Assembly: GCF_022869005.1 (NCBI RefSeq)
Contig: NZ_JALIEA010000006.1
Location: 62,001 to 126,000, forward strand
DNA length: 64,000 nt
Direction of reading: 5' to 3'
Origin: Corynebacterium kalidii
GTDB taxonomy: Bacteria > Actinomycetota > Actinomycetes > Mycobacteriales > Mycobacteriaceae
Every line of letters begins with the position of its first letter. Within the stretch, counting starts at the first letter, position 1. The translations under genes were made by a program, and so were the position numbers. Of the stretch, positions 1 through 64,000 are shown piece after piece. The notes below the pieces were generated by a model. The model did not search any database. It saw only the letters and a program-made list of their open reading frames with translations, and was not told where the DNA came from.

Positions 1-2
1 CC

Positions 3-869
3 GTGGTCTGGGGTGGCGGGGTGGTCACCTACCTCGTCGGCGACGGGTCGACGGCGCTGACGGGCATGTGCCTGGCGTTCGCCGCGGTGATCCTGGCCCC
101 GTTGACCGTGCTGGCGTGGTTGCCCTGGCGGTGGACGGTCACCGTGGCGTTCTCCCTGGTGACGTCGGTGGTGATGTGGCAGGAGACGTCCTGGCTGCCG
201 ATGTTCTTCGCCACGTTCCTGTTGTGTACCTCCACCTTGTCCGCGTGGACGGTGGGCATCGCCAAGGAGCTGGACCGCGCGCGCCTCACGGAGTCGGCCC
301 TGCAGGTCAGTGAGGAGCGGCTGCGGTTCTCCCAGGAGCTGCACGACACTCTGGGGCAGCGGCTGGCGGCGATGTCGGTGAAGGCGGAGCTCGCCCGCGC
401 CCTGGCCCGCCGCGGCGACGACCGCCTGGACGGTGAGCTCGCGGCGCTGCAGGAGCTGGCGCGCACGTCGGTCACCGAGATGCACGAGGTCGTCGACGGC
501 TACCGGGCGGTGAACCTGTCCACGGAGGTGGAGGGCGCCCGGGAGCTGCTGGACAGCGCCGGTGTCCGTCTGGAGGTCGAGGGCGACCCGACGGCGCTGT
601 CGGCGCCGATGCGTGAGCTGGCGGCCTGGCTGGTGCGGGAGGGGACGACGAACGTGGTGCGCCATTCCGCCGCCACGTGGGTACGCCTGGTGTTCACCAC
701 CGACGGTGGCACCGGGTCGGTCACGATGAGCAACGACGGCGTGACCCGGGGTATCGAACGGTTGTCGGGGCTGGCGGGGATCCGGCGTCGGGCGGAGCCG
801 CTCGGGGCGGCCCTCGTCGCCGAGCGCGACGGTAGTCTCTTCCATGTCACCCTCAGCCTGAAGGAGTAG
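3..869 (+). CDS. Sensor histidine kinase, NarL/DesK type (5' end probably outside window)
   Basis: Membrane-bound sensor kinase that should phosphorylate the response regulator encoded 3 nt downstream. The first ~85 residues are hydrophobic (about three membrane segments). They are followed by a linker helix and a HisKA_3 dimerisation box with the motif QELHDTLGQR, phospho-acceptor His114 in this frame. The C-terminal HATPase has an N-box (TTNVVRHS) and a glycine-rich end (GLAGIRRRAE). The frame is open to the window edge, so the GTG at position 3 need not be the true start and membrane segments may be missing. The signal sensed cannot be read from the sequence. Family assignment is firm. Confidence 0.85.
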   Translation: MVWGGGVVTYLVGDGSTALTGMCLAFAAVILAPLTVLAWLPWRWTVTVAFSLVTSVVMWQETSWLPMFFATFLLCTSTLSAWTVGIAKELDRARLTESALQVSEERLRFSQELHDTLGQRLAAMSVKAELARALARRGDDRLDGELAALQELARTSVTEMHEVVDGYRAVNLSTEVEGARELLDSAGVRLEVEGDPTALSAPMRELAAWLVREGTTNVVRHSAATWVRLVFTTDGGTGSVTMSNDGVTRGIERLSGLAGIRRRAEPLGAALVAERDGSLFHVTLSLKE

Positions 870-872
870 TCC

Positions 873-1487
873 ATGAGCGGTCGTGCCGTGATCCGCGTCG
901 TCGTGGTGGACGACGAGTCCCTGGTCGCCAGCTCCCTGTCGACGCTGCTGTCGCTGGAGGACGACCTGGACGTGGTCGCCGTCCTCGGCTCCGGGGAGGA
1001 GGCGGTCGACTGGTGCCGCCGCCGTCCGGAGGTGGATGTGGTGGTCATGGACCTGCAGATGGGCGGGAAGGACGGCATCGAGACCGCGGGGGCGTTGCCG
1101 GACGGGGTGCGGGTGCTCATCGTCACCAGCCACGGCCGACCGCGCCAGCTCAAACGGGCCCTGGCGGGCGGGGTGCTCGGGTTCGTCCCGAAGACGTCCT
1201 CGGCGGAGGAGTTCGCCACGGCGGTGCGTACGGTGCACGCCGGGCGCCGCTACCTGGACCCGGAGCTCGCGGCGGCGGCGATCGGGGCGGGGGAGTCGCC
1301 GTTGACCGAGCGGGAGGCGCAGCTGCTCGAGGTCGCGGGCCAGGGCGGGTCGGTCGAGCAGATCGCCGCGGCGGTGCATCTGGCGGCGGGCACGACCCGC
1401 AACTACCTGTCCTCGGCGATGGGGAAGACGGGTGCCTCGACGCGGTTCGAGGCGTGGCGGATCGCCCGGGAACGCGGCTGGTTGTGA
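873..1487 (+). CDS. NarL/LuxR-family response regulator
   Basis: DNA-binding response regulator paired with the preceding kinase (3-nt gap, same operon). The receiver domain (about residues 6-120) has the acidic pair VDDE and phospho-acceptor Asp60 in VVMDLQMGG. The C-terminal LuxR-type HTH begins at about residue 140 (SPLTEREAQLLEV) and continues through the recognition region (GTTRNYLSSAMGKTGA), whose form is DesR-like. At 204 aa it has normal family length. Targets are unknown; the pair resembles DesK/DesR-type systems but no desaturase or ABC exporter is adjacent on this side. Confidence 0.88.
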   Translation: MSGRAVIRVVVVDDESLVASSLSTLLSLEDDLDVVAVLGSGEEAVDWCRRRPEVDVVVMDLQMGGKDGIETAGALPDGVRVLIVTSHGRPRQLKRALAGGVLGFVPKTSSAEEFATAVRTVHAGRRYLDPELAAAAIGAGESPLTEREAQLLEVAGQGGSVEQIAAAVHLAAGTTRNYLSSAMGKTGASTRFEAWRIARERGWL

Positions 1488-1582
1488 CCCCGGGGGAGTG
1501 CCGGGCGGGCGTCTGCGGCCTCGGCGCGACCGCGGGACGACCTCGGGACGACCTCGGCACAGCGGCGGGGCGCTTTCCCTCG

Positions 1583-1588
1583 TAAACT
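1583..1588 (+). promoter_or_regulatory. -10 box TAAACT for leaderless rhodanese mRNA
   Basis: TAAACT lies exactly 7 nt before the ATG at 1596 and there is no purine-rich ribosome-binding site. In corynebacteria and mycobacteria this spacing puts the transcription start on the A of the ATG. A clear -35 element is not visible. Confidence 0.5.
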
Positions 1589-1595
1589 GGTCCCC

Positions 1596-2504
1596 ATGAC
1601 GCTGAGCCACGCTGACCTTCCCGCCGGAACCCCTGCCGAACCGTTCATCCCCGCCCAGGAACTCTTCGAGGCCAGTACCCGTGGCGAACCCGTGACCGTC
1701 CTCGACTCGGACTGGGAATGGGGCGAGAACGCTGCCTGGAACCTCTACGTGACCAGGCATATCCCGGGCTCGTTCTTCTGCGACCCCGGCACCATGCTCT
1801 CCGGTTCGCCGTCCCCGGAGGCCGGGCGTAACCCGCTGCCGAACCGGCACGTCCTGCAGCAGCACATCGACGACTGGGGCATCCGGCCCGGTCAGCCGGT
1901 GCGCATCTACGACCGAGGAGGGCTGATCTACGCCGCCCGCGCCTGGTGGGTGCTGCGGTGGGCCGGTGTCACGGACGTGCGGATCCTGGACGGGGGGACG
2001 CCGGCCTGGCTCGCCGCCGGGGGCGACATCGCCGCCGGGATCGGGTGTCTGCGTGGCAGGGGGACCTTCGAGATCCTCGCCGGCGGGGCGCCGACGATGC
2101 CGACCGTCGGGCTGTCCGACGTCATGGAGATCTCGGCCACGGCAGCCACGGGGGCGGCGGCACCGCTGCTGATCGACACCCGTCCGACGGACCGCTACGA
2201 GGGGCTGCGCGAACGCCTGGACCGTCGGGCCGGGCACATCCCCGGGGCTATCGGGGTGCCGGTCGCCGACCTGCTGGACGAGGGACGCGTCCCGGCCCCG
2301 GAGGTCGTGCGCGAGCGTCTGGCCGCACACGGTGTCACCGGCGACGACGTGGCCGCCGAGGCCGTCGTCTACTCCGGTTCCGGGGTGAGCTCGGCGCTGT
2401 TCATCGCGCTGATGGAGCACGCCGGCCTGCCGGTGGCACGCCACTACATCGGGGGATGGTCGCAGTGGGCGTCCGACCGTTCGCGTCCGGTGGCACTGGG
2501 CTGA
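1596..2504 (+). CDS. Rhodanese-like sulfurtransferase lacking the catalytic Cys
   Basis: Two tandem rhodanese domains (about residues 20-150 and 175-300), the architecture of thiosulfate/3-mercaptopyruvate sulfurtransferases (SseA type, normal length near 280-300). Domain 1 keeps the structural signature (YDRGGLIYAARAWW, VRILDGG). Domain 2 keeps LIDTRP and the HIPGAIGVP loop. The active-site loop, normally C-G-S/T-G-V-T, reads YSGSGVSSAL: the persulfide-forming Cys is Ser260. Sulfur transfer by the usual mechanism is therefore unlikely, so a binding or regulatory role or another chemistry should be considered. The ATG start is supported by the leaderless -10 box. The stop codon lies in the first unit of a decamer repeat. 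Confidence 0.82.
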   Translation: MTLSHADLPAGTPAEPFIPAQELFEASTRGEPVTVLDSDWEWGENAAWNLYVTRHIPGSFFCDPGTMLSGSPSPEAGRNPLPNRHVLQQHIDDWGIRPGQPVRIYDRGGLIYAARAWWVLRWAGVTDVRILDGGTPAWLAAGGDIAAGIGCLRGRGTFEILAGGAPTMPTVGLSDVMEISATAATGAAAPLLIDTRPTDRYEGLRERLDRRAGHIPGAIGVPVADLLDEGRVPAPEVVRERLAAHGVTGDDVAAEAVVYSGSGVSSALFIALMEHAGLPVARHYIGGWSQWASDRSRPVALG

Positions 2505-2580
2505 CACAGGCTGACACAGGCTGACACAGGCTGACACAGGCTGACACAGGCTGACACAGGCTGACACAGGCTGATACCTG
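2501..2580 (+). repeat. Decamer tandem repeat over the rhodanese stop codon
   Basis: Seven exact copies of CTGACACAGG run from 2501 to 2570, followed by a degenerate eighth (CTGATACCTG). The first copy supplies the TGA stop of the rhodanese gene. Because the period is 10, successive TGA triplets fall in all three reading frames. There are no spacers, so this is not a CRISPR array; replication slippage is the simplest origin. Confidence 0.95.
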
Positions 2581-2635
2581 GCGCTTTTCCGCCCGAAATT
2601 ACGCGGTTACGCCACGCCGGTGGCCGCCCGCGGTC

Positions 2636-2641
2636 TATTCT
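2636..2641 (+). promoter_or_regulatory. Possible -10 box TATTCT for the EIIA gene
   Basis: TATTCT sits 45 nt before the ATG at 2687 and downstream of the decamer repeat, so the EIIA gene probably has its own promoter with a leader carrying the GGAGG ribosome-binding site (CGGAGGTCCCC before the ATG). No convincing -35 was seen. Confidence 0.35.
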
Positions 2642-2686
2642 TTTGCCAGCGCCACACACGCACCGCACGAGGATACGGAGGTCCCC

Positions 2687-3196
2687 ATGAAGGACGCAGC
2701 GAAGCAGGACGCCACTGACACCGGTGCCGGACAGTGCCTGGGGACTATCGACGTCGTGACCCCGATGCCGGGCACCGTGGCCCCGCTGTCGGCGGTTCCC
2801 GACCCGCTGTTCGCCGCCGGGACCGTCGGCCCGGGGATGGCTGTGGTCCCGGATCCCGGTGTGGAGTACGTGGCCGTCTGTGCCCCGGTGGAGGGCGTGG
2901 TCACCCGCCTGATGCCGCACCTCTTCCTCATCCTCACCGACGACGGGATCCCGGTGCTGGTCCACATCGGCATCGACACCGCGCACCTGGACGGACAGGG
3001 CTACTCACTGCATGTGGAGCAGGGGGACCGGGTTCGGGTCGGCGAACGCGTCACCACCTACGCACCGCTGTACATCGGCCGGCTCGGCTTCGACCCGATC
3101 GTGTCCGTGGTGATGATGCAGCAGGACGGCGGCGTCGAGGAGGTGCTGATGGCGGGGGAGCCGTCCGAACCCGGGGACGTGTTGTTCCGGTTCTGA
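2687..3196 (+). CDS. Free-standing PTS glucose-type EIIA domain protein
   Basis: Single-domain phosphocarrier of the EIIA-Glc (Crr) fold, cytoplasmic, expected to accept phosphate from HPr and pass it to an EIIB domain. The signature VLVHIGIDT contains the phospho-His (His93), and the second pocket His is in MPHLFL. The opening stretch VVTPMPGTVAPLS is typical of the family. At 169 aa it matches Crr-type proteins. A clear GGAGG ribosome-binding site precedes the ATG. No EIIB or EIIC gene is nearby, whereas corynebacterial EIIA-Glc domains are usually fused to EIIBC. It may serve a remote permease or act as a regulator. Confidence 0.85.
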   Translation: MKDAAKQDATDTGAGQCLGTIDVVTPMPGTVAPLSAVPDPLFAAGTVGPGMAVVPDPGVEYVAVCAPVEGVVTRLMPHLFLILTDDGIPVLVHIGIDTAHLDGQGYSLHVEQGDRVRVGERVTTYAPLYIGRLGFDPIVSVVMMQQDGGVEEVLMAGEPSEPGDVLFRF

Positions 3197-3209
3197 CCCG
3201 GGCAACGCC

Positions 3210-3215
3210 TATGCT
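3210..3215 (+). promoter_or_regulatory. -10 box TATGCT for leaderless membrane-protein mRNA
   Basis: TATGCT is 6 nt before the ATG at 3222, with no Shine-Dalgarno sequence between them, the same layout as several other genes in this window. Confidence 0.45.
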
Positions 3216-3221
3216 GGTGCC

Positions 3222-3614
3222 ATGTTCCGTCGATTCACCACCGTGGCGTGCGTCCTGTTGATGCTGCTGGGGGTCACCCGTCTCGGGGACCGGGTGAACC
3301 CGCAGTGGGGGGCACTGATCTTCTACCTGTATTTCGGCGTCCTGATCCTGCTGATGCTCAGCGCGGTCGTCTTCACCGGACGCGGCTACTTCGGCCCGGC
3401 CCGGCACCCGGTCAACCGGGTGTTCACCGGCCTGAGCTGGGTGGGCACGATCGGTGCCGTCGTCGTGATGCTGGAACTGGTGCTCGGCAGCGGGATGCTG
3501 CTGTGGGTCAACGTGATCGCCGGCGCCTGCATGTTCACCGGCATCGTCGGCGCCGCGGTCGTGGCGTTGTCCGCACGCCCATGGCGGGACCTGTTATACT
3601 CCCGGCGTCCCTGA
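3222..3614 (+). CDS. Small four-helix membrane protein, unknown function
   Basis: A 130-residue protein with four hydrophobic segments (about residues 5-20, 30-50, 67-87 and 93-113) separated by short charged loops such as RGYFGPARHPVNR. No catalytic motif is recognisable and I cannot place it in a named family. It is 25 nt downstream of the EIIA gene but appears to have its own leaderless promoter. It converges on the SDR gene with a 7-nt gap. Confidence 0.6.
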   Translation: MFRRFTTVACVLLMLLGVTRLGDRVNPQWGALIFYLYFGVLILLMLSAVVFTGRGYFGPARHPVNRVFTGLSWVGTIGAVVVMLELVLGSGMLLWVNVIAGACMFTGIVGAAVVALSARPWRDLLYSRRP

Positions 3615-3621
3615 CCCCCTT

Positions 3622-4494
3622 CTACAGCCCGTGCTTTGCGGCGATGATCCCGCCCATGGTGTCGCGGGGCAGAAGGCGCGCGGCGGGGAACGCGAGACGT
3701 GAACTCGATCCGGTGGCGTAGAGGGGCCGGGGGCGGCGGTCCGAGATGGCCTTGAGGATCTCGTCGGCCACCTCCGCGGCGGAGATCCCGGTCGCCTCGT
3801 TGTCGTTGAGGTGGTTCAGCATCGTCCGGAACTCCTCGGCGTAGTGGCCGTGGTCGTCGACGTAGATGGTGCGACGCTCCGACAGCCCGGTGTTGATGGC
3901 CCCGGGTTCCATCACGCTGACCCCGATACCGAAGCGGCTGACCTCGCGCCGGGCGGAGAACGCGAAGGCCTTGACCGCGGCTTTCGAGGCTCCGTAACTG
4001 CCCCGGTAGGCCAGGGGGAAGCTGCCGAGCATCGACCCGACGAAGACGACGCGTCCGCGCCGGGCGTCCCGCATCTGCGGGAGCAGCAGCTGGGTGAGCT
4101 CCACATGGCCGATGACGTTCACCTGGAACAGCCGGACGAGTGCCTCGCGGGGGAGTTCCTCGAGGGGACCGTTCTGGCTCTCCCCGGCGTTGTTCACCAG
4201 GACGGTGACCGGCCCGGCACCGAGTTTCTCCAGATCGGCGGGTACGGCGGCGATGGAGTCGGGGTCCTCCAGGTCCAGCGGGATGAGCTCGACCCCGTCC
4301 GGGGCGTTGGCGCGGCTGGTCGGGGAGTCGGGGGTGCGTGAGGTGCCGATCACCCGGAACTGACGTCTGACCAGCTCCTTCGCGGTGGCGTGGCCGATGC
4401 CGGAGGTGGCGCCGGTGACCAGTGCGGTGTCCCCCTGGTGAGGGACGGGGAGCCTGGGGGTGCGGTAGCGGGAGAGGAAGGATGTTTTCGTCAT
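3622..4494 (-). CDS. Short-chain dehydrogenase/reductase (classical SDR)
   Basis: NAD(P)-dependent oxidoreductase of unknown substrate. The Rossmann motif TGATSGIG is near residue 30, followed by the NNAG motif (LVNNAGES) and the catalytic YGASK (Tyr and Lys). The C-terminal ~70 residues extend beyond the core as in SDRs acting on lipids or retinoid-like substrates. The start is placed at ATG 4494 (MTKTSFLSRY); an upstream in-frame ATG at 4557 would add 21 poorly conserved-looking residues. It stands alone, divergent from the ABC ATPase gene. Confidence 0.82.
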   Translation of the reverse strand: MTKTSFLSRYRTPRLPVPHQGDTALVTGATSGIGHATAKELVRRQFRVIGTSRTPDSPTSRANAPDGVELIPLDLEDPDSIAAVPADLEKLGAGPVTVLVNNAGESQNGPLEELPREALVRLFQVNVIGHVELTQLLLPQMRDARRGRVVFVGSMLGSFPLAYRGSYGASKAAVKAFAFSARREVSRFGIGVSVMEPGAINTGLSERRTIYVDDHGHYAEEFRTMLNHLNDNEATGISAAEVADEILKAISDRRPRPLYATGSSSRLAFPAARLLPRDTMGGIIAAKHGL

Positions 4495-4640
4495 GTAACC
4501 AGTGATACCCGCCTGACCCTCGTGCTGCGCCGGTTCGGTGCGGAAAAAGTCTGTCACCGTGCAGCCACAGCCCCTGAAACGTGCACGGGCTCAGACTTTT
4601 CCGGCGCTCGCCCGGGCAGCCCGGAGCGGGTTGGTTAAGG

Positions 4641-4646
4641 TACTGT
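4641..4646 (+). promoter_or_regulatory. -10 box TACTGT for leaderless ABC ATPase mRNA
   Basis: TACTGT is 8 nt before ATG 4655; no ribosome-binding site precedes that ATG. This supports 4655 over an upstream in-frame ATG at 4538. Confidence 0.45.
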
Positions 4647-4654
4647 CGGGTTCG

Positions 4655-5269
4655 ATGTCTCCCCACACCGTGCCCGCCCTGACCGTGAACTGCACCTTCG
4701 GATACCGGGATGTCGTCGGGACGGTGGACACGGTGGTGTATCCGGGGGAGATCGTGGCCGTCACCGGTGCCAACGGTGCCGGGAAGTCCACCCTCGTGGA
4801 CACCGTGGCCGGCGAGCTGGAACCCCTCGACGGGACCGTCCGGGTGCACGGCCCCGACGGGGACCTCGACCCGGCGTCACCGGAGGGTGCCGGGGCGGTC
4901 ATCCACCTCTCGGAGCCGTCGTTCTTCCCGGACCTGACCATCGGCGAGCACGTGTCGTTGACGGCACAGGTCACCGGACGCGCCGACGAGGTCGACGCCG
5001 AGGTGGACCGTTGGGCGGTCACGCCGCTGCTCCGCAGTCTGCCCAGTCGGCTCTCCAGCGGTCAGCGACAACGCTCCTACCTGGGCCTGCAGCTGGTCCA
5101 GCGGGCGCCGGTGGTCACGCTGGACGAGCCCGAGAGGCACCTCGACGCCGACTGGATCGACTACCTGTGCGGCCGGCTCCGGGAGTGCAGCGAGGCCGGG
5201 GCAGCGGTCGTCGTCGCCACCCATGCACCGCAGATCGTCACGGCCGCCGACGGGGTCATCGCACTGTGA
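4655..5269 (+). CDS. ABC transporter ATP-binding protein
   Basis: Compact 204-residue ATPase that energises a membrane partner, most likely the product of the next gene. Walker A is GANGAGKST, the signature region is LSSGQRQRS (degenerate from LSGGQ) and Walker B is VVTLDEPERHLD, followed by the H-loop region VVATHAP. Start at ATG 4655. Its stop overlaps the GTG of the following membrane protein (GTGA), implying translational coupling. Substrate and direction are not deducible. Confidence 0.85.
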   Translation: MSPHTVPALTVNCTFGYRDVVGTVDTVVYPGEIVAVTGANGAGKSTLVDTVAGELEPLDGTVRVHGPDGDLDPASPEGAGAVIHLSEPSFFPDLTIGEHVSLTAQVTGRADEVDAEVDRWAVTPLLRSLPSRLSSGQRQRSYLGLQLVQRAPVVTLDEPERHLDADWIDYLCGRLRECSEAGAAVVVATHAPQIVTAADGVIAL

Positions 5270-6168
5270 TCGTCGTCAGGGTCGTCTGCGCCGTCGTCGC
5301 CCTCGTCCTGCTCACCGCCGTCGCCGAGCGCATGCTGCCCCTGCGTGCCGTGGAGCGGGACCGGTGGGAGTGGGGTCACCGGCCACGGGGGACGTTCCCC
5401 GGGATCGATACCGTCGGTGTCCGTCAGGTCGGTGCCTTCGGCGTTACCGGCATCCTGACCGGCTACCTGCTCGCCGGGATTCCCGGCGCCGTCGTCACCG
5501 GGGTTCTCGTCGCCGCGCTGCGGTGGGTCGCCGGCGTCCGTCATGCTCGACGGCTGCCCCGCATGCTGGACGACGGCATCACTCGGGCCATGTTCTCGGC
5601 GTCGCCGATGCTCTTCGACTCCGAGTCCGCGGCGAACATCTACGCGGCCGGATGGCTCCGCAACGCCACGGTCCGTGCCCGTCCCGTGCGGGGACCTGTC
5701 CTGCCCACGGTGATGGTCCGGCGGATCTGCAGACGGTCCTACATCCCGGCGCTCCTCGCCGTGGTCACTCTGCTGGGGATCGTCGCGGCGCCGGGATCCG
5801 CGCCTGTCACACGGACCGTGGTGCTCGTGCTGTGGGCGGTGCTGGCCTCGGCCGCATGGCGTGCCACCGCACTGGGGGTGCCCGGTGAGACGCTGTGGCG
5901 GTGGGCGGTCCTTGGCGTGCTCACCGTGGCCGGTGTGGGGGCGCAGTGGTTACTAGGGGTGCCGGCCTCGCCGCTCGTCTTCGCCGTGCTCGCCGCGCTG
6001 GCGATCGTGTCGGGGGCACTGCACCGGGGACGACCCCGGACCAACGACGATTTCACGGTCATCGAGGACGGGATCACTGGCGGGGTGCCCGTCGGGATGC
6101 TCGGCTACTGGTGCGCGGGGTGGATCGCGGTCATTCCCGCGGTCCTGGCGGCTGTGCTCGCGGCCTGA
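5266..6168 (+). CDS. Membrane protein coupled to the ABC ATPase (putative permease)
   Basis: A 300-residue protein with about six to eight hydrophobic segments, beginning with an N-terminal membrane helix (IVVRVVCAVVALVLLTAV). The GTG start at 5266 overlaps the stop of the ABC ATPase gene, so the two are almost certainly co-translated and may form one transporter. No known permease motif was recognised, so the assignment rests on coupling and hydrophobicity. The stop codon lies in the first of two near-identical decamers (CTGACCCGGT, CTGACACGGT), resembling the repeat after the rhodanese gene. Confidence 0.65.
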   Translation: MIVVRVVCAVVALVLLTAVAERMLPLRAVERDRWEWGHRPRGTFPGIDTVGVRQVGAFGVTGILTGYLLAGIPGAVVTGVLVAALRWVAGVRHARRLPRMLDDGITRAMFSASPMLFDSESAANIYAAGWLRNATVRARPVRGPVLPTVMVRRICRRSYIPALLAVVTLLGIVAAPGSAPVTRTVVLVLWAVLASAAWRATALGVPGETLWRWAVLGVLTVAGVGAQWLLGVPASPLVFAVLAALAIVSGALHRGRPRTNDDFTVIEDGITGGVPVGMLGYWCAGWIAVIPAVLAAVLAA

Positions 6169-6190
6169 CCCGGTCTGACACGGTTCCGGT

Positions 6191-6247
6191 TTCGGGTGCC
6201 GGAATCGGCGATCCGCTGTCGGCGGAATCCCGATCCTGGCACCCGAA
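6191..6247. repeat. Long imperfect inverted repeat (nested hairpin)
   Basis: An 18-nt arm at 6191-6208 (starting TTCGGGTGCC) pairs with 6230-6247 (ending GGCACCCGAA) with two mismatches. The loop contains a smaller hairpin (CCGC-TGTCG-GCGG). It lies 22 nt after the membrane-protein stop. There is no T-run on either strand, so it is not a standard intrinsic terminator; it could be a terminator-like or RNA-protecting hairpin. Confidence 0.55.
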
Positions 6248-6363
6248 CACGGCGCGAACACACCACACCACCACCCGACCGCCACCGCACCACCACCCCG
6301 GCAGGGGGAGCGAGCAGGGGCCCACAATCAGGCGATGAGGGTGTGGCAGGTCACGTCTACGGT

Positions 6364-6369
6364 TATACT
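6364..6369 (+). promoter_or_regulatory. -10 box TATACT of the gcv operon promoter
   Basis: TATACT is a near-consensus -10 about 50 nt upstream of the glycine riboswitch. A -35 is not obvious. The C-rich stretch at 6250-6303 upstream holds no gene. Confidence 0.45.
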
Positions 6370-6415
6370 GACCCCGTTCGACGCATCATCCACAACTGAA
6401 TCCGCCGTTCGCAGC

Positions 6416-6597
6416 CACTGTGGGAGAGGCCAGGTCCAGCGCCGGCCGCCGTAGGAGCAACACCTCCCCGTCGACACTCTCAGGCACCAGCACCATTGTG
6501 GCGAGGCAGCTCTGGAAAGAGCCGGTCACCGTCGTCCGTGGCTCGGCCGCCGAAGGAGAAAAAGCTCTCAGGCACCATCGACAGAGTGGGGAGGGAG
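6416..6597 (+). promoter_or_regulatory. Tandem glycine riboswitch
   Basis: Two consecutive aptamers precede gcvP. Aptamer 1 (about 6416-6505) has GGGAGAG, then GCCGTAGGAGCAA and ACTCTCAGGC. Aptamer 2 (about 6506-6597) has CTCTGGAAAGAG, then GCCGAAGGAG and GCTCTCAGGCACC, closing with CAGAGTGGGGAGG. These are the conserved cores of the glycine class, in the usual two-aptamer arrangement. In known examples glycine binding turns on the downstream glycine-cleavage genes, which fits gcvP-gcvT-gcvH here. Confidence 0.93.
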
Positions 6598-6644
6598 TAC
6601 ACCCGTGTCCGCACGACAGCACACAGGAAGAGACCCCCTGACAC

Positions 6645-9560
6645 ATGGCAACGCCCCACGACGCATTCCCGAACCGTCATATCGGCCCTGACGCCGACGC
6701 CACCGGCGAGATCCTCGCGACCCTTGGGTACGGCAGTGCCCGGGAGCTCGCCGCCGCAGCCCTGCCGGCCAGCATCGCGCAGCAGGGGCCGATCGGCCTC
6801 GCCCCGGCGCTGGACGAAACGGAGGCCCTGGCCACCCTGCGTGGTTTCGCCGCGAAGAACACGGTCAAGAAGCAGCTCATCGGCGCCGGTTACTACGACA
6901 CGGTCACCCCGGCGGTGATCCGTCGCAACGTGGTCGAGAACCCGGGCTGGTACACCGCGTACACCCCGTACCAGCCGGAGATCTCCCAGGGCCGGCTCGA
7001 GGCGCTGCTGAACTTCCAGACGATGGTCGAGGACCTCACGGGCCTGCCGATCGCCGGTGCGTCCCTGCTGGACGAGGCCACCGCCGTCGCCGAGGCCGTG
7101 CAGATGATGGCCCGGCTGAACACGAAGGCGGCGAAGAAGGACGGTGTGGTCCTGCTGGACGCCGCCCTGCACGCCTCCAGCATCAACATCACCCGTGCCC
7201 GCGCCGCCGCGGTGGGCATCCCGGTGGAGGTCGTGGACGTCACCGCCGACGTCGTCGCCGCCCGTGAGGACGCCCTGGTCGGTGTCGTCGTCTCGAACCC
7301 GGGCACGACCGGCGGGGTGCGCGACGACCTGGCCGAGGTCATCGCCGCGGTCCACGGGCGCGACGGCCTGGTCACCGTGGCCTGCGACCTGCTGGCGCAG
7401 GTGCTGCTCACCTCGCCCGGCGAGCTGGGTGCGGACATCGCGGTCGGCTCGGCGCAGCGTTTCGGTGTGCCGTTGTTCTTCGGCGGCCCGCACGCGGCGT
7501 TCCTGGCGTGCCGGGAGAACATGCAGCGTAAGCTGCCGGGGCGCATCGTGGGTGTGTCGGTCGACGCGGAGGGCACCCCGGCCTACCGGCTGTCGCTGCA
7601 GACCCGTGAGCAGCACATCCGTCGTGACAAGGCGACGTCGAACATCTGCACCGCGCAGGCGCTGCTGGCCGTGGTCGCGAGCTTCTACGCGGTGTGGCAC
7701 GGCCCGCAGGGTCTGCGTGAGATCGCCACGGCCGTCCACGGCCGCGCGACCGCCCTGGCCGTCGGCCTGTCGGAGGCGGGGCTGACGCTGGCGCACGACC
7801 GCTTCTTCGACACGGTCACCGTGGAGGTGCAGGACGCCGCGGCCACCGTCGCCGCCGCCTGTGACCGGGGCTTCAACCTGCGCCATGTCGACGACACCCA
7901 CGTCGGTGTCTCCGTCGGCGAGTCCACCACCGACGGCGACATCGCCGACCTGCTGCAGGTCGTCGCGTCGGTGAACAGCTCGGTGGACACCACGTCCTTC
8001 ACCGCGCAGGACGGCCCGCTGGCCGACCTGCTGCGCACCGACGACATCCTGACCCACCCGGTGTTCCACTCGGTGTCGTCCGAGACGCAGATGATGCGCT
8101 ACATGCGTCGTCTGGCGGACCGGGACCTGGCGCTGGACCGCACGATGATTCCGCTGGGCTCCTGCACCATGAAGCTCAACGCCGCGGTGTCGATGGAGCC
8201 GATCACCTGGCCGGAGTTCGCCGGGATCCACCCGATGGTCCCGGCCGACCAGGCCGCCGGCTGGTGGGAGCTCATCGACGACCTGGAGGACCGGCTGGCG
8301 AAGATCACCGGCTACGCCGCGGTCTCCGTCCAACCCAACGCCGGCTCGCAGGGTGAGCTCGCCGGGCTGCTGGCGATCCGTCGCTACCATGTCGCCAACG
8401 GTGACGACCAGCGCACCCTCGTCCTGATCCCGGCGTCCGCACACGGGACGAACGCCGCGTCCGCCGCCCTGGCGGGGCTGAAGGTCGTCGGGGTGAAGAA
8501 CGCGGAGGATGGGTCGATCGACCTGGACGACCTCGACGCGAAGATCGCGAAGTACGCCGACGAGATCGCCGGCATCATGATCACCTACCCCTCGACCCAC
8601 GGTGTGTTCGAGGAGCACGTCCGCGATGTGTGCGCGAAGGTGCACGCCACCGGCGGGCAGGTCTACATCGACGGCGCGAACCTCAACGCGCTGGTCGGCC
8701 TGGCGCAGCCGGGCGAGTTCGGCGGCGACGTCAGCCACCTGAACCTGCACAAGACCTTCACCATCCCGCACGGCGGCGGTGGCCCGGGCGTCGGCCCGGT
8801 GTGCGTGGGGGAGCACCTCGTCCCGTTCCTGCCGTCCGACCCGTGGGCCGACGTCACCGTGGAGCCGGGCGTCCGGGAGGGCCGGCCGGTCTCCGCCGCG
8901 TACCAGGGTTCCGCCGGCGTGCTGCCGATTTCCTGGACCTACATCGCGATGATGGGGGACGAGGGCCTCACCGAGGCGTCCCGCATGGCCCTGGTGAACG
9001 CGAACTACATCTCCCGTCAGCTCGCCGACAGCTTCCCCACCCTGTACACCGGGGAGAACGGCCTCGTCGCCCACGAGTGCATCCTGGACCTGCGTGAGCT
9101 GACCAAGCAGTCCGGCGTCACCGCCGCGGACGTGACGAAGCGGCTCATGGACTTCGGCTTCCACGCCCCGACCCTGGCGTTCCCCGTCGCGGGCACCCTG
9201 ATGGTGGAGCCGACCGAGTCCGAGGACAAGCACGAGCTCGACCGGTTCATCACCGCCCTGCGCACCATCCGCGCCGAGATCGACGAGGTCATCGCCGGGG
9301 ACGTCGCCGTGGAGGACTCCGTGCTGCGCCACGCGCCGTTCACCGCCGAGTCCGTCATCCGCGACGACTTCGAGGACGCCGTCTCCCACGGGCACTTCTC
9401 CCGCGAGAAGGCCGCGTTCCCGGTGCGCACGCTGCGCCGCGACAAGTACTTCCCCGCGGTGCGCCGGATCGACGACGCCTACGGCGACCGCAACCTGATG
9501 TGCTCCTGCCCGCCGCTGGAGGACTTCGACATCGACGCCCATGCTGAGAGTGAGAACTGA
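6645..9560 (+). CDS. gcvP: Glycine dehydrogenase (decarboxylating), P-protein
   Basis: PLP enzyme of the glycine cleavage system: decarboxylates glycine and transfers the aminomethyl group to the lipoyl arm of GcvH, releasing CO2. At 971 residues it is the single-chain form with both halves fused. The N-terminal region starts with [18 protein letters not shown]; the PLP-binding Lys is Lys703 in [16 protein letters not shown], and the glycine-rich loop follows. Cytoplasmic. It is first in the operon downstream of the glycine riboswitch. Its TGA overlaps the ATG of gcvT by one base, implying coupled translation. Confidence 0.97.
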
Positions 9561-10753
9561 TGACCAAGCACACCGCACTGCACCCGGTCCACGAGGCCCT
9601 CGGCGCGAAGTTCACCGACTTCGGCGGCTGGGACATGCCCCTGAAGTACGACAAGGAGCTCGAGGAGCACCGCGCGGTCCGCGAGGCCGTCGGCGTGTTC
9701 GACCTGTCGCACATGGGTGAGGTCCGGGTCACCGGGCCGGACGCCGCGGCCTTCCTCGACCACGCGCTGGTCTCGCGGCTGTCCGCGGTGAAGGTCGGCA
9801 AGGCGAAGTACTCGATGATCTGCACCGAGGACGGCGGCATCATCGACGACCTGATCACCTACGTCCTGGCGCAGGACGAGTACCTGGTGATCCCCAACGC
9901 CGGTAACGCCCCCGCCGTCGCCGAGGCGCTGCGGGAACGGGCGGAGGGTTTCGACGTGACCCTGACCGACGAGACCGACGACATCTCGCTGATCGCCGTG
10001 CAGGGCCCGCAGGCCGCCGCGGTGATGCTGGAGATCGTCGACAGCGTGACCGACGCCCCGGAAGCCTCGGGTGCCTCGAGCGCCTCGGGTCCCGAGGACA
10101 CCGTGGAGGCCGCGGTCGCCGGGCTGGGCTACTACGCCGCGTTCCAGGGCACCGTCGCCGGCGTCCCGGCGGTCATCGCCCGCACCGGCTACACCGGTGA
10201 GGACGGCTTCGAGATCTTCGTCGGGAACGGGACCGACGGCGCCCAGGCGACCGCCGTGTGGGACGCGGCCCTGGCCGCCGGCGAGCCCCACGGGGTGCGT
10301 CCCTGCGGGCTGGCCGCCCGCGACACGCTGCGTCTGGAGGCCGGCATGCCGCTCTACGGCAACGAGCTGAGCAGGGACCTCACCCCGGTGGACGCCGGGC
10401 TGGGGATCCTCGCGGCGACGAAGTCGAAGGACTCCTTCGTCGGACGCGACGCCATCGTCCGCGCCAAGGAGGAGGGCACCCGGCAGACGCTGGTCGGCCT
10501 GGTCGGCGAGGGTCGTCGGGCGGCCCGCGGCGGCTACGAGATCCAGGACGCCGACGGTCACCGTCTCGGTGAGGTCACCTCCGGCGCCCTGTCGCCGACG
10601 CTGGGCTACCCGGTGGCGATGGGCTATGTGTCCGCCGACGCCGCCGCCGAGGGCGGTGCGGCGGCCGTGGGGTCGACGGTGACCGTCGACATCCGTGGCA
10701 AGGCACACCCCTACACCGTCGTCGCACTGCCGTTCTACTCACGTCAGCCGTAA
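9560..10753 (+). CDS. gcvT: Aminomethyltransferase, T-protein
   Basis: Transfers the methylene carbon from aminomethyl-lipoyl GcvH to tetrahydrofolate and releases ammonia. The N-terminal motif GAKFTDFGGWDMPL, the folate-pocket segment VFDLSHMGEV and the region GYTGEDGFEIF are characteristic. At 397 residues it is slightly longer than the common ~365-375, with an Ala/Ser-rich insertion near residues 168-185 (EASGASSASG). It overlaps gcvP (TGATG) and is followed after 60 nt by gcvH, which has its own ribosome-binding site (TGAGGAGAAAACC). Confidence 0.96.
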   Translation: MTKHTALHPVHEALGAKFTDFGGWDMPLKYDKELEEHRAVREAVGVFDLSHMGEVRVTGPDAAAFLDHALVSRLSAVKVGKAKYSMICTEDGGIIDDLITYVLAQDEYLVIPNAGNAPAVAEALRERAEGFDVTLTDETDDISLIAVQGPQAAAVMLEIVDSVTDAPEASGASSASGPEDTVEAAVAGLGYYAAFQGTVAGVPAVIARTGYTGEDGFEIFVGNGTDGAQATAVWDAALAAGEPHGVRPCGLAARDTLRLEAGMPLYGNELSRDLTPVDAGLGILAATKSKDSFVGRDAIVRAKEEGTRQTLVGLVGEGRRAARGGYEIQDADGHRLGEVTSGALSPTLGYPVAMGYVSADAAAEGGAAAVGSTVTVDIRGKAHPYTVVALPFYSRQP

Positions 10754-10813
10754 TATCCCCCCATCCGTCACAGACCCTGTACTCCCTGTTCTGACCCCCC
10801 TGAGGAGAAAACC

Positions 10814-11206
10814 ATGACCGCACTTCCCACCGACCGCCTGTACTCCGAGGAGCACGAGTGGGTGAACTCCACCGACGTCTCCGAGGGTGACACCGTCCGC
10901 GTCGGCATCACCCACGTCGCCGCCGAGGCCCTGGGCGAGATCGTCTTCGTCGAGCTGCCCGAGGTCGGTACCGAGATCGAGGCCGGCGAGCCCTACGGCG
11001 AGGTCGAGTCGACCAAGTCCGTCTCCGACATCTACGCCCCGGTGTCCGGCGAGATCACCGCGGTGAACGAGGACCTGGAGGACAACGCCGGTGTGATCAA
11101 CGACGACCCCTACGGTGCCGGCTGGCTCTACGAGGTCACCGTGTCCGCCGCCCCGGCCGACGGTGACCTGCTCGACCACGAGGCCTACGCCGCCGCCAAC
11201 CAGTAG
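10814..11206 (+). CDS. gcvH: Glycine cleavage system H-protein
   Basis: Lipoyl carrier that shuttles the aminomethyl group between GcvP, GcvT and lipoamide dehydrogenase. The lipoylated Lys is Lys68 in EVESTKSVSDIYAP, and 130 residues is the normal size. GAGGAGAAAACC before the ATG is a strong ribosome-binding site. It closes the riboswitch-controlled gcvPTH operon; no lipA, lipB or lpd gene is adjacent, so lipoylation must be provided elsewhere. Confidence 0.97.
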   Translation: MTALPTDRLYSEEHEWVNSTDVSEGDTVRVGITHVAAEALGEIVFVELPEVGTEIEAGEPYGEVESTKSVSDIYAPVSGEITAVNEDLEDNAGVINDDPYGAGWLYEVTVSAAPADGDLLDHEAYAAANQ

Positions 11207-11229
11207 GACGCGGCTGCGCGGGGCCCGCC

Positions 11230-11260
11230 GGCCCCCGTCGGGGATCGTCCGTCGGGGGCC
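11230..11260 (+). terminator. GC-rich hairpin after gcvH
   Basis: GGCCCCCG at 11230-11237 pairs perfectly with CGGGGGCC at 11253-11260, 24 nt after the gcvH stop and just before the next promoter. Only a weak T-content follows (GCCTCGTTTA), so efficiency is uncertain. Confidence 0.5.
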
Positions 11261-11268
11261 GCCTCGTT

Positions 11269-11274
11269 TATGCT
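11269..11274 (+). promoter_or_regulatory. -10 box TATGCT deciding the start of the next gene
   Basis: TATGCT overlaps the first in-frame ATG (11270) and ends 7 nt before the ATG at 11282. A transcript starting there would be leaderless and could not include the ATG at 11270, favouring 11282. Confidence 0.45.
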
Positions 11275-11281
11275 TGGCATG

Positions 11282-13003
11282 ATGACTGTCGCTGTTGTCG
11301 CTCTGGTACTCGGGTTCGCGCTGCTGGTTTTCGCCGCGGGCCTGTTCTGGCGTGCGTCGAACCAGTCGCAGGCCCGACGTCCGCGGCCCCGGACGGCAGG
11401 ACCGACAGCTCCGTCGGGCCCGTCCGGTGGCGACGGGGCCCCTTCTGCACCGGAGCCGACGTCCGGGTGGGAGGACGTCGCTGAGACGGCCGCTCCGGTG
11501 GACGGGGAACCCGCGCAGGAGTCCCTGGCCGACACTGCGGCGGATGCTGCGGCGGACTCCGCGGAGGACGTCGCGCCGGCGACGGGGCAGGGGACAGCAC
11601 CGGAGACGGCGCAGGTCGGCGAACCGATCCCGGAGTCCCGCGGTACCACCGGCGCCGCCGGGTCAGCAGACACTGCCCAGGCCGAGGTAGCGGAGTCGGC
11701 GGAGACGTCGGAGACGTACTCGTCCGGCCTGTTCGCCGGGCGTCGTACCCGTCGTCAGTGGGCGCACTCCCACGGCTACGAGTACGCCAAGGAGGACCGC
11801 TACCTGCCGGGGGAGTGGCCGGACAGCCTCATGGCCCTGGTCCGGGACGACGCCTCCGCCGGTTCCACCACCGTCGCCCGGGACCTGGTCTCGGGGTTCA
11901 CCGGCGGCCATCAGTTCCACCTCGCCGAGGTCAACGGGATCACCGTGGTGGCGCTGCGGCGCGAGGTCTTCTCCCCGGTGCAGGTGCACCTGTCGGACGG
12001 GGCGGCGATGCCGGCGGGGATGCGCCACTCCGAGTTGTGCGACCGTCCGCCGTACACGGGCTACTCCTCCGACAACCGCGCCCTCGACCGGATGCTCGAC
12101 AGCCGGGTCGACGCGGCACTGCACGCCCTGGCCGGGTCGGTGTCGGATATCGCGTTCAGCACGACGTGGGTGACGATGCGGATGTCCCGGCGGACCGACC
12201 CGCCGATCTGGGACCACGTGATCTTCCAGGGCCGCGCGCTGGTCGCGGCGTCGAGGGTGCTGCCCCCGCGGGTGACCTCGCAGGAACTGGACATGACCAA
12301 CGCCGATCCGACGCGCCCGCGGGTGCGGGGGACGGTGGACGCCGCCGTCGGAGGCCATGACGGGCATGACGGCCATGACGGCAGTCCGCAGGACCCGGAC
12401 GAAGGCGCGACGCAGCGGGGCCACCTGCGCGCCGTCCCGGACGCGGTCGCACCGGACGCCGCGCCGGCCGACGTGGACGACGTCCCTGCCGACGACGCCG
12501 CCACCGCGGGCGCCGGGGAGTCCCGCCCACGGATGGAACGCTCCACCACCCCGGTGGACTTCCCGACCCGTTCCGAGGCGCAGACGATGGGTGATGTCTC
12601 GGGCTTCCCGGAGCACGACAGGATCGGCGGCGACGGCGGCGACGGTGGGGACGGCGAGGCCGGTGGCGCCGACGCCATCCCCGCGGTCGGGGAGGACCCG
12701 GAGCACAGCCGGAGGATCTCCGGCGGTGGCCCGCGGGTGATCCGGGCGTCCGGGCAGCGCTCCACGATCTTCGGGGACGAGACCGACACCGACACCGACA
12801 CAGAGACTGCTACCGCCGCCGACACCGACGCCGTCCGCACCACCTCGGCGGAGGTCGACATCATCGGCACGGTGCCGGGGCAGGGCGCGCGCGGCCGGCA
12901 CCGTGCGCCGTCGGCACGTCACGCCCGTCGCGCGGGGGATCCGGGGGAGGGCCACGACTACCCGGAGGTCGACGCCGAGGTCGTTGACCCCGAGGACAAC
13001 TGA
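11282..13003 (+). CDS. Single-pass membrane protein with long Asp/Gly-rich tail, unknown function
   Basis: A 573-residue protein. An N-terminal membrane helix (about residues 1-22, VAVVALVLGFALLVFAAG) is followed by a Pro/Ala/Glu-rich linker and a folded region of about 170 residues with many aromatics (from RRTRRQWAHSHGYEYAKEDR to the segment around DPPIWDHVIFQG). The tail is acidic, low in complexity and carries short repeats (GHDGHDGHDG, GGDGGDGGDG, DTDTDTET). The folded region looks conserved in type but I cannot name it. Alternative starts lie at 11270 and 11279. It is upstream of pyrE, a common corynebacterial neighbourhood. Confidence 0.68.
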   Translation: MTVAVVALVLGFALLVFAAGLFWRASNQSQARRPRPRTAGPTAPSGPSGGDGAPSAPEPTSGWEDVAETAAPVDGEPAQESLADTAADAAADSAEDVAPATGQGTAPETAQVGEPIPESRGTTGAAGSADTAQAEVAESAETSETYSSGLFAGRRTRRQWAHSHGYEYAKEDRYLPGEWPDSLMALVRDDASAGSTTVARDLVSGFTGGHQFHLAEVNGITVVALRREVFSPVQVHLSDGAAMPAGMRHSELCDRPPYTGYSSDNRALDRMLDSRVDAALHALAGSVSDIAFSTTWVTMRMSRRTDPPIWDHVIFQGRALVAASRVLPPRVTSQELDMTNADPTRPRVRGTVDAAVGGHDGHDGHDGSPQDPDEGATQRGHLRAVPDAVAPDAAPADVDDVPADDAATAGAGESRPRMERSTTPVDFPTRSEAQTMGDVSGFPEHDRIGGDGGDGGDGEAGGADAIPAVGEDPEHSRRISGGGPRVIRASGQRSTIFGDETDTDTDTETATAADTDAVRTTSAEVDIIGTVPGQGARGRHRAPSARHARRAGDPGEGHDYPEVDAEVVDPEDN

Positions 13004-13062
13004 ACCCCGTAAGATCCTCACCAGTAAGCCGTCACAGCCGTACGAGATGTAAGGACGCCTCC

Positions 13063-13614
13063 ATGAGCACGCCCACCGTCAACCCCGACAAACTGCAGCG
13101 ACTCGCTGAGCTGGTCACCGAGCTCGCCGTCGTCCACGGCAGGGTGACCCTGTCGTCGGGCAAGGAGGCCGACTACTACGTGGACCTGCGTCGGGCCACC
13201 CTGCATCGCGAGGCGTCGTCGTTGATCGGGGAGCTGCTGCGTGAACTCACCGCGGACTGGGACTACGTCGCCGTCGGCGGGCTGACCCTCGGTGCCGACC
13301 CGGTGGCCACCTCGGTGATGCACGCCGGCGACGGCGTCGACGCCTTCGTGGTGCGCAAGGAGACCAAGAAGCACGGCATGCAGCGTCGGATCGAGGGCCC
13401 GGACATCGAGGGCAGGCGTGTGCTCGTCGTCGAGGACACCACCACCACCGGGAACTCGCCGCTGACCGCCGTCGCCGCGGCGCGTGAAGCCGGCGCCACG
13501 GTCGTGGGCGTGGCCACCGTCGTGGACCGCGCGACGGGCGCGAAGGACGTCATCGAGGCCGAGGGCGTGGAGTACCGCAGCCTGCTCGGTCTGGAAGACC
13601 TGGGACTGGCCTGA
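13063..13614 (+). CDS. pyrE: Orotate phosphoribosyltransferase
   Basis: Fifth step of de novo pyrimidine synthesis: orotate + PRPP gives OMP. The PRPP-binding motif is VLVVEDTTTTGNSPL at about residues 122-136, and the Lys-rich catalytic loop is RKETKKHGMQRRIEG. At 183 residues it is of normal length for the family. AAGGACGCCTCC precedes the ATG. The stop TGA overlaps the ATG of the following gene (TGATG-type junction at 13612-13616), so pyrE, the lysoplasmalogenase-like gene and the methyltransferase form one operon. Confidence 0.95.
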   Translation: MSTPTVNPDKLQRLAELVTELAVVHGRVTLSSGKEADYYVDLRRATLHREASSLIGELLRELTADWDYVAVGGLTLGADPVATSVMHAGDGVDAFVVRKETKKHGMQRRIEGPDIEGRRVLVVEDTTTTGNSPLTAVAAAREAGATVVGVATVVDRATGAKDVIEAEGVEYRSLLGLEDLGLA

Positions 13615-14333
13615 TGCGGCTGTGGCGGGCGGCGTACCTCGCCGCCGGCGCGGCGTCGGTGGCGGCGGCCGCGGCCGGACGTCGTGGCGACCGGATGACC
13701 CGGGTGGTCAAGCCAACGCTGATGCCGCTGCTGGGTGCCCACGCGTGCACCCGTGCCGCCTGTGCCTCTCGCGCCACTCAGGGTAACCGTCTGCCCGTGG
13801 TGCTCGCCGGGCTCGCCGGTGGTCTGCTGGGCGACGTGATCCTCATGGGCGACGACGGCCGTAGCGACGACCCGGCGGTCCGCGCCCGCAACCTGAACCG
13901 GGGCTCTGCCGCGTTCAGCGTGAACCAGGTGGCCTACATCGGTGAGCTGTGGCGACGGGGTCACCGTCCCCGCCGGTCGACGGTGGTGCTGCGTGTGCCG
14001 GTGCTCGTCTCGGGGATGGTCACTGCGGCGACGGGTGCGCCGGCGGCCCTTCCCGCCGCCGCCGGCTACGGCACGGCGTTGGCGGCCACCTCGGTGCTGG
14101 CCGCTGATCCGCAGGCGCGTACGGACGGTTCGTCGGCGGACCTGTCCGGGCTCGGCCTCGGCGGTAACCTGTTCGTCCTGTCGGACGGGCTGATCCTGGC
14201 GCGCCTGGCGTTCCTGCGGGGTGGCTTCCCGGCGGTACAGCGTCTGGACGGGCTGGTGGACGGCCTGGTCATGGCGACGTACGTGGCCGCGCAGCTGTTG
14301 ATCGTCGAGGGCCTGACGGGGCAGAAGAAGTGA
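13614..14333 (+). CDS. Lysoplasmalogenase-like YhhN/TMEM86 family membrane protein
   Basis: Integral membrane protein of 239 residues with about eight hydrophobic segments. Conserved elements of the YhhN family are recognisable: KPTLMPLL near residue 34, the acidic membrane motif GLLGDVILM, and the later motif SAAFSVNQVAYIGEL. Characterised members hydrolyse the vinyl-ether bond of lysoplasmalogen, but bacteria without plasmalogens also carry them, so the substrate here is open. Start ATG at 13614 overlaps the pyrE stop; its own stop overlaps the next gene (GTGA). Confidence 0.8.
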   Translation: MRLWRAAYLAAGAASVAAAAAGRRGDRMTRVVKPTLMPLLGAHACTRAACASRATQGNRLPVVLAGLAGGLLGDVILMGDDGRSDDPAVRARNLNRGSAAFSVNQVAYIGELWRRGHRPRRSTVVLRVPVLVSGMVTAATGAPAALPAAAGYGTALAATSVLAADPQARTDGSSADLSGLGLGGNLFVLSDGLILARLAFLRGGFPAVQRLDGLVDGLVMATYVAAQLLIVEGLTGQKK

Positions 14334-15013
14334 GCGACGAGCCAGCGGAGCAGCCGTCCGGACGTGGCCCCACGGAGTGGTTCGAGCACCCGGTGGGCGT
14401 CGGTCCGTGGAGCGAGGAGTACCCGGGCGTCCCGCTGCCCGAGGACGCCCATTTCGACCCGGAGCTGCTGGCCGAGGGGGACCGGCGCAATGTCGTGAAC
14501 GGCTACCGTTACTGGCGCCTGGAGGCGATCGTCGCGGACATCGACTCCCGCCGCCACCGGCTGCACATCGCGATCGAGAACTTCGAGAACGACTCGAACA
14601 TCGGCACCGTAGTCCGTACGGCGAACGCGTTCGCGGTGGACACGGTGCACATCGTGGGGCGTAGGCGGTGGAACCGGCGTGGCGCGATGGTCACCGACCG
14701 CTACCAGCACCTGATGCACCACCCGGACACCGCGTCGGTGACGGCGTTCGCCCGCGAGCACGACCTGACCGTGGTGGCTGTCGACAACACCCCGGGGTCG
14801 GTGCCGTTGGAGACCGCCCGGCTGCCGGAACGCTGCCTGCTGCTGTTCGGCCAGGAGGGGCCGGGGGTGACGCCCCAGGCGCAGGACGCCGCGGCGTTGA
14901 CGGTGTCGATCGCCCAGTTCGGTTCGACGAGGTCGATCAACGCCGGCGTCGCCGCCGGCATCGCCATGCACACCTGGGTCCGTCAGCACGCGGACCTGGG
15001 GAACGCGTGGTGA
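14330..15013 (+). CDS. SpoU/TrmH-family RNA 2'-O-methyltransferase
   Basis: SAM-dependent RNA methyltransferase of the SPOUT superfamily. Motif 1 is NIGTVVRTANAF (about residue 87), motif 2 is LLLFGQEGPGVT, and motif 3 is AQFGSTRSINAGVAAGIAMH, which holds the conserved Ser and Asn. About 80 N-terminal residues precede the catalytic domain. GTG start at 14330 overlaps the upstream gene. A SpoU methylase next to pyrE is typical of corynebacteria. The RNA substrate (tRNA or rRNA position) cannot be assigned. Confidence 0.9.
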   Translation: MSDEPAEQPSGRGPTEWFEHPVGVGPWSEEYPGVPLPEDAHFDPELLAEGDRRNVVNGYRYWRLEAIVADIDSRRHRLHIAIENFENDSNIGTVVRTANAFAVDTVHIVGRRRWNRRGAMVTDRYQHLMHHPDTASVTAFAREHDLTVVAVDNTPGSVPLETARLPERCLLLFGQEGPGVTPQAQDAAALTVSIAQFGSTRSINAGVAAGIAMHTWVRQHADLGNAW

Positions 15014-15051
15014 GCTATCAGCATAAGTGAGAAATACGGACGCCGACGGGG

Positions 15052-15057
15052 TACATT
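15052..15057 (+). promoter_or_regulatory. -10 box TACATT of the lipoprotein gene
   Basis: TACATT ends 12 nt before the upstream in-frame ATG at 15070, which would place the transcript start near 15064-15066 and favour an mRNA with a short leader. Confidence 0.35.
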
Positions 15058-15102
15058 CCTCCGGACTACATGTTTCAGAGAGTTAAGGATGTGCCGACCC
15101 CT

Positions 15103-15858
15103 ATGATCCGTCGCTTCGCCAGGCCCCTGTCCCTCGCCGTGCTGCCGCTGGCAGTCTCCGGTGTCCTTGTATCGTGCGGTTCGGATGATTCCGACGCGTC
15201 CGGGAAGGACGCGGCATCGCAGGAGGCACTGCAGAACCCGCCCGCATCCGACGCCCCGGCCGATCTGATCCTGGACGAGGCCAGCGCGCCGGAGGGGTAC
15301 ACCTATGAATCCGCAGGCTCGGAGAGCGACGAGGACCTCAGCGACCTGTTCGGGGGCGACGACGCGGAGGGCGGAGAAGTCGTCACACCGCCGCAGTGTG
15401 CGCCCCTGGCGGTCGACGCGGGCATGGTCTTCCAGTGGATGATGGAGCCGGCGGACCAGACTGCCGTCGTGTCCTTCACATTCGGTGAGGACGATGAGTC
15501 GGGTGTCTTCGTGCGGGTGACGACCGGGGCCCCGGAGGGCGGAATGCCCGATGTGGCCGGGTGCGGCGAGTTCACCAGCGACTCGGACAGTGCCTTCGGC
15601 GCCATGTCGAAGACGTTCCAGGCGACGCCGGTGGATCTTAGCGTCGATGGTGCCGACGAGCTGACTGCCGCCGACGTGACGGTGACCGGGCTGTTCATGG
15701 ACGGCGAGGACATCGGGGCTGAAGCGGTGGGCCAGACGGCCCGCTACATCGTCGGCACCGTGGGGGACCGGACGTTCGACATGTTGGCCGTCGGGGATGT
15801 CGACGACGCCGTCGTCCAGCATCTGGCGGACGGTCAGGTCGCGCGGCTGAACGCCTAG
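15103..15858 (+). CDS. Secreted lipoprotein, unknown function
   Basis: Exported lipoprotein of about 251 residues. Signal peptide MIRRFARPLSLAVLPLAVSG ends at the lipobox LVSC (VLVSCGSDD), so the Cys should be diacylated and anchor the protein outside the membrane. The mature part is acidic, starts with an Asp/Ser-rich linker and has two internal Cys (PPQCAPL, AGCGEFT) that could form a disulfide. ATG 15103 gives a textbook signal peptide; ATG 15070 would add 11 residues. The fold resembles substrate-free corynebacterial DUF-type lipoproteins but no named family was recognised. Confidence 0.72.
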   Translation: MIRRFARPLSLAVLPLAVSGVLVSCGSDDSDASGKDAASQEALQNPPASDAPADLILDEASAPEGYTYESAGSESDEDLSDLFGGDDAEGGEVVTPPQCAPLAVDAGMVFQWMMEPADQTAVVSFTFGEDDESGVFVRVTTGAPEGGMPDVAGCGEFTSDSDSAFGAMSKTFQATPVDLSVDGADELTAADVTVTGLFMDGEDIGAEAVGQTARYIVGTVGDRTFDMLAVGDVDDAVVQHLADGQVARLNA

Positions 15859-16046
15859 AGCTATCTGGCCTCCGCTACCTTGCGTGAGGTCTCGAAGGCC
15901 TGCTGTTGGCCAGTGCGCGCCCGGTGTCTCGCGGGAGCCGGCACGGGCCCGGGACGACCGGGGTGGACGCCGAGACGCGGGCACCGCGGCCAGAGGACGG
16001 GATCATACCCGGGTGGGGTTAGGTCCCATACAGTGAACCCCGACCA

Positions 16047-17432
16047 TCAGCGGGCGGCCGCGGGATCCTCCGTCGGTGCCGTGTCGGGGTCTTCTCCGGC
16101 GAGCCCGGGCGTCGAGGCGTTGTCGTTCCCGGACGACGCGGTCCCCAGGTAGGGGCGGATGCCGATGAGTGCGACGGCGGCCAGGATGACGACGACCGCC
16201 ACCCCGCAGTACAGGTGGACCGGCGTCCACCCGGCGTCGAGCAGGGCACCGACGGTGATCGGGGCGAGGATCGCGCCGAAGCGTCCGATGCCGATGCCCC
16301 AGCCCACACCCGTGGTCCGCAGCGCCGAGGGGTACGCGGACGGCGTGACAGTGTAGAGCCCGGCGACACAGCCGTTGAGCAGCATGCCGACCAGTACACC
16401 GCTGAGGAAGGCGAGCGCAGGCACGGACGTGGTGGTGATGAATACGACGAGGGTCGCCGCGGACACCACGGAGAAGACCATGAGGGTGCGTCGCGCGTCG
16501 AACCGGACCGTGATCACACCGTAGATCAGGGACCCGAAGGTGCCGCCCATGGTCAGGGCCAGTCCACCGATGATCCCCTGGTTCTCGGACATCCCGGACT
16601 CCACCAGCAGCTGCGGGGTCCAGGTGTTGGCGAAGTAGAAGCCGAACATGATGATGAAGAACGCGGTCCACAGCTTCAGGGTCGTCGTCCGGACGGTGCC
16701 CACCAGCAGGCTGGAGAGGCTGACCGACCCGGTCTCCGTCGCCGACGGTGCCACGTCGGTGACACCGTCCTTGCCGAGCTGCCGGGCGATCTTCCGGATC
16801 TTCTCCTCGGCGCCGGCTGGACGCTTGACCTGGAGGTAGTCCACCGATTCGGGGATGCTGACGATGACCAGGACGAGTGAGAGCAGGGTGGCGGCGGCCC
16901 CAGCGAAGAAGACGGCGCGCCAGCCGAAGGCGGGGATGAGCTGTGTGGCGAGTGCGCCGCCGACGGTCGCGCCGACGCCGTAACCGGCGGTGTAGATGCT
17001 CACGGCGAGCCCACGGTTCTTGTTGTTCGAGAACTCACTGGTGATCACGGTGACCGTGGCGAGGATGCCGCCGATGCCGATGCCGGTGAGGACGCGCCAG
17101 ATCGCCAGTTCCACCGGGGAGCCGGCCGTCGTCGTCAGCAGGAGGCCGGACAGGTTGAGCACCAGTGCGGCGATCAGGATCCGGCGCCGTCCCAGCCGGT
17201 CGGCGAAGGGGCCGAGGATCAGCGATCCGAGTGCCATGCCGACCAGGGCGGAGCTGAGGAGCAGACCGAGTTGGCTGCCGCTCAGGTCGAACTCCGCGGT
17301 CACGGACGTGGCGGAGAAGGCCATGGCAAGGATGTCGTAGCCGTCCAGCGCATTGAGCAGGGTGGCCAGTCCGATGATGTACCACTGGAGTCCACCCATC
17401 GGGGTGGTGTCGATCGCTTGTCGGATGTTCAT
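16047..17432 (-). CDS. vanK: Vanillate/aromatic acid:H+ symporter (MFS, AAHS family)
   Basis: Twelve-segment MFS permease of 461 residues, probably importing vanillate or related aromatic acids. The first helix carries DGYDILAMAFSA, the counterpart of the acidic DGxD motif needed for transport in PcaK-type carriers, and the loop motif GPFADRLGRRR follows helix 2. It is the last gene of vanA-vanB-vanK, 14 nt after vanB, with an AGAAAGG ribosome-binding site. In Corynebacterium glutamicum the same gene order encodes vanillate uptake and demethylation. Confidence 0.86.
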   Translation of the reverse strand: MNIRQAIDTTPMGGLQWYIIGLATLLNALDGYDILAMAFSATSVTAEFDLSGSQLGLLLSSALVGMALGSLILGPFADRLGRRRILIAALVLNLSGLLLTTTAGSPVELAIWRVLTGIGIGGILATVTVITSEFSNNKNRGLAVSIYTAGYGVGATVGGALATQLIPAFGWRAVFFAGAAATLLSLVLVIVSIPESVDYLQVKRPAGAEEKIRKIARQLGKDGVTDVAPSATETGSVSLSSLLVGTVRTTTLKLWTAFFIIMFGFYFANTWTPQLLVESGMSENQGIIGGLALTMGGTFGSLIYGVITVRFDARRTLMVFSVVSAATLVVFITTTSVPALAFLSGVLVGMLLNGCVAGLYTVTPSAYPSALRTTGVGWGIGIGRFGAILAPITVGALLDAGWTPVHLYCGVAVVVILAAVALIGIRPYLGTASSGNDNASTPGLAGEDPDTAPTEDPAAAR

Positions 17433-17446
17433 GGGGTGCTGCCTTT

Positions 17447-18451
17447 CTAGGGCACGTCAATGCTGATCCGGGCGCCGTCGCCGGCGGCCGGTGGGTGGGA
17501 CGGTGTGTCGGAGACGAGCCTGGAGACACAGGCGCACATCCGGGTGGACGTGGCCTTCTGGGAGTCGGAGAAGAACACGTCACGATGGTCGACCTGACCT
17601 TGTGTTTCAAGGATGGTGACCTGGCATAGACCGCATTCACCTCGGCGGCAGCTCGACATCATCGGGATACCGATGCCCTCCAGTGCCTCGAGGATCGATT
17701 CATTCTCCCCGATAGTCGCGGAAACACCTAGCCGCGGGATGGTCACCGAGAACGGCTCGGGTGCGTACCAGCCGCTGTTGCCGAAGGTCTCGAAACGCAG
17801 GTTGGTCGGGTCCAGGTCGCTCGCTCCCCACGCCCGTCGTATCGCGTCCATCAGACGGATCGGACCGCACATGTAGAGCTCGGTCCCCGGTGTGGCCGCG
17901 GCGACGAGCCCCGGGATGTCCAGGAACTCGCCGTCCGAGTCGAGGTAGCAGTGGAGTCGGTCGCCGTGCTCGCTCCGCAGCTCGTCCCGGTAGGCCATGG
18001 CTTCGGGGGACCGTGCCGAGTAGTGGATCACGTAGTCGGCGCCGAGACGCCTGAGCAGCGAAGCCATGCCGCGGATGGCGGTGATCCCGATGCCGCCGGC
18101 GACGAGAATGTAGTCAGGTGCGCCGATGCGCAGGGGAAAATCCTGCAGTGGGGCGCTGACCCGCAGCCGGTCCCCCGCACGCAGTGAGTGCATGTACGAC
18201 GAACCGCCCCGGGAGTGCGGGGTATGGAACACGCTGAGCGACATCTCGGAGCCGTCGTCGGCGGCGTCGACGACGGAGTAGGACCGGGTGGCGGACGACC
18301 CGTCGATGTCGACGAGGACCTTCACGTGTTCGCCGGGGCGGACGGGGCGGGGGACCTCCGGACGCAGGGTGATCCGGCGGATCCTCTCGGCGACCGTCGA
18401 GGTTTCCGCGACGGTGGCGTCCTGCCAGGTGACAGAGTGTGATATCGCCAT
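17447..18451 (-). CDS. vanB: Vanillate O-demethylase reductase subunit
   Basis: Electron-transfer partner of VanA: passes electrons from NAD(P)H through flavin and a 2Fe-2S centre to the oxygenase. The flavin-binding motif is RSYSVVD, the nucleotide site is VAGGIGIT, and the C-terminal plant-type ferredoxin domain has SCRRGECGLCQV plus a distal Cys in RMCACVSR. The start is set at ATG 18451 (MAISHSVTWQD), 5 nt after the vanA stop; upstream in-frame codons would run into vanA. At 334 residues it matches class IA reductases. Confidence 0.92.
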   Translation of the reverse strand: MAISHSVTWQDATVAETSTVAERIRRITLRPEVPRPVRPGEHVKVLVDIDGSSATRSYSVVDAADDGSEMSLSVFHTPHSRGGSSYMHSLRAGDRLRVSAPLQDFPLRIGAPDYILVAGGIGITAIRGMASLLRRLGADYVIHYSARSPEAMAYRDELRSEHGDRLHCYLDSDGEFLDIPGLVAAATPGTELYMCGPIRLMDAIRRAWGASDLDPTNLRFETFGNSGWYAPEPFSVTIPRLGVSATIGENESILEALEGIGIPMMSSCRRGECGLCQVTILETQGQVDHRDVFFSDSQKATSTRMCACVSRLVSDTPSHPPAAGDGARISIDVP

Positions 18452-18456
18452 CGGTG

Positions 18457-19572
18457 CTACGCCTTCTTCGTCGGGGACGTGGTGGGGATGTTCAGACGGT
18501 CCTCGGCCGCGAGTGCCTCCTCGAGGATGCGACGCACCCACATACCGCCGGCGTCGATGTTGAGGTCGTAGAACTCGTGGTCCGGGTTGGCGTCGATGGC
18601 GTCCTGCTGGGCGGTCAGCATCTCCTCGTCCTCCCCGAAGACGCCGTGGACGCCGTCGCGCAGCTGCGTGGTGATGAGCTGGCTGTCCAGCCGGTAGTTA
18701 CGTTGGAACGACCAGAAGTAGTGGGAGGACCGGTCGGTCTCGGGGGTGATCGTGTTCATCACGTAGCCGTTGACGCCCTGGCTGCGGTCCCCCTCCGGGG
18801 CGCCGGTCCCGGCCTTGGCGACGCCGACATCGATGCAGATGGTGGAGGGGTAGTAGTAGTGGATGATCTGCCACCTGTCGACCTTGCCGTCGAAGCCGGG
18901 GAACTTGTCGTTCATGTTCTTCTTCCAGAACGGCGGAGCGTCGATGTTCCGCATCCAGCGCGTCACGGTGACGGAGCTTTCGGTGTGCGTGGTGACGAAC
19001 TCCGCCTCGGACAGCTCGTCCTGGCCGATCGACGAGGCGTGGACGAACTCTTCGTGGGTCAGGTCCATCAGGTTGTCCAGGACGAGCTGGTAGTTGCAGG
19101 CAGCGGCGATGGTTCTTCCGTCGCCGGTCCAGTCGGGGTGCGTCATCTGGTGCATGTCGGGTACCAGGGCGGGATCGGCGAGGGTGGGGTCACCGAGCCA
19201 GATCCACACGTAGCGGTACTTCTCGACCACCGGGTACGAGGGGACGGCAGCCGAGGGGTTCAGGGTCTCCTGGGCAGGCATCGCGGTGCACCGGCCGGCG
19301 GAGTTGTACTGGAGCCCGTGGTACGGGCACTGGATGCCGTCCCGTCCCACGAGCTTGCCCTTGGACAGCGGGGCGAGGCGGTGCCAGCACGCGTCGGCCA
19401 GCGCGACGGCGCGGCCGTCCTGGGTGCGGTAGAGCGCGAGGGGTTTGTTGGCGACTGTGCGGGCGGTGATCCCCTTGGCGGTCACTTCGTGGTCCCATGC
19501 GGCGGCGTACCAGGCGTTGAGCGGGTGCGAGAGGATCTTGGCGGTCGTGGCGGCGGTGGACGGTGCTGTCAT
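18457..19572 (-). CDS. vanA: Vanillate O-demethylase oxygenase subunit (Rieske)
   Basis: Terminal oxygenase expected to demethylate vanillate to protocatechuate and formaldehyde. The Rieske motif C-x-H-x17-C-x2-H is complete (CWHRLAPLSKG to CPYHG), and the mononuclear iron ligands are in DLTHEEFVH. At 371 residues it is near VanA length. GGAG precedes ATG 19572. It is the first gene of the van operon and the operator palindrome lies 30-53 nt upstream of its start. Other methoxybenzoate or ring-hydroxylating substrates are possible, but the vanB, vanK and PadR neighbours argue for vanillate. Confidence 0.9.
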   Translation of the reverse strand: MTAPSTAATTAKILSHPLNAWYAAAWDHEVTAKGITARTVANKPLALYRTQDGRAVALADACWHRLAPLSKGKLVGRDGIQCPYHGLQYNSAGRCTAMPAQETLNPSAAVPSYPVVEKYRYVWIWLGDPTLADPALVPDMHQMTHPDWTGDGRTIAAACNYQLVLDNLMDLTHEEFVHASSIGQDELSEAEFVTTHTESSVTVTRWMRNIDAPPFWKKNMNDKFPGFDGKVDRWQIIHYYYPSTICIDVGVAKAGTGAPEGDRSQGVNGYVMNTITPETDRSSHYFWSFQRNYRLDSQLITTQLRDGVHGVFGEDEEMLTAQQDAIDANPDHEFYDLNIDAGGMWVRRILEEALAAEDRLNIPTTSPTKKA

Positions 19573-19601
19573 GATGAGGCTCCAGGAACGAATGTCTAGG
19601 C

Positions 19602-19625
19602 GACTATCTAAGTCGATAGATAGTC
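19602..19625. promoter_or_regulatory. VanR operator, perfect 9-bp inverted repeat
   Basis: GACTATCTA at 19602-19610 and TAGATAGTC at 19617-19625 are exact reverse complements separated by 6 nt (AGTCGA). The site lies between divergent vanA and vanR, close to the vanA start, where a repressor would block vanA transcription. PadR-type regulators bind such palindromes and VanR of C. glutamicum represses vanABK. Confidence 0.75.
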
Positions 19626-19746
19626 AGTGTCGTGCATCACAAACTAAGTGCTTTTGTGGGGTAAGTCAAATGGTGGGGTGCGGGGGTCGTCGCGTCCCGG
19701 CGGCGGTGTGCTTGGGATTGTGTGACCGGTGGGGTACAACGGGGGC

Positions 19747-20394
19747 GTGACCTTAAGGAACGCGCTGCTTGCACTGCTGTCTTCCGGCCCGATGACCGGG
19801 TACGACGTGGCGAAGAGGTTCGCGTCGTCGGTGGGCTTCCTGTGGCATGCGGCGAACTCGCAGATCTACCCGGAACTGCGCAGGCTCGAGAAGGAGGGGC
19901 TGCTGGACACCCGGGAGGTTCCCTGGGGGTCCAAGGGCGTCACCAAGACCGAGTACTCCATCAACGACCTGGGATTGACGGCACTGCGTGAGTGGCAGGC
20001 CGAGCCCATCGTCTACGTTCCGGACCGTGACCCCGCCCGGCTGAAGGCGGCCTACTTCGAGATGGCTGCGCCAGGGGTGGCGGAGAACAACTTGAGGGAG
20101 CACATCTCCCACTTCGAGGCCCAGCAGTCCCTGGCCCGGGACGAGCTCAACCGGATCGACGCCGGAACCAGCCCGAACCTGGTCCGGCGACTGGCGAGGA
20201 CCCCGGAGGACAGGCACTGCGAGACCATCGCGTTCAAGCGGTTCGCCTACGAGGGGAGGGTCGCCAGAGCGGAGATGGAGATCGCCTGGGCCCGACAGGG
20301 GCTGGAGTTACTGCGGGAGCTCGGCGCTGCCGCGGACCCTGTCGTTGGTGACGGTGACGGCCCCGGTCCGTCGGATGACGCCAGTCGGGAGTGA
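19747..20394 (+). CDS. vanR: PadR-family transcriptional regulator (vanillate-responsive repressor)
   Basis: Winged-helix PadR N-terminus (TLRNALLALLSSGPMTGYDVAKRF, helix-turn-helix through SQIYPELRRLEKEGLL) followed by a C-terminal Vir_C_2-type dimerisation domain rich in charged helices. Divergent from vanABK with the operator in between, so it probably represses the operon until vanillate or a related acid binds. The start is taken as GTG 19747, where PadR homology begins and TACAAC sits 6 nt upstream; GTG 19729 would add six residues. Disordered acidic tail at the C-terminus. Confidence 0.85.
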   Translation: MTLRNALLALLSSGPMTGYDVAKRFASSVGFLWHAANSQIYPELRRLEKEGLLDTREVPWGSKGVTKTEYSINDLGLTALREWQAEPIVYVPDRDPARLKAAYFEMAAPGVAENNLREHISHFEAQQSLARDELNRIDAGTSPNLVRRLARTPEDRHCETIAFKRFAYEGRVARAEMEIAWARQGLELLRELGAAADPVVGDGDGPGPSDDASRE

Positions 20395-20435
20395 GCCGGT
20401 CCCCGTCGTGACCGCTGTGGTCTGTGCGCCGCAGA

Positions 20436-20993
20436 TCAGGCGTGTCCGCGCTCATCGACGGGAAGGCTCCGGTAGGCCTGCCACGCGGCCGAGAGTTCGC
20501 GTCGGGATCCGGTCAAGTTGGCCTGGTGCCAGGCACGCGTGAAGCGGTTGTACTCGAACTGGGCGTCGATGTCGGTCGGTGCCGGGTCGCGGGTGGCCCG
20601 GTAGTGGTCGAGGGCGTCCTGCAGTGTCTGGGTACCGTCGGTGCGGGAGAAGAACCCACGCATCGCGGCATCGAAGCGGAAGGACGTGCCGACCTGCTCG
20701 ACGAACCAGGCACGTACCGGCTGGCTGCACCGCTGCCCCGCGGGAATCACGGTCGCTGCGGTCAGCGGCCCGGAAAGCTGTGGCGTCGACGGCCGTCGTG
20801 TCGACGTCGGTTCGGTGAAGGGGGCGCCGTCCAGGGCGGCGGCGATACGGGCGGAGAGGATGTCCTTGCTCCCGGTGGAGCGGATACCGAGTGCGCGGGC
20901 GGCGTCGGCGAGTTCGTCCTTCAACCAGTACCAGCGACGGAACTCAGCACCGCTGAGCGAGGCATCGAGCGTGGGGCGCGCGGAGTCGTCCAT
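20436..20993 (-). CDS. SAP-like / DUF6434 domain protein
   Basis: Cytoplasmic protein of 185 residues. The N-terminal ~50 residues (GAEFRRWYWLKDELADAARA, then LGIRSTGSKDILSARIAAAL) form the helix-extension-helix pattern of a SAP-like domain. The rest (from LSGPLTAATVIPAG through TSFRFDAAMRGFF to FTRAWHQAN) resembles the DUF6434 region usually fused to it. Function is unknown; SAP-like modules often contact nucleic acid. The start is set at ATG 20993. A three-copy decamer (GGCCCGGTTC) lies just upstream of it. Confidence 0.72.
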   Translation of the reverse strand: MDDSARPTLDASLSGAEFRRWYWLKDELADAARALGIRSTGSKDILSARIAAALDGAPFTEPTSTRRPSTPQLSGPLTAATVIPAGQRCSQPVRAWFVEQVGTSFRFDAAMRGFFSRTDGTQTLQDALDHYRATRDPAPTDIDAQFEYNRFTRAWHQANLTGSRRELSAAWQAYRSLPVDERGHA

Positions 20994-21010
20994 GGTGCTC
21001 CAGGCTACCG

Positions 21011-21038
21011 TGGCCCGGTTCGGCCCGGTTCGGCCCGG
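21011..21038. repeat. Three near-identical decamers (GGCCCGGTTC)
   Basis: TGGCCCGGTT, CGGCCCGGTT and CGGCCCGG follow head-to-tail in the 166-bp intergenic region upstream of the DUF6434 gene. Likely slippage; no regulator partner is evident. Confidence 0.6.
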
Positions 21039-21105
21039 CATCGCCAGGCACGGTGTGGTACCTGACGGTGAATATTTAGCACGCCGGATGGACCGGCGAA
21101 GTCGC

Positions 21106-21111
21106 TAGAAT
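21106..21111 (+). promoter_or_regulatory. -10 box TAGAAT
   Basis: TAGAAT is 48 nt before the GTG at 21160, which has a good GGAGG ribosome-binding site, so a leadered mRNA is likely. Confidence 0.35.
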
Positions 21112-21159
21112 CGACCCGGTCACACCGCCAGCACACCGCCAACACACCGGAGGACCACC

Positions 21160-21954
21160 GTGAAGCTCCCGAAGCCTTTCTCCCGTCGTCATGCCGACGC
21201 CTCCACTCCGGTCGACCCTGTGCGGACCCAGGCCCCCGAGGTCGGCGACGATGAACTGTCCCCCGAGTCCAGGGAAGCACTCAAGGGGATCGCGGACCTC
21301 GACGAGCCGGAGGGGAAGCTCGCCCGCCAGTTCTTCAAGGCCGTGGACAAGGCCTCCGAGATCCAGGCCCCGGCGATCGAGAAGTACGTCGGCTACATCC
21401 GGCAACGGCACGGCAGGAAGTCCGTCGACCGGCAGCAGAAGGTCATCGACCGTCATTTCCGGACCTTGGCGACCGGCACCGGCGCCGGGACGGGTGCGCT
21501 GGCGTTCTTCCCCGGAATCGGGACGCTGCTCAGCATGGGGGCAGCGAGCGGGGAGGCCCTCGGCGTCGTGGAGGTCTTCGCCCTGTACACCCTGTCCAGT
21601 GCGCGGCTGCGGGGAATCGACATCAGCCACCGGGAGGCACGTCGACGCCTGATCCTGTTCAGCATCGCCGGCGCCGCCGGCAACGAGGCGGTCTCGGCGG
21701 CCTCGGGAGCGAAGGGTGTCAAGGGGCTCCGGAAGCTCGGTAGTGCCAGCGACGCGGAGAAAAGGACCATCAACTCACGGCTGGGACGTATCGCCTTTCG
21801 GCAGTTGCGCCGACGCATGGCGGGTGCGGCCTTCGCGAAGATGCTGCCCCTCGGGGTCGGGGCGGTGCTGGGTGCGCGGGCGAACCGGAAGCTGGCGCAC
21901 ATGATGATCCGCCACACCCACGCCGTGCTCAGTGACACGGGGAAGCGCGGCTGA
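21160..21954 (+). CDS. Conserved actinobacterial-type membrane-associated protein, unknown function
   Basis: A 264-residue protein. Residues 1-100 are charged and helical. They are followed by a glycine-rich hydrophobic segment (GTGAGTGALAFFPGIGTLLS) that could be a glycine-zipper hairpin, a second hydrophobic stretch (GVVEVFALYTLSSARL) and a third near residues 220-250 (AAFAKMLPLGVGAVLGARANR). The pattern is reminiscent of EcsC-like proteins but key motifs are not clear enough to assign. GTG start with ACCGGAGGACCACC upstream. No operon partner. Confidence 0.62.
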   Translation: MKLPKPFSRRHADASTPVDPVRTQAPEVGDDELSPESREALKGIADLDEPEGKLARQFFKAVDKASEIQAPAIEKYVGYIRQRHGRKSVDRQQKVIDRHFRTLATGTGAGTGALAFFPGIGTLLSMGAASGEALGVVEVFALYTLSSARLRGIDISHREARRRLILFSIAGAAGNEAVSAASGAKGVKGLRKLGSASDAEKRTINSRLGRIAFRQLRRRMAGAAFAKMLPLGVGAVLGARANRKLAHMMIRHTHAVLSDTGKRG

Positions 21955-22060
21955 CGCTGCCGACGTTCCCGCACACCCTGTGGGCCGGCCGTCTGCGGGA
22001 TACAGTTCTGGGTGGCCGGTCGCACCGGCGGCCGGACTCTCCCCGGAAGGACACCCCTCA

Positions 22061-22939
22061 ATGCGTCGATTCACCCGTATCCCCTACATCACCGGCGTTC
22101 TCGCCACCTGCCTGCTGTCGTCCGCGGCCGTCGGTCCCGCCGCAGCGGCCGGCGAGGCTGCGCCGGCCTCCACCACGGTGGTCACCTACGGCGACTCCTA
22201 CACCGCCAACCCCAGCCAGGTCGTCGGCGTGGCGAACCAGTACGAGGAGCTCAAGCCGTTCCTCGCCGACTACCCGAGGACCGGCCGACTGGCGTCGGGC
22301 AAGGAGTGCCTCCAGGCCCCGGACAACTGGCCGCGTCTGCTCCGGGACAGGGGAGTGGACGTGCGTGACTGGTCCTGCACCGCGCAGACGTCCCGCACGA
22401 TGCTCGACCGGATCGACGCCAGCATCGCCGCCGGCGACCTCACCGCCGACACCGATACGGTGATCTTTCCCGTCGGGCTGAACAACTTCGGCCCGTGGGG
22501 ACAGAAGGACGGTGTCGACGTCACCGACGTCGATGCGGTGCAGGACGCGTACCGGGCGGACATGCGTGAAGCGGCGCGCCGGGTCCGCGCCGTCGCCCCG
22601 GGCGCCTCGCTGGTGGTCGGCGGGATGCCGCAGATCGGCGACGGCGACCGGTACTGCGTCGTCAACGTGGTGCCGGACCGTCCCGCGGGTCTGTCGGTGC
22701 CGTACCTGGCGACGGCCGAGAGCGCGGTGCAGACGATGCAGCGGCAGTCCGCCGCGGAGATCGGGGCGAGGTTCGTGGACCTGAAGGCCGCCAGCCGGGG
22801 CCACGACTCCTGCGCCCCGGACGCCGAGCGGTACATCGCCGGTCTCGTCGACACCACCACGCCGGACTACAAGATGATCATCCATCCCTCGCAGGCCGGG
22901 CAGCGGTTCATCGCCGAGCAGCTGGGGGCGGTGGTGTAG
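22061..22939 (+). CDS. Secreted SGNH/GDSL-type hydrolase
   Basis: Exported esterase/lipase-like enzyme of 292 residues. The signal peptide (about residues 1-30) ends in AVGPAAAAG. Block I is VVTYGDSYTANP with nucleophile Ser46, a glycine block is in TVIFPVGLNNFG, and the catalytic His is in KMIIHPSQAGQRF near the C-terminus. Four Cys after the signal peptide could form disulfides. Corynebacterial homologues act at the cell envelope, but the ester hydrolysed here is unknown. ATG 22061 is preceded by GGAAGGA. Confidence 0.88.
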   Translation: MRRFTRIPYITGVLATCLLSSAAVGPAAAAGEAAPASTTVVTYGDSYTANPSQVVGVANQYEELKPFLADYPRTGRLASGKECLQAPDNWPRLLRDRGVDVRDWSCTAQTSRTMLDRIDASIAAGDLTADTDTVIFPVGLNNFGPWGQKDGVDVTDVDAVQDAYRADMREAARRVRAVAPGASLVVGGMPQIGDGDRYCVVNVVPDRPAGLSVPYLATAESAVQTMQRQSAAEIGARFVDLKAASRGHDSCAPDAERYIAGLVDTTTPDYKMIIHPSQAGQRFIAEQLGAVV

Positions 22940-22961
22940 AAGGTGTTTCCCGGACGGGGCG

Positions 22962-23354
22962 TCACGCCTCGTCGGGAAGCTCGTCGAGCTGGGTCAGGAA
23001 CTCCTCGGCGTACGCGACCCGGGTCCGCAGCTTCTCGAGGCGCTCACCGGTCTGTGAACGGACGTCCGCGATGAGCTGGCTGGCGTGTTCCTTGTCGGCT
23101 GGGGTGGCATCTGTCGAGGCGAGGGTGTCCACGGCGCGGAGGAAGACACCGATCTCCTCCAGTGTGAAATCCAGCGGCTTCATGCGGCGGATCAGCAGGA
23201 TCCGTTCCACGTCCCCGTCGCTGTAGAGGCGGAAGCCGCCTGCGCTACGGCCGGACGGGCTGACGATTCCTAGTTCGTCGTAGTGGCGCAAGGTGCGGAT
23301 CGACATGCCTGTGGCGTCGGCGACCTGGCCGATCTTGCTGCCGTGTACCGCCAT
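22962..23354 (-). CDS. MerR-family transcriptional regulator
   Basis: 130-residue regulator with the MerR winged helix at the N-terminus (KIGQVADATGMSIRTLRHYDELGIV, then FRLYSDGDVERILLIRRMKPLDFTLEEIG) and a coiled-coil dimerisation helix. There are no Cys residues for metal or redox sensing. Divergent from the SulP transporter gene, with a 15-bp palindrome in the shared region, so it probably controls that transporter and itself. The inducer is unknown. Confidence 0.88.
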   Translation of the reverse strand: MAVHGSKIGQVADATGMSIRTLRHYDELGIVSPSGRSAGGFRLYSDGDVERILLIRRMKPLDFTLEEIGVFLRAVDTLASTDATPADKEHASQLIADVRSQTGERLEKLRTRVAYAEEFLTQLDELPDEA

Positions 23355-23419
23355 GTCCGCTCCCTCTGCCGTCCTGCCACGGGGCGCTGTCAGCGCACCG
23401 GGATTGCCTCCGGGAAACC

Positions 23420-23434
23420 CTACCGTTACGGTAG
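23420..23434. promoter_or_regulatory. MerR-type operator palindrome
   Basis: CTACCGT-T-ACGGTAG is a perfect 7-bp inverted repeat around one base, centred between merR and the SulP gene. A possible -10 (TCTAAT, 23442-23447) lies just downstream, which would put the palindrome inside the promoter spacer as in classic MerR activation. Confidence 0.65.
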
Positions 23435-23518
23435 AGTTCGCTCTAATGCTGATTTCACTATGTCTCGCCAGGTCGTCTGTCTCAGCGGGCCTGGACCCAC
23501 TATTCTCGGAGGTTCTTC

Positions 23519-25075
23519 GTGACCCAATCTACCACTGAGTCTGGCGCCGACCAGGCCACGCGATCCGACCCGCCCGCCCCGACCGGGGTCGTCGCCTCGT
23601 TCCGCTACGCGTTCAGTTCACTTCCGCGCCTGCGCACCGAAGTACTCGCCGGGCTGGTCGTCGCACTCGCGTTGATCCCGGAAGCCATCTCGTTCTCCAT
23701 CCTGGCCGGTGTGGATCCCAGGGTCGGGCTGTTCGCCTCCTTCACGATGGCGGTGACCATCGCCTTCACGGGCGGACGGCCGGCGATGATCTCGGCGGCC
23801 ACCGGTGCCGTCGCGGTGGTGATCGCGCCGGTCGCCCGCGACCACGGCATGGACTACTTCATCGCCACCGTCCTGCTCGCGGGCGTCTTCCAGGTCGCCC
23901 TCAGCGTGCTCGGGGTCGCCAAGCTGATGCGCTTCATCCCCCGCTCGGTGATGATCGGCTTCGTCAACGCCCTGGCGATCCTGATCTTCACCGCCCAGCT
24001 TCCCCACCTGCTCGGCGTGCCTTGGCTGGTCTACCCACTGGTGGCGGTCGGCCTGGTCATCATGGTCGGTTTCCCGAAGCTGACCACGGTGATCCCCGCC
24101 CCGCTGGTCGCGATCGTCCTGATCACCGTCGTGGTCGTGGTCAGCGGTTGGAGTGTGCCCGACGTCAGCGACCAGGGGGAGCTCCCCGACAGTCTGCCCG
24201 GCCTCTTCGTCCCCGACGTCCCGCTGAACCTGGACACCCTGACGATCATCGCGCCCTATGCCCTGGCCATGGCGCTCGTGGGCCTGATGGAGTCACTGAT
24301 GACGGCGAAGTTCGTCGACGACATCACCGACGTGCACTCCGACAAGACCCGGGAAGGCTGGGGGCAGGGTGTCGCCAACATCGTCAGCTCCCTGTTCGGT
24401 GGCATGGGAGGGTGCGCCATGATCGGACAGACCATGATCAACGTGCGTTCCTCCGGCGCCCGCACCCGCCTGTCCACCCTGTTGGCGGGAATCTTCCTGC
24501 TGATCCTGGTCGTCGCCCTCGGTGACATCGTCGGGCTGATCCCGATGGCGGCCCTCGTCGCGGTGATGGTCATGGTGTCGGTGGGCACCATGGACTGGCA
24601 TTCCCTACGGACCTTGCCGATGATGCCGCTGAGTGAGACGGCCGTGATGGTGGTGACCGTGGTTGCGACCCTGGCCACCCACAACCTGGCCATCGGCGTG
24701 GTGCTCGGCGTCGTCACGGCGATGATCATGTTCGCCCGACGGGTCGCCCACCTGGTGAGCGTCGAGAAAGTCGCGGAACTCGACACCGACCACGACGGCG
24801 CGATCGGCACCCGTACCTACCGGGTGCACGGGCAGTTGTTCTTCGCCTCCAGTAATGACCTCGTCTACAGCTTCGACTACACCGACCCGGCCGAACACAT
24901 CGTCATCGACCTGACGGAGGCCGACGTGTGGGACGCCTCCACGGTCGCCACCTTCGACAGCATCACCACGAAGTTCCGGGCACGTGGAAAGACCGTCGAC
25001 ATCATCGGTCTCGACGGCGCCAGCCAGGAACGCCTCGACCGGTTCTCGGGCCGGCTCGGCGGCGAGGGGGCGTGA
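23519..25075 (+). CDS. SulP-family anion transporter with STAS domain
   Basis: Membrane transporter for sulfate, bicarbonate or another anion. The N-terminal membrane domain (about residues 25-420) begins RTEVLAGLVVALALIPEAISFSILAGVDP, shown here only in part: LVVALALIPEAISFSILAG is the SulP helix-1 signature. The C-terminal STAS domain (about 430-515) has the conserved HIVIDLTEADVWDASTVAT stretch. At 518 residues it is typical of bacterial SulP/BicA-like proteins. GTG start at 23519 follows a good GGAGG site. Regulated, probably, by the divergent MerR protein. Confidence 0.9.
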   Translation: MTQSTTESGADQATRSDPPAPTGVVASFRYAFSSLPRLRTEVLAGLVVALALIPEAISFSILAGVDPRVGLFASFTMAVTIAFTGGRPAMISAATGAVAVVIAPVARDHGMDYFIATVLLAGVFQVALSVLGVAKLMRFIPRSVMIGFVNALAILIFTAQLPHLLGVPWLVYPLVAVGLVIMVGFPKLTTVIPAPLVAIVLITVVVVVSGWSVPDVSDQGELPDSLPGLFVPDVPLNLDTLTIIAPYALAMALVGLMESLMTAKFVDDITDVHSDKTREGWGQGVANIVSSLFGGMGGCAMIGQTMINVRSSGARTRLSTLLAGIFLLILVVALGDIVGLIPMAALVAVMVMVSVGTMDWHSLRTLPMMPLSETAVMVVTVVATLATHNLAIGVVLGVVTAMIMFARRVAHLVSVEKVAELDTDHDGAIGTRTYRVHGQLFFASSNDLVYSFDYTDPAEHIVIDLTEADVWDASTVATFDSITTKFRARGKTVDIIGLDGASQERLDRFSGRLGGEGA

Positions 25076-25103
25076 CGCACGGGATCGGGAGTCGTCGGCG
25101 GGC

Positions 25104-25724
25104 TCAGCGGACACCGCATGTGTGCATGATTCCGATCCCCCGCAGAATCGCGTCCAACTGGGCGGCGAGGTCCGGTTCGGACCTGGCGGCGACCAACGGG
25201 AAATCGGCGAGTTCATTATGGGACCTGATCTCGTCGGTCGCGCTCGTCCACCCCTCCTCCAGGAGCGACATGCTGCCGTAGAACCAGGCGAGGAGAAGAT
25301 CGTGGGCGTCACGGGGATTGACGCAGGCGTCGGCGGTGAGGGCGAGGATCGTCTCACTGAGGCGGAACGAGTGGGTGCCGAGAATCGGTTGGTGGCGCAG
25401 CAGCGAGAGTGTGCCTGGAACGGTCATCATCTCCTGGGCGCGCTGTGCGAGACTGAGGAAGGCGCAGTGCCGGCAGGTCGACGACAGCAGCTCCTCCGGG
25501 TGCAGCATGCCCAGACGCTCGTCCCCGAGGTCGTGCCAGATACGTGCCAACGACGGGAAGTAGGTGTACAGCGCGTTCGTGGCGACCCCCACCTCGGTGG
25601 CGATCGCGCGTAGCGACACGCCCTCCAGGGAGCCCCGGTTACGCAGGAGCCGGTCACCTGCCCTGAGGATCATGTCCTGGTTGATGTCGCCGCGTGGGCC
25701 CCTCTTCGCCTGGTGATCCGCCAT
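25104..25724 (-). CDS. TetR-family transcriptional regulator
   Basis: 206-residue repressor-like protein. The N-terminal HTH (ILRAGDRLLRNRG through LRAIATEVGVATNALYTYFPS) is clear, and the C-terminal ligand-binding region resembles the TetR_C_33-type class, with two Cys in SSTCRHCAF that might bind metal or form a disulfide. It converges on the SulP gene and is upstream of the small lipoprotein gene, so its target is not obvious from position. Confidence 0.85.
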   Translation of the reverse strand: MADHQAKRGPRGDINQDMILRAGDRLLRNRGSLEGVSLRAIATEVGVATNALYTYFPSLARIWHDLGDERLGMLHPEELLSSTCRHCAFLSLAQRAQEMMTVPGTLSLLRHQPILGTHSFRLSETILALTADACVNPRDAHDLLLAWFYGSMSLLEEGWTSATDEIRSHNELADFPLVAARSEPDLAAQLDAILRGIGIMHTCGVR

Positions 25725-25782
25725 GGGGTGCTGTACGAAAACCTCTCCCGAATCGGTCGCGCACGGAGTTTACGGGTGCAGT

Positions 25783-26301
25783 CTACTCCTTGCAGACGTC
25801 GACGAGTGCGCTGCTGGACTCGTGGAGACTTTCCATGTGCGCCGTGATCTTGTCCTGCAGCGCCAAGGACGTGGCTTCTACCTCATCGACGGTCTGGAGG
25901 TACTCGCCTGAGTCGGGGTCGAGCTGGTGGAACGCCGCATAGGTGCTGAGGTCGGCCTCCGCGATGGTGGTCACGTACGCCTGGTACTCCTCTGCGAAAC
26001 GGTCCAGAGCTTCCTTGACCTCGCTGTTCGAGACATCGTCCTGTGCGCGCTCGAGGGCCTCGGTGCCGGGGGCGAGTGTCTCGGCGTACACCTCGTTGAG
26101 GTCGATGTCTCCGCCCTGCGCGGCACTCTGTGCCTCAGCTTCAAGGTTGGTGTCCAGTGCGACCCTTGTTGCTGAGAGGGCGATGTTCGTCTGCAGGCAT
26201 GCCTCGTGGACACTCTGCCCTCCGGAACAGGCGGCCAGGGGGAGTGTCAGTGTGACCGCGGCGCAGCCGACGCCGAAGATTCTGGCCCGGGTGGTGAGCA
26301 T
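25783..26301 (-). CDS. Small secreted lipoprotein, unknown function
   Basis: Lipoprotein of 172 residues: signal peptide MLTTRARIFGVGCAAVTLTL followed by the lipobox LAAC (LPLAACSGG). The mature part is acidic and almost wholly helical. The start at ATG 26301 fits the AAGGAG site 10 nt upstream; ATG 26310 would sit directly on that site. No named family recognised. It is divergent from a small membrane protein gene. Confidence 0.68.
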   Translation of the reverse strand: MLTTRARIFGVGCAAVTLTLPLAACSGGQSVHEACLQTNIALSATRVALDTNLEAEAQSAAQGGDIDLNEVYAETLAPGTEALERAQDDVSNSEVKEALDRFAEEYQAYVTTIAEADLSTYAAFHQLDPDSGEYLQTVDEVEATSLALQDKITAHMESLHESSSALVDVCKE

Positions 26302-26340
26302 GGGGATCATTCTCCTTGTGTTTGTGAAGCTATGTTAGTC

Positions 26341-26353
26341 TGTACAGTGTACA
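26341..26353. promoter_or_regulatory. Palindromic site TGTACAGTGTACA
   Basis: Two TGTACA hexamers (each self-complementary) flank one G between the divergent lipoprotein and small membrane protein genes. It could be a dimeric repressor site; no cognate regulator can be named, although a TetR gene is one gene away. Confidence 0.4.
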
Positions 26354-26406
26354 AATTAACACGGCATGCCCGTGGCAAGGAAAAGCGCGAGAGAGGGAGA
26401 GTTGCG

Positions 26407-26646
26407 GTGGAATCGATCATCATGGCGGTGCTGATGGGTGGGCTCGGAGGGCCGGCGCTGGCATGGGCGATGGCAACCCCGAAAAGCCGCAAGGCGCATG
26501 CCGAGCGTAAGGCGAGGTTCGAGGAGGGGCGCGGCTCGGATCCCGAGAAGCTTCCCGTCGGGCCACACAAACCTATCGTGACGAATGCCCTGTTCTGGGG
26601 TGTGGTCTATGCGGCCATCGGCTTCTTCCTGGGGACGTTGGTCTGA
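26407..26646 (+). CDS. Small two-helix membrane protein, unknown function
   Basis: 79 residues with an N-terminal hydrophobic segment (IIMAVLMGGLGGPALAWAM), a basic/acidic middle (KSRKAHAERKARFEEGRG) and a C-terminal helix (ALFWGVVYAAIGFFLGTLV). The GTG at 26407 is chosen because GAGAGGGAGAG lies just upstream; the longer open frame to 26206 overlaps the divergent lipoprotein gene. It is the last gene before the chrA tail fragment. Confidence 0.5.
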   Translation: MESIIMAVLMGGLGGPALAWAMATPKSRKAHAERKARFEEGRGSDPEKLPVGPHKPIVTNALFWGVVYAAIGFFLGTLV

Positions 26647-26678
26647 TCGCTGCGCGTACCGATGTTTATGTGGGGGCG

Positions 26679-26846
26679 CCCCTAGAGTACCGCCCACCCC
26701 AGGGCGCCCGCGGCGATCACCACGGCCCAGGCCGGGACCTTCCAGCTGTGGAGCGCCACGAACGCCGCGACGGCCAGTACCAGGGCGTTGACGCAGTTGC
26801 CGAGGATTCCGGTGGTGAACACCGGGTCGTAGAGTGCGGCGGCGAG
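26679..26846 (-). pseudogene. Truncated chrA 3' fragment (left direct repeat)
   Basis: These 168 bp match the 3' end of the intact chrA (32798-32965) with about seven mismatches, in the same orientation and with an in-frame stop retained (26681-26683). About 54 C-terminal codons of the chromate transporter survive; nothing upstream of them does. Homology starts exactly at the stop codon region and does not extend into the DNA beyond it. The copy marks the left edge of the 6-kb accessory block. Confidence 0.88.
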
Positions 26847-27287
26847 CCTCAGTCGTTATCGGACAGGTGATGAGCGGCTGGCCGGCACTGATCTGGTGTT
26901 TCACCATTTCGTGGTGGTGTTGTTGGCTGATGTCTGGCACGCCAGGGTCACTCGCCCCTCTTTGTCCTTGGGTCGATGCCTGGGTCGCTACACGGTGCTA
27001 CGGATGACATCGGTCCCGTCGTGCAACAGCTGGACATGGACTATCCGGCTGTTGTTGACCCGTACCCGTCCGAAGGTTGGGTGACGTTTTCGCGCAGTGC
27101 GGACAGGTATTTGCGGGGTGCGGGGCATTCCGGGCGGGGGTCGGGCTTCACCTCGAACAACCCAGGGTCGGGTCAGAGGTGAGTCCTGCCCGATGAGGTC
27201 CAGCGCGGTTGTTCGCTGGGGCGGTGGGCGAGTGTGTCACGGGGAGACCTGCACGGCCTTCGCTGCCGTGTGATCACGATGGGGAAA
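26847..27287. other. 440-bp region without a recognisable gene
   Basis: No open frame here has a ribosome-binding site or recognisable product; the longer ones end abruptly on both strands. A short hairpin CACCA-TTTCG-TGGTG occurs at 26902-26916. Its place between the chrA fragment and the transketolase operon suggests recombination debris, but I could not identify a transposase. Confidence 0.5.
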
Positions 27288-27302
27288 GTTGACTGTTGAC
27301 AA
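27288..27302 (+). promoter_or_regulatory. Half-site GTTGACTGTTGACAA with -35 TTGACA
   Basis: Contains the consensus -35 hexamer TTGACA at 27296-27301 and two GTTGAC half-sites of the presumed GntR operator. No clean -10 is visible 16-18 nt downstream. Confidence 0.45.
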
Positions 27303-27335
27303 TGATTGCGATCCAGGTCACACTGTACAGGTGCA

Positions 27336-27352
27336 TTGTTAACAGTTGACAA
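27336..27352. promoter_or_regulatory. FadR/GntR-type operator upstream of the transketolase operon
   Basis: TTGTTAAC-A-GTTGACAA, a 17-bp inverted repeat with one mismatch, 15 nt before the transketolase ATG. A matching site occurs at 31946-31960 at the SDR promoter, and the adjacent FadR-type regulator is the natural binding protein. Confidence 0.65.
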
Positions 27353-27367
27353 CGAAAGGGACGGGTA

Positions 27368-28237
27368 ATGACAGTGGCTCATGACGTCATCGACCCAGAA
27401 CGCGTGCAGCGGATCCGGGAATCGGCGTACCGCATCCGGCAGTACGCCATCACGCAGGCGGAACTCCAAGGGCAGGGGTACATCGGCCAGGCTCTGGATC
27501 TCGCGGACATTCTGGCGGTCCTCTATGCCGACCAGCTGGTTCTCAACCCACACGACGTCGCGGACCCGGAGCGTGACCGGTGCTTCATGTCGATGGGGCA
27601 CTACGGTCTCGCCCTCTACGCGGCCCTGGTGGAGGCGAAGTTCCTGCCGGAGGAGGAGCTCCAGACCTACGCCGCGGATGACTCCCGGCTGCCGATGTCG
27701 GCGATGGCGGTCTACACGCCCGGTGTCGAGATCTCGGGAGGTTCACTCGGTCACGGTCTTCCGATCGCGCTGGGTGCCGCGATGGCGTTGGCGAGGAAGG
27801 GCGGTTCTCAGATCGTCGTGAATCTGCTGTCGGACGGTGAGCTGGACGAAGGGTCGACGTGGGAAGCCGCCAAGGTCGCCGGTGACCTGAAGTTGAAGAA
27901 CATCGTCGCTGTCGTCGACGTCAACGGTCAGCAGGCTGACGGTTCGACGCGGCCTGGCGAACTGCTGGACGGTTCCGCGACGGCACGGCGGTTCGAAGCC
28001 TTCGGCTGGACCGCGCATGACGTGGACGGCCACGACATCGAGGCTCTCATCCGGGCCCTGGAGACCGCCCGCGCCGCCGAGGACGGACGACCCCACGTGC
28101 TTGTCTGTCGGACCGTGATGGGGAAGGGGGTCCCCATGCTGGAGAACAGGGACAAGCTCCACTTCATGAGGGTCGACGAAGAGGAGTGGGTACAGGTGAA
28201 AAAGCAGCTCAAGGAAGGATTCGGCAATGGTCAGTGA
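27368..28237 (+). CDS. Transketolase, N-terminal (ThDP pyrophosphate-binding) subunit
   Basis: One half of a split transketolase: moves a two-carbon ketol unit between ketose and aldose substrates. It carries the Mg/ThDP region LLSDGELDEGSTWEAAKVAG with the downstream Asn in VVDVNGQQ, and substrate/cofactor histidines in SMGHYGLALYA, GGSLGHGLP and the C-terminal HFMRV. The usual G-D-G-E of the ThDP motif reads S-D-G-E. At 289 residues it is normal for a split N-subunit. AACGAAAGGGACGGGTA precedes the ATG. It overlaps the C-subunit gene by 11 nt, so the subunits are made together. Confidence 0.92.
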   Translation: MTVAHDVIDPERVQRIRESAYRIRQYAITQAELQGQGYIGQALDLADILAVLYADQLVLNPHDVADPERDRCFMSMGHYGLALYAALVEAKFLPEEELQTYAADDSRLPMSAMAVYTPGVEISGGSLGHGLPIALGAAMALARKGGSQIVVNLLSDGELDEGSTWEAAKVAGDLKLKNIVAVVDVNGQQADGSTRPGELLDGSATARRFEAFGWTAHDVDGHDIEALIRALETARAAEDGRPHVLVCRTVMGKGVPMLENRDKLHFMRVDEEEWVQVKKQLKEGFGNGQ

Positions 28238-29228
28238 CAAGAACAGCGGAACGGTCCTGCGCTCCGGCGCGATGATCGCCGACGTGGCGGGCGAGGGTGT
28301 CGAGACGGTGTCCGCACCCCTGGGGCACGCGTTGCTCGACGCCGCGGAGAACGACGACCGCATCGTCGGGTTGTCGGCGGACCTCGCGAAGTACACGGAC
28401 ATGCACATCTTCCGTGACGCGCTCCCAGATCGCTTCTACCAGGTGGGCATGGCCGAGATGGCGATGATGGGTGCAGCGGCGGGACTCGCGCAGGAGGGTT
28501 TCGTACCGTTCGCATCCACGTACTCCGTGTTCGCGACCCGTCGAGCCTACGACTGGCTGCTCCTCGACATCGCCGAGCAGAAACTCAACGTCAACCTCGT
28601 GTGTGCCCTGCCCGGGCTGACGACCGGCTACGGTCCCAGTCACATGGCCTTCGATGACCTGGCGATCCTCCAGGCGTGTCCGCACCTGACGATCCTCGAT
28701 CCCTGTGACGCGACCGACATCCAGGCGGCGACGCCGGCGATGGCGGCGGTCGACGGACCGACCTATATGCGTCTCCTGCGGGGGCGGGTGCCCAAGATCC
28801 TGCACAACTACGACGGGGAGTTCGAGCTCGGAAAGGCCCGGAAGCTGCGGGACGGAGGGAATGCCCTGGTCATCAGCTCCGGTCTCGCAACCCAACGTGT
28901 CCTGGAGGCCGCTGAGAAGCTGGACAGGGACGGTATCGAGGTCGAGGTTCTTCACCTGGCGACCATCAAGCCCCTCGACGAGAAGGCGGTCATCGACGCG
29001 ATCGTCCGTTCCGAGCGCCCGGTGTTCACCGCGGAGAACCATTCGGTTGTCGGCGGGCTCTTCTCTGCCGTGGCGTCAGCTGCCGCGCGGAACGGCGTCG
29101 GCCGGAAGATCACGCCGATCGCACTACCTGATGAATTCCCGAGTGCGGGCGCGCTCCCCACCCTCGAGGAGCGCTACGGAATCAGTGCTGGGGCAATGGA
29201 ACGAACCATTCGTTCCAGTCAGGGTTGA
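28227..29228 (+). CDS. Transketolase, C-terminal (pyrimidine-binding) subunit
   Basis: Second half of the split transketolase, 333 residues. The catalytic Glu that activates ThDP lies in YQVGMAEMAMMGAAAGLA, and the aromatic face is in FVPFASTYSVFATRRAYDW. The C-terminal domain (from ALVISSGLATQRVLEAA) completes the fold. ATG 28227 has AAGGAAGG upstream, inside the N-subunit gene. Split transketolases often serve dedicated sugar or polyol pathways rather than the central pentose phosphate pathway, which fits the permease and SDR neighbours. Confidence 0.92.
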   Translation: MVSDKNSGTVLRSGAMIADVAGEGVETVSAPLGHALLDAAENDDRIVGLSADLAKYTDMHIFRDALPDRFYQVGMAEMAMMGAAAGLAQEGFVPFASTYSVFATRRAYDWLLLDIAEQKLNVNLVCALPGLTTGYGPSHMAFDDLAILQACPHLTILDPCDATDIQAATPAMAAVDGPTYMRLLRGRVPKILHNYDGEFELGKARKLRDGGNALVISSGLATQRVLEAAEKLDRDGIEVEVLHLATIKPLDEKAVIDAIVRSERPVFTAENHSVVGGLFSAVASAAARNGVGRKITPIALPDEFPSAGALPTLEERYGISAGAMERTIRSSQG

Positions 29229-29407
29229 TGAATTTCTGGTCCGGTACGCGTGCTTCTCCGAGGGGCACGGGAAAATTCAAGGGTAAGTGCCTGAGGCTGC
29301 GGTGAGGAATCGTTGCGTGCTGCTATGTTGCAGTGATGGCAGGCGTTGTTTGCGTCATATTTTCTTTCCGATGTGAGCATCCGGGCGCTTACGTGAAAGG
29401 GGGCACC

Positions 29408-30886
29408 ATGGGTGCCGGTTACTTAATAGTTCTCGCGATTGTCGCTATCGTGGCCCTTCTCGTTCTGGTTACGGTCATGAAGTGGCCCGCGTATATCGCC
29501 TTGCTTGCCGTCGCGGTCGTCACGGCGTTGGCCGCCGGGACGTCGCCGAGTGAGGTGATGCCACTCATCATCGACGGCATGGGAAGCACCCTGGGAAGTG
29601 TGGCGCTCCTCGTCGGTCTCGGGGCGATGCTGGGCGGGATCCTGGAGAAATCCGGTTCCGCTGCCGTTCTCGCACATTCCTTCCGGAGCCGTCTCGGGGA
29701 GAAACGGTCCGGAACCGCACTTCTCCTCGCCGCATCACTCGTCGCCATACCCATCTTCTATGACGTGGCTTTCATCCTGCTGGTGCCGATCGTCTATTCT
29801 TTCGCCCGGATGGCGGGGCATCGAAGTCCGGTGATCCTCGGACTCCCCATTGCTCCTTTCATGGTCTACCTGCACAACACGTTGCCCCCGCATCCCGGAA
29901 TCACTGCGGCCACGGAAAGTCTCGGCGGAGACGTCGGTGTCCTGCTCATGGTCGGGTTGGTTGTCGCGGTGCCGGTCGGGTTCGTGGCGGTCTACATGGC
30001 GAAGTTCCTGAACCTGAAGGACTATGTCATGACGCCCGATGTCGCGCGGCGATTCGCAGCTGTCTCGACATCGGCACATGCGCAACCGGTCCGTGGTGGC
30101 GGTGACGGTGGTGGCGGTGACGGTGGTGGCGGTGACGGTGGTGGCGGTGACGCCGGAGGGGATGGCGATGATGCCGACGGTCGTGTCGACGATGAATCGG
30201 CCCATGTGACCACTCCTGCAACATGGGAAGTCTTGTTGTGTATCCTCCTTCCGCTGCTGATGATTGCGGTCGGAACGGTCACTGACCTGGTTCTTCCTGA
30301 CGGGCATGCGGCCCTTGAGTACACGAGCTTCATCGGTGCCCCGGCCTTCGCCCTCCTGGTGGCTGCGGTGCTCGGATACTACCTCCTGGGGATCCGGCAT
30401 AAGCGTCGCGGTGCGAAGGTCTCCGAAATCATGGACGACGCGCTTGGTCCGGCAGCGGTCGTGGTCTTCGTCACCGGCGCCGGTGGGGTATTCGCGGCAG
30501 TTCTGACGGCCACCGGCATCGGCGAAGCGATATCCGACGCGCTCCTTGCGACGGGTATGCCCATTCTGCCGCTGGTGTTCCTCCTTGCTGCGGCGTTGAA
30601 GGCGGCGCAGGGCTCGGGGACGGTCGCTGCGCAGACCACCGGAGGCATCATCGCGGCGACCGTGCTGTCGGGGGACTACAGCGTCGTCCAGGTCGCCTTG
30701 TTGACGATCGCGATCGGTTGTGGATCGAACTCCCTCACGCACGTCAATGACTCGGCCTTCTGGATCACCACGCGGTACCTCGGTCTCTCCGTCATCGATG
30801 GGCTGAAGACTTGGTCGGTCATGGGCCTGACGCTTGCCCTCACCGGATTTGCCATCACGTGCGGACTCTGGGTCGTCGTCCCGTAG
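29408..30886 (+). CDS. GntP-family permease with Gly/Asp-repeat loop
   Basis: Polytopic sugar-acid:H+ symporter, 492 residues, about twelve to fourteen membrane segments. GntP signatures include IPIFYDVAFILLVPI, LPPHPG and the C-terminal SNSLTHVNDSAFW. Family members carry gluconate or related hydroxy acids, so the block probably handles such a compound. The central cytoplasmic loop (about residues 228-260) is expanded by GGGGD repeats encoded by a 15-bp DNA repeat. The start is ATG 29408, just after GAAAGGGGG; the upstream ATG at 29333 has no site. It follows the transketolase genes by 179 nt. Confidence 0.9.
   Translation: MGAGYLIVLAIVAIVALLVLVTVMKWPAYIALLAVAVVTALAAGTSPSEVMPLIIDGMGSTLGSVALLVGLGAMLGGILEKSGSAAVLAHSFRSRLGEKRSGTALLLAASLVAIPIFYDVAFILLVPIVYSFARMAGHRSPVILGLPIAPFMVYLHNTLPPHPGITAATESLGGDVGVLLMVGLVVAVPVGFVAVYMAKFLNLKDYVMTPDVARRFAAVSTSAHAQPVRGGGDGGGGDGGGGDGGGGDAGGDGDDADGRVDDESAHVTTPATWEVLLCILLPLLMIAVGTVTDLVLPDGHAALEYTSFIGAPAFALLVAAVLGYYLLGIRHKRRGAKVSEIMDDALGPAAVVVFVTGAGGVFAAVLTATGIGEAISDALLATGMPILPLVFLLAAALKAAQGSGTVAAQTTGGIIAATVLSGDYSVVQVALLTIAIGCGSNSLTHVNDSAFWITTRYLGLSVIDGLKTWSVMGLTLALTGFAITCGLWVVVP
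30091..30150 (+). repeat. 15-bp tandem repeat inside the GntP gene
   Basis: Four copies of CGGTGGTGGCGGTGA (first copy with one mismatch) encode the GGGGD loop. The period is a multiple of three, so copy-number change would lengthen or shorten the loop without a frameshift. Confidence 0.93.
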
Positions 30887-30887
30887 T

Positions 30888-30911
30888 GTCCTGACGAGCG
30901 TCCTGACGAGC
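30888..30911 (+). repeat. 12-bp direct repeat immediately after the GntP stop
   Basis: GTCCTGACGAGC occurs twice head-to-tail, starting 2 nt after the TAG stop. It resembles the other CTGAC-containing duplications found at gene ends in this window. Confidence 0.7.
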
Positions 30912-30962
30912 TTCCGGACAATGGCGGCCGGGGAGCTTCCCCGGGCGGGGACGTGACAGAAG

Positions 30963-31019
30963 AAGTCTGGCCCCGTGCACGGAATCCACCCGGATCCGTG
31001 CACGGGGCCAGACTTTTCT
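30963..31019. terminator. Strong hairpin terminator between convergent GntP and SDR genes
   Basis: A perfect 21-bp stem: 30963-30983 pairs with 30995-31015 around an 11-nt loop, followed by TTTTCTC on the plus strand. It serves the GntP transcript and could also stop the convergent SDR transcript, since a TTCTTCT tract follows the stem on the minus strand. Confidence 0.85.
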
Positions 31020-31052
31020 CTGCCCGCTGTCGTGGCCTACGGGCGGTGACCG

Positions 31053-31832
31053 TCAGCTGATGTAGGAGCCGCCGTTGATGTTCTGGGTCGTGCCGGTGAT
31101 GTAGCCGGCGTCGTGGCTGGAGAGCCAGACGAACAGCGCCGCCATCTCGTCCGGAGTGCCCTGCCTGCGGAGCGGCACAGCCTGGGCGAGTCGACGCTCG
31201 TTCTCGTCGTCGGACCCGGCACGGATGTCGGTGTCGACGACCCCCGGGGCGACGGCGTTGACGGTGATGCCGTGTTCGGCGAGTTCACGCGCCAGGCCAC
31301 GGGTGAGCCCGATGACGCCGGCCTTCGCGGCGGCGTAGGCGGTTCTGGAGAAGACCCCGCCCCCGTGTTGTGCGGTGACCGACGACATGTTGACGATCCG
31401 GCCGTAGCCGCCGGCGATCATCTGCGGGACGAATTCCTTGCTGGTCAGGAAGCTGCCGGTGAGGTTGACGGCGATCACGCGGTTCCATTCGTCGAGTCCG
31501 AGCTCCTCGAATGCCGAGGGGGAGGGGATCCCCGCGATGTTGGCGAGGGCCCCGACGGGCGGCAGGTCGCTGTCGACGATGGTCTGTGCCGCGTTTGCCA
31601 CGGAGTCCTCTGAGGTCACGTCACAGGCGAAGCCGGCGGAGGGGACCCCGAATTCGGAGGCGATGGACTCTGCCGCGGCCTGCGCGGAGGCCGCGTCCAG
31701 GTCGAGGACGACGACCGCCCAGCCTTCGCGGGCGTACCGGCGGGCCGTGGCCTGACCGATGCCGCGGGGGGAGGCGGCTCCGGTGACCACGGCAGTGCGC
31801 TGGCCGATCTCGGGTGGGGTGCTGAGTGACAT
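31053..31832 (-). CDS. SDR-family oxidoreductase (sugar/polyol type)
   Basis: NAD(P)-dependent dehydrogenase of 259 residues. The cofactor motif is TGAASPRGIG, the stability motif is ANIAG, and the catalytic set is in NMSSV and YAAAK (Tyr, Lys). The C-terminal GYITGTTQNINGG is common to ketoreductases and sugar/polyol dehydrogenases. It likely oxidises the imported polyol or sugar acid, or reduces the derived ketone, before or after the transketolase step. Divergent from the GntR gene, with the shared operator upstream of its start; GGAGCAGGACCAC precedes the ATG. Confidence 0.87.
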   Translation of the reverse strand: MSLSTPPEIGQRTAVVTGAASPRGIGQATARRYAREGWAVVVLDLDAASAQAAAESIASEFGVPSAGFACDVTSEDSVANAAQTIVDSDLPPVGALANIAGIPSPSAFEELGLDEWNRVIAVNLTGSFLTSKEFVPQMIAGGYGRIVNMSSVTAQHGGGVFSRTAYAAAKAGVIGLTRGLARELAEHGITVNAVAPGVVDTDIRAGSDDENERRLAQAVPLRRQGTPDEMAALFVWLSSHDAGYITGTTQNINGGSYIS

Positions 31833-31929
31833 GTGGTCCTGCTCCTTCTTTTTTGTCTCGCCGGACGCCTGTGATCTGTCCGATAGCGGTGAAACTGGTG
31901 TGATTCAAGACTCCCCCCTTCGCGAGATA

Positions 31930-31960
31930 TTGTCAACCGGTAACGGTTAACTGTCGACAA
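31930..31960. promoter_or_regulatory. GntR operator region between SDR and GntR genes
   Basis: TTGTCAAC (31930-31937) and GTTAAC-T-GTCGACAA (31946-31960) match the half-sites of the operator at 27336-27352. The inner stretch AACCG-GTAA-CGGTT is a further perfect inverted repeat. This arrangement links the SDR and transketolase promoters to one regulator. Confidence 0.6.
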
Positions 31961-32106
31961 TGAAAGCCTGCAGGTGCGGAGCGATGGTGTAGGTTGACCG
32001 GTCCGTGCGGCCCGGTCACTGCGTTCGTGCTGCGTTTGCCCGCTGTCGATGTACAGTTCTTATGTCGGTTGACGACTGTCAGCAGTGGTGTGAGAGGACG
32101 TGGAAC

Positions 32107-32766
32107 GTGTCGGAGAAGCAGAATGCTCTTCTGGGGCTGAAGAAGACGAATCTCCGGGAGCAGGCGCTGTCTGCGCTGCGGACGGCGATCACCCGGGGAG
32201 GTCTTCCGCCCCGGAGTGCGTTGATCGAGACCGAACTGTCGGAACAGCTCGGTATCAGCAGAGGGACCCTGCGTGAAGCGCTCCGTCAGCTGCAGCAGGA
32301 GGGACTCGTCGTCCTGGGGGATCGCGGTCGCCTGTCGGTGAGGAGCCTCGAGGCACATGAGATCCGCGAGATCTTCGTCGTCCGTTCTGCGCTGGAGGGG
32401 CTCGCTGCTGCTGAGCTGGCGCTCCAGGACGACCGCACGGGGACTGTCGCGGAACTTCAGTCCGCACTGGACCGGATGGCAGAGGCCGGGACCGAACGAC
32501 TGGATGACCGCATCGAGTGCGACCTCAGCTTTCACCGTGCGCTGTGCAGCCTGACCGGCAACGCGACATTGCTGCACTCGTGGACGTCGTTGGAGGGGTC
32601 GATCCGCATGTCGATCATGTATGCGGGGGTGGAGCGTGCGGTGGGGAACATGGACGTGGGGAAGCACATGGAGATCGTGAAGGCCATCGAGGCCGGTGAC
32701 CCGGAGGCGGCCCGTCGCGCAGTCGCAGAGCACCTGAAGTGGGCGTCGGACAACCTGGTGGCGTAG
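32107..32766 (+). CDS. GntR-family (FadR/FCD subfamily) regulator
   Basis: Regulator of 219 residues. The N-terminal winged helix contains LREQALSALRTAITRGGLPP and the recognition part LSEQLGISRGTLREALRQLQQEGLV. The C-terminal FCD domain is all-helical, with metal/ligand-binding residues in ECDLSFHRALCSL and a later His in KHMEIVKAIEAGD and VAEHLKWA. It probably represses the SDR and transketolase promoters and is released by a pathway sugar acid. GTG 32107 is preferred (GAGAGGACGTGGAAC upstream); a longer frame to 32005 lacks a site, and a -10-like TACAGT lies at 32052-32057. Confidence 0.86.
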   Translation: MSEKQNALLGLKKTNLREQALSALRTAITRGGLPPRSALIETELSEQLGISRGTLREALRQLQQEGLVVLGDRGRLSVRSLEAHEIREIFVVRSALEGLAAAELALQDDRTGTVAELQSALDRMAEAGTERLDDRIECDLSFHRALCSLTGNATLLHSWTSLEGSIRMSIMYAGVERAVGNMDVGKHMEIVKAIEAGDPEAARRAVAEHLKWASDNLVA

Positions 32767-32797
32767 CGTCCCCTGACCTGCGGTTTCCGGTGACGGT

Positions 32798-32965
32798 CCC
32801 CTAGAAAACGACCCACCCCAGGGCGCCCGCGGCGATCACCACGGCCCAGGCCGGGACCTTCCAGCTGTGGAGCGCCACGAACGCCGCGACGGCCAGTACC
32901 AGGGCGTTGACGCCGTTGCCGAGGATTCCGGTGGTGAACACCGGGTCGTACAGCGCGGCGGCGAG
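32798..32965 (-). repeat. Right direct repeat (3' end of intact chrA)
   Basis: About 96% identical to 26679-26846, offset exactly 6119 bp, no gaps. It includes the chrA stop codon. The pair could recombine to remove the intervening block. Confidence 0.9.
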
Positions 32966-34027
32966 GATGCCCACCACCCCGGCGTTGATGCCCGTCAGTA
33001 CCCTGCGGGTGGCGGCGTTTCCCCGCAGTGCCTCCCAGAAGGGTAGCGTGCCCACCACCAGCAGCGCGGCCGGCAGGAATATCGCCACGGTGGCGACCAG
33101 TGCGCCGACAATGCCGGTCACCGTCCCGGAGCTGGATGCGCCGAGGAAACCGGCGACGGTGAACAACGGCCCCGGGACCGCCTGGGCGGCCCCGTACCCG
33201 GCGAGGAAGACCTCGGGGTCGACGAGGCCGGCGGTCTCCGCCTGCAGGAGCGGCAGCACCACATGGCCGCCGCCGAAGACCAGCGACCCCGCGCGGTAGA
33301 AGACGTCGGCCAGCGACAGGTAGGCGTTCTGCGTCCACGCGGCGAGCAGGGGAAGCCCGGCCAGCAGCAGGGCGAACAACCCCAGGCACGCGACAGCGGT
33401 CCGTCGGGACACCCGGACCGCGAAGGCGTCCTCCGCCCGCGGGGCCTGCTCCTGCGGGGTGAGCCAGAGGAAACCGACGAGGCCGGCCACCGCGACGGCG
33501 ATCGCCAGGGTCGCCGGGCCGGGGAAGAGCAGGACGACGATCATCGCCGCCGCCGCGATGGTGGCCCGGGGTGCGTCGGGCGTCAGAGACCGGGCCATAC
33601 CCAGGACGGCGTGTGCGACGACGGCGACGGCGGCGGCCTTCAGCCCGTCGATCCAGCCGGCGTCGGAGAGGTCGCCGACGGCGGCCAGGCCGTAGGCGAA
33701 GGCGACGAGAAGCACGACCGAGGGCATCGTGAACGCGAACCACGCGGCGAACATCCCGGCGTACCCGGCTCTCTGGAGTCCGATGGTCATCCCCACCTGG
33801 GACGACGCGGGGCCGGGGAGGAACTGGCACAGCGCGACGAGGTCCGCGTAGGCCTTCTCGGACAACCACGCGCGGCGCTCCACGAAGGCCTCGCGGAAGA
33901 ACGCCAGATGGGCGACCGGGCCGCCGAAGCTGGTGAGGCCGAGGCGGAGGAAAACGAGGAAGACCTCCCAGGTTGCTCCTGTGTTTCCTGGTCGTACGTC
34001 GCGGCCGTGGGGCGGGGTTCGGGGCAC
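32801..34027 (-). CDS. chrA: Chromate transporter, two-domain ChrA
   Basis: Membrane efflux protein expected to export chromate. At 408 residues it has the two homologous halves of long-chain CHR proteins: the first has LRLGLTSFGGPVAHLAFFRE and CQFLPGPASSQ, the second has GSLVFGGGHVVLP and QAVPGPLFTVAGFLG. About ten to twelve membrane segments. The GTG at 34027 is preferred as start; the frame continues to a TTG at 34063. It is intact although its 3' end is the repeat bordering the transketolase block. Transport of other oxyanions is possible. Confidence 0.9.
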   Translation of the reverse strand: MPRTPPHGRDVRPGNTGATWEVFLVFLRLGLTSFGGPVAHLAFFREAFVERRAWLSEKAYADLVALCQFLPGPASSQVGMTIGLQRAGYAGMFAAWFAFTMPSVVLLVAFAYGLAAVGDLSDAGWIDGLKAAAVAVVAHAVLGMARSLTPDAPRATIAAAAMIVVLLFPGPATLAIAVAVAGLVGFLWLTPQEQAPRAEDAFAVRVSRRTAVACLGLFALLLAGLPLLAAWTQNAYLSLADVFYRAGSLVFGGGHVVLPLLQAETAGLVDPEVFLAGYGAAQAVPGPLFTVAGFLGASSSGTVTGIVGALVATVAIFLPAALLVVGTLPFWEALRGNAATRRVLTGINAGVVGILAAALYDPVFTTGILGNGVNALVLAVAAFVALHSWKVPAWAVVIAAGALGWVVF

Positions 34028-34103
34028 GTGACGATCTTGACAACCTCGGGCCACCCCGGTCAACGCGGACCGGGTGAACTTTGGGTGAACGAGGCGGCGG
34101 GGC

Positions 34104-34457
34104 TCAGCCGATCTGTAACACGGTCCGCAGCGCGGTGAAGACCTCGGGCCGGACCCGGTGGATCACGGTGCGACCGTCACGGTGGCGTGCCAGCAGGCCT
34201 GCCTCGGTCATCTTCTTCAGGTGGTGCGAGATCGTCGGCTGGCTCAGCCCCATCATCCCGGTGAGTTCACCGACACTGGCCGGCTCGCATCCCGCGGCGG
34301 CCAGCTGCGACAGGATGCGCAGCCGTACCGGCTCCGCCAGCACCTTGAACAGCCCGGCGTAGTGCACCGACTCGTCCTGGGTCAGCGGGCCGGTCCCGAG
34401 TGAACAACACTGCTCGATGTCCGGGGCAGCGGCGGGCAGGGGCTGGGCGGTGCTCAT
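34104..34457 (-). CDS. arsR: ArsR-family arsenic-responsive repressor
   Basis: 117-residue winged-helix repressor. The HTH is GELTGMMGLSQPTISHHLKKM followed by the wing ARHRDGRTVIHRV. The adjacent Cys pair near the N-terminus (IEQCCSLGTGPL) resembles the As(III)-binding Cys of corynebacterial ArsR proteins, with no ELCVCDL-type site in the recognition helix. Divergent from acr3 with two operator copies between. Start ATG 34457; the long upstream frame is an artefact antisense to acr3. Confidence 0.9.
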   Translation of the reverse strand: MSTAQPLPAAAPDIEQCCSLGTGPLTQDESVHYAGLFKVLAEPVRLRILSQLAAAGCEPASVGELTGMMGLSQPTISHHLKKMTEAGLLARHRDGRTVIHRVRPEVFTALRTVLQIG

Positions 34458-34471
34458 GGTCACCACGCTAC

Positions 34472-34524
34472 ATTGACGAATGTCGATACGGGAACTACCT
34501 TCTGATATTGACCACTGTCGATAT
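34472..34524. promoter_or_regulatory. Two ArsR operator copies
   Basis: ATTGAC-GAAT-GTCGAT (34472-34487) and ATATTGAC-CACT-GTCGATAT (34505-34524) share the same dyad and lie between arsR and acr3. The two centres are about 35 bp apart, suited to control of both divergent promoters. Confidence 0.75.
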
Positions 34525-34542
34525 GGAGCGAGGACGAGGCCC

Positions 34543-35655
34543 GTGACCCCACCACCGAGATCTGACGCCGCGCCGGCCCGGATGTCGTTCCTGGACCGTT
34601 TTCTCCCGGTCTGGATCATCCTGGCCATGGCCGCCGGCCTGGTCATCAGCCGCACGGTCCCCGGCCTCCGGGATGCCCTGGGGGCATTGGAGATCGGCGG
34701 CATATCCATCCCTATCGCGGTGGGTCTGCTGGTGATGATGTACCCGCCGCTGGCGAAGGTCCGGTACGACAAAGCCGGCAGGATCGCCGGGGACACCCGG
34801 CTGATGAGCGTGTCGCTGGTCCTGAACTGGATCGTCGGCCCGTTGCTCATGTTCGTCCTGGCCTGGGTCTTTCTTCCGGACCAGCCCGAACTGCGCACCG
34901 GGTTGATCATCGTCGGACTCGCCCGCTGCATCGCCATGGTGCTGGTCTGGTCCGACCTGTCGTGCGCCGACCGGGAGGCCACCGCTGTGCTGGTGGCGAT
35001 CAATTCCGTGTTCCAGGTGCTCATGTTCGCGGTGCTCGGCTGGTTCTACCTGCAGGTACTGCCGTCCTGGCTGGGGTTGGAGACAACCTCGGCGGAGTTC
35101 TCCTTCTGGACGATCGTGACCTCGGTGCTGGTGTTCCTGGGCATCCCGCTCCTCGCCGGGGTGGCCTCACGCCTGCTGGGGGAGAAGGTGAAGGGTCGCG
35201 ACTGGTACGAGAACAGCTACCTGCCGAGAATCTCCCCACTGGCCCTGATCGGGTTGCTGTACACGATCGTGCTGTTGTTCTCTCTCCAGGGTGAGCAGAT
35301 CGCGGCGAATCCGTGGGCGGTGGCGCGGCTGGCCGTGCCGCTGGTGATCTACTTCCTGGGCATGTTCGCCCTCGCACTGGTGACGGCGAAGGTGTCGGGG
35401 CTCGACTACGCCCGGTCGGCGTCGGTGGCGTTCACCGCGGCGGGCAACAACTTCGAGCTGGCGATCGCCGTGGCCATCGGGACGTTCGGTGCCGCCTCCG
35501 GCCAGGCGCTGGCGGGCACTGTCGGGCCGTTGATCGAGGTCCCCGTCCTCGTCGCGCTCGTGTACGTCATGCGGCGGGCCGGGCCGGTACTGTTCGCCGG
35601 AGACCCCACCGCGCCGCTACCCACCCGTCGACCGAAGGAGCACGTCCCGTCATGA
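34543..35655 (+). CDS. acr3: Arsenite efflux transporter, ACR3 family
   Basis: Ten-segment arsenite permease, 370 residues. Typical elements: [27 protein letters not shown], and [11 protein letters not shown] with the essential membrane Cys, plus the late motif [17 protein letters not shown]. It exports As(III) produced by ArsC. GTG 34543 has a purine-rich site (AGCGAGGACGAGG). Its stop overlaps arsC (ATGA), so the two are coupled. Confidence 0.93.
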
Positions 35656-36062
35656 CCACCCGTCCCTGCGTCCTGTTCGTCTGCGTCAGCAACGCCGGTA
35701 AGTCCCAGATGGCCGCGGCCCTGACCCGGCACCGCGCCGGGGAGGCCGTCGAGGTGCACTCCGCAGGCACCCACCCCGGTGACCGGCTCAACGGGCAGTC
35801 GGAGCTGGCGGTCGCCGAGGTCGGCGCCGACATGTCCGGCGACCGTCCGAAGGGGGTCGACCCGGGGCTCCTGCGACGGGCGGACCGTGTTATCGTCGTC
35901 GGGCACCAGGCGCAGCTCGAGCTCCCGGCCGACGCCGTCGGGACGCTGGAACGGTGGCCCACCGACGAGCCGTCCGACCGGGGGATCGACGGTGCGGAAC
36001 GGATGCGGCTGATCCGGGACGACATCGCCGCCCGGGTGGCGGACCTGCTCGACCGGCTGTGA
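35652..36062 (+). CDS. arsC: Arsenate reductase, mycothiol-dependent LMW-phosphatase type
   Basis: 136-residue arsenate-mycothiol transferase/reductase that converts As(V) for export as As(III) by Acr3. The P-loop is [13 protein letters not shown] with the nucleophilic Cys, and the late segment [23 protein letters not shown] (quoted in part: [10 protein letters not shown]) matches corynebacterial ArsC1/2. There is no second Cys pair as in thioredoxin-coupled enzymes, consistent with mycothiol/mycoredoxin chemistry. ATG overlaps the acr3 stop. Confidence 0.92.
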
Positions 36063-36074
36063 GCGCCCCGGCCG

Positions 36075-37817
36075 CTACTCCCCGGCGGGGTCCGGCAGCT
36101 CGCGGGGGACGACCTTGCCCACCGCGTTGCGGGGGAGCGATTCCAGGAAGACGTAGCTGCGGGGGACGTTGTGCCGGGCGAGCTTGTCCTTGACGGCCGC
36201 CTTCGCCTTCTCTGTGAAGGCCTCCCGGTCGGTCCCGGCCGCGTCGCCGGCGAGGACGACGTAGGCGCAGAGGGACTGGCCGAAGTCGGCGTCGTCGACG
36301 CCCTGCACGTGGACTTCCTCGACCTCAGGTAGTCCGTAGAGGACATCCTCGGTCTCCTGCGGGAAGACGTTCTCGCCGCCGGAGACGATCATGTCGTCGC
36401 TGCGTCCGGCGATGTAGAGCAGCCCGTCCCGGTAGTACCCCAGGTCGCCGGTGGCGACGAGCCCCCGGATGGTCTCCTTGTCCACGCCGGGGCGCGTGTA
36501 GCCCTCGAACAGCATGTCGTTGCCGACGAAGATCCGTCCGATCTCGCCCTCGGGCAGTTCCGTGCCGTTGTCGTCGAAGATCTTCAGGACGGTGGCCATC
36601 GGCGGCTTGCCGGCGGTGGTCGGGTGCTCGGCCAGCTCCTCCGGCTTCGCGATGGACGCCCAGCTGACCTCGGTGGAGCCGTAGAGGTTGTAGAGCACGT
36701 TGCCGAATTTCGCGGTGGTCTCCTCGATCACCGCCGGTGGCAGTGCCTCGCCGCAGGCGGTGATGACCCGGGTCCCGGGGTTGAAGTCGTCCGGCACGGC
36801 CGCGAGCAGGCGCCGCAGCATCGTCGGCACGATCGCGATCGCGTCCGGACGGTTCGCCTCGATCAGCTTCACCGCCTCGACCGGCGAGAACCGGCGCTGG
36901 AGGATCAGGGTGCTGCGCAGTGCCAGACCCAGCTGGATCTGCGCGAAGCCCCAGGTGTGGAACATCGGCGCCGCGATGTAGTACCCGCGGTGCTGCTTCA
37001 GCGGGATCCGCGACATGATCGACGACGCCGGCAGGTACGTCCGTGGTTCCGGCCGCCGTGCGCCCTTGGGTGTGCCGGTCGTGCCGGAGGTGAGGATGAT
37101 CGTGCGTCCACGGCGCGGACGGGCCGGGATCTTCTGCTCGTGCGGGGTGGAACGCAGGACCTGGGTCAACGTCGGCCAGTCCGGGTTCCTGGTCGCGTGG
37201 TTCGCGGTGGCCGTCGCCTCGGCGACGTTGCCCGCGTACTCGACCTCGTCGTACTGGTGCCCCTCCGGGATCCGCGCGGCCGTGGTGTGGTTCTCCTCCC
37301 AGTTGACGATCACGGGGCACTCGTCGAACCCCGCCGGGAGCAGGGGGATGAACTCCTCGTCGATGAAGAGCAGGTCGATCTTCTGCTCCTTGATCACCGC
37401 GCGGGTCTGGTGGGCCGACGCACCGGTGTTGAACAGGACGATGTCGGTGCCCAGACGTCCGTGCGCGCACAGCGCCATGATGAACCCGCGGTGGTTCCTG
37501 GACAGGACGCCGATCCTGTCGCGCTCCCGGATCCCGGAGCGGTAGAGGGCCTTCGCCAGCAGGTTCGTCTGTTCATGCAGTTCCGAGTAGGTTATGGAGC
37601 CAGCGTCGTCGATGATGGCGGTGTGGTGGGGGTCGCGCGCCGCACCGAGGGCGAGGATGCCGGCGGGCAGGAACTCCCACTGGTAGATGTACTTGAGGGC
37701 CTTGCCCATGGCGACAGGCGACATGGGTCCGAGGACCCCGGACTTGAACAGCGGCAGTGTCCCCTTCGCCAATGTGGGTATCTGCGTGAGGGTGACGGCA
37801 GGGGTGGATGCGCTCAT
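36075..37817 (-). CDS. Acyl-CoA synthetase (FadD-like AMP-forming ligase)
   Basis: 580-residue ANL-superfamily ligase that activates a carboxylic acid to acyl-AMP and then acyl-CoA. The P-loop is TIILTSGTTGTPKGARRP, motif A5 is NLYGSTEVSW, the adenylate Asp is in LVATGDLGYYRDG, and the catalytic C-terminal Lys is in RNAVGKVVPREL. The ~45-residue N-terminal extension before KYIYQWEF resembles mycobacterial FadD2/FadD12-like enzymes acting on fatty acids. GAAGGAGCACC before ATG 37817. No beta-oxidation genes are adjacent; the acid is unknown. Confidence 0.88.
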   Translation of the reverse strand: MSASTPAVTLTQIPTLAKGTLPLFKSGVLGPMSPVAMGKALKYIYQWEFLPAGILALGAARDPHHTAIIDDAGSITYSELHEQTNLLAKALYRSGIRERDRIGVLSRNHRGFIMALCAHGRLGTDIVLFNTGASAHQTRAVIKEQKIDLLFIDEEFIPLLPAGFDECPVIVNWEENHTTAARIPEGHQYDEVEYAGNVAEATATANHATRNPDWPTLTQVLRSTPHEQKIPARPRRGRTIILTSGTTGTPKGARRPEPRTYLPASSIMSRIPLKQHRGYYIAAPMFHTWGFAQIQLGLALRSTLILQRRFSPVEAVKLIEANRPDAIAIVPTMLRRLLAAVPDDFNPGTRVITACGEALPPAVIEETTAKFGNVLYNLYGSTEVSWASIAKPEELAEHPTTAGKPPMATVLKIFDDNGTELPEGEIGRIFVGNDMLFEGYTRPGVDKETIRGLVATGDLGYYRDGLLYIAGRSDDMIVSGGENVFPQETEDVLYGLPEVEEVHVQGVDDADFGQSLCAYVVLAGDAAGTDREAFTEKAKAAVKDKLARHNVPRSYVFLESLPRNAVGKVVPRELPDPAGE

Positions 37818-38036
37818 GGTGCTCCTTCGGAGAGATTCTATGTACAGCATGGTTATGGAATCACATGGTTTACGCCGTTTACGTTAGTTTCCGAAGGCAT
37901 ATCCGTCAGCGGAACCGCGAACGCCGGTGGTACCTGCGGCGACATCCGGATCAGCTACGGTTGGCAGTCTGCCCGGCTCCGGCACGGGCAGACCGTTTTC
38001 TTCCGTTACCGTCCCAGCGTCGTACGAGGAGTCTCC

Positions 38037-39110
38037 ATGGCAGCACCGTCCGTCGTCCTGGCCGTCGTCACCGCCCTGGGGGCCGTCCTCCTGGCGGCTG
38101 GGGTCGTCGGCCTGATCCGGGACGGTCGGCGCATCGCCACGCCTGTCTACCTGACGATGGGCCTGGGGCTGCTCGCCCTCGGGGTGGGCCTGCTGTTCGC
38201 CGAACGGGGCAACCTGGTCCCGCTCACGGTCGCCAGCGTCATCGTGATCGGTACGCTCCTGCTGGGCATCGTCGTCGGGTACCCGTTGCTAGTGCTGTTC
38301 CTGCTGTACTCGGGCGCCACCGTGCTGCGTAGGGAGAGCCGTTCGCTGGGCAACGCCCTCGCCCTCATCGCGGGCGTGGGCCTGCTGTTCCTGCCGACGA
38401 CGCTCGGGATGCTCGCCCCGTCGGACACACCCCGCGCCGACGCCGTCGGCATGGTCCGGTACGCGGTACACATGTCGGCCACGTTGGTCGTGCTCTACTT
38501 CGGCTTCATCTTCGCCGCCTTCACCGCCGCCTCACTGCTCTACCGGTGGCGGCGTATCCGTAAGCCACCGGAGGTGGTGATCGTCCTGGGTGCCGGTCTG
38601 ATCGACGGCGACGTCACGCCGCTGCTCGCGGCCAGACTCGACCGCGGGCTGGCCGTCCAGAGGCAGTTCCACGGCACACCCGTGATCATCGCCAGCGGTG
38701 GACAGGGACCCGACGAGCCACGGCCCGAAGGGGAGGCTATGCGCGACTACCTCATCCGGCAGGGCGCCGACCCGGCCACCGTGGTCGCCGAAACCCGGTC
38801 GCGCAACACCGAGGAGAACCTTCGGTTCTCCCGCGCACTCCTCGACGACCCCTCCTCGCCGGTGGTCGTTGCGACCAGCAGCTACCACGTGTTCCGTGCC
38901 GCCCTGCTGACCAGGACCCTGGGGATGAACGCACATGCCGTCGGCGCGCCTACCGCCTGGTACTACTACCCGAGCGCGGTGATCCGCGAATTCGCCGGGG
39001 TGATCCGCGACCGGCTCCGGTTCACCGTCCTCAGCCTCGCCGTGCTCGTCCTGCTGTCGGTCGCCTTCACCCTGGTCGTGGTGCCGGCGATGGGACCGGG
39101 GCCCGCGTGA
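38037..39110 (+). CDS. YdcF/DUF218-family membrane protein
   Basis: 357-residue protein. Five to six N-terminal membrane segments (residues 1-170) are followed by a DUF218 domain with VVIVLGAGLIDGDVTPLL, IIASGGQGPDEPRPEGEAM and ETRSRNTEENLRFS, then a C-terminal membrane helix. Homologues (YdcF, SanA, ElyC) influence envelope or peptidoglycan-precursor processes, and the fold binds SAM-like ligands in some, but no reaction is established for this one. ATG 38037 follows GAGGAGTCTCC. The 219-bp upstream gap holds only promoter-type sequence. Confidence 0.84.
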   Translation: MAAPSVVLAVVTALGAVLLAAGVVGLIRDGRRIATPVYLTMGLGLLALGVGLLFAERGNLVPLTVASVIVIGTLLLGIVVGYPLLVLFLLYSGATVLRRESRSLGNALALIAGVGLLFLPTTLGMLAPSDTPRADAVGMVRYAVHMSATLVVLYFGFIFAAFTAASLLYRWRRIRKPPEVVIVLGAGLIDGDVTPLLAARLDRGLAVQRQFHGTPVIIASGGQGPDEPRPEGEAMRDYLIRQGADPATVVAETRSRNTEENLRFSRALLDDPSSPVVVATSSYHVFRAALLTRTLGMNAHAVGAPTAWYYYPSAVIREFAGVIRDRLRFTVLSLAVLVLLSVAFTLVVVPAMGPGPA

Positions 39111-39128
39111 CCCGTCAGCCCGGGGGAT

Positions 39129-39156
39129 TGGTGGTTTCGCTCCACCGGAACCACCA
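39129..39156. terminator. Hairpin between convergent YdcF-like and LacI genes
   Basis: TGGTGGTT (39129-39136) pairs perfectly with AACCACCA (39149-39156), 18 nt after the YdcF-like stop and just before the 3' end of the LacI gene. No T-run on either side, so it may be a weak or factor-assisted terminator. Confidence 0.45.
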
Positions 39157-39169
39157 TCGCCGCGGGTTC

Positions 39170-40255
39170 TCAGGAGGCCGGCGGTCCCAGTGAACTGCGC
39201 TCCACCAGGTGGGCGGTCAGCCGGTCGCCGTGCCCGGCGCTGTCACCGGTCCCGAGCACGTCGACCCCGAGGATCCGCAGGGCCATGCGTGCGGCGTCCT
39301 CGCCGTTCGCGTGCACCGGTTGCGAGACCACGGTGAGCGGCGGGTCGGTGAACTCCTCCCAGCCTGTGTCGTCGAAGCTCACCAGCGAGATGTCGGCCGG
39401 GACGCGGAGGCCGCGGGATTTCAGGGCGGCCAGTACGTCCCGGACCACAGTGCTGTCCGAGGCGACGAGGGCGGTGGGGGGTGCGTCCCGCTGGAGGAGT
39501 TCGCCGAGGATCCGGTCGGTGGAGGCACGGTCGACGGCGCCGAACCGTAGGAGGTCGTGGTCGGGCCGGATGCCGGCGGCCTCGAGGGCGGCGAGCATCC
39601 CGGAGATGCGTTCGGCCACCGAGGACACCCCCAGCGGGAGGCCGTGGAACGTCATCCCGTCGGTGGTGAGCGCCGACAGGAAGGCGATCCTCCGGTGGCC
39701 GAGGGCGATGAGCCGCGCGGTGGCCTCTTCGGCGGCGGGGACGATGTCGATCACCGCCGCAGGTGCCGGCAGGCCCGCGATCGTCCGGTCGAGCAGGACC
39801 AGTGGGTAGTTCGTGTCCACCAGGTGCTGCAGGTGGTCGACTGCGTAGGCGGAGGCGGGGGAGACGATCATCGCGTCGACGCGTTTCTCGGTGAGGACCC
39901 GGACGGCCTCGATCTCGACGGTGACATTTTCATCTGTATTGAGCAGGATCACGTCGTACCCGGCACGGCGGGCGACGTCGGTGATCCCGCGTGTCGCGTT
40001 CCCGAAATACGAGTTCTCGATGTCGCCGACGATGACCCCGAGGGTCCGTGTCCGCCCGGTGTTCATCGAGCGCGCGAGTTCGTTGGGACGGTAGCCGAGA
40101 CGTTCCGCGGCTGCCAGGACCAGCTCGCGTTTCTCCTCGCTGACGTGCCCGTATTCGCCGAGGGCGCGGGCGGCGGTGGCTTTCCCCACCCCGGCCAGAC
40201 GTGCGACATCGGTGACGGTGACTTCGCGCTGTCTGCCAGCGGGGGTGTCGGCCAT
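39170..40255 (-). CDS. LacI-family transcriptional regulator of the Amadori-type operon
   Basis: 361-residue repressor. The HTH is TVTDVARLAGVGKATAARALG with the hinge helix region YRPNELARSMNTG, followed by a periplasmic-binding-protein-like ligand domain (TLGVIVGDIENSYFG to LVSFDDTGWEEFTDPPLTVV). ATG 40255 has a strong AGGAGG site. Divergent from the seven-gene catabolic operon, with two operator-like palindromes between, so it most likely represses that operon. The inducer should be the imported conjugate or its phosphorylated form. Confidence 0.9.
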   Translation of the reverse strand: MADTPAGRQREVTVTDVARLAGVGKATAARALGEYGHVSEEKRELVLAAAERLGYRPNELARSMNTGRTRTLGVIVGDIENSYFGNATRGITDVARRAGYDVILLNTDENVTVEIEAVRVLTEKRVDAMIVSPASAYAVDHLQHLVDTNYPLVLLDRTIAGLPAPAAVIDIVPAAEEATARLIALGHRRIAFLSALTTDGMTFHGLPLGVSSVAERISGMLAALEAAGIRPDHDLLRFGAVDRASTDRILGELLQRDAPPTALVASDSTVVRDVLAALKSRGLRVPADISLVSFDDTGWEEFTDPPLTVVSQPVHANGEDAARMALRILGVDVLGTGDSAGHGDRLTAHLVERSSLGPPAS

Positions 40256-40321
40256 GTGTTGTCCTCCTGTCGAAACTACCTCTTGACATGTTATCTGAGT
40301 CACGTCTACTGTTGCCGCAAC

Positions 40322-40358
40322 TGAGACCGGTATCAGACCCAAAGTGAGACCGGACTCA
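40322..40358. promoter_or_regulatory. Two LacI-type operators
   Basis: TGAGACCGGTATCA (40322-40335) and TGAGACCGGACTCA (40345-40358) each differ by one base from the perfect palindrome TGAGACCGGTCTCA, which has the central CCGG typical of LacI sites. They are 23 bp apart centre to centre in the divergent promoter region. Confidence 0.75.
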
Positions 40359-40385
40359 CATCAGTGCACCGACGAGAGGACCATC

Positions 40386-41255
40386 GTGAAACCCTGCGCA
40401 CGCCCCCGCACGCCGCTGCGGAGCCTGCTCGCCGTCGTCGTCACGGCACTGGTCGGCTTCGCCGTGGCTGCCTGTGGGTCGACCCCCGGCAGTGACGAGA
40501 ACCCCTACGGACTCATCTCCCCGGGCAGCCTCCGTGTCGCCGCCGTCGGGGACCTCCGGCCCTACACGTACGCCAACATGGCCGGTGAGTTCACCGGATT
40601 CGACGTCGAGCTGTTCACCGACGTGGCGCACCGTATCGGTATCGAGGACGTCAACTTCGCCGGACAGGAGTTCGCCTCCGTGCTCCCCGGTGTGGCCACC
40701 GGCATGTTCGACGTGGGGGTCGCCGCGATCGGCATCACCGAAGACCGCCAGCGCACCGTGGATTTCTCCGACGGGTACCTCGCCGGTTACCTCACCATCC
40801 TCGGCACGAAAGGAGGGCCGGTGACCAGCCGGGACGATCTGGCGGGCACCCGGATGGGCGTCTCCCAGGGCTCGCTGCAGGAACTCTACGCCGTCGAGAA
40901 CTTCCCCGAGGCCGACCTCGTCCGCTTCCCCGAACACAACGCGGGCACCGCCGCCCTGCGCAACGGCACCATCGACACCTACTTCCTCGACTTCGAGTCG
41001 GCGAAGCTCTACCTCGGCACCACCCCGGACTTCACCAGCATCGAGGACGTCCCGTCGTTCGACGCCCCGGCCGGGTTCGCCGTCGCCAAGGACCGTCCCG
41101 AGCTCCGCGAGGCCCTGAACCGGGGTCTGCGTGACGCGATGGAGGACGGCACATGGAAGCGACTCCACGAGAAGTACTTCCCCGACACCCCGATGCCCGC
41201 GATGTACCTGCCCTCCGACGAGCAGGACGCCACCACCAACCCCGACCGACGCTGA
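40386..41255 (+). CDS. ABC transporter substrate-binding lipoprotein (polar amino acid type)
   Basis: Extracellular solute-binding protein, 289 residues, SBP_bac_3 family. Signal peptide ends with the lipobox VAAC (FAVAACGSTPG). The mature core shows YTYANMAGEFTGFDVELFTDV, FDVGVAAIGITEDRQRTVDFS and RMGVSQGS, all typical of amino-acid and opine binders. GTG 40386 follows GACGAGAGGACC. First gene of the operon; together with the next two genes it forms a complete importer. Agrobacterium proteins of this family bind mannopine and deoxyfructosyl-glutamine, which fits the Amadori hypothesis. Confidence 0.88.
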   Translation: MKPCARPRTPLRSLLAVVVTALVGFAVAACGSTPGSDENPYGLISPGSLRVAAVGDLRPYTYANMAGEFTGFDVELFTDVAHRIGIEDVNFAGQEFASVLPGVATGMFDVGVAAIGITEDRQRTVDFSDGYLAGYLTILGTKGGPVTSRDDLAGTRMGVSQGSLQELYAVENFPEADLVRFPEHNAGTAALRNGTIDTYFLDFESAKLYLGTTPDFTSIEDVPSFDAPAGFAVAKDRPELREALNRGLRDAMEDGTWKRLHEKYFPDTPMPAMYLPSDEQDATTNPDRR

Positions 41256-41270
41256 ACGAAGGACAACATC

Positions 41271-42125
41271 ATGGACTGGCTGGAGAACCTACGGAGTACC
41301 TTCCTGGATTTCGGTGCGATGGGCGAGGTACTGCCCCACATGATCGGGACGGGACTGAAGAACACGCTGATCCTCGCGGTCATCGCGACCGTGATCGGCA
41401 TTGTCCTCGGCATGATCCTCGCCGTGATGGGCATATCCAGGTCACGGTGGCTGCGCTACCCGGCACGTATCTACACCGACATCTTCCGCGGCCTTCCCGA
41501 GGTCGTCACGATCCTGCTGATCGGCCAGGGCTTCGCACGCATCAGCCAGGAGATCTTCGGCGCCACCCCGTACCCGCTGGGGATCCTGGCGTTGAGCCTG
41601 ATCGCCGGAGCCTACATCGGCGAGATCTTCCGCTCCGGCATCCAGTCGGTCGACAAGAGCCAGTTGGAGGCCTGCAGGGCGCTCGGCATGTCACGTAGCT
41701 CCGGTATGCGACTGGTGGTCATCCCGCAGGGCATCCGCCGGGTCCTCCCCGCCCTGGTGAACCAGTTCATCTCGGTCATCAAGGCGTCGTCCCTGGTCTA
41801 CTTCCTCGGGCTGCTCACCAGTGAGCGCGAGCTGTTCCGGGTCGGGCAGGATGCCGCCGTCCTCACCGGCAACCTGTCGCCGCTGCTGCTCGCCGGGATC
41901 TTCTACCTTGTCATCACCGTGCCGCTGACCCACCTGGTCAACTACTTCGATGACCGGCTGCGCTCTTCCAGGCGCAGGCCGTCCGCCCCGGTGAGCGGCC
42001 TGGAGGAGGTCGCCGCGGTCAACGCGGTGTCCGCCGCGCCCATGCCGACCTCCGGTGGAGATGGCACCGAGGGCACAGCACGAACCACACGCACCGACCG
42101 CACCGACCGCACCGACAACGAATAG
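41271..42125 (+). CDS. ABC transporter permease (HisM/GlnP type)
   Basis: Inner-membrane permease, 284 residues, about five membrane segments. Family features are the FRGLPEVVTILLIGQG segment, the EAA loop region QLEACRALGMSRSSGMRLVVIPQGIRR (core EACRALGMSRSSGMR) and QFISVIKASSLVYFLG. The ~35 C-terminal residues are disordered, with a Thr/Arg/Asp tandem stretch (TDRTDRTD). AACGAAGGACAACATC before the ATG. A single permease implies a homodimeric channel. Confidence 0.92.
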   Translation: MDWLENLRSTFLDFGAMGEVLPHMIGTGLKNTLILAVIATVIGIVLGMILAVMGISRSRWLRYPARIYTDIFRGLPEVVTILLIGQGFARISQEIFGATPYPLGILALSLIAGAYIGEIFRSGIQSVDKSQLEACRALGMSRSSGMRLVVIPQGIRRVLPALVNQFISVIKASSLVYFLGLLTSERELFRVGQDAAVLTGNLSPLLLAGIFYLVITVPLTHLVNYFDDRLRSSRRRPSAPVSGLEEVAAVNAVSAAPMPTSGGDGTEGTARTTRTDRTDRTDNE

Positions 42126-42134
42126 GGGACAACC

Positions 42135-42908
42135 ATGAACACACCCACTCCGACGTCAGCACCCGGGGAAGGCCGTGAGTACCACGGGTCCGGCCTCTCG
42201 ATCCAGGACCTCGTCCTCTCCTTCGGTGACATCACCGTCATCCACGGTGTCAGTGTCGAGGTGGAACCCGGGACCACGACATGCATCATCGGCCCGTCCG
42301 GCTCCGGGAAGTCGACCCTGCTCCGCGGGATCAACCGGCTGCATGAACCGGCGTCCGGGGCCGTCACCCTCGCCGGCGAGGACGCCATCGCGATGAAGGA
42401 GGACGACCTGCGCCGCCGCGTCGGGATGGTCTTCCAGCATTTCAACCTCTTCCCGGACCACACCGCAGAACAGAACGTGATGATGGCGCTGCGCAACGTC
42501 AAGAAGATGGGAAAGGAGGAGGCGTCGGCGGTGGCACGCGAGAGGCTCCTGGACGTCGGGCTGGCCGAGCGCGCCGACCACAAGCCGCGGGACCTCTCCG
42601 GCGGCCAGCAGCAGCGCGTGGCCATTGCACGCGCGCTGGCGATGACCCCCGAGGTCATGCTCTTCGACGAGGCCACCAGCGCGCTGGACCCGGAGCTGGT
42701 CAAGGGGATCCTCGACCTGATGGAACGTCTCGCGAGGCAGGGGATGACGATGGTCGTGGTCACCCACGAGATGGCCTTCGCCGCACAGGTCGCCGACCAG
42801 GTCCTGTTCATGGACGAAGGCCGCGTGGTCGAGGCCGGCACGCCTGACCAGGTCTTCAACAACCCGCAGAGCGAGCGGCTCAAGACCTTCCTGTCGGAGG
42901 TGCTGTAG
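42135..42908 (+). CDS. ABC transporter ATP-binding protein (GlnQ type)
   Basis: 257-residue ATPase for the importer. Walker A GPSGSGKST, Q-loop FQHFNLFPDHT, signature LSGGQQQR, Walker B VMLFDEATSALDPE, H-loop VVTHEM. AGGGGACAACC precedes the ATG. The stop TAG is followed immediately by the ATG of the oxidoreductase gene, so the transport and catabolic genes are one transcription unit. Confidence 0.94.
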   Translation: MNTPTPTSAPGEGREYHGSGLSIQDLVLSFGDITVIHGVSVEVEPGTTTCIIGPSGSGKSTLLRGINRLHEPASGAVTLAGEDAIAMKEDDLRRRVGMVFQHFNLFPDHTAEQNVMMALRNVKKMGKEEASAVARERLLDVGLAERADHKPRDLSGGQQQRVAIARALAMTPEVMLFDEATSALDPELVKGILDLMERLARQGMTMVVVTHEMAFAAQVADQVLFMDEGRVVEAGTPDQVFNNPQSERLKTFLSEVL

Positions 42909-43976
42909 ATGCCGGGCCAGCCACCTGTGCGCACCGCGGTCCTCGGTTTCGGGACGTCGGGACGGGTCTTCCACGCACCCTTCCTCGCCGCGGACTCCTC
43001 CTACGAGGTCAGCGCCATCGTCACCGGCGACGACGGGCGTCGGAGGCAGGCCGCCGCCGAGTACCCGCACGCACGCCTGCTCCGCAGCGCCGACGAGGTG
43101 TTCGCCCACCCGGAGCAGTACGACCTGATGGTCGTCGGGACCCCGAGCGGGACCCACGAGGAGATGGCCGCCCGGGCGTTGGACGCGGGCCTGCACGTCG
43201 TCGTCGACAAACCCTTCGCCCTGTCGGCGGCAGGCGGCAGGCGCCTGGTCGACAAGGCCGCCGGTGCCGGCCGGCTCCTCACCGTGTTCCAGAACCGACG
43301 GTGGGACGGCGACTTCCTGACCCTCAGGAAGCTCCTCGCCGAGGGCACGCTCGGCGAGGTCCACCGCTTCGAGTCCCGGTTCGAGTGGTGGAAACCCGAC
43401 CAGGGCACGACCGCCGCCTCGTGGAAGACCACCAGCACCCGGGCCCAGGGCGGTGGCCTGCTCCACGACCTCGGCACGCACCTCATCGACCAGGCCCTCC
43501 AGCTGTTCGGGCCGGTCCGGGACGACGCCGGCGCCGTGTACGCCGAGCTCGACACCCGCCGTCCCCGGGTCAGCGCGGAGGACGACGTCTTCGTCGCCCT
43601 GCACCATGCCTCCGGTGTCCGCAGCCACCTGTGGATGAGTGCGGTCGCCCCGGCACCGGCCCCCCGCTTCCACGTGGCCGGCTCGGGCGCCGGTTACACG
43701 AGCTGGGGCCTGGACCCGCAGGAGACCCAGCTGAAGGACGGCATGCGCCCCGGCGACGACGGCTTCGCCACCACCCCGGCCAGCCGGTGGGGCGTGCTCG
43801 GCACCGGCGGGGAACGGCACCCCGTCGCCACCGTCGACGGAGACTACGCCGCGTTCTACCGGTCTCTCGCCGCGGCGATCACCACCGGGGCACCCGTCCC
43901 CGTGGACCCGGCGGGACCCCTCGGCCCCCTCGCCGTCCTGGAAGTCATCGACACCATCGAACGAATCATCAACTGA
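42909..43976 (+). CDS. Gfo/Idh/MocA-family oxidoreductase
   Basis: 355-residue NAD(P)-dependent enzyme. N-terminal Rossmann region (TAVLGFGTSGRVFHAPF), the family DKPF motif (VVVDKPFALSAAGG, with the conserved Lys) and the catalytic-site region LLHDLGTHLIDQAL (Asp and His). Members oxidise or reduce sugars and opines; MocA itself is an opine-catabolic enzyme. In this operon it could modify the sugar part of the imported conjugate, for example by oxidation or epimerisation. It abuts the ATPase gene with no gap. Confidence 0.86.
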   Translation: MPGQPPVRTAVLGFGTSGRVFHAPFLAADSSYEVSAIVTGDDGRRRQAAAEYPHARLLRSADEVFAHPEQYDLMVVGTPSGTHEEMAARALDAGLHVVVDKPFALSAAGGRRLVDKAAGAGRLLTVFQNRRWDGDFLTLRKLLAEGTLGEVHRFESRFEWWKPDQGTTAASWKTTSTRAQGGGLLHDLGTHLIDQALQLFGPVRDDAGAVYAELDTRRPRVSAEDDVFVALHHASGVRSHLWMSAVAPAPAPRFHVAGSGAGYTSWGLDPQETQLKDGMRPGDDGFATTPASRWGVLGTGGERHPVATVDGDYAAFYRSLAAAITTGAPVPVDPAGPLGPLAVLEVIDTIERIIN

Positions 43977-43988
43977 AAGGCACGAGCT

Positions 43989-45119
43989 GTGAATAGTTAC
44001 TCCACCCCCGGTCATGTCGCGGTCCTCGGAGGAGGGATCTTCGGGGTCTCCACCGCCGTCCAGTTGGCGCGCCGGGACATCCGGGTGACCCTGGTGACCG
44101 ACGGCGCCCTGGCGTCCGGAGCGTCCGGACGGTCCCTGGCCTGGTTGAACACCGCAGGCCACCGCTCCCTGCCGTACCACACCCTCCGGCTCGCGGGCAT
44201 CGACCGGTGGAAGACCTGGCGGTTGAACCACCCGGAACACGCGGACGCCCTGCAATTCTCCGGTGGGCTGACCTGGGCGGGCGACGGGGAGTCGTTCCGG
44301 GACCGCCACGACCATGAACGCTCCCTGGGCTATGACTCGGTGTGGGTCAGCGCCGACCAGGCCGCCGACCTGGTCCCCGGCATCGACCCGGGGGCCGTCG
44401 CGGCGGAAGGTGCGATCTTCAACCCCGGTGAAGGGTGGGTCGACCTGCCCACCGTCATCGGCGTCCTGGCCGCCGAGGTGCGTGACCGGGGCGGCCGCGT
44501 CGTCGAGAACGCCGGACGGTGCAGCGTCGTCACCGGGGACGGCCGGGCGACGGCGGTCGCCACCGGGGACGGCTCGCGGATCGACGCGGACGCCGTCGTG
44601 GTCGCCGCGGGGCCGCAGACACCGGCGTTGCTGGGGGAGACGGGGGTCGGTGTCGGTGACGACAGCCCCGCCGCCTTCGTCGCCGTGACCCGGCCGGTGG
44701 AGTCGGACCTGCAGACCGTCCTGAACACCCCGAACGTGGCGATCCGCCGTGCGGTCGACGGCGGCCTCGTCATGGACTCGGGATGGTCCGAGGAGACCGT
44801 CCGGGTCGCGGAGGACGGCTCGCTGGACATCGACGACGCGGTCGTCGCCAGGCTGATGGAGGAGGCGTCGGCCGTCCTCGCCGGGCACCCGACCCTGGAA
44901 CTCGACCACATCGGCGCCGGCTACAAACCGATCCCCGGTGACGGGGAACCCGTCGTCGGCCGGGTGGACGGGGTCGACGGCCTGTACACCGCGTTCAGCC
45001 ACTCCGGGGCGACCCTCGGGCTGCTCGTCGGGGAGCTCCTCGCCACCGAGATCGCGGACGGTGTCGCGTCACCGCTGCTGGACACCTTCCGTCCGTCGCG
45101 TTTCCGCCGGGGAGAGTAG
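43989..45119 (+). CDS. DAO-family FAD oxidoreductase, candidate fructosyl-amino acid oxidase
   Basis: 376-residue flavoenzyme: ADP-binding GGGIFGVSTAVQLARR at the N-terminus, the flavin-site motif GASGRSLAWLN, a second nucleotide region DADAVVVAAGPQTPALL and the C-terminal FSHSGATLGLLVGELLATEI. This is the D-amino acid oxidase/sarcosine oxidase fold and length. Bacterial fructosyl-amino acid oxidases (amadoriases) described from Corynebacterium and Arthrobacter are of this fold and size, so oxidative cleavage of an Amadori compound is an attractive role here; a D-amino acid or opine oxidase is the alternative. GTG start follows GAAAGGCACGAGCT. Confidence 0.75.
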   Translation: MNSYSTPGHVAVLGGGIFGVSTAVQLARRDIRVTLVTDGALASGASGRSLAWLNTAGHRSLPYHTLRLAGIDRWKTWRLNHPEHADALQFSGGLTWAGDGESFRDRHDHERSLGYDSVWVSADQAADLVPGIDPGAVAAEGAIFNPGEGWVDLPTVIGVLAAEVRDRGGRVVENAGRCSVVTGDGRATAVATGDGSRIDADAVVVAAGPQTPALLGETGVGVGDDSPAAFVAVTRPVESDLQTVLNTPNVAIRRAVDGGLVMDSGWSEETVRVAEDGSLDIDDAVVARLMEEASAVLAGHPTLELDHIGAGYKPIPGDGEPVVGRVDGVDGLYTAFSHSGATLGLLVGELLATEIADGVASPLLDTFRPSRFRRGE

Positions 45120-45122
45120 CCC

Positions 45123-45959
45123 ATGGCATCCCCCCACCTGATCACCGTCGGGGACAACGTCGTCGACCGCTACCAGGCGCTGGAGACGATGTACCCGGGA
45201 GGAAACTGCGTCAACGTCGCCGTCTTCGCCCGACGCTCCGGCCTCACGTCGTCCTACCTCGGAGCCGTCGGCGACGACGACGCAGGGACGCTCATCGCCG
45301 GCTCCCTCGACGCCGAAGGCGTCGGGACCTCCCTGCTCAGGACGGTTCCCGGCGGACAGACGGCGTGGTGTCTCATCGGACACCGTGACGGCGACCGGGT
45401 CTTCCTCGGATCCGACCTGGGGGTGTCACTGTTTACCCCGGACGCGGCGGACCTCGCGGCGATCGCCCGGGCGGACGCGGTGCACGTCGGCGCGTCCTCC
45501 CACATGGACGACTGGGTCGCCGAACTCGGCTCCCGGACGAAGGTGTCCTACGACTTCTCCACCTACGGGGACCGACGGCGTATCGCCGCAGTCGCCCCGC
45601 ACCTCTGGCTGGCCACGGTGTCCGGCGGCGGCCTCACCGACACCGAGGTCGCCGAGCTGGCCGGCACCGTCACCGCGGCGGGCGCCGAATGGGTGCTCGT
45701 GACCCGCGGAGCCGCAGGTGCCGTCCTGTTCCACGGGGCCCGGCAGTGGTCCGTGGCGGCGACACCCACGCACGTCGTCGACACCCTCGGGTCGGGCGAC
45801 ACCTTCCTCGCGAGAGTGCTCACCGGACTGCTGCGCCACGAGGCCCCACCGGAGTTCCTCGCCGCCGCCGCCGAGGCCGCCGCCACGACCTGCGGGACCG
45901 TCTCCGCGTTCGGGCATCCCGCGCCGGACACCGTCGCCGCACAACACAGCCCCCACTGA
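45123..45959 (+). CDS. frlD: PfkB-family sugar kinase, FrlD (fructoselysine 6-kinase) type
   Basis: 278-residue kinase. The start VGDNVVDRYQALETMYPGGN and NCVNVAVFARRSG match FrlD-type PfkB kinases, and the C-terminal signature DTLGSGDTFLARVLTGLL contains the anion hole and catalytic Asp. In Bacillus and E. coli, FrlD phosphorylates fructoselysine at C6 before deglycation. The next gene encodes an FrlB-like SIS protein, which supports this role; fructosamines other than fructoselysine are possible. The stop codon falls within a three-copy 13-bp repeat. Confidence 0.77.
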   Translation: MASPHLITVGDNVVDRYQALETMYPGGNCVNVAVFARRSGLTSSYLGAVGDDDAGTLIAGSLDAEGVGTSLLRTVPGGQTAWCLIGHRDGDRVFLGSDLGVSLFTPDAADLAAIARADAVHVGASSHMDDWVAELGSRTKVSYDFSTYGDRRRIAAVAPHLWLATVSGGGLTDTEVAELAGTVTAAGAEWVLVTRGAAGAVLFHGARQWSVAATPTHVVDTLGSGDTFLARVLTGLLRHEAPPEFLAAAAEAAATTCGTVSAFGHPAPDTVAAQHSPH

Positions 45960-45992
45960 CAATCAGCACTGACAACCAGCACTGACAACCAG
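45954..45992 (+). repeat. 13-bp tandem repeat over the frlD stop codon
   Basis: CACTGACAATCAG followed by two copies of CACTGACAACCAG. The first unit contains the TGA stop of frlD. Period 13 places later TGA triplets in the other two frames, as with the decamers after the rhodanese gene. Confidence 0.92.
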
Positions 45993-46016
45993 GCAACAAC
46001 CAGAAGGAGTACCACC

Positions 46017-47033
46017 ATGACCGACGGAACCTACCTCGGCCCCACCACCCCCGCCGCGATCCCCGACGACTACGTCCCGACCCTCCGGGAGGGGCTGTCC
46101 CTCTGGGACGGCATCGCCGCCTGGGTCCGTGACATCCCGGACCTCCGTCACATCTACCTCGTCGGCGCCGGCGGGTCGTTCGCCGGGCTGACGGCGATGA
46201 AGTACGTGCTCGACAGCCGGGCCGTCACGGCGTCGGACCACGTCAACCCGGCCGAGTTCGTGTCACGCGCACCACGGGGCGTCGACGGGACGTCGCTGGT
46301 GCTCGTCTTCTCCGGGAAGGGGGAGACCCCCGAGACCGTGCGTGCCGCCCAGTGGGCGGTGGCGCGTGGCGCCAACGTCGCCGCTGTGACGATGGGCGGC
46401 GACTCACCCCTCGCGGACGCCGTCCCCACGGCGTTCGTCGGGACGTCCGGCTGGGCAAACCAGTTGCTGCTCCAGCTGGTGGCGCTGGCGGTGCTGCAGC
46501 GCGAAGGGGTCGACGTCGCCGGGGAACTGGCCGCCCTGGAGGCGCTGCCGGAAGCGCTCGAGGCGGCGGTGCACGCCTTCGAACCCCGCGCCGCACGCAT
46601 CGCCGCGGACATGAAGGACGTGCCGGTGACCTACCTCGTGGCGTCCGGGCCGCTCGTCGGGCCGGGAGAGACCTTCACCTCCTGTTTCCTGCAGGAGATG
46701 CAGTGGATGCACGCCGCCACGATCAACGCCAACACCTTCTTCCAGGGGCCCTTCGAGGTCTTCGACAGCGAGACGCGGAGTTTCCTGTTCCTCGGCGAGG
46801 ACGCGACCCGCCCGATGGGGGAGCGCGCACTGGACTTCCTGTCCCGGTACTCCGGGGAGACGGTGGTGCTGGACAGCCGTGACCTCGACCTGCCCGGCAT
46901 TGACGGTGACCAGCGTGGGTTCGTGGCCCCGCTGGTGTTCTACGCGCTGATGTTCCGCCTGGCCGCGCACTACGCCGCGGTCCGTGGGTACGCGCTCGAG
47001 GGCCGACGCTACATGTGGCAGTTCGCGTACTGA
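46017..47033 (+). CDS. frlB: SIS-domain sugar-phosphate deglycase, FrlB-like
   Basis: 338-residue double-SIS protein without a glutaminase domain, expected to split the phosphorylated Amadori compound into glucose 6-phosphate and free amino acid. Visible motifs: IYLVGAGGSFAGLTAMKY, LVFSGKGETPETV, LQEMQWMHAATINANTFFQG (part of the FrlB-like active-site region) and the C-terminal EGRRYMWQFAY resembling the RRYM...EY end of FrlB. GAAGGAGTACCACC before the ATG. Last gene of the operon, converging on the DUF1801 gene. Confidence 0.8.
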   Translation: MTDGTYLGPTTPAAIPDDYVPTLREGLSLWDGIAAWVRDIPDLRHIYLVGAGGSFAGLTAMKYVLDSRAVTASDHVNPAEFVSRAPRGVDGTSLVLVFSGKGETPETVRAAQWAVARGANVAAVTMGGDSPLADAVPTAFVGTSGWANQLLLQLVALAVLQREGVDVAGELAALEALPEALEAAVHAFEPRAARIAADMKDVPVTYLVASGPLVGPGETFTSCFLQEMQWMHAATINANTFFQGPFEVFDSETRSFLFLGEDATRPMGERALDFLSRYSGETVVLDSRDLDLPGIDGDQRGFVAPLVFYALMFRLAAHYAAVRGYALEGRRYMWQFAY

Positions 47034-47070
47034 GCCGGGTGGGTCGTGCGGCGGGGGTCGCTGCCGGGGG

Positions 47071-47436
47071 TCAGGAGACTGCGGAGCGTACGATCTCGGC
47101 GATCCGCTTCTCGGCATCCGCATCGATGCTGTCGAAGTACCATGCGGCGGGCGTCAACGTCCCGTCTGCGCCCCCGGCAGGGGCGGTGGTGACTTTCTCG
47201 GTGAGGGCGAGGTTGAGCCGCTCGTCGTTACGGAGTGTCACCAGTGCCGGAGTACTTGCCGACGCGGCGTAGGCAGGCATCCCGTACCAGATCCGGGGTT
47301 TCAGGTCGGGGGCCGCGGCCATGATGATGTCGTGTGCGTGCTGCATGACGGACCGGCGTGGTTCGTCCATCCCGGCGATCTTGTCGAGTACCCGGGAGAG
47401 GTTCTTCGCGTCCTTAGACGACGATGATGACGGCAT
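47071..47436 (-). CDS. DUF1801 (YdhG/YjbR-like) protein
   Basis: 121-residue cytoplasmic protein. The DUF1801 pattern is visible in VMQHAHDIIMAAAPDLKPRIWYGMPAY (core PRIWYGMPAYA), then RNDERLNLAL and a C-terminal AWYFDSIDADAEKRIAEIVR. The function of the family is unknown. ATG 47436 has AGGAAAGGACACACC upstream; the longer frame to 47517 is not needed. Confidence 0.8.
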   Translation of the reverse strand: MPSSSSSKDAKNLSRVLDKIAGMDEPRRSVMQHAHDIIMAAAPDLKPRIWYGMPAYAASASTPALVTLRNDERLNLALTEKVTTAPAGGADGTLTPAAWYFDSIDADAEKRIAEIVRSAVS

Positions 47437-47825
47437 GGTGTGTCCTTTCCTCGACCGATGGCGGGGCATCGGTGGCGTGAAGTCGGCGCTGTCGTGCGCC
47501 ACACCCCATCCGGACATGTCCTGATCTGGTCAGGCCTCTCCGCGATGATTCACGTGGTCGTCACGTGGAAGTGCGTGTGGTGGATCGAGCCACCGAGCTC
47601 AGGATACAGGACGGGTACAGGTGGGGAAAGGTCCGGGGTGGCAGCCCCCGGCCGGGGCCGTCGGGCCCGTGTGCGCCTGAGAACCCGGGGCGTTGGTGGT
47701 TTTGAGGCCCGGAAACCGACAATGGCCCGGGCTCCCAGGTAAGGGAGGGTCAGGGATTGGCCAGGGAATGGCCAAGGAATGGCCAGGTAAGGGCCCAGGC
47801 GACCGCCTCACCAACCCAACCACCC
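47437..47825. other. 389-bp intergenic region with short repeats
   Basis: No supportable gene. It contains two self-complementary CACGTG hexamers (47551-47556 and 47562-47567, one helical turn apart) and three 11-bp tandem units (GGGATTGGCCA, GGGAATGGCCA, AGGAATGGCCA; 47753-47785) near the 3' end of the response-regulator gene. Confidence 0.6.
47753..47785. repeat. 11-bp tandem repeat (GGGAATGGCCA)
   Basis: Three head-to-tail copies with one substitution each in the first and third, and a more degenerate fourth (GGTAAGGGCCC). They lie downstream of the minus-strand response-regulator gene. Confidence 0.85.
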
Positions 47826-48488
47826 TCACCGCCCCACGATCCCCGCCTCGTAGGCGGCGATCACCAGCTGCGCCCTGTCCCGTGCGTCCAGTTTGGCCAG
47901 CAGGTTGCCGACATGGGTCTTCACCGTGCGCATCGATATGGTCAGGTCATCGGCGATCTCGCCGTTCGACCGGCCCCGGGCCACCAGGGTGAGCACCTCG
48001 GTCTCCCGGGCGGTCAACCGCGCCAGGCCCGCGACCCGCCCACCACCGGCGGCCGTGCGTGGCGAGTGGACGAAGTGCTCCACCAGCCGCGCCAGGATCG
48101 CCGGGGCGAACAACGACTCCCCGTCACAGGTCCGGCGCACCGCGTCGACCAGTTGGTCGGGCCGGGCGTCCTTCAGCAGGAATCCGCTGGCACCGGCGCG
48201 CAACGCCTCGTGGACGTACTCGTCGAGGTCGAACATGCTGAGCACGATCACCTTCGTCGCGGCCAGCGCCGGATCGGCGGTGATCCGGCGGGTGGCTTCC
48301 AGGCCGTCCTGACCGGGCATCCTGATGTCCATCAGAACGACATCGGGGAGCAGGGTCCGCGCCTGCCGGACGGCGTCCTCACCGTCGGCCGCCTCGCCCA
48401 CGGAGGACAACCCGTCCGCGCCGTCGATGATCAGCCGCAGGCTGTGGCGCAGCAACGGCTGGTCGTCGACCACCAGCACCCGGATCAC
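47826..48488 (-). CDS. NarL/LuxR-family response regulator
   Basis: 220-residue regulator. Receiver domain with VVDDQPLLR and phospho-acceptor Asp54 (VVLMDIRMPGQDG), the switch Lys in FLLKDARP, and a C-terminal LuxR HTH (LTARETEVLTLVARGRSNGEIADDL core TLVARGRSNGEIA, then MRTVKTHVGNLLAKL). Its ATG overlaps the end of the sensor kinase gene by 4 nt, forming one operon. It probably controls the divergent ABC transporter genes. Confidence 0.93.
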   Translation of the reverse strand: MIRVLVVDDQPLLRHSLRLIIDGADGLSSVGEAADGEDAVRQARTLLPDVVLMDIRMPGQDGLEATRRITADPALAATKVIVLSMFDLDEYVHEALRAGASGFLLKDARPDQLVDAVRRTCDGESLFAPAILARLVEHFVHSPRTAAGGGRVAGLARLTARETEVLTLVARGRSNGEIADDLTISMRTVKTHVGNLLAKLDARDRAQLVIAAYEAGIVGR

Positions 48489-49375
48489 CGGAGGTCACCG
48501 TCCGGGAAACGGAGGCGGAGCCGGAACCCGTCGGCCTGTCTGAGCGTCGTCAGGGAGCCGCCCAGGCCCTCGGCGCGCCGGCGTAACGCGGACAGTCCGT
48601 GACCCGCCCCGGGCTGGGGACGGTGGTCGGGTGCGGGGCCCGCGTCCGTGACGGTGACGACAACGTCCCCTGAGTCCCCGCCGTCGCTGCCGTCGCGTCG
48701 TACGTCCACCGTCGCCGGTGTCTGCCCGGCGTGGCGCAGGACGTTGGCCAGTGCCTCCCGCACCGACGCGCACACCGCGACCTGCACGCCGGGGGAGACG
48801 TGGCCGAGCTCGCCGAGCCGCAGCTCGGCCGGGACGCCCGCGCCGACGGCTGCGTCGACGATCGCCGGAAGGTCCCCGAGCGTCTCCGCGGGACGCAGCG
48901 GCGCGTCCGGCGCGTCGTGCGCGGCGTCCGGGGAGCGCAGGACGGTGAGCATGCGGCGCAGCTCCGTCGTCGTCTCCCGCCCTACCGCCTCGATGTCGGC
49001 CAACGCGGCCCGACGTTCCGCGTCACCCTGCGGGCCTGTCGCGCCCGACGCCGCCGCCGCGCGGACGGTGATCAGGCCGAGACCGTGGGAGACCAGGTCA
49101 TGCAGTTCCCCGGCGATGCGGAGCCGCTCGGTCTGCGTGGCCTTCTCCGCCGCCCACGTCTCCAGCTCCGCCTCGTAGCGACGCCGTTCCGACCGGGCCT
49201 TCAGGGCCGCGCCCGCGGCGAGGGCGAGACTCGTCCCCACCGCGGCCAGGACCGCCGTCCACGCGGCCGCCGGGCTGTCGACACCCATCGCCAGCAGCCC
49301 GCACAACACCAGGGCGATGGCCACGGTCGCGGCGAGCCACGTCCGCGAACGCCAGGTCGGCCGGTCATCATGCAT
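48485..49375 (-). CDS. Sensor histidine kinase, NarL/DesK type
   Basis: 296-residue membrane kinase. Two hydrophobic N-terminal segments (about residues 12-31 and 36-58) with almost no extracytoplasmic loop suggest membrane or partner sensing. HisKA_3 box RIAGELHDLVSHGLGLI with phospho-His92; HATPase with REALANVLRHAG and the terminal GLSALRRRAEGLGG. ATG 49375 is supported by TAGACT 8 nt upstream (leaderless layout). It is divergent from a three-gene ABC transporter, a common pairing for antibiotic or envelope-stress exporters. Confidence 0.9.
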   Translation of the reverse strand: MHDDRPTWRSRTWLAATVAIALVLCGLLAMGVDSPAAAWTAVLAAVGTSLALAAGAALKARSERRRYEAELETWAAEKATQTERLRIAGELHDLVSHGLGLITVRAAAASGATGPQGDAERRAALADIEAVGRETTTELRRMLTVLRSPDAAHDAPDAPLRPAETLGDLPAIVDAAVGAGVPAELRLGELGHVSPGVQVAVCASVREALANVLRHAGQTPATVDVRRDGSDGGDSGDVVVTVTDAGPAPDHRPQPGAGHGLSALRRRAEGLGGSLTTLRQADGFRLRLRFPDGDLR

Positions 49376-49383
49376 AGCTCCGG

Positions 49384-49389
49384 AGTCTA
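49384..49389 (-). promoter_or_regulatory. -10 box TAGACT for the kinase-regulator operon
   Basis: On the minus strand TAGACT ends 8 nt before the kinase ATG. The GGAG in between is too close to the ATG to act as a normal ribosome-binding site, so leaderless initiation is favoured. Confidence 0.4.
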
Positions 49390-49510
49390 TCCGCCGGCGA
49401 CGACGCCCACATCGGACCACGGTACGAGGGACCACGGTCCGTGGGGTCCGCGCGAAGTCCGGTCCCCGGGCCGATGACTGACGGCGCGCCCGCCGGGTGG
49501 GATGGGTGTC

Positions 49511-50221
49511 ATGATCAGAATCGACAGTCTCACGAAGACGCGGGGACCACGGACCATCCTCGACGACGTCTCCTTCCAGGCCCGTCCCGGGGCGGTGACC
49601 GGGTTCCTGGGGCCGAACGGTGCGGGGAAGTCGTCCACCCTGCGGATCCTGCTCGGCATCGACCGGGCCACCTCGGGCACCGCCCTGGTGGACGGTAGGC
49701 CGTACCCGTCGCTGGACCGTCCCGTCACCCGCGTCGGTTCGCTGCTGGACGGGTCGGGCGCGCACCGCTCCCGCACCGCCCGCAACCACCTCGCCTGGGT
49801 CGCCCGCAGCAACGGGATCCCGTCGGGCCGGGTCGACGAGGTCCTCGCCGCCGTCGACCTGACCGACGCCGCACGCACCCGGGTGGGACGCTTCTCCCTG
49901 GGCATGGGGCAACGACTCGGCCTGGCGACCGCGCTGCTGGGCGAGCCGGATGTCCTGGTCCTCGACGAGCCGGTCAACGGGCTCGACCCGGAGGGCATCC
50001 GGTGGCTGCGCCGCCTGCTGCGTGCGCACGCGGACGCCGGGGGCACCGTCCTGCTGTCCAGCCACCTGATGGGGGAGGTCGCGGAGATCGCCGACGACCT
50101 CGTCGTGATCACCGGCGGGCGGATCGTCGCCACCGGCCCGGTGGCGGACGTGACTCGCGGCTACCCGACGTTGGAGGACGCGTTCTTCGACCTCACCGGC
50201 GGAACGGGGGTGCGGCGATGA
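49511..50221 (+). CDS. ABC exporter ATP-binding protein
   Basis: 236-residue ATPase: Walker A GPNGAGKSS, Q-loop region GSLLDGSGAHRSRTARNHL, signature FSLGMGQRLG, Walker B VLVLDEPVNGLDPEG, H-loop SSHLMGE. The SLGMGQR signature and C-terminal VTRGYPTLEDAFFDLTGG are typical of bacitracin/lantibiotic-type (BcrA-like) exporters. ATG 49511 gives the usual MIRIDSLTK start; ATG 49502 is possible. Its stop overlaps the first permease gene. Confidence 0.9.
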   Translation: MIRIDSLTKTRGPRTILDDVSFQARPGAVTGFLGPNGAGKSSTLRILLGIDRATSGTALVDGRPYPSLDRPVTRVGSLLDGSGAHRSRTARNHLAWVARSNGIPSGRVDEVLAAVDLTDAARTRVGRFSLGMGQRLGLATALLGEPDVLVLDEPVNGLDPEGIRWLRRLLRAHADAGGTVLLSSHLMGEVAEIADDLVVITGGRIVATGPVADVTRGYPTLEDAFFDLTGGTGVRR

Positions 50222-51009
50222 GGACGACCGTCGGTGCGGAACTGCGCAAGGCGGCCACACTCCCCGCGGTGTGGGCCGGGGCGGCCGTGACGGTGGTGGG
50301 GTCGGTGGCCCTGGCCGTCCTCAACGCCGTCAGCGTGCGCGGCGCCGTGTCCTCCGGGCAGGAGGACATGATCGCCGATTCGTCAGGCACCTCGCCGTTC
50401 GAGTCCGCGGTCACGGCGATGCCGATCACCGGCGTGATCGGGGCGCTGGTCATCGGCGTGGTGGTCATCGGCAGCGAGTACACCGCGGACCGTGCCGAGT
50501 CCGGCGGCGGACGTCAGATCGCCACCACCCTGGTGTCGTCCCCGCGCCGGGTGGACCTGCTGGTCTCGAAGGTCGTCACGGTTGTGGCCCTCGTAGTCGC
50601 GACGGCCCTGGTGGCGGTCCCGGCGTCGGTCGGTGTGGCGTGGGTGGTGACCGGGTCCGTGGCGCAGGAGAGCGTGTCGCTGTCGGACGCCCTGCTGCGG
50701 TCCGGCGGGGCGACGCTGTACTGGGCGTGCATGGGGTTGATCGCCTTCGCCGTCACCGTCCTGACCCGCAGCGGGACGATCCCCCTGGTGGTCTTCATCG
50801 CCAACAGCTCGTTGGTGTCGGTGACGTTCCTGTTGAGCCGGGTGACCGAGCTGGCGAACTGGCTGCCGGACATGGCCGGACGCAACCTCTTCGGCATCGA
50901 GGGTGCCGAGGGCGGCCTGGAACCCCTGCCCGGTGCGCTGGTGATGCTGGCGTGGACGCTGGTGATGCTGGTCATCGCCGGTGTCGTCTTCGAACGACGG
51001 GACGGGTGA
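50218..51009 (+). CDS. ABC exporter permease 1
   Basis: 263-residue ABC-2-type membrane protein with six segments: ATLPAVWAGAAVTVVGSV, ITGVIGALVIGVVVIGSEY, VVTVVALVVATALVAV and three later ones. The EYTADRAESGGGRQIATTLV stretch after the second helix is typical of lantibiotic/bacitracin-type permeases. ATG overlaps the ATPase stop. It probably pairs with the next gene product as a heterodimer. Confidence 0.85.
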   Translation: MRTTVGAELRKAATLPAVWAGAAVTVVGSVALAVLNAVSVRGAVSSGQEDMIADSSGTSPFESAVTAMPITGVIGALVIGVVVIGSEYTADRAESGGGRQIATTLVSSPRRVDLLVSKVVTVVALVVATALVAVPASVGVAWVVTGSVAQESVSLSDALLRSGGATLYWACMGLIAFAVTVLTRSGTIPLVVFIANSSLVSVTFLLSRVTELANWLPDMAGRNLFGIEGAEGGLEPLPGALVMLAWTLVMLVIAGVVFERRDG

Positions 51010-51013
51010 CGTG

Positions 51014-51745
51014 ATGGGTACCGTAGACACGCCGGCAGCCACACCGACGCGGAGCATCGCGCGCACCACGGCAGCGGAGCTGGAGAAACTGCGCACCCTC
51101 CCCGCGGTGACCGTGACAGTCCTGGCGACCGTGGCTTTCACCGTGGTGTTCACCGCGGCGATGGGAGGGCCGTCGGAGGATATGCCGGTGCTGCAGATCG
51201 TTCCCTTCCTGCAGGTCGGCATCATCCTGCTGGGGATCCTGCCGACCGCGCACGAGTACGCCGGGGGGCAGTTCCGGACCACACTGACCGCGGAGCCCCG
51301 TCGCGGGCACCTGCTGCTCGGCAAGACCGTCGCCACGGGCACCGTGGTGGCGGGCGCGGTGATCCTGACGCTGGGCAGCGGGGTACTGATGGCGACGGTG
51401 ACAGGAGACTCCGGCAGCAGTACCCCCGGTGACGACGCAGCCCGCCTGCTCGGTGCCGCCGTGTATCTCGTCCTGGTCGGGGTGTTCTCCCACCTCGTCA
51501 CCGCGTCGGTCAGGCACATGGTCCCGGCGCTGGTCGGGCTGCTGGCCCTGGTGGTGGTGTTCCCTCCGCTGGTCGCCGCGGTCACCGAGCACGCCCGCTG
51601 GCTGCCGGGGGAGGCCGGCGCGATGCTGTACCGGTCGCGGCCCGACGCGGTGCTGGGCCCGGTGGGCGGGGCGCTGGTTCTGGTCGGGTGGATAGTTGTC
51701 GCAGCGGTGGTCGCGGTTGTCCTGGCGCGCCGGCGGGACGGGTGA
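51014..51745 (+). CDS. ABC exporter permease 2
   Basis: 243-residue ABC-2-type membrane protein with the same layout as its neighbour: AELEKLRTLPAVTVTVLATV, LQVGIILLGILPTAHEYAGG and QFRTTLTAEPRRGHLLLGKT match the equivalent loop of permease 1. So the two arose by duplication. ATG 51014 follows the upstream stop by 4 nt; GTG 51011 is an alternative. Last gene of the exporter operon. Confidence 0.85.
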   Translation: MGTVDTPAATPTRSIARTTAAELEKLRTLPAVTVTVLATVAFTVVFTAAMGGPSEDMPVLQIVPFLQVGIILLGILPTAHEYAGGQFRTTLTAEPRRGHLLLGKTVATGTVVAGAVILTLGSGVLMATVTGDSGSSTPGDDAARLLGAAVYLVLVGVFSHLVTASVRHMVPALVGLLALVVVFPPLVAAVTEHARWLPGEAGAMLYRSRPDAVLGPVGGALVLVGWIVVAAVVAVVLARRRDG

Positions 51746-51803
51746 CCTGACGGGACGGCGGCGGAGCGGCTGAGACCCCGGGGCGTGATGGGGATGTTCT
51801 GGC

Positions 51804-52148
51804 CTACCAGATCTTGTCCACCCAGGCGGAGTAGCTGGCGCCACCGGGCAGGAAGACCTGGCCGAGAGAGTACCTATCGGGGGTGCCCCCGATCCCGCGG
51901 TAGAACATGCCCGGCTGGGTGCGGCAGTTGCCCTCGGTGTACCCGCCGAAGACGGGGCCGATCCTCACGTCGTGGTTGATCCGGCACGCAACAGTGAGCG
52001 CCTTGGTTTCAGCTTCCGGCGCGGCACTCGCGGCCGGAGCGGCGAGGCCGGCAACGAGACCGGCGCCGGCGGCGGCGACAGTGGCGCGGGTGGCCCAGCG
52101 GCGGAGGGCGGACGGCCGGGTGGGCATGGACGGACTGGTGTGGGACAT
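51804..52148 (-). CDS. Small secreted protein, unknown function
   Basis: 114 residues: a basic N-terminus and hydrophobic core (ATVAAAGAGLVAGLAAPA) ending in the signal-peptidase site ASAA. The mature part of about 65 residues has two Cys (TVACRIN, GNCRTQPG) that probably form a disulfide, and several Gly/Tyr. It resembles other small exported actinobacterial proteins but I cannot name a family. AGGAGAGTGCCCG before ATG 52148. Confidence 0.68.
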   Translation of the reverse strand: MSHTSPSMPTRPSALRRWATRATVAAAGAGLVAGLAAPAASAAPEAETKALTVACRINHDVRIGPVFGGYTEGNCRTQPGMFYRGIGGTPDRYSLGQVFLPGGASYSAWVDKIW

Positions 52149-52320
52149 CGGGCACTCTCCTGTGATGGTGCGGAAGGCAGCGGAAGATAATGACAGAAAC
52201 AGAGCGACGGTGACTGAGGACGTCATACTCAGCCGTCGCCGGTGGATCGATCATTACATAATCACTTAAGGGGCTCAAGGTTTTGCGCGATTCCGGTCTC
52301 AGTCGGCAACCGTCACGCGG

Positions 52321-52950
52321 TCAGTCCTCGTCGCGCCTGTCCCGGGGCTCCAGCTCCTGCATCCGCTCGGCGGCCCGGCGCAGCCGGTCCTTCCGTGTCT
52401 CCTGGTCGGCTTCCTTGATCTCCTCGAAGAGTTCCTCGTCCTCGTCGGAGTACTTCAGCAGCATCCGTGGCAGCGACAGGGTGACCACCAGTGACGGCCA
52501 TACGATCCAGGCGTAGCTCAGGTCGACGACGAACTGCAGCACCAGGAAGGTCACCAGCGTCACCCCGAAGACCACCCCGTCGATGGTCTGCACCAGCTTT
52601 CCCCGCCTGCGCAGGCTCTCCAGCTCGGCGACCTCCGCGTCGCGTGGGGACGGCCCGGTTCCGGGAGAGGACGCGGCCACGTCGTCCTGCCCCGGTACCG
52701 CGACGGCCGAGCCGTGCGCGTCGAAGGGGAGCCCGCCGGGCAGGTCGGTGAACAGTGGACGCAGCTCGCCCACCGTCTTCGCCTCGGCGACGGTGCCCGA
52801 GCGTTCGTCGAACTCGTGCTCGTCCAGGCGGCCGTCGGCGAAGTGGGTCCCCAACGCGCTCAGCGCGTGGACCCTGTCGTTGTCGCTGAGGCGTAACCTG
52901 TCCACACCACGTGCGTCACCGGCGCCGCCCGCGTCACCCGTATCACTCAT
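52321..52950 (-). CDS. DUF1707 (SHOCT-like) domain membrane protein
   Basis: 209 residues. The N-terminal DUF1707 domain reads LRLSDNDRVHALSALGTHFADGRLDEHEFDER, cited by its core GRLDEHEFDER, a pattern found in many actinobacterial membrane proteins. Then follow a linker, a hairpin of two hydrophobic segments (VFGVTLVTFLVLQFVV, AWIVWPSLVVTLSL) and a charged helical tail. The molecular function of DUF1707 proteins is unknown. Confidence 0.83.
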   Translation of the reverse strand: MSDTGDAGGAGDARGVDRLRLSDNDRVHALSALGTHFADGRLDEHEFDERSGTVAEAKTVGELRPLFTDLPGGLPFDAHGSAVAVPGQDDVAASSPGTGPSPRDAEVAELESLRRRGKLVQTIDGVVFGVTLVTFLVLQFVVDLSYAWIVWPSLVVTLSLPRMLLKYSDEDEELFEEIKEADQETRKDRLRRAAERMQELEPRDRRDED

Positions 52951-53006
52951 GTGGTCAGGCTACCAATACGTGCGGAATGGGCCGGTGCGCATGCACAATA
53001 TGAGTT

Positions 53007-54167
53007 ATGCAGGAACGTTGGGACCACCGCGCAGATCTTGCCGAGCAGGCAATCACCGAACGCCACGGCGGGCGGCTCTGGGCCGTGCCCCGGACCAACC
53101 TCGCCGTCGTCGCGTGGCCACCGACCACCCGTGACAAACTCTTCTACCACTGGCACTACTGGTGGCAGGCCCACTACATCGACTGCCAGGTCGACGCCGC
53201 CCTGCGCCGTAACACCCGGCTGCGCCTCAGCTTCATCCGGCGCACCGTCCGCGGCATGCGGATACGCAACTTCGGCCGGCTGACCCGCAACAGCTACTAC
53301 GACGACAAGGCGTGGCTCGCCCTCGCCCTGGAGCGTGTCGAGCGCCTCGACCGCTACGGCAAGGTCCGCTACCGTCACGCCCTGGAACAGGACATCTTCG
53401 ACGGCGTCGACCCCCTCACCGGTGTCATGCCGTGGCGTGTCGGCGAGACGTTCTACAACGTGCCCACCAACGGGCCGGTCGCGATCCTCGCCGCCCGGAC
53501 GGGCCGGGTCGAGCTGGCCGAGCAGCTCGTCGACTGGGTCCACGCCAACCTCATCGACACCGACGGCCTGGTGATGGACGGGATCAAGATGAAGCTCTCG
53601 GGGCCGGAGACCGTCCCGGAGATCCACGCCTACTGCCAGGGGGTGATGATCGGGGCGAACCTGGAGCTCGCCCGCGCCCAGCGACGGGCCGCCGGTATCG
53701 ACATGGACGCCGTGGACCCGGTCGGCACCCAGGCGCTCACCCGCGTGCACCGGCTCGTCGAGGCCGTCTCCCACCACATGACCAACCCGAACTGGTCGTT
53801 GGACTGGAAGGCGCAGGGCGGGGACAACGGCCTGTTCAAGGGGATCCTCGCCCGCTACCTCGCCCTGGTCGCGACCTCGTTGCCCGGCGACGACCGGGCC
53901 AGTGCAGCGACGCGGCGTCTGGCCCGACGGATCGTCCTGCGGTCGGCGGAGTCGGTGTGGCGCTACCGCCTGGAGGTCGACGGACTGCCGGTGTTCCCCG
54001 CGTCCTGGGGCGGCGACGCGGTCCTGCCGCAGGCCGGCGGGCTGATGGGTGCCGCGCTGGCCGGTTCCGCCGCCTCCGCGGAGATCCCGGAACGTGACCT
54101 GTCGGTCCAGCTCTCCGGGTGGATGCTCATGGAGGCCGCCGCCGCGGTCACCGACGACGGCGAATGA
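53007..54167 (+). CDS. GH76-family glycoside hydrolase without signal peptide
   Basis: 386-residue protein of the alpha-1,6-mannanase family. The adjacent catalytic Asp pair of GH76 is in NSYYDDKAWLALAL, and the later conserved segment is QGGDNGLFKGILARY. There is no signal peptide or lipobox: the sequence starts MQERWDHRADLAEQAITERH. The protein is therefore predicted cytoplasmic, unusual for an enzyme family that attacks extracellular mannans. Mannan-containing lipoglycans of corynebacteria are possible substrates if it is exported by another route. It sits immediately upstream of fba. Confidence 0.82.
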   Translation: MQERWDHRADLAEQAITERHGGRLWAVPRTNLAVVAWPPTTRDKLFYHWHYWWQAHYIDCQVDAALRRNTRLRLSFIRRTVRGMRIRNFGRLTRNSYYDDKAWLALALERVERLDRYGKVRYRHALEQDIFDGVDPLTGVMPWRVGETFYNVPTNGPVAILAARTGRVELAEQLVDWVHANLIDTDGLVMDGIKMKLSGPETVPEIHAYCQGVMIGANLELARAQRRAAGIDMDAVDPVGTQALTRVHRLVEAVSHHMTNPNWSLDWKAQGGDNGLFKGILARYLALVATSLPGDDRASAATRRLARRIVLRSAESVWRYRLEVDGLPVFPASWGGDAVLPQAGGLMGAALAGSAASAEIPERDLSVQLSGWMLMEAAAAVTDDGE

Positions 54168-54210
54168 TCCACCGCCGGGACCTTGGGTGACCCCGGAGGG
54201 GTGAGGGCGA

Positions 54211-54239
54211 CTGACAGATCCGCCGGAGCACGGCATACT
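54211..54239 (+). promoter_or_regulatory. fba promoter
   Basis: -35 CTGACA (54211-54216) and -10 CATACT (54234-54239) with an exact 17-bp spacer, 51 nt before the fba ATG. This is the best-formed housekeeping promoter in the window. Confidence 0.6.
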
Positions 54240-54290
54240 TGAACGGAGAACGCGGAACCCCACCCGTCGACCACACACGGAGGAACACCC

Positions 54291-55328
54291 ATGCCCATCG
54301 CAACACCCGCCGTCTACCGCGACATGCTGGACAAGGCCAAGGAGGGCGGTTTCGCCTTCCCGGCGATCAACTGCACCTCGTCGGAGACGATCAACGCGGC
54401 CCTGAAGGGGTTCGCGGACGCCGAGTCCGACGGCATCATCCAGTTCTCCACCGGCGGCGCGGAGTTCGGTTCCGGGCTCGGTGTGAAGAACATGGTCGCC
54501 GGTGCCGAGGCGCTGGCGCACTTCGCACACCAGGCCGCGAAGCACTACGGCGTCAATGTCGCCCTGCACACCGACCACTGCCAGAAGGAGAAGCTCGACA
54601 CCTACGTCCGTCCCCTGGTCGAGATCTCCCGCAAGCGCGTCGAGGCCGGTGAGAACCCGCTGTTCCAGTCCCACATGTGGGACGGTTCGGCCATCCCGAT
54701 CGACGAGAACCTCGAGATCGCCAAGGACCTGCTGCCCCGCTGTGCCGAGGCGAACATCATCCTCGAGATCGAGATCGGCGTCGTCGGCGGCGAGGAGGAC
54801 GGTGTCGAGGCCAAGGCCGGCGACAACCTGTACACCACCGCCGAGGACTTCGAGAAGACCGTCGACGCCATCGGCGCCGGTGACCGGGGGCAGCGCTACC
54901 TGCTGGCCGCCACCTTCGGCAACGTCCACGGCGTGTACAAGCCCGGCAACGTGAAGCTGCGCCCGGAGGTCCTGGACATGGGCCAGAAGACCGCGGCGAA
55001 GAAGCTGGGCCTGTCTGAGGACGCGCAGCCCTTCGACTTCGTGTTCCACGGCGGCTCCGGTTCCGAGAAGGAGAAGATCGAGGAGGCGCTGCGGTACGGC
55101 GTGATCAAGATGAACGTCGACACCGACACCCAGTACGCCTTCACCCGTCCGGTCGCCGGCCACATGTTCGCCAACTACGACGGCGTGCTGAAGGTCGACG
55201 GCGAGGTCGGCAACAAGAAGGTCTACGACCCGCGTTCCTACCTGAAGAAGGCGGAGGCCGCGATGAGCGAGCGTGTCGTCGAGGCATGCCGCGACCTGCA
55301 CTCCGTCGGCACCACGCTGTCGAAGTAA
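54291..55328 (+). CDS. fba: Fructose-bisphosphate aldolase, class II
   Basis: Glycolysis/gluconeogenesis enzyme that splits fructose 1,6-bisphosphate into DHAP and glyceraldehyde 3-phosphate; Zn-dependent, cytoplasmic. Zinc ligands and catalytic Asp lie in VALHTDHCQKEK, then LEIEIGVVGGEEDGVE, a His in FGNVHGVYKPGN and one in FVFHGGSGSEKEK, with the phosphate loop NVDTDTQYAFTRP. At 345 residues it is the standard actinobacterial form. CGGAGGAACACCC precedes the ATG. Followed after 14 nt by the DUF3151 gene. Confidence 0.97.
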   Translation: MPIATPAVYRDMLDKAKEGGFAFPAINCTSSETINAALKGFADAESDGIIQFSTGGAEFGSGLGVKNMVAGAEALAHFAHQAAKHYGVNVALHTDHCQKEKLDTYVRPLVEISRKRVEAGENPLFQSHMWDGSAIPIDENLEIAKDLLPRCAEANIILEIEIGVVGGEEDGVEAKAGDNLYTTAEDFEKTVDAIGAGDRGQRYLLAATFGNVHGVYKPGNVKLRPEVLDMGQKTAAKKLGLSEDAQPFDFVFHGGSGSEKEKIEEALRYGVIKMNVDTDTQYAFTRPVAGHMFANYDGVLKVDGEVGNKKVYDPRSYLKKAEAAMSERVVEACRDLHSVGTTLSK

Positions 55329-55342
55329 GGGGCGGGGAACCG

Positions 55343-55828
55343 ATGGCGGAACAGATCCGTAAGGGCCGTGACCTCTTCGGCGCGGAGCACCCGGAGGTAC
55401 GTCTGCCGGTGGAGTTGGCCACCGCGGTGACCGGGTCGGAGTCCCTCGAGGAGCTCGAGACCCTGGCCGTGGCGAACCCGAAGGACTCCGGTGTGTGGGC
55501 CGCGCTGGCCGGCTACCACCTGTCCCAGGGTGCGGGGCAGGGGACCGAGAAGGTCACCGCCTACGCCTGCGCACGCACCGGCTACCACCGCGGGCTCGAC
55601 GCGCTGCGTTCCAACGGGTGGCGCGGCACCGGCCCGGTGCCGTGGGCCCATGAGCCGAACCGTGGCGTCCTGCGCGCGATCATGATGCTCGCGACCGCGG
55701 CCCAGGCCATCGGCGAGGAGGACGAGTACATCCGGTGCCTCAACCTCGTCAACGACTGCGACCCGGGCGCCGCCGAGGCCATGTCCTCAGGTGCTGCAGG
55801 GTCTGACGGGGCGTCTCCGGAGGCGTAG
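55343..55828 (+). CDS. DUF3151 family protein
   Basis: 161-residue cytoplasmic protein downstream of fba, a conserved position in actinobacteria. Helical, TPR-like composition: ELETLAVANPKDSGVWAALA, GYHRGLDALRSNGWRGTGPVPW (core LRSNGWRGTGPVPW) and NRGVLRAIMMLATAAQAIGE are the recognisable family segments. Function unknown. The start is ATG 55343, with GGGGCGGGGAACCG upstream. The following gene starts 6 nt after its stop. Confidence 0.88.
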   Translation: MAEQIRKGRDLFGAEHPEVRLPVELATAVTGSESLEELETLAVANPKDSGVWAALAGYHLSQGAGQGTEKVTAYACARTGYHRGLDALRSNGWRGTGPVPWAHEPNRGVLRAIMMLATAAQAIGEEDEYIRCLNLVNDCDPGAAEAMSSGAAGSDGASPEA

Positions 55829-55834
55829 GCGACG

Positions 55835-56824
55835 GTGCGGCGGCTGCTGCGGGCCGTCCCGACGGGCGCCCTCGTCCTGTTCCTGGTCTGGGCGTCCACC
55901 CCGTGGTGGCGGGTCACCGGCACATTGCCCGACAGCCTTGCCCGGTTCGTCCCCGCGGCGCAGGCGGTTTTTCCCGTCGCGGTCCTCGGGGCGCTCCTCT
56001 GCCTGGTGGTGGTGTGCTGGCAGGCGTGGCGACGACGCGCCGCATGGTGGTCCGTGGTCGCCGTCCTGCTCGTCGTGGGCGTCGTCCTGCCCGTCGGTAC
56101 GGTGACCACCCGGTCCGGCGCCCTGGGGGAGGCGTCGCACGGTGACGCCCCGGGGGAGACGCTGCGGGTGATGGCGCTCAACACCTTCTTCAACGGTGCC
56201 GACGACGCGTCGGTCATCGACGAGACCCGCAGACTCGACCCGGACTTCCTCGTCCTCACCGAGACCTCTCCCGCGGAGGTCTCGGCGGTGGCGCGGGGGA
56301 CAGGGCTGACCGCCACGGCGCCTGTCGAGGAGGGCGGCGGCGCGTCCGGCACGGCCGTCCTCGTCCGGCAGGACGCCCCGGCGCCGTCGCGGGTCACCGG
56401 TGACCACGGGCTGACCGGGCACCAGACCCCGTCGGTCCGGCTGGCGGGGTCCACACCGGTGGACGTCTACGGTGTGCACACCCTCCCGCCGGCGTTCAGT
56501 GACCTGGTCACCGGGTGGCGGGAGGACCTCGGCAGGCTGGCAGGCGGGTTCCCGGACGAGGGGATCCCGCTGGTCCTGGCGGGGGACTTCAACGCCACCG
56601 TCGCCCACCCGGAGTTCCGGGACCTCCTCGACCACACGGGGCTGACCAGGTGCGAGGGCGGTGGCTGGGTGCACCGGCCGGCGGGTGCGCCGACGTGGCC
56701 TGACCGGTTCCCGCTGGTGCGGATCGACCACGTGCTCGTCCGGGACGCCACCTGCACCGACGCCGGCACGGTGCGGGTCGAGGGGACGGACCACCGCGGG
56801 GTGTGGGCGGACATCACCGTCTGA
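55835..56824 (+). CDS. Membrane-anchored endonuclease/exonuclease/phosphatase-family protein
   Basis: 329 residues. Three N-terminal membrane segments (about residues 8-24, 42-62 and 70-88) are followed by an extracytoplasmic EEP domain: MALNTFFNGADDASVI, FLVLTETSP (metal-binding Glu), VYGVHTLPP, LAGDFNATVAHPEF and the terminal RIDHVLVRD and TDHRGVWADI. The catalytic Asp/Asn/His set is complete. Substrate could be a nucleic acid, phospholipid or phosphoinositide-like molecule; family context does not decide. GTG start 6 nt after DUF3151. Confidence 0.86.
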   Translation: MRRLLRAVPTGALVLFLVWASTPWWRVTGTLPDSLARFVPAAQAVFPVAVLGALLCLVVVCWQAWRRRAAWWSVVAVLLVVGVVLPVGTVTTRSGALGEASHGDAPGETLRVMALNTFFNGADDASVIDETRRLDPDFLVLTETSPAEVSAVARGTGLTATAPVEEGGGASGTAVLVRQDAPAPSRVTGDHGLTGHQTPSVRLAGSTPVDVYGVHTLPPAFSDLVTGWREDLGRLAGGFPDEGIPLVLAGDFNATVAHPEFRDLLDHTGLTRCEGGGWVHRPAGAPTWPDRFPLVRIDHVLVRDATCTDAGTVRVEGTDHRGVWADITV

Positions 56825-56864
56825 GCAGGTCAGGGTGGGGCGGTCCGGCGGGCCCGGACATGTC

Positions 56865-58415
56865 CTAATGCGCCGCCTGCGTCCCCTTCGGGGTGATCAG
56901 GAAGACCGCGGTGCCGACGAGGACCATGAGCGCACCGCCGATGACGCCGGCCACCTGCAGTGAGTCGGTGAAGGCCTCGGCCGCGCTGGACGCCAGGGCC
57001 GGCAGTTGCGCCTCCTCGGCGATGTGCATCGCGGCGCCGAGGGATTCACCGGCAGGGTCGACGACCGCACCGGGCAGTCCGAGCCCGGAGGCCAGGTCGT
57101 GCAGGTGGTCGCGGAACACCAGCGCCGAGACGCTCCCCAGCACCGTGATGCCCAGCACGGCGCCGAGTTCGTAGGAGGCCTCCTCCAGGGCGCCGGCGTT
57201 GCCCGCCTTGTCCTCCGGGGAGCCGCCCATGATCATCGCCGAGGCGATGGCCAGTGAGCCCACGCCGGCCCCGACCAGGACCATCGCCGCGAGGATCGTC
57301 GGGTAGGTGACGTCGCCGGGGGTCAGGCCGATGTAGAGCAGTCCTCCACCGGCGAGGACCAGGCCACCGGCCAGGACGCCGCGCGAGCCGACCAGACGGC
57401 TCAGTGGGGGAGCGGCGATGGACGCGACGGCGGCGGCCACGGCGACGGGGATCAGCTTCACGCCGGTCTCGATCGGGCTCGCCCCGTCGACGAGCTGCAG
57501 CCACTGGGCCAGCAGCAACAGGGCGGCGATCATGGCGAACGTCGAGCCGAGGGCCGCGATGATCCCGGCGGTGAAGGGGCGGTTGCGGAACAGCCGCAGC
57601 TCCAGCAGCGGTGAGTCGCTACGCAGGCAGCGCACGGTGAACCAGGCGAGGACCGCCACGGCGGCGGCGAAGGCGGCCAGGGCCTCCGGTACGGCGAACG
57701 ACGCCTCCTTGCCGAACTCCTTCACCGACCACACCAGCAGCACCATGCCCACCATGGACTGCACGGCGCCGAAGACGTCCCACCGTCCCGGGTCCGGCAC
57801 CGTGGACTCGGGCAGCAGGTAATACCCGGCGATGATCGCCAGCCCCATCAGCGGGACGTTCACCAGGAAGGCGGCATGCCAGCTGAAATGCTCCAGCAGG
57901 ATACCGCCGACCAGGGGGCCGAAGGCCGCGCCCAGGCCGGAGACGGCGGCCCAGATGCTCAGTGCGGTGGCGCGTTCCTTCAGGTCGGTGAAGATCACGC
58001 GGATCATCGACAGCGTCTGGGGCATGATCATGGCGCCGCCGACGCCCAGGAAGGCCCGGATCGCGATGATCTGGGCGGCGGAGTCGGCGACGAGGACCAG
58101 CAGGGAGGCGACGATGAAGAAGCTGTAGCCCAGCATCAGCATCTTCTTGCGTCCCCACCGGTCGGCCACCGCCGACCAGGACACCAGCAGTCCGGCGAGG
58201 ACCAGGGAGTAGATGTCCACGATCCAGAGCTGTTGGGTGGAGGTCGGCTGCAGCTCCGCGGACATCTCGGGCAGGGCGATGTTGAGGATGGTCATGTCCA
58301 TCGTGATCACCAGCAGGCTGGCGGTGAGCACGGCGGTGGCGGCCCAGCGGGCGGTGCGGGACATGCCGTCGGCGGGACGGGGGCGGCGGGCGGTGGGGCC
58401 GGTCGGTGTGGTCAC
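56865..58415 (-). CDS. MFS drug:H+ antiporter, DHA2 (14-segment) family
   Basis: 516-residue multidrug or disinfectant efflux pump. First helix motif D1 is TMDMTILNIALP (LVITMDMTILNIALPEMSA region), motif A is WSAVADRWGRKKML, and motif C-type GLGAAFGPLVGGILLEHFSW follows. Closest in layout to QacA/SmvA-like exporters. GTG 58415 is the chosen start because it overlaps the TetR stop (GTGA); ATG 58352 would remove a disordered 21-residue leader. Co-transcribed with and probably repressed by the TetR protein. Confidence 0.9.
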   Translation of the reverse strand: MTTPTGPTARRPRPADGMSRTARWAATAVLTASLLVITMDMTILNIALPEMSAELQPTSTQQLWIVDIYSLVLAGLLVSWSAVADRWGRKKMLMLGYSFFIVASLLVLVADSAAQIIAIRAFLGVGGAMIMPQTLSMIRVIFTDLKERATALSIWAAVSGLGAAFGPLVGGILLEHFSWHAAFLVNVPLMGLAIIAGYYLLPESTVPDPGRWDVFGAVQSMVGMVLLVWSVKEFGKEASFAVPEALAAFAAAVAVLAWFTVRCLRSDSPLLELRLFRNRPFTAGIIAALGSTFAMIAALLLLAQWLQLVDGASPIETGVKLIPVAVAAAVASIAAPPLSRLVGSRGVLAGGLVLAGGGLLYIGLTPGDVTYPTILAAMVLVGAGVGSLAIASAMIMGGSPEDKAGNAGALEEASYELGAVLGITVLGSVSALVFRDHLHDLASGLGLPGAVVDPAGESLGAAMHIAEEAQLPALASSAAEAFTDSLQVAGVIGGALMVLVGTAVFLITPKGTQAAH

Positions 58416-59053
58416 GGTGAGTGCTCCTGGTGTGGGTCGGGCATGTGGAGGAGTGCGGTGAGCACCGCGGCGACGGATGCGGCGTCGGTCGGGGTGTCGT
58501 GCAGTGCGGCGTGGACGGTGAGTCCGTCGATGTAGGCGACGGCCGCCGAGGCGCGGGCCCGGCCGACGCGTCCGGCGAGCAGGTCGGTGAGCTGGTCGGA
58601 CCACTGCAGGGCGAGCGTGCGCAGCGACGGGTCGGTCATGGCGGTGCTGATCATGGCGATGTTGGCCCGGACCTGGCGGGTGTCCTCCAGGAAGTCGGCC
58701 ATGATCTGCGCGCAGGTGGTGATGACCTCGTCGACTCCGGCGGGGCTGTCGAGGTTGCCGAGGATCCGGGCGATCTCGGCGAGTTCCTCCTCGGTCTCGT
58801 CGGCGAGGGTCTGCAAGGCCTCGTCGCGGAGGTCGTCGATGCTGTCGAAGTACTGGGTGGTGGACCCGACGGCGACGTGGGCGCGGGCGGCCACCGCCCG
58901 GTGGGTCAGTGACGACGCGCCCTTCTCGCAGATCAGTTCGGCGGCCGCGTCGAGGATCGCCGCACGGCGGCCGGCGGGGTCGCGTTTGCCGGGTCGGGGT
59001 ATCGCCGGGTGGTCCGGTGTGGGCACGTCTGCGGCCTTCCTGTTGATGGACAT
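58412..59053 (-). CDS. TetR-family repressor of the MFS efflux gene
   Basis: 213 residues. HTH: ILDAAAELICEKGASSLTHR through VAARAHVAVGSTTQYFDS. The C-terminal helices form a drug-binding-type pocket of unknown ligand. The ATG at 59053 lies directly against a CTGTACA/TGTACAG palindrome, indicating autoregulation of the tetR-MFS operon. A longer frame to 59329 overlaps the divergent FUSC gene and is rejected. Confidence 0.88.
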   Translation of the reverse strand: MSINRKAADVPTPDHPAIPRPGKRDPAGRRAAILDAAAELICEKGASSLTHRAVAARAHVAVGSTTQYFDSIDDLRDEALQTLADETEEELAEIARILGNLDSPAGVDEVITTCAQIMADFLEDTRQVRANIAMISTAMTDPSLRTLALQWSDQLTDLLAGRVGRARASAAVAYIDGLTVHAALHDTPTDAASVAAVLTALLHMPDPHQEHSP

Positions 59054-59075
59054 CTGTACATGTACATGTGTACAG
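59054..59075. promoter_or_regulatory. TetR operator CTGTACA-N8-TGTACAG
   Basis: Perfect 7-bp inverted repeat with an 8-bp spacer that is itself TGTACATG, so TGTACA occurs three times in 22 bp. It abuts the tetR start codon and is in the promoter region shared with the divergent FUSC gene. Confidence 0.75.
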
Positions 59076-59119
59076 GATCCGGGACGGGTGCCGCAACGGG
59101 ACATGTCACAATGGACGCC

Positions 59120-60373
59120 ATGACAGACAGCCGCAAACAACGGGACAGGCGGGCCCGGGAACGCCAACGGGAACGGGCGCGCGCCGGGGTGAAGTCCGCC
59201 GCGGAGTCCCTCCGGCGCTTCGCCGTCGTCGAGCGGGTCAACAGGGTGCGGGGCAGCTCGGTCTTCGCCCTGCAGTGCGCGGTCTCCGCGGGCCTGGCTT
59301 TCTACATCGCCCACAACATCGTCGGCCACGAACAGCCGTTCTTCGCGCCCATCGCCGCGGTCATCAGCCTCGGCGCCTACGGCGGCAAACGGGCCCGGCG
59401 GGGACTCGAACTGGTCATCGGCGTCGCCGTCGGCATCGGCATCGGCGACCTCGTCATCTCCCAGATCGGGGAGGGCGCCTGGCAGATCACCGTCGCGGTG
59501 TTCGTCGCCATGCTACTGGCCGTCTTCGTCGACAAGGGACCGATGGTCGCCAACCAGGCGGCGAGCTCCGCCGTCCTGGTGGCGACCCTCATCCCGCCGG
59601 GGGACCAGGCGGGCTGGGAGCGCATGGTCGACGCGCTCATCGGCGGCATCGTCGGCCTGCTCGTCGTCGCGGTCATCCCGAACAGCCCGTTACGCACCGC
59701 CCGACGGGAGGTCGCCAGCCTCATCAGCAAGGCGGCCCTGGTGCTCGACGACGTCGCCCAGGGCATCGAGGACCGTGACGAGAAGCTGATCAGGGAGGCA
59801 CTGGTCACCGCCCGCAGCACCCAGACCGGTGTCGACGAGCTGATGTCCTCGGTCGGCGGCGGCGACGAGGTCGTCAACATCTCGCCGATCTACTGGTCCG
59901 CGCGCCGCTACGCCCGGTCGATGAAGCGGATCCTCGTGCCGGTGGACAACGTGATGCGCAACTCCCGTGTCCTCGCCCGACGCGCCGAGATCATGGTCGG
60001 CGACGGGGTCACGCCGAAACCGGACCTGCCCAGACTGATCCGGGACCTCTCCGACGCGCTGGGCAACCTCGGCACCCTCTACGCCTCGGGCGGTACGAGG
60101 GGCACCCGACAGGAGCTCATGGAGATCCCGGAGATCACCCGTCGGCTGCAGGTGCTGGCCGGCGCCGCGGACCTCTCCGTCGCCGAGGACTCGGGCCTGT
60201 CGGGCACCGTCGTGCTGGCACAGTGCCGGTCGATCATCGTCGACACCCTCCAGATCTGCGGCATGTCGCGGGAGTCGGCGATGTCCGTGCTGCAGCCCAC
60301 CGTGGAGGACCCGCAGTTCCCGCCGGAGGTATGGGACGGTCGGGACGGTCGGAACGGGGGCGAACGGGCCTAG
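59120..60373 (+). CDS. FUSC/aromatic acid exporter-like membrane protein
   Basis: 417 residues. A basic N-terminus (RKQRDRRARERQRERARAG) is followed by about six membrane segments (residues 50-190; EQPFFAPIAAVISLGAYGGKRA and MVANQAASSAVLVATLIPPG are typical of the FUSC half), then a cytoplasmic helical domain. Related proteins export aromatic acids or belong to the envelope. ATG 59120 is preferred (CACAAT 7 nt before); ATG 59111 is possible. Divergent from the TetR gene and may share its operator. Confidence 0.8.
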   Translation: MTDSRKQRDRRARERQRERARAGVKSAAESLRRFAVVERVNRVRGSSVFALQCAVSAGLAFYIAHNIVGHEQPFFAPIAAVISLGAYGGKRARRGLELVIGVAVGIGIGDLVISQIGEGAWQITVAVFVAMLLAVFVDKGPMVANQAASSAVLVATLIPPGDQAGWERMVDALIGGIVGLLVVAVIPNSPLRTARREVASLISKAALVLDDVAQGIEDRDEKLIREALVTARSTQTGVDELMSSVGGGDEVVNISPIYWSARRYARSMKRILVPVDNVMRNSRVLARRAEIMVGDGVTPKPDLPRLIRDLSDALGNLGTLYASGGTRGTRQELMEIPEITRRLQVLAGAADLSVAEDSGLSGTVVLAQCRSIIVDTLQICGMSRESAMSVLQPTVEDPQFPPEVWDGRDGRNGGERA

Positions 60374-60401
60374 CGCCACCCGGGTATCCGATCCCGTCGG
60401 A

Positions 60402-60407
60402 TACAGT
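60402..60407 (+). promoter_or_regulatory. -10 box TACAGT for leaderless GNAT mRNA
   Basis: TACAGT ends 6 nt before ATG 60414 with no ribosome-binding site, again the leaderless layout. Confidence 0.45.
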
Positions 60408-60413
60408 ATCGGT

Positions 60414-60890
60414 ATGGCAACAACCGTTCTGTCCGACATCATCGTCAAGCGTTGGGACGACCTCGACACCACCGAGGTCTACGCGATCGCCCGCCTGCGC
60501 TCCGAGGTCTTCCTGCGCGAGCAGAAGGTCGAGGACGAGGAGCTCGACTGGCGCGACCTGGACGACGGCACCCTGCACCTGTTCATCCGCAGCGGACGCG
60601 AGGTCGTGGCCTACCTGCGGACCCTCTCGGTGCCGGCGCTGTGGAACGTCCCCGGTGCCGACCCCGTCCGCCGCGTCCTGGGGCGGGTGGCCACCGACCC
60701 CCGCTACCGCGGCCGTGGGCTGGCGGGTGCCCTGATCGGGCGGGCCGTGGAGCTGCACGCCGGTGAGCCGATCGTGCTCCACGCGCAGACCTACATCACC
60801 GGGCTCTACGGGGCCCACGGGTTCCGGGCCTACGGCGAGGAGTACGACGAGGGCGGCATCCCGCACGTGTCGATGGTCCGGGCGGGGTAG
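60414..60890 (+). CDS. GNAT acetyltransferase, ElaA-like
   Basis: 158 residues, cytoplasmic. ElaA-type signatures: LRSEVFLREQKVEDEELDWRD (core VFLREQKVEDEELDW), acetyl-CoA-binding RVATDPRYRGRGLAGALI and the C-terminal FRAYGEEYDEGGIPHVSM. The acceptor molecule is unknown for this subfamily. It ends 4 nt before the convergent gene. Confidence 0.9.
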   Translation: MATTVLSDIIVKRWDDLDTTEVYAIARLRSEVFLREQKVEDEELDWRDLDDGTLHLFIRSGREVVAYLRTLSVPALWNVPGADPVRRVLGRVATDPRYRGRGLAGALIGRAVELHAGEPIVLHAQTYITGLYGAHGFRAYGEEYDEGGIPHVSMVRAG

Positions 60891-60894
60891 CCCG

Positions 60895-61797
60895 TCACCG
60901 TCGCACGAACTGACCGTCGCGCAGGTGCCGGTAGAACGTCACCTTCGAGGTGGGACGGGGGTGGACGACCCCGTCGCGCACCACGGTGAGCTCCACCCCG
61001 CCGGCCTGCAGGGCCCGTCCGGTCATCACCACGTCCGGGTCCACGCCGCCGGGCTCGGCGGGACGACGGAACAGTCGACGGCGGGGGACGTTCCGGGCGG
61101 CCTCGGCGTCCCACGTCGACGGGGTCACCAGCCGCGTGGCGGCCAGGCCCGGGGCGTCGACCGTGGGGACGAGCCGGGCGCCGAAGGCCCCGGGGCGCCC
61201 GTCCCACGCCCGTGCCGAGGAGTTGGCGAACAGCGTCCGGGAATCCACGATGATCTCGCCGACGAGTTCCGCCCCGCCGTGGAAGATCTCGGCGGAACCC
61301 AGTGTGACCAGCCCCGAGTCGTCGCGGACCACCGCGGTGGGGCGTACCGGCGCGGTCATCGCGAAGTTCAGGGCCGCCACGCTCGGTCCGCCGCCGGAGG
61401 CGTCCTCCGTCGTCAACTGCCAGTTCCGCGCCACCACCGAGGTGTCGCCGTCGCCGACGACCGGCACGAAGCCGACGGAGATCCACATCGCGTCGATCCG
61501 CATCAGCCGGGTGACCACCGCGGACAGTGCCGCGTCGGTGCCCACCACGACCACGCGCACCGGACGGTCCGGACGCTGCGGCGCGAACTGCGGGGCGCCC
61601 TGGTGGGGGACGTCCGGCGCCGCGGCGATCTCCTCCAGGCTGGGGGTGTCGTCGACCGGCAGGTGCGCGGCGGCGAGATCGTCGAGAAGCCGCAGGTCAC
61701 GACGTCCCGGAAGGTCGGGGAGGGTGACAGCGTCGGCGACGAGGGCGCCGACCAGATCTGCGGCGCGTGGTCCGCACGCGAGCACAACGGTTGTCAT
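60895..61797 (-). CDS. Conserved hypothetical protein next to purA
   Basis: 300 residues with no membrane segment. An N-terminal TTVVLACGPRAADLVGALVA stretch and VRVVVVGTDAALSAVVTRLM suggest Rossmann-like strands. The C-terminal part (GRALQAGGVELTVVRDGVVH) is beta-rich and recalls the C-terminal domain of lipid-kinase-like proteins, but no nucleotide motif is clear. Divergent from purA. ATG 61797 is supported by TACTCT 8 nt upstream (minus strand). Confidence 0.65.
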   Translation of the reverse strand: MTTVVLACGPRAADLVGALVADAVTLPDLPGRRDLRLLDDLAAAHLPVDDTPSLEEIAAAPDVPHQGAPQFAPQRPDRPVRVVVVGTDAALSAVVTRLMRIDAMWISVGFVPVVGDGDTSVVARNWQLTTEDASGGGPSVAALNFAMTAPVRPTAVVRDDSGLVTLGSAEIFHGGAELVGEIIVDSRTLFANSSARAWDGRPGAFGARLVPTVDAPGLAATRLVTPSTWDAEAARNVPRRRLFRRPAEPGGVDPDVVMTGRALQAGGVELTVVRDGVVHPRPTSKVTFYRHLRDGQFVRR

Positions 61798-61805
61798 GGT
61801 CGTCC

Positions 61806-61811
61806 AGAGTA
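61806..61811 (-). promoter_or_regulatory. -10 box TACTCT for leaderless hypothetical gene
   Basis: On the minus strand TACTCT ends 8 nt before ATG 61797; no Shine-Dalgarno sequence is present. Confidence 0.4.
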
Positions 61812-61847
61812 CGGGACGAAGATGCTGGACCGGACACGGTGAGCGGC

Positions 61848-61853
61848 TACACT
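61848..61853 (+). promoter_or_regulatory. -10 box TACACT of purA
   Basis: TACACT lies 52 nt before the purA ATG; a weak TGGACC at 61826-61831 could be the -35 (16-bp spacer). The leader contains GGAAAGCGACGG but no riboswitch motif. Confidence 0.4.
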
Positions 61854-61905
61854 GTTCAGTTGGTCAACGTACCCGGAACCGGAACGGAAAGCGACGGCAG
61901 AGCCA

Positions 61906-63192
61906 ATGACAGCAATTATCGTGGTCGGAGCGCAGTGGGGCGACGAAGGGAAAGGCAAGGCCACCGACATCCTCGGCGGCCGGGTCGACTACGTCGTCAA
62001 GCCCAACGGCGGTAACAACGCCGGCCACACCGTCGTCGTCGGCGGCGAGAAGTACGAGCTCAAGCTCCTTCCCGCCGGTGTGCTCAGCGAGAACGCCGTC
62101 CCGGTCATCGGCAACGGGTGCGTGGTGAACCTCGAGGCGCTCTTCGAGGAGATCGACGGGCTCGAGGCCCGCGGCGCGAACGCCTCCCGCCTGCGCGTCA
62201 GCGCCAACGCCCAGCTCGTCGCGCCCTACCACCAGGTCCTCGACAAGGTCTCCGAGCGCTTCCTCGGCAAGCGCGCCATCGGCACCACCGGCCGGGGGAT
62301 CGGGCCGTCCTACGCGGACAAGGTCTCGCGTATCGGCATCCGCGCCCAAGACCTGATGGACGAGTCGATCCTGCGGCAGAAGGTCGAGGGCGCGCTGAAC
62401 CAGAAGAACCAGATGCTGGTGAAGCTGTACAACCGCAAGGCCATCGACGCCGATGAGATCGTCGAGTACTTCATGGGCTTCGCCGAGCGCCTCACCCCGA
62501 TGCTCATCGACGCCGAACTGGAGCTCAACGAGGCGCTCGACGCCGGCAAGTCCGTGCTCATGGAGGGTGGCCAGGCCACCATGCTCGACGTCGACCACGG
62601 CACCTACCCCTTCGTGACCTCCTCGAACCCCACCGCCGGCGGCGCCTGCGTGGGCTCCGGCATCGGCCCCACCCGGATCACCAGCTCGCTGGGCATCATC
62701 AAGGCCTACACCACCCGCGTCGGTGCAGGCCCGTTCCCCACCGAGCTATTCGACAAGTGGGGCGAGTACCTGCAGACCACCGGCGGCGAGTTCGGCGTCA
62801 ACACCGGACGTAAGCGCCGCTGCGGCTGGTACGACTCGGTCATCGCCCGCTACGCCTCCCGGGTCAACGGCTTCACCGATCTCTTCGTGACCAAGCTCGA
62901 CGTGCTCACCGGCATCGGCGAGATCCCGATCTGCGTGGCCTACGACGTCGACGGTGTCCGCCACGACGAGATGCCGATGAGCCAGACCGACGTGCACCAC
63001 GCCACGCCGATCTACGAGACGATGCCCGCCTGGGACGAGGACATCTCCGGCTGCCGCACCTTCGCCGACCTGCCGGAGAAGGCGCAGGACTACCTGAACC
63101 GGCTCGAGGAGCTCTCCGGCTGCCGCATCTCCTACGTCGGTGTCGGCCCGGGGCGCGACGAGACCATCGTCATCAACGACGTCCTCGCCTGA
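61906..63192 (+). CDS. purA: Adenylosuccinate synthetase
   Basis: First committed step from IMP to AMP: IMP + Asp + GTP gives adenylosuccinate. The GTP-loop motif is [11 protein letters not shown] with catalytic Asp13, and the catalytic His41 is in NNAGHTV. Other signatures are [30 protein letters not shown] and the C-terminal [10 protein letters not shown]. At 428 residues it is full length and complete. Followed by a GNAT gene 13 nt downstream. Confidence 0.98.
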
Positions 63193-63205
63193 CCCTGTAC
63201 GGCTG

Positions 63206-63751
63206 ATGTTCTGGCCCGAGCTGCCTGACCGCTTCCCGGCCGCCGGTGGCCGCGAGATGCGGCTGGTCTCCGCGCGGGACGCCGGTGCTGTGGATGCTGT
63301 CGAGGCTGTCGAGGCGGCGCTGCCCCGGGACGCCCGGGACGAGACCTTCCACTTCTTCACGTCCTCCCCGTTCCCGCTGGCGGAGTTCGTCGCCGACGAC
63401 ACCCGCCGCACCTATGCGCTGTGGGACGGTGACGTCCCCGTGGCCTGTACCACCGTCTACAACACCGACCGGGACGCCGGTACCGTGATGCTCGGCTACA
63501 CGTGGGTGGTGCCCGCGGCCAGGGGACATGGCGGGGCGGCGAACACAGAGCTGAAAGAGGCGATGTACACGGCCCTGCAGGCTGCGGGCGTCCGGGAGGT
63601 GTGGTTCCGTGCGGACGTGGAGAACCGCCGCTCCTGCCGGTCGATGGAGAAGAACGGGGCACAACGCATGCACATCGAGGACGCGCCCCGGGTGTACCCC
63701 GACCGGGTGTCGCGGTCGGTGTTCTACCGGAGGCGGTTGACCGGGGAATGA
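63206..63751 (+). CDS. GNAT-family acetyltransferase
   Basis: 181 residues. The acetyl-CoA site is in VMLGYTWVVPAARGHGGAANTELK (core PAARGHGGAANTELK), and the later segment VWFRADVENRRSCRSMEKNGA is typical of RimJ/RimL-like GNAT enzymes that modify N-termini or small molecules. Start taken at ATG 63206; upstream in-frame residues overlap purA. Its stop overlaps the next start (ATGA). Confidence 0.82.
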   Translation: MFWPELPDRFPAAGGREMRLVSARDAGAVDAVEAVEAALPRDARDETFHFFTSSPFPLAEFVADDTRRTYALWDGDVPVACTTVYNTDRDAGTVMLGYTWVVPAARGHGGAANTELKEAMYTALQAAGVREVWFRADVENRRSCRSMEKNGAQRMHIEDAPRVYPDRVSRSVFYRRRLTGE

Positions 63752-64000
63752 ACGACGACCTGCACGACCGCGTCCGCGAGGTCCTGGAACTCATCGGTGA
63801 CGGCGAGGTCACCGGCTACGGGGAGGTCGCCGGGGCCGTCGGACTGCCGCGGGGTGCCCGGGCCGTGGCTCGGGCCCTGGCCGCCGGCGGGTTCGGGTGG
63901 GACCTGGCGGCGCCGGTGATCCCGGTGGGCACGGTGCGTGGTGGCCGCACCCGGGGCCGCACGCCCCACTTCCTCGTCCCGGACATGGGGGTGGGGGAGG
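63748..64000 (+). CDS. Alkyltransferase-like / MGMT-fold DNA-binding protein (3' end outside window)
   Basis: The visible 84 codons show the MGMT DNA-binding domain: LIGDGEVTGYGEVAGAVGLP, then RGARAVARALAAGG. Where O6-alkylguanine methyltransferases have the PCHRV active-site Cys, this reads GFGWDLAAPVIPVG, so it is more likely an alkyltransferase-like protein that flags damaged bases than a methyl acceptor. The frame is open at the right edge of the window. ATG overlaps the GNAT stop (ATGA), implying an operon. Confidence 0.7.
   Translation, partial: MNDDLHDRVREVLELIGDGEVTGYGEVAGAVGLPRGARAVARALAAGGFGWDLAAPVIPVGTVRGGRTRGRTPHFLVPDMGVGE

Follow-up and report, generated by a model that had tools for sequence, protein, structure and literature searches.

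A direct repeat of the chrA 3′ end around a catabolic block

Two direct copies of the 3′ end of chrA enclose a block of putative sugar-acid catabolic genes in the window (the whole 64,000-nucleotide stretch of Corynebacterium kalidii DNA analysed here), raising the question of whether they are the attachment sites of an element that inserted into the gene or were produced by some other rearrangement. The isolated chrA tail has the look of a commonplace rearrangement scar rather than of a trace left by a mobile element, and its cause is most likely the shuffling together of two unrelated gene groups at a variable chromosomal spot (Table 1).

Table 1. Features of the variable slot and its borders, in window coordinates
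Feature	Position	Strand	Evidence
GDSL/SGNH hydrolase, left border of slot	21932-22939	+	PF13472, E 1.5e-14; 82-83% DNA identity to G030 and G003
MerR-type regulator of resistance cluster	22962-23354	-	PF13411; four-fold-site identity 84% to G003, 81% to G030
SulP sulfate permease	23519-25075	+	PF00916
TetR-type regulator (-), putative lipoprotein (-), small putative membrane protein (+)	25104-26646		ORFs; TetR_N PF00440 for the first
Isolated chrA 3′ tail (left repeat copy)	26679-26846	-	161/168 identical to right copy
Spacer between tail and block	26847-27287		441 bp; few or weak matches
Operator-like sites before transketolase genes	27288-27353	+	Motif GTTAACNGTTGACAAT at 27288 and 27338
Split transketolase, N and C parts	27368-29228	+	PF00456, PF02779, PF02780
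GntP-family permease	29408-30886	+	PF02447, E 3.1e-108; start codon chosen, longest ORF from 29333
Short-chain dehydrogenase (SDR)	31053-31832	-	PF13561
Operator-like pair between SDR and GntR	31929-31961		Motif search
GntR/FCD regulator, right end of block	32107-32766	+	PF07729, PF00392; start codon chosen, longest ORF from 32005
Right repeat copy, 3′ end of intact chrA	32798-32965	-	Direct repeat comparison
Intact chrA	32801-34063	-	420-aa ChrA, PF02417, E 3.6e-72; 89% protein identity to G030
Presumed arsR (-), ACR3/SBF-family permease (+), arsC-type LMWPc (+)	34104-36062		PF01758, PF01451
AMP-binding ligase, right border of slot	36075-37850	-	PF00501; same border in G030 and G003

The copies, each of 168 bp and aligned without gaps, start 6,119 bp apart and match at all but seven positions, in agreement with the sequence-only reading, which had claimed a gapless direct repeat at this distance with about seven mismatches. 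Its placing of an intact chrA on the right and a lone tail on the left was also correct, the left copy retaining an open frame up to the stop codon with the upstream gene body absent, and Pfam matches bear out the split transketolase, GntP, SDR and GntR genes that it had placed between the copies. Chance is excluded as the origin of the similarity, as the same 168-mer found a best match of only 73 to 77 of 168 positions in 20 dinucleotide shuffles. The mismatches (26687, 26688, 26691, 26692, 26795, 26832 and 26835 in left-copy coordinates), the first four of them in the final coding bases ahead of the stop codon, leave mismatch-free runs of 8, 2, 102, 36, 2 and 11 bases. Assembly error was also weighed as a cause of the repeat; the two copies differ at seven positions. 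It is plausible that homologous recombination between the copies, through the 102-bp exact core, could delete the catabolic block, and we predict that the block can be lost in this way in one step.

One edge of the repeat lies 3 bp past the chrA stop codon and the other at 26846. Since BLAST alignments between the window and the related genomes G030 and G003 likewise break off no more than about 25 bp from the stop codons of MerR, SulP and arsC, a repeat edge close to a stop codon is nothing special at this locus. When G003 and G030 were compared directly, likeness continued for about 140 bp past arsC. Self-comparison of window positions 18000 to 42000 returned the 168-bp pair only, with no further remnant of a duplicated segment.

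For the spacer between the tail and the block, five translated pieces gave no NCBIfam match and three gave one Pfam match at E 0.25, both sets coming from part of the six frames, and six-frame pieces were unmatched in the loci compared. The strongest DNA match in the rest of the genus reached E 0.0035, and these results, together with one weak 37-base plasmid match, led us to reject an insertion sequence remnant. A tRNA attachment site was likewise rejected, the window having no tRNA, as was a plasmid origin: megablast of positions 26000 to 34200 hit just 2 plasmid records, with short chrA matches covering 2% of the query, and none of the TetR, lipoprotein or small-ORF proteins had a plasmid match. 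Neither the putative lipoprotein nor the small membrane protein was assigned a family in the Pfam scan, and the lipoprotein was absent from all other genomes among 242 in the genus and from a 301-genome family sample.

Resistance cluster and catabolic block in related genomes

The resistance cluster and the block occur separately in G030 and G003, the two closest genomes used for comparison. A form with one chrA and no block, for which the sequence-only reading had proposed comparing relatives, is found in G030: there, MerR, SulP, chrA and the ars genes follow in order at another chromosomal site, the SulP and chrA stop codons are 22 bp apart, and the TetR-lipoprotein-ORF segment is absent between them. 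The comparison supports the view that the block, with other genes, interrupts what in G030 is one cluster. In G003, a draft of 460 contigs with no chrA match at E ≤ 1e-8, one contig carries the hydrolase followed after about 0.3 kb by transketolase and GntP, and a second carries the SDR, GntR and AMP-ligase, placing the block in the same hydrolase/AMP-ligase slot, though that slot spans a contig break. The slot in G030 has DNA in common with each of the G003 contigs, a MerR/redoxin-type gene and an FMO gene being among the shared parts, and this links the pair of contigs to a single slot. A search for the G030 slot genes relocated elsewhere in this genome gave just one weak 111-bp match.

Identity to the relatives at four-fold sites was 59-66% in the flanks, 80-86% in MerR-SulP, 77% in chrA, 66-75% in ars and 34-55% in the block, indicating modules with different histories; at the DNA level, the ars genes were 83-85% identical to the corresponding islands in G030 and G003. 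Among 242 genus genomes, the block was matched over most of its length (E ≤ 1e-25) only in this genome and G003, where BLAST homology starts at 27288 and ends at 32767, with weak matches to parts of it in G116 and G090. Its GC3 was 74-89% here compared to 51-71% in G003, and its silent sites had diverged more from G003 than those of the flanking genes, which weakens vertical inheritance as a simple claim. On these grounds the two blocks may be separate arrivals, an option that weakens the argument for a block already present in the slot.

Origin of the isolated chrA tail

Over 166 tail positions, the copies differ from each other at 7, the right copy from G030 at 9 and the left copy from G030 at 14; the left copy alone differs at 6, the right alone at 1, and both agree against G030 at 8. 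At the seven discordant sites, a small number, the G030 base is found six times in the intact gene and once in the tail, showing that the derived bases lie mostly in the tail and not in the intact gene. A set of 43 other chrA tails was used for polarising; at the glycine codon altered in the left copy, 42 of them have letters, and of these 36 agree with the right copy and 4 with the left.

The 8 sites shared against G030 failed as proof of a duplication within the lineage once they were polarised: four look like changes in G030, three favour such a duplication and one is ambiguous. At the three favourable sites the shared base is uncommon in other tails (4/42, 1/42 and 9/42), as expected if both copies have a recent common ancestor. 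At one further site, a base common to the intact chrA and G030 is rare elsewhere (3/29), which would put the tail outside that pair. With three sites for and one against, it is only moderately supported that the parent copy of the tail arose within this lineage.

G177, G059, G121 and G042 also have extra chrA pieces, each lying in the same direction as a nearby copy. In G177 an intact chrA is accompanied by a 457-bp tail 4.9 kb away, and in G042 two near-full copies lie 3.9 kb apart; several other segments are duplicated along with the chrA pieces in G121, and two short ones in G177. chrA thereby stands out as a gene with duplicated and broken copies close by in several species of the genus. 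Our literature search found no paper combining a chromate transporter in Corynebacterium with truncation, a pseudogene and duplication.

Explanations for the repeat

The best explanation, for which we put the chances a little short of even, is that the slot is a composite of the resistance cluster and the GntR-controlled block, formed probably via tandem duplication with partial loss that left a dead chrA tail. Two modules, the MerR-SulP-chrA-ars cluster and the block, would thus be stacked between the GDSL hydrolase and the AMP-ligase. The resistance cluster would have entered beside the block, after which a tandem duplication from the chrA stop edge to the gntR end would have made the gntR/chrA junction; the chrA body and ars genes would then have been lost from the first copy, and the block from the second. 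The left copy would be the dead fragment of a duplicated chrA segment whose redundant copy has mostly vanished. That there was a duplication, when it happened and how the steps followed one another are all inferred; a consistency check on gene labels alone showed that one tandem duplication and two deletions can lead to the order seen here from two alternative initial orders. In favour of this reading are the occurrence of cluster and block apart from each other in the relatives, the slot that they share, the larger number of changes in the left tail, and the recurrence of extra chrA pieces in G177, G059, G121 and G042. Counting against the duplication are the spacer, which it leaves unexplained, the lack of a second remnant between 18000 and 42000 (also expected after complete losses), the site placing the tail outside intact chrA and G030, the small number of differences overall, and the fewer steps needed if the block simply inserted next to chrA.

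Such an insertion is possible but rather doubtful. The resistance cluster would have been in the slot first and the block would have entered by the chrA stop codon, either by end-joining with long fill-in or by a single crossover of a circle bearing part of chrA, and the final 168 bp would have been duplicated in the process. This takes the fewest steps, fits some of the bases common to both tails and gives the cluster order of G030 once one repeat unit is removed, but it leaves the TetR-lipoprotein-ORF segment and the spacer unexplained and makes the same rare block in the same slot, by the same hydrolase and with no chrA match in G003, a coincidence or a hotspot.

It is unlikely that a second full chrA was acquired separately and decayed to a tail, with the block entering between the two genes. 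Truncated extra pieces in other genomes and the direct pair in G042 give this a precedent, and at one site the intact gene goes with G030 and not with the tail; however, the G042 copies are just 77% identical, and the tail here is closer to its neighbour than either is to G030. Given so few left-right differences and the three uncommon shared bases, an old paralogue is conceivable only with gene conversion at a later time. The alternative raised in the sequence-only reading, the decay of a chrA copy, came closer to the evidence than an integrating element.

A decayed site-specific element of the same kind as e14 in icd appears improbable; it would have entered chrA at its 3′ end and exchanged 168 bp there, with the integrase lost afterwards. 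The direct repeat of a gene 3′ end around inserted DNA with the gene left whole agrees with e14 in geometry and size, and the G177 pair is similar. Against this, the tail does not look like the native 3′ end, the G030 base being in the intact gene at six of only seven sites, the tail lengths are unequal between G177 and the window, and the scanned spacer pieces hold no recognisable fragment. No site-specific recombinase was found among 18 window proteins scanned, and the three tyrosine integrase (PF00589) matches of the genome are all on contig C17, with none on the contig studied here (C6), in line with the earlier remark that no integrase is seen. A block without repeats, named beforehand as a case that would refute an integrative element, is seen in G003 (a draft, with chrA unmatched). 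The 168-bp repeat is probably not a pair of attachment sites, and an element that integrates at the chrA 3′ end and restores the gene is not supported; a gene 3′ end repeated around cargo need not mark an attachment site.

Very improbable is a recurrent use of the chrA 3′ end as a target in the genus, with recombinase-free cargo mobilised in trans and added repeatedly beside chrA. A tail would have been left each time, of 168 bp in the window and 457 bp in G177.

Comparison with known systems

The closest likeness in geometry is to e14, a cryptic prophage in the icd gene of Escherichia coli K-12, where about 165 bp of the gene 3′ end is duplicated directly around the inserted DNA, with few mismatches between the copies and the target gene kept whole (PMC11148124, PMC6379469); the 165-bp duplication there involves 12 exchanges with the frame kept (PMC11148124). 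The prophage e14 has a putative integrase gene and supplies the new 3′ end, whereas here the contig has no tyrosine integrase match, the genes of the block are metabolic, and at 6 of 7 sites the 3′ end of the intact gene is still that of the relative.

The resistance island of G030 has the same genes in the order MerR-SulP-chrA-ars. The present locus is at another location, lacks the 2.9 kb that separates chrA from arsR in that island, and has the catabolic block as well as three unrelated genes placed within the order.

In tandem duplication-random loss (TDRL), gene order is altered by duplication and then loss, with pseudogene fragments left at the junctions. The arrangement described here differs in lying on a bacterial chromosome, with a single remnant seen and the steps not directly observed. 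It resembles TDRL in the proposed change of order by duplication followed by loss and in the truncated remnant found at the junction, which is more decayed than the copy that was kept.

Repeated chrA end and the intervening block

The 168-bp end of chrA occurred twice in direct orientation and without gaps, with 6119 bp between starts; as the sequence-only reading had described, the right copy was the end of an intact 420-aa chromate transporter and the left copy a bare chrA tail. The copies were equal at 161 of 168 bases, compared with 73-77 in 20 shuffles. Of the seven mismatches, four clustered at the very end of the chrA coding sequence and the other three lay elsewhere; the longest exact run common to both was 102 bp. 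Deletion of the block by RecA recombination over this identical core would be plausible.

The block resembles a regulon with all its parts, and its protein families suggest that a sugar acid is taken up and degraded. Allowing up to three mismatches, the operator-like motif gave five matches representing four sites (one matched on both strands), against 0.13 expected. Homology to the block of G003, a related genome, started on the first operator-like site and stopped at the gntR stop codon. The positions of the sites would suit regulation by the GntR/FCD protein that the block encodes. The stretch of GntP containing tandem repeats was also variable in the G003 protein, without a regular repeat there. 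Tail and block are separated by a 441-bp spacer, in which the sequence and family searches made found nothing recognisable.

Features of the window and of loci in related genomes (G-numbers)
Feature	Location	Description
Glycine riboswitch RF00504	6502-6594 (+)	
Putative lipoprotein gene	25783-26310	no relatives at E <= 1e-5 in 241 other genus genomes or the rest of a 301-genome family sample
Left chrA copy (tail)	26679-26846 (-)	
Block	27288-32767	split transketolase, GntP permease, SDR, GntR/FCD regulator; coordinates are those of the homology to G003
Operator-like sites	27288-27353	before transketolase genes; motif GTTAACNGTTGACAAT
Operator-like sites	31929-31961	between SDR and gntR; motif GTTAACNGTTGACAAT
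In-frame 15-bp tandem repeats in GntP gene	30093-30167	Gly/Asp-rich loop (GGGGD repeats)
Perfect 21-bp inverted repeat	30963-31015	between convergent GntP and SDR genes; likely two-way terminator
Right chrA copy	32798-32965	
G003 tyrosine integrase	L044 7317-8432	directly adjoins SulP-ars island
G177 chrA	L065 5733-11948	full gene and, 4.9 kb from it, an isolated tail of 457 bp (91% identity), around two-component system; truncated third piece; independent case of the window's anatomy
G059 chrA		5' piece of 582 bp and, 6.3 kb off, a full copy with 92% identity to it
G121 chrA		two broken copies, with several further segments around them also duplicated
G042 chrA		two near-full copies
G222 chrA	L107 8197-8766	remnants only, in or beside ORF with resolvase N-terminal fragment

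Relatives and module histories

Among 242 genus genomes searched with the left region and the block, those closest to the window region (from a 3.02-Mb genome in 17 contigs) were G030 and G003. G030 had the order MerR-SulP, chrA, 2.9 kb, arsR-ACR3-arsC, with 22 bp between the SulP and chrA stop codons; the 2.9 kb presumably holds ArsP-like and FMO-like genes (the FMO gene scanned was the related copy in the slot). This resistance island lay outside the variable slot between a GDSL/SGNH hydrolase and an AMP-binding ligase. The G003 MerR-SulP/ars island was as in G030 but without chrA, and may move via the tyrosine integrase adjoining it. In G003 the hydrolase was followed after ~0.3 kb by the transketolase-GntP pair, and the SDR and GntR genes were on a second contig together with the AMP-ligase; since the G030 slot had DNA in common with both contigs, including an FMO gene and a MerR/redoxin-type gene, we took the two as one slot. 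As G030 carried the island without the block, and G003 the block with no chrA match in its draft assembly of 460 contigs, the cluster can exist with no block beside it, and the block with no chrA.

Four-fold-site identities to G003/G030 were 59-66% for flanking genes, 80-86% for MerR-SulP, 77% for chrA, 66-75% for ars genes and 34-55% for the block; cluster, block and flanking genes thus have different histories. GC3 of the block was 74-82% (SDR, 89%, excepted), below the 88-93% of the hydrolase, AMP-ligase, chrA and ars genes (SDR apart) and near the 80-82% of the lipoprotein and small ORF; in G003 the block had 51-71%. Of 394 class genomes sampled, 14, including the window genome, matched the block at E <= 1e-60, and its nearest DNA match beyond the genus was 69%. 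The block is therefore probably foreign and common to G003, and the four-fold-site and GC3 values weaken the case for its simple vertical descent from the common ancestor.

Recurrence of chrA pieces

We searched for chrA protein in 80 of the 242 genomes, a non-random sample (the window genome, 38 others with a DNA hit to the left region and 41 larger genomes), and 52 had matches. Besides the window genome, four of these 52 (G177, G059, G121 and G042) carried a further chrA copy or fragment in the same orientation no more than 11 kb away, and the intervening DNA was different in each genome. Two copies were far apart in G142, and no full chrA was found in G222. Apparent doubling in G174, G213, G226, G232 and G238 was one gene read as two adjoining pieces. 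Duplication and decay around chrA recurs, making the window's tail less remarkable. A bolder idea, for which this pattern is the main support, is that chrA is a hotspot; we consider this very improbable.

Age and origin of the two copies

Of 166 positions aligned with G030, all three sequences were equal at 151, and at 8 the two copies had one base and G030 another; differences confined to a single copy numbered 6 for the left and 1 for the right. The outgroup was 43 other chrA tails, counting only rows with letters. At a left-only site in a glycine codon, 36 of 42 rows had the right-copy base and 4 the left-copy base; ratios at the other five were 32:4 (of 42), 30:6 (of 36), 24:18 (of 42), 14:13 (of 36) and 3:1 (of 29). 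The right-only site had the right-copy base in 3/3 rows, and a separate outgroup comparison gave the same picture. The left tail is thus the more changed copy.

Three of the eight sites common to both copies had a base uncommon elsewhere (4/42, 1/42 and 9/42), supporting a recent common origin; four looked like G030 changes and one was unclear. Counting against it, intact chrA and G030 had the same base at one site, seen in 3/29 other tails. With three sites for and one against, duplication of a chrA segment in the window lineage is likely, short of proof.

A tandem duplication spanning the chrA stop edge to the gntR end, followed by two losses, would give the observed gene order, and a check on gene labels reproduced it. 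Such duplication and loss would account for the tail, for the joining of gntR to chrA and for the slot being shared; because a self-comparison of window 18000-42000 revealed no other trace of the duplicated segment, we rate it just short of an even chance. Simple insertion of the block beside chrA seems unlikely.

An element integrated at the chrA 3' end, one of two origins considered in the sequence-only reading, is not supported: G003 has the block with no chrA match in its draft of 460 contigs, and a block present without the repeats was what that reading had named as refuting it. A genome-wide search for tyrosine integrases (PF00589) gave three matches in the window genome, all on another contig (C17), and no recombinase was among 18 window proteins scanned. 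After an event like that of Escherichia coli prophage e14 in the icd 3' end, the foreign end is expected on the intact gene (PMC6379469, PMC11148124). By a comparison of seven sites, which are few, the window's intact chrA does not appear to carry such an end.
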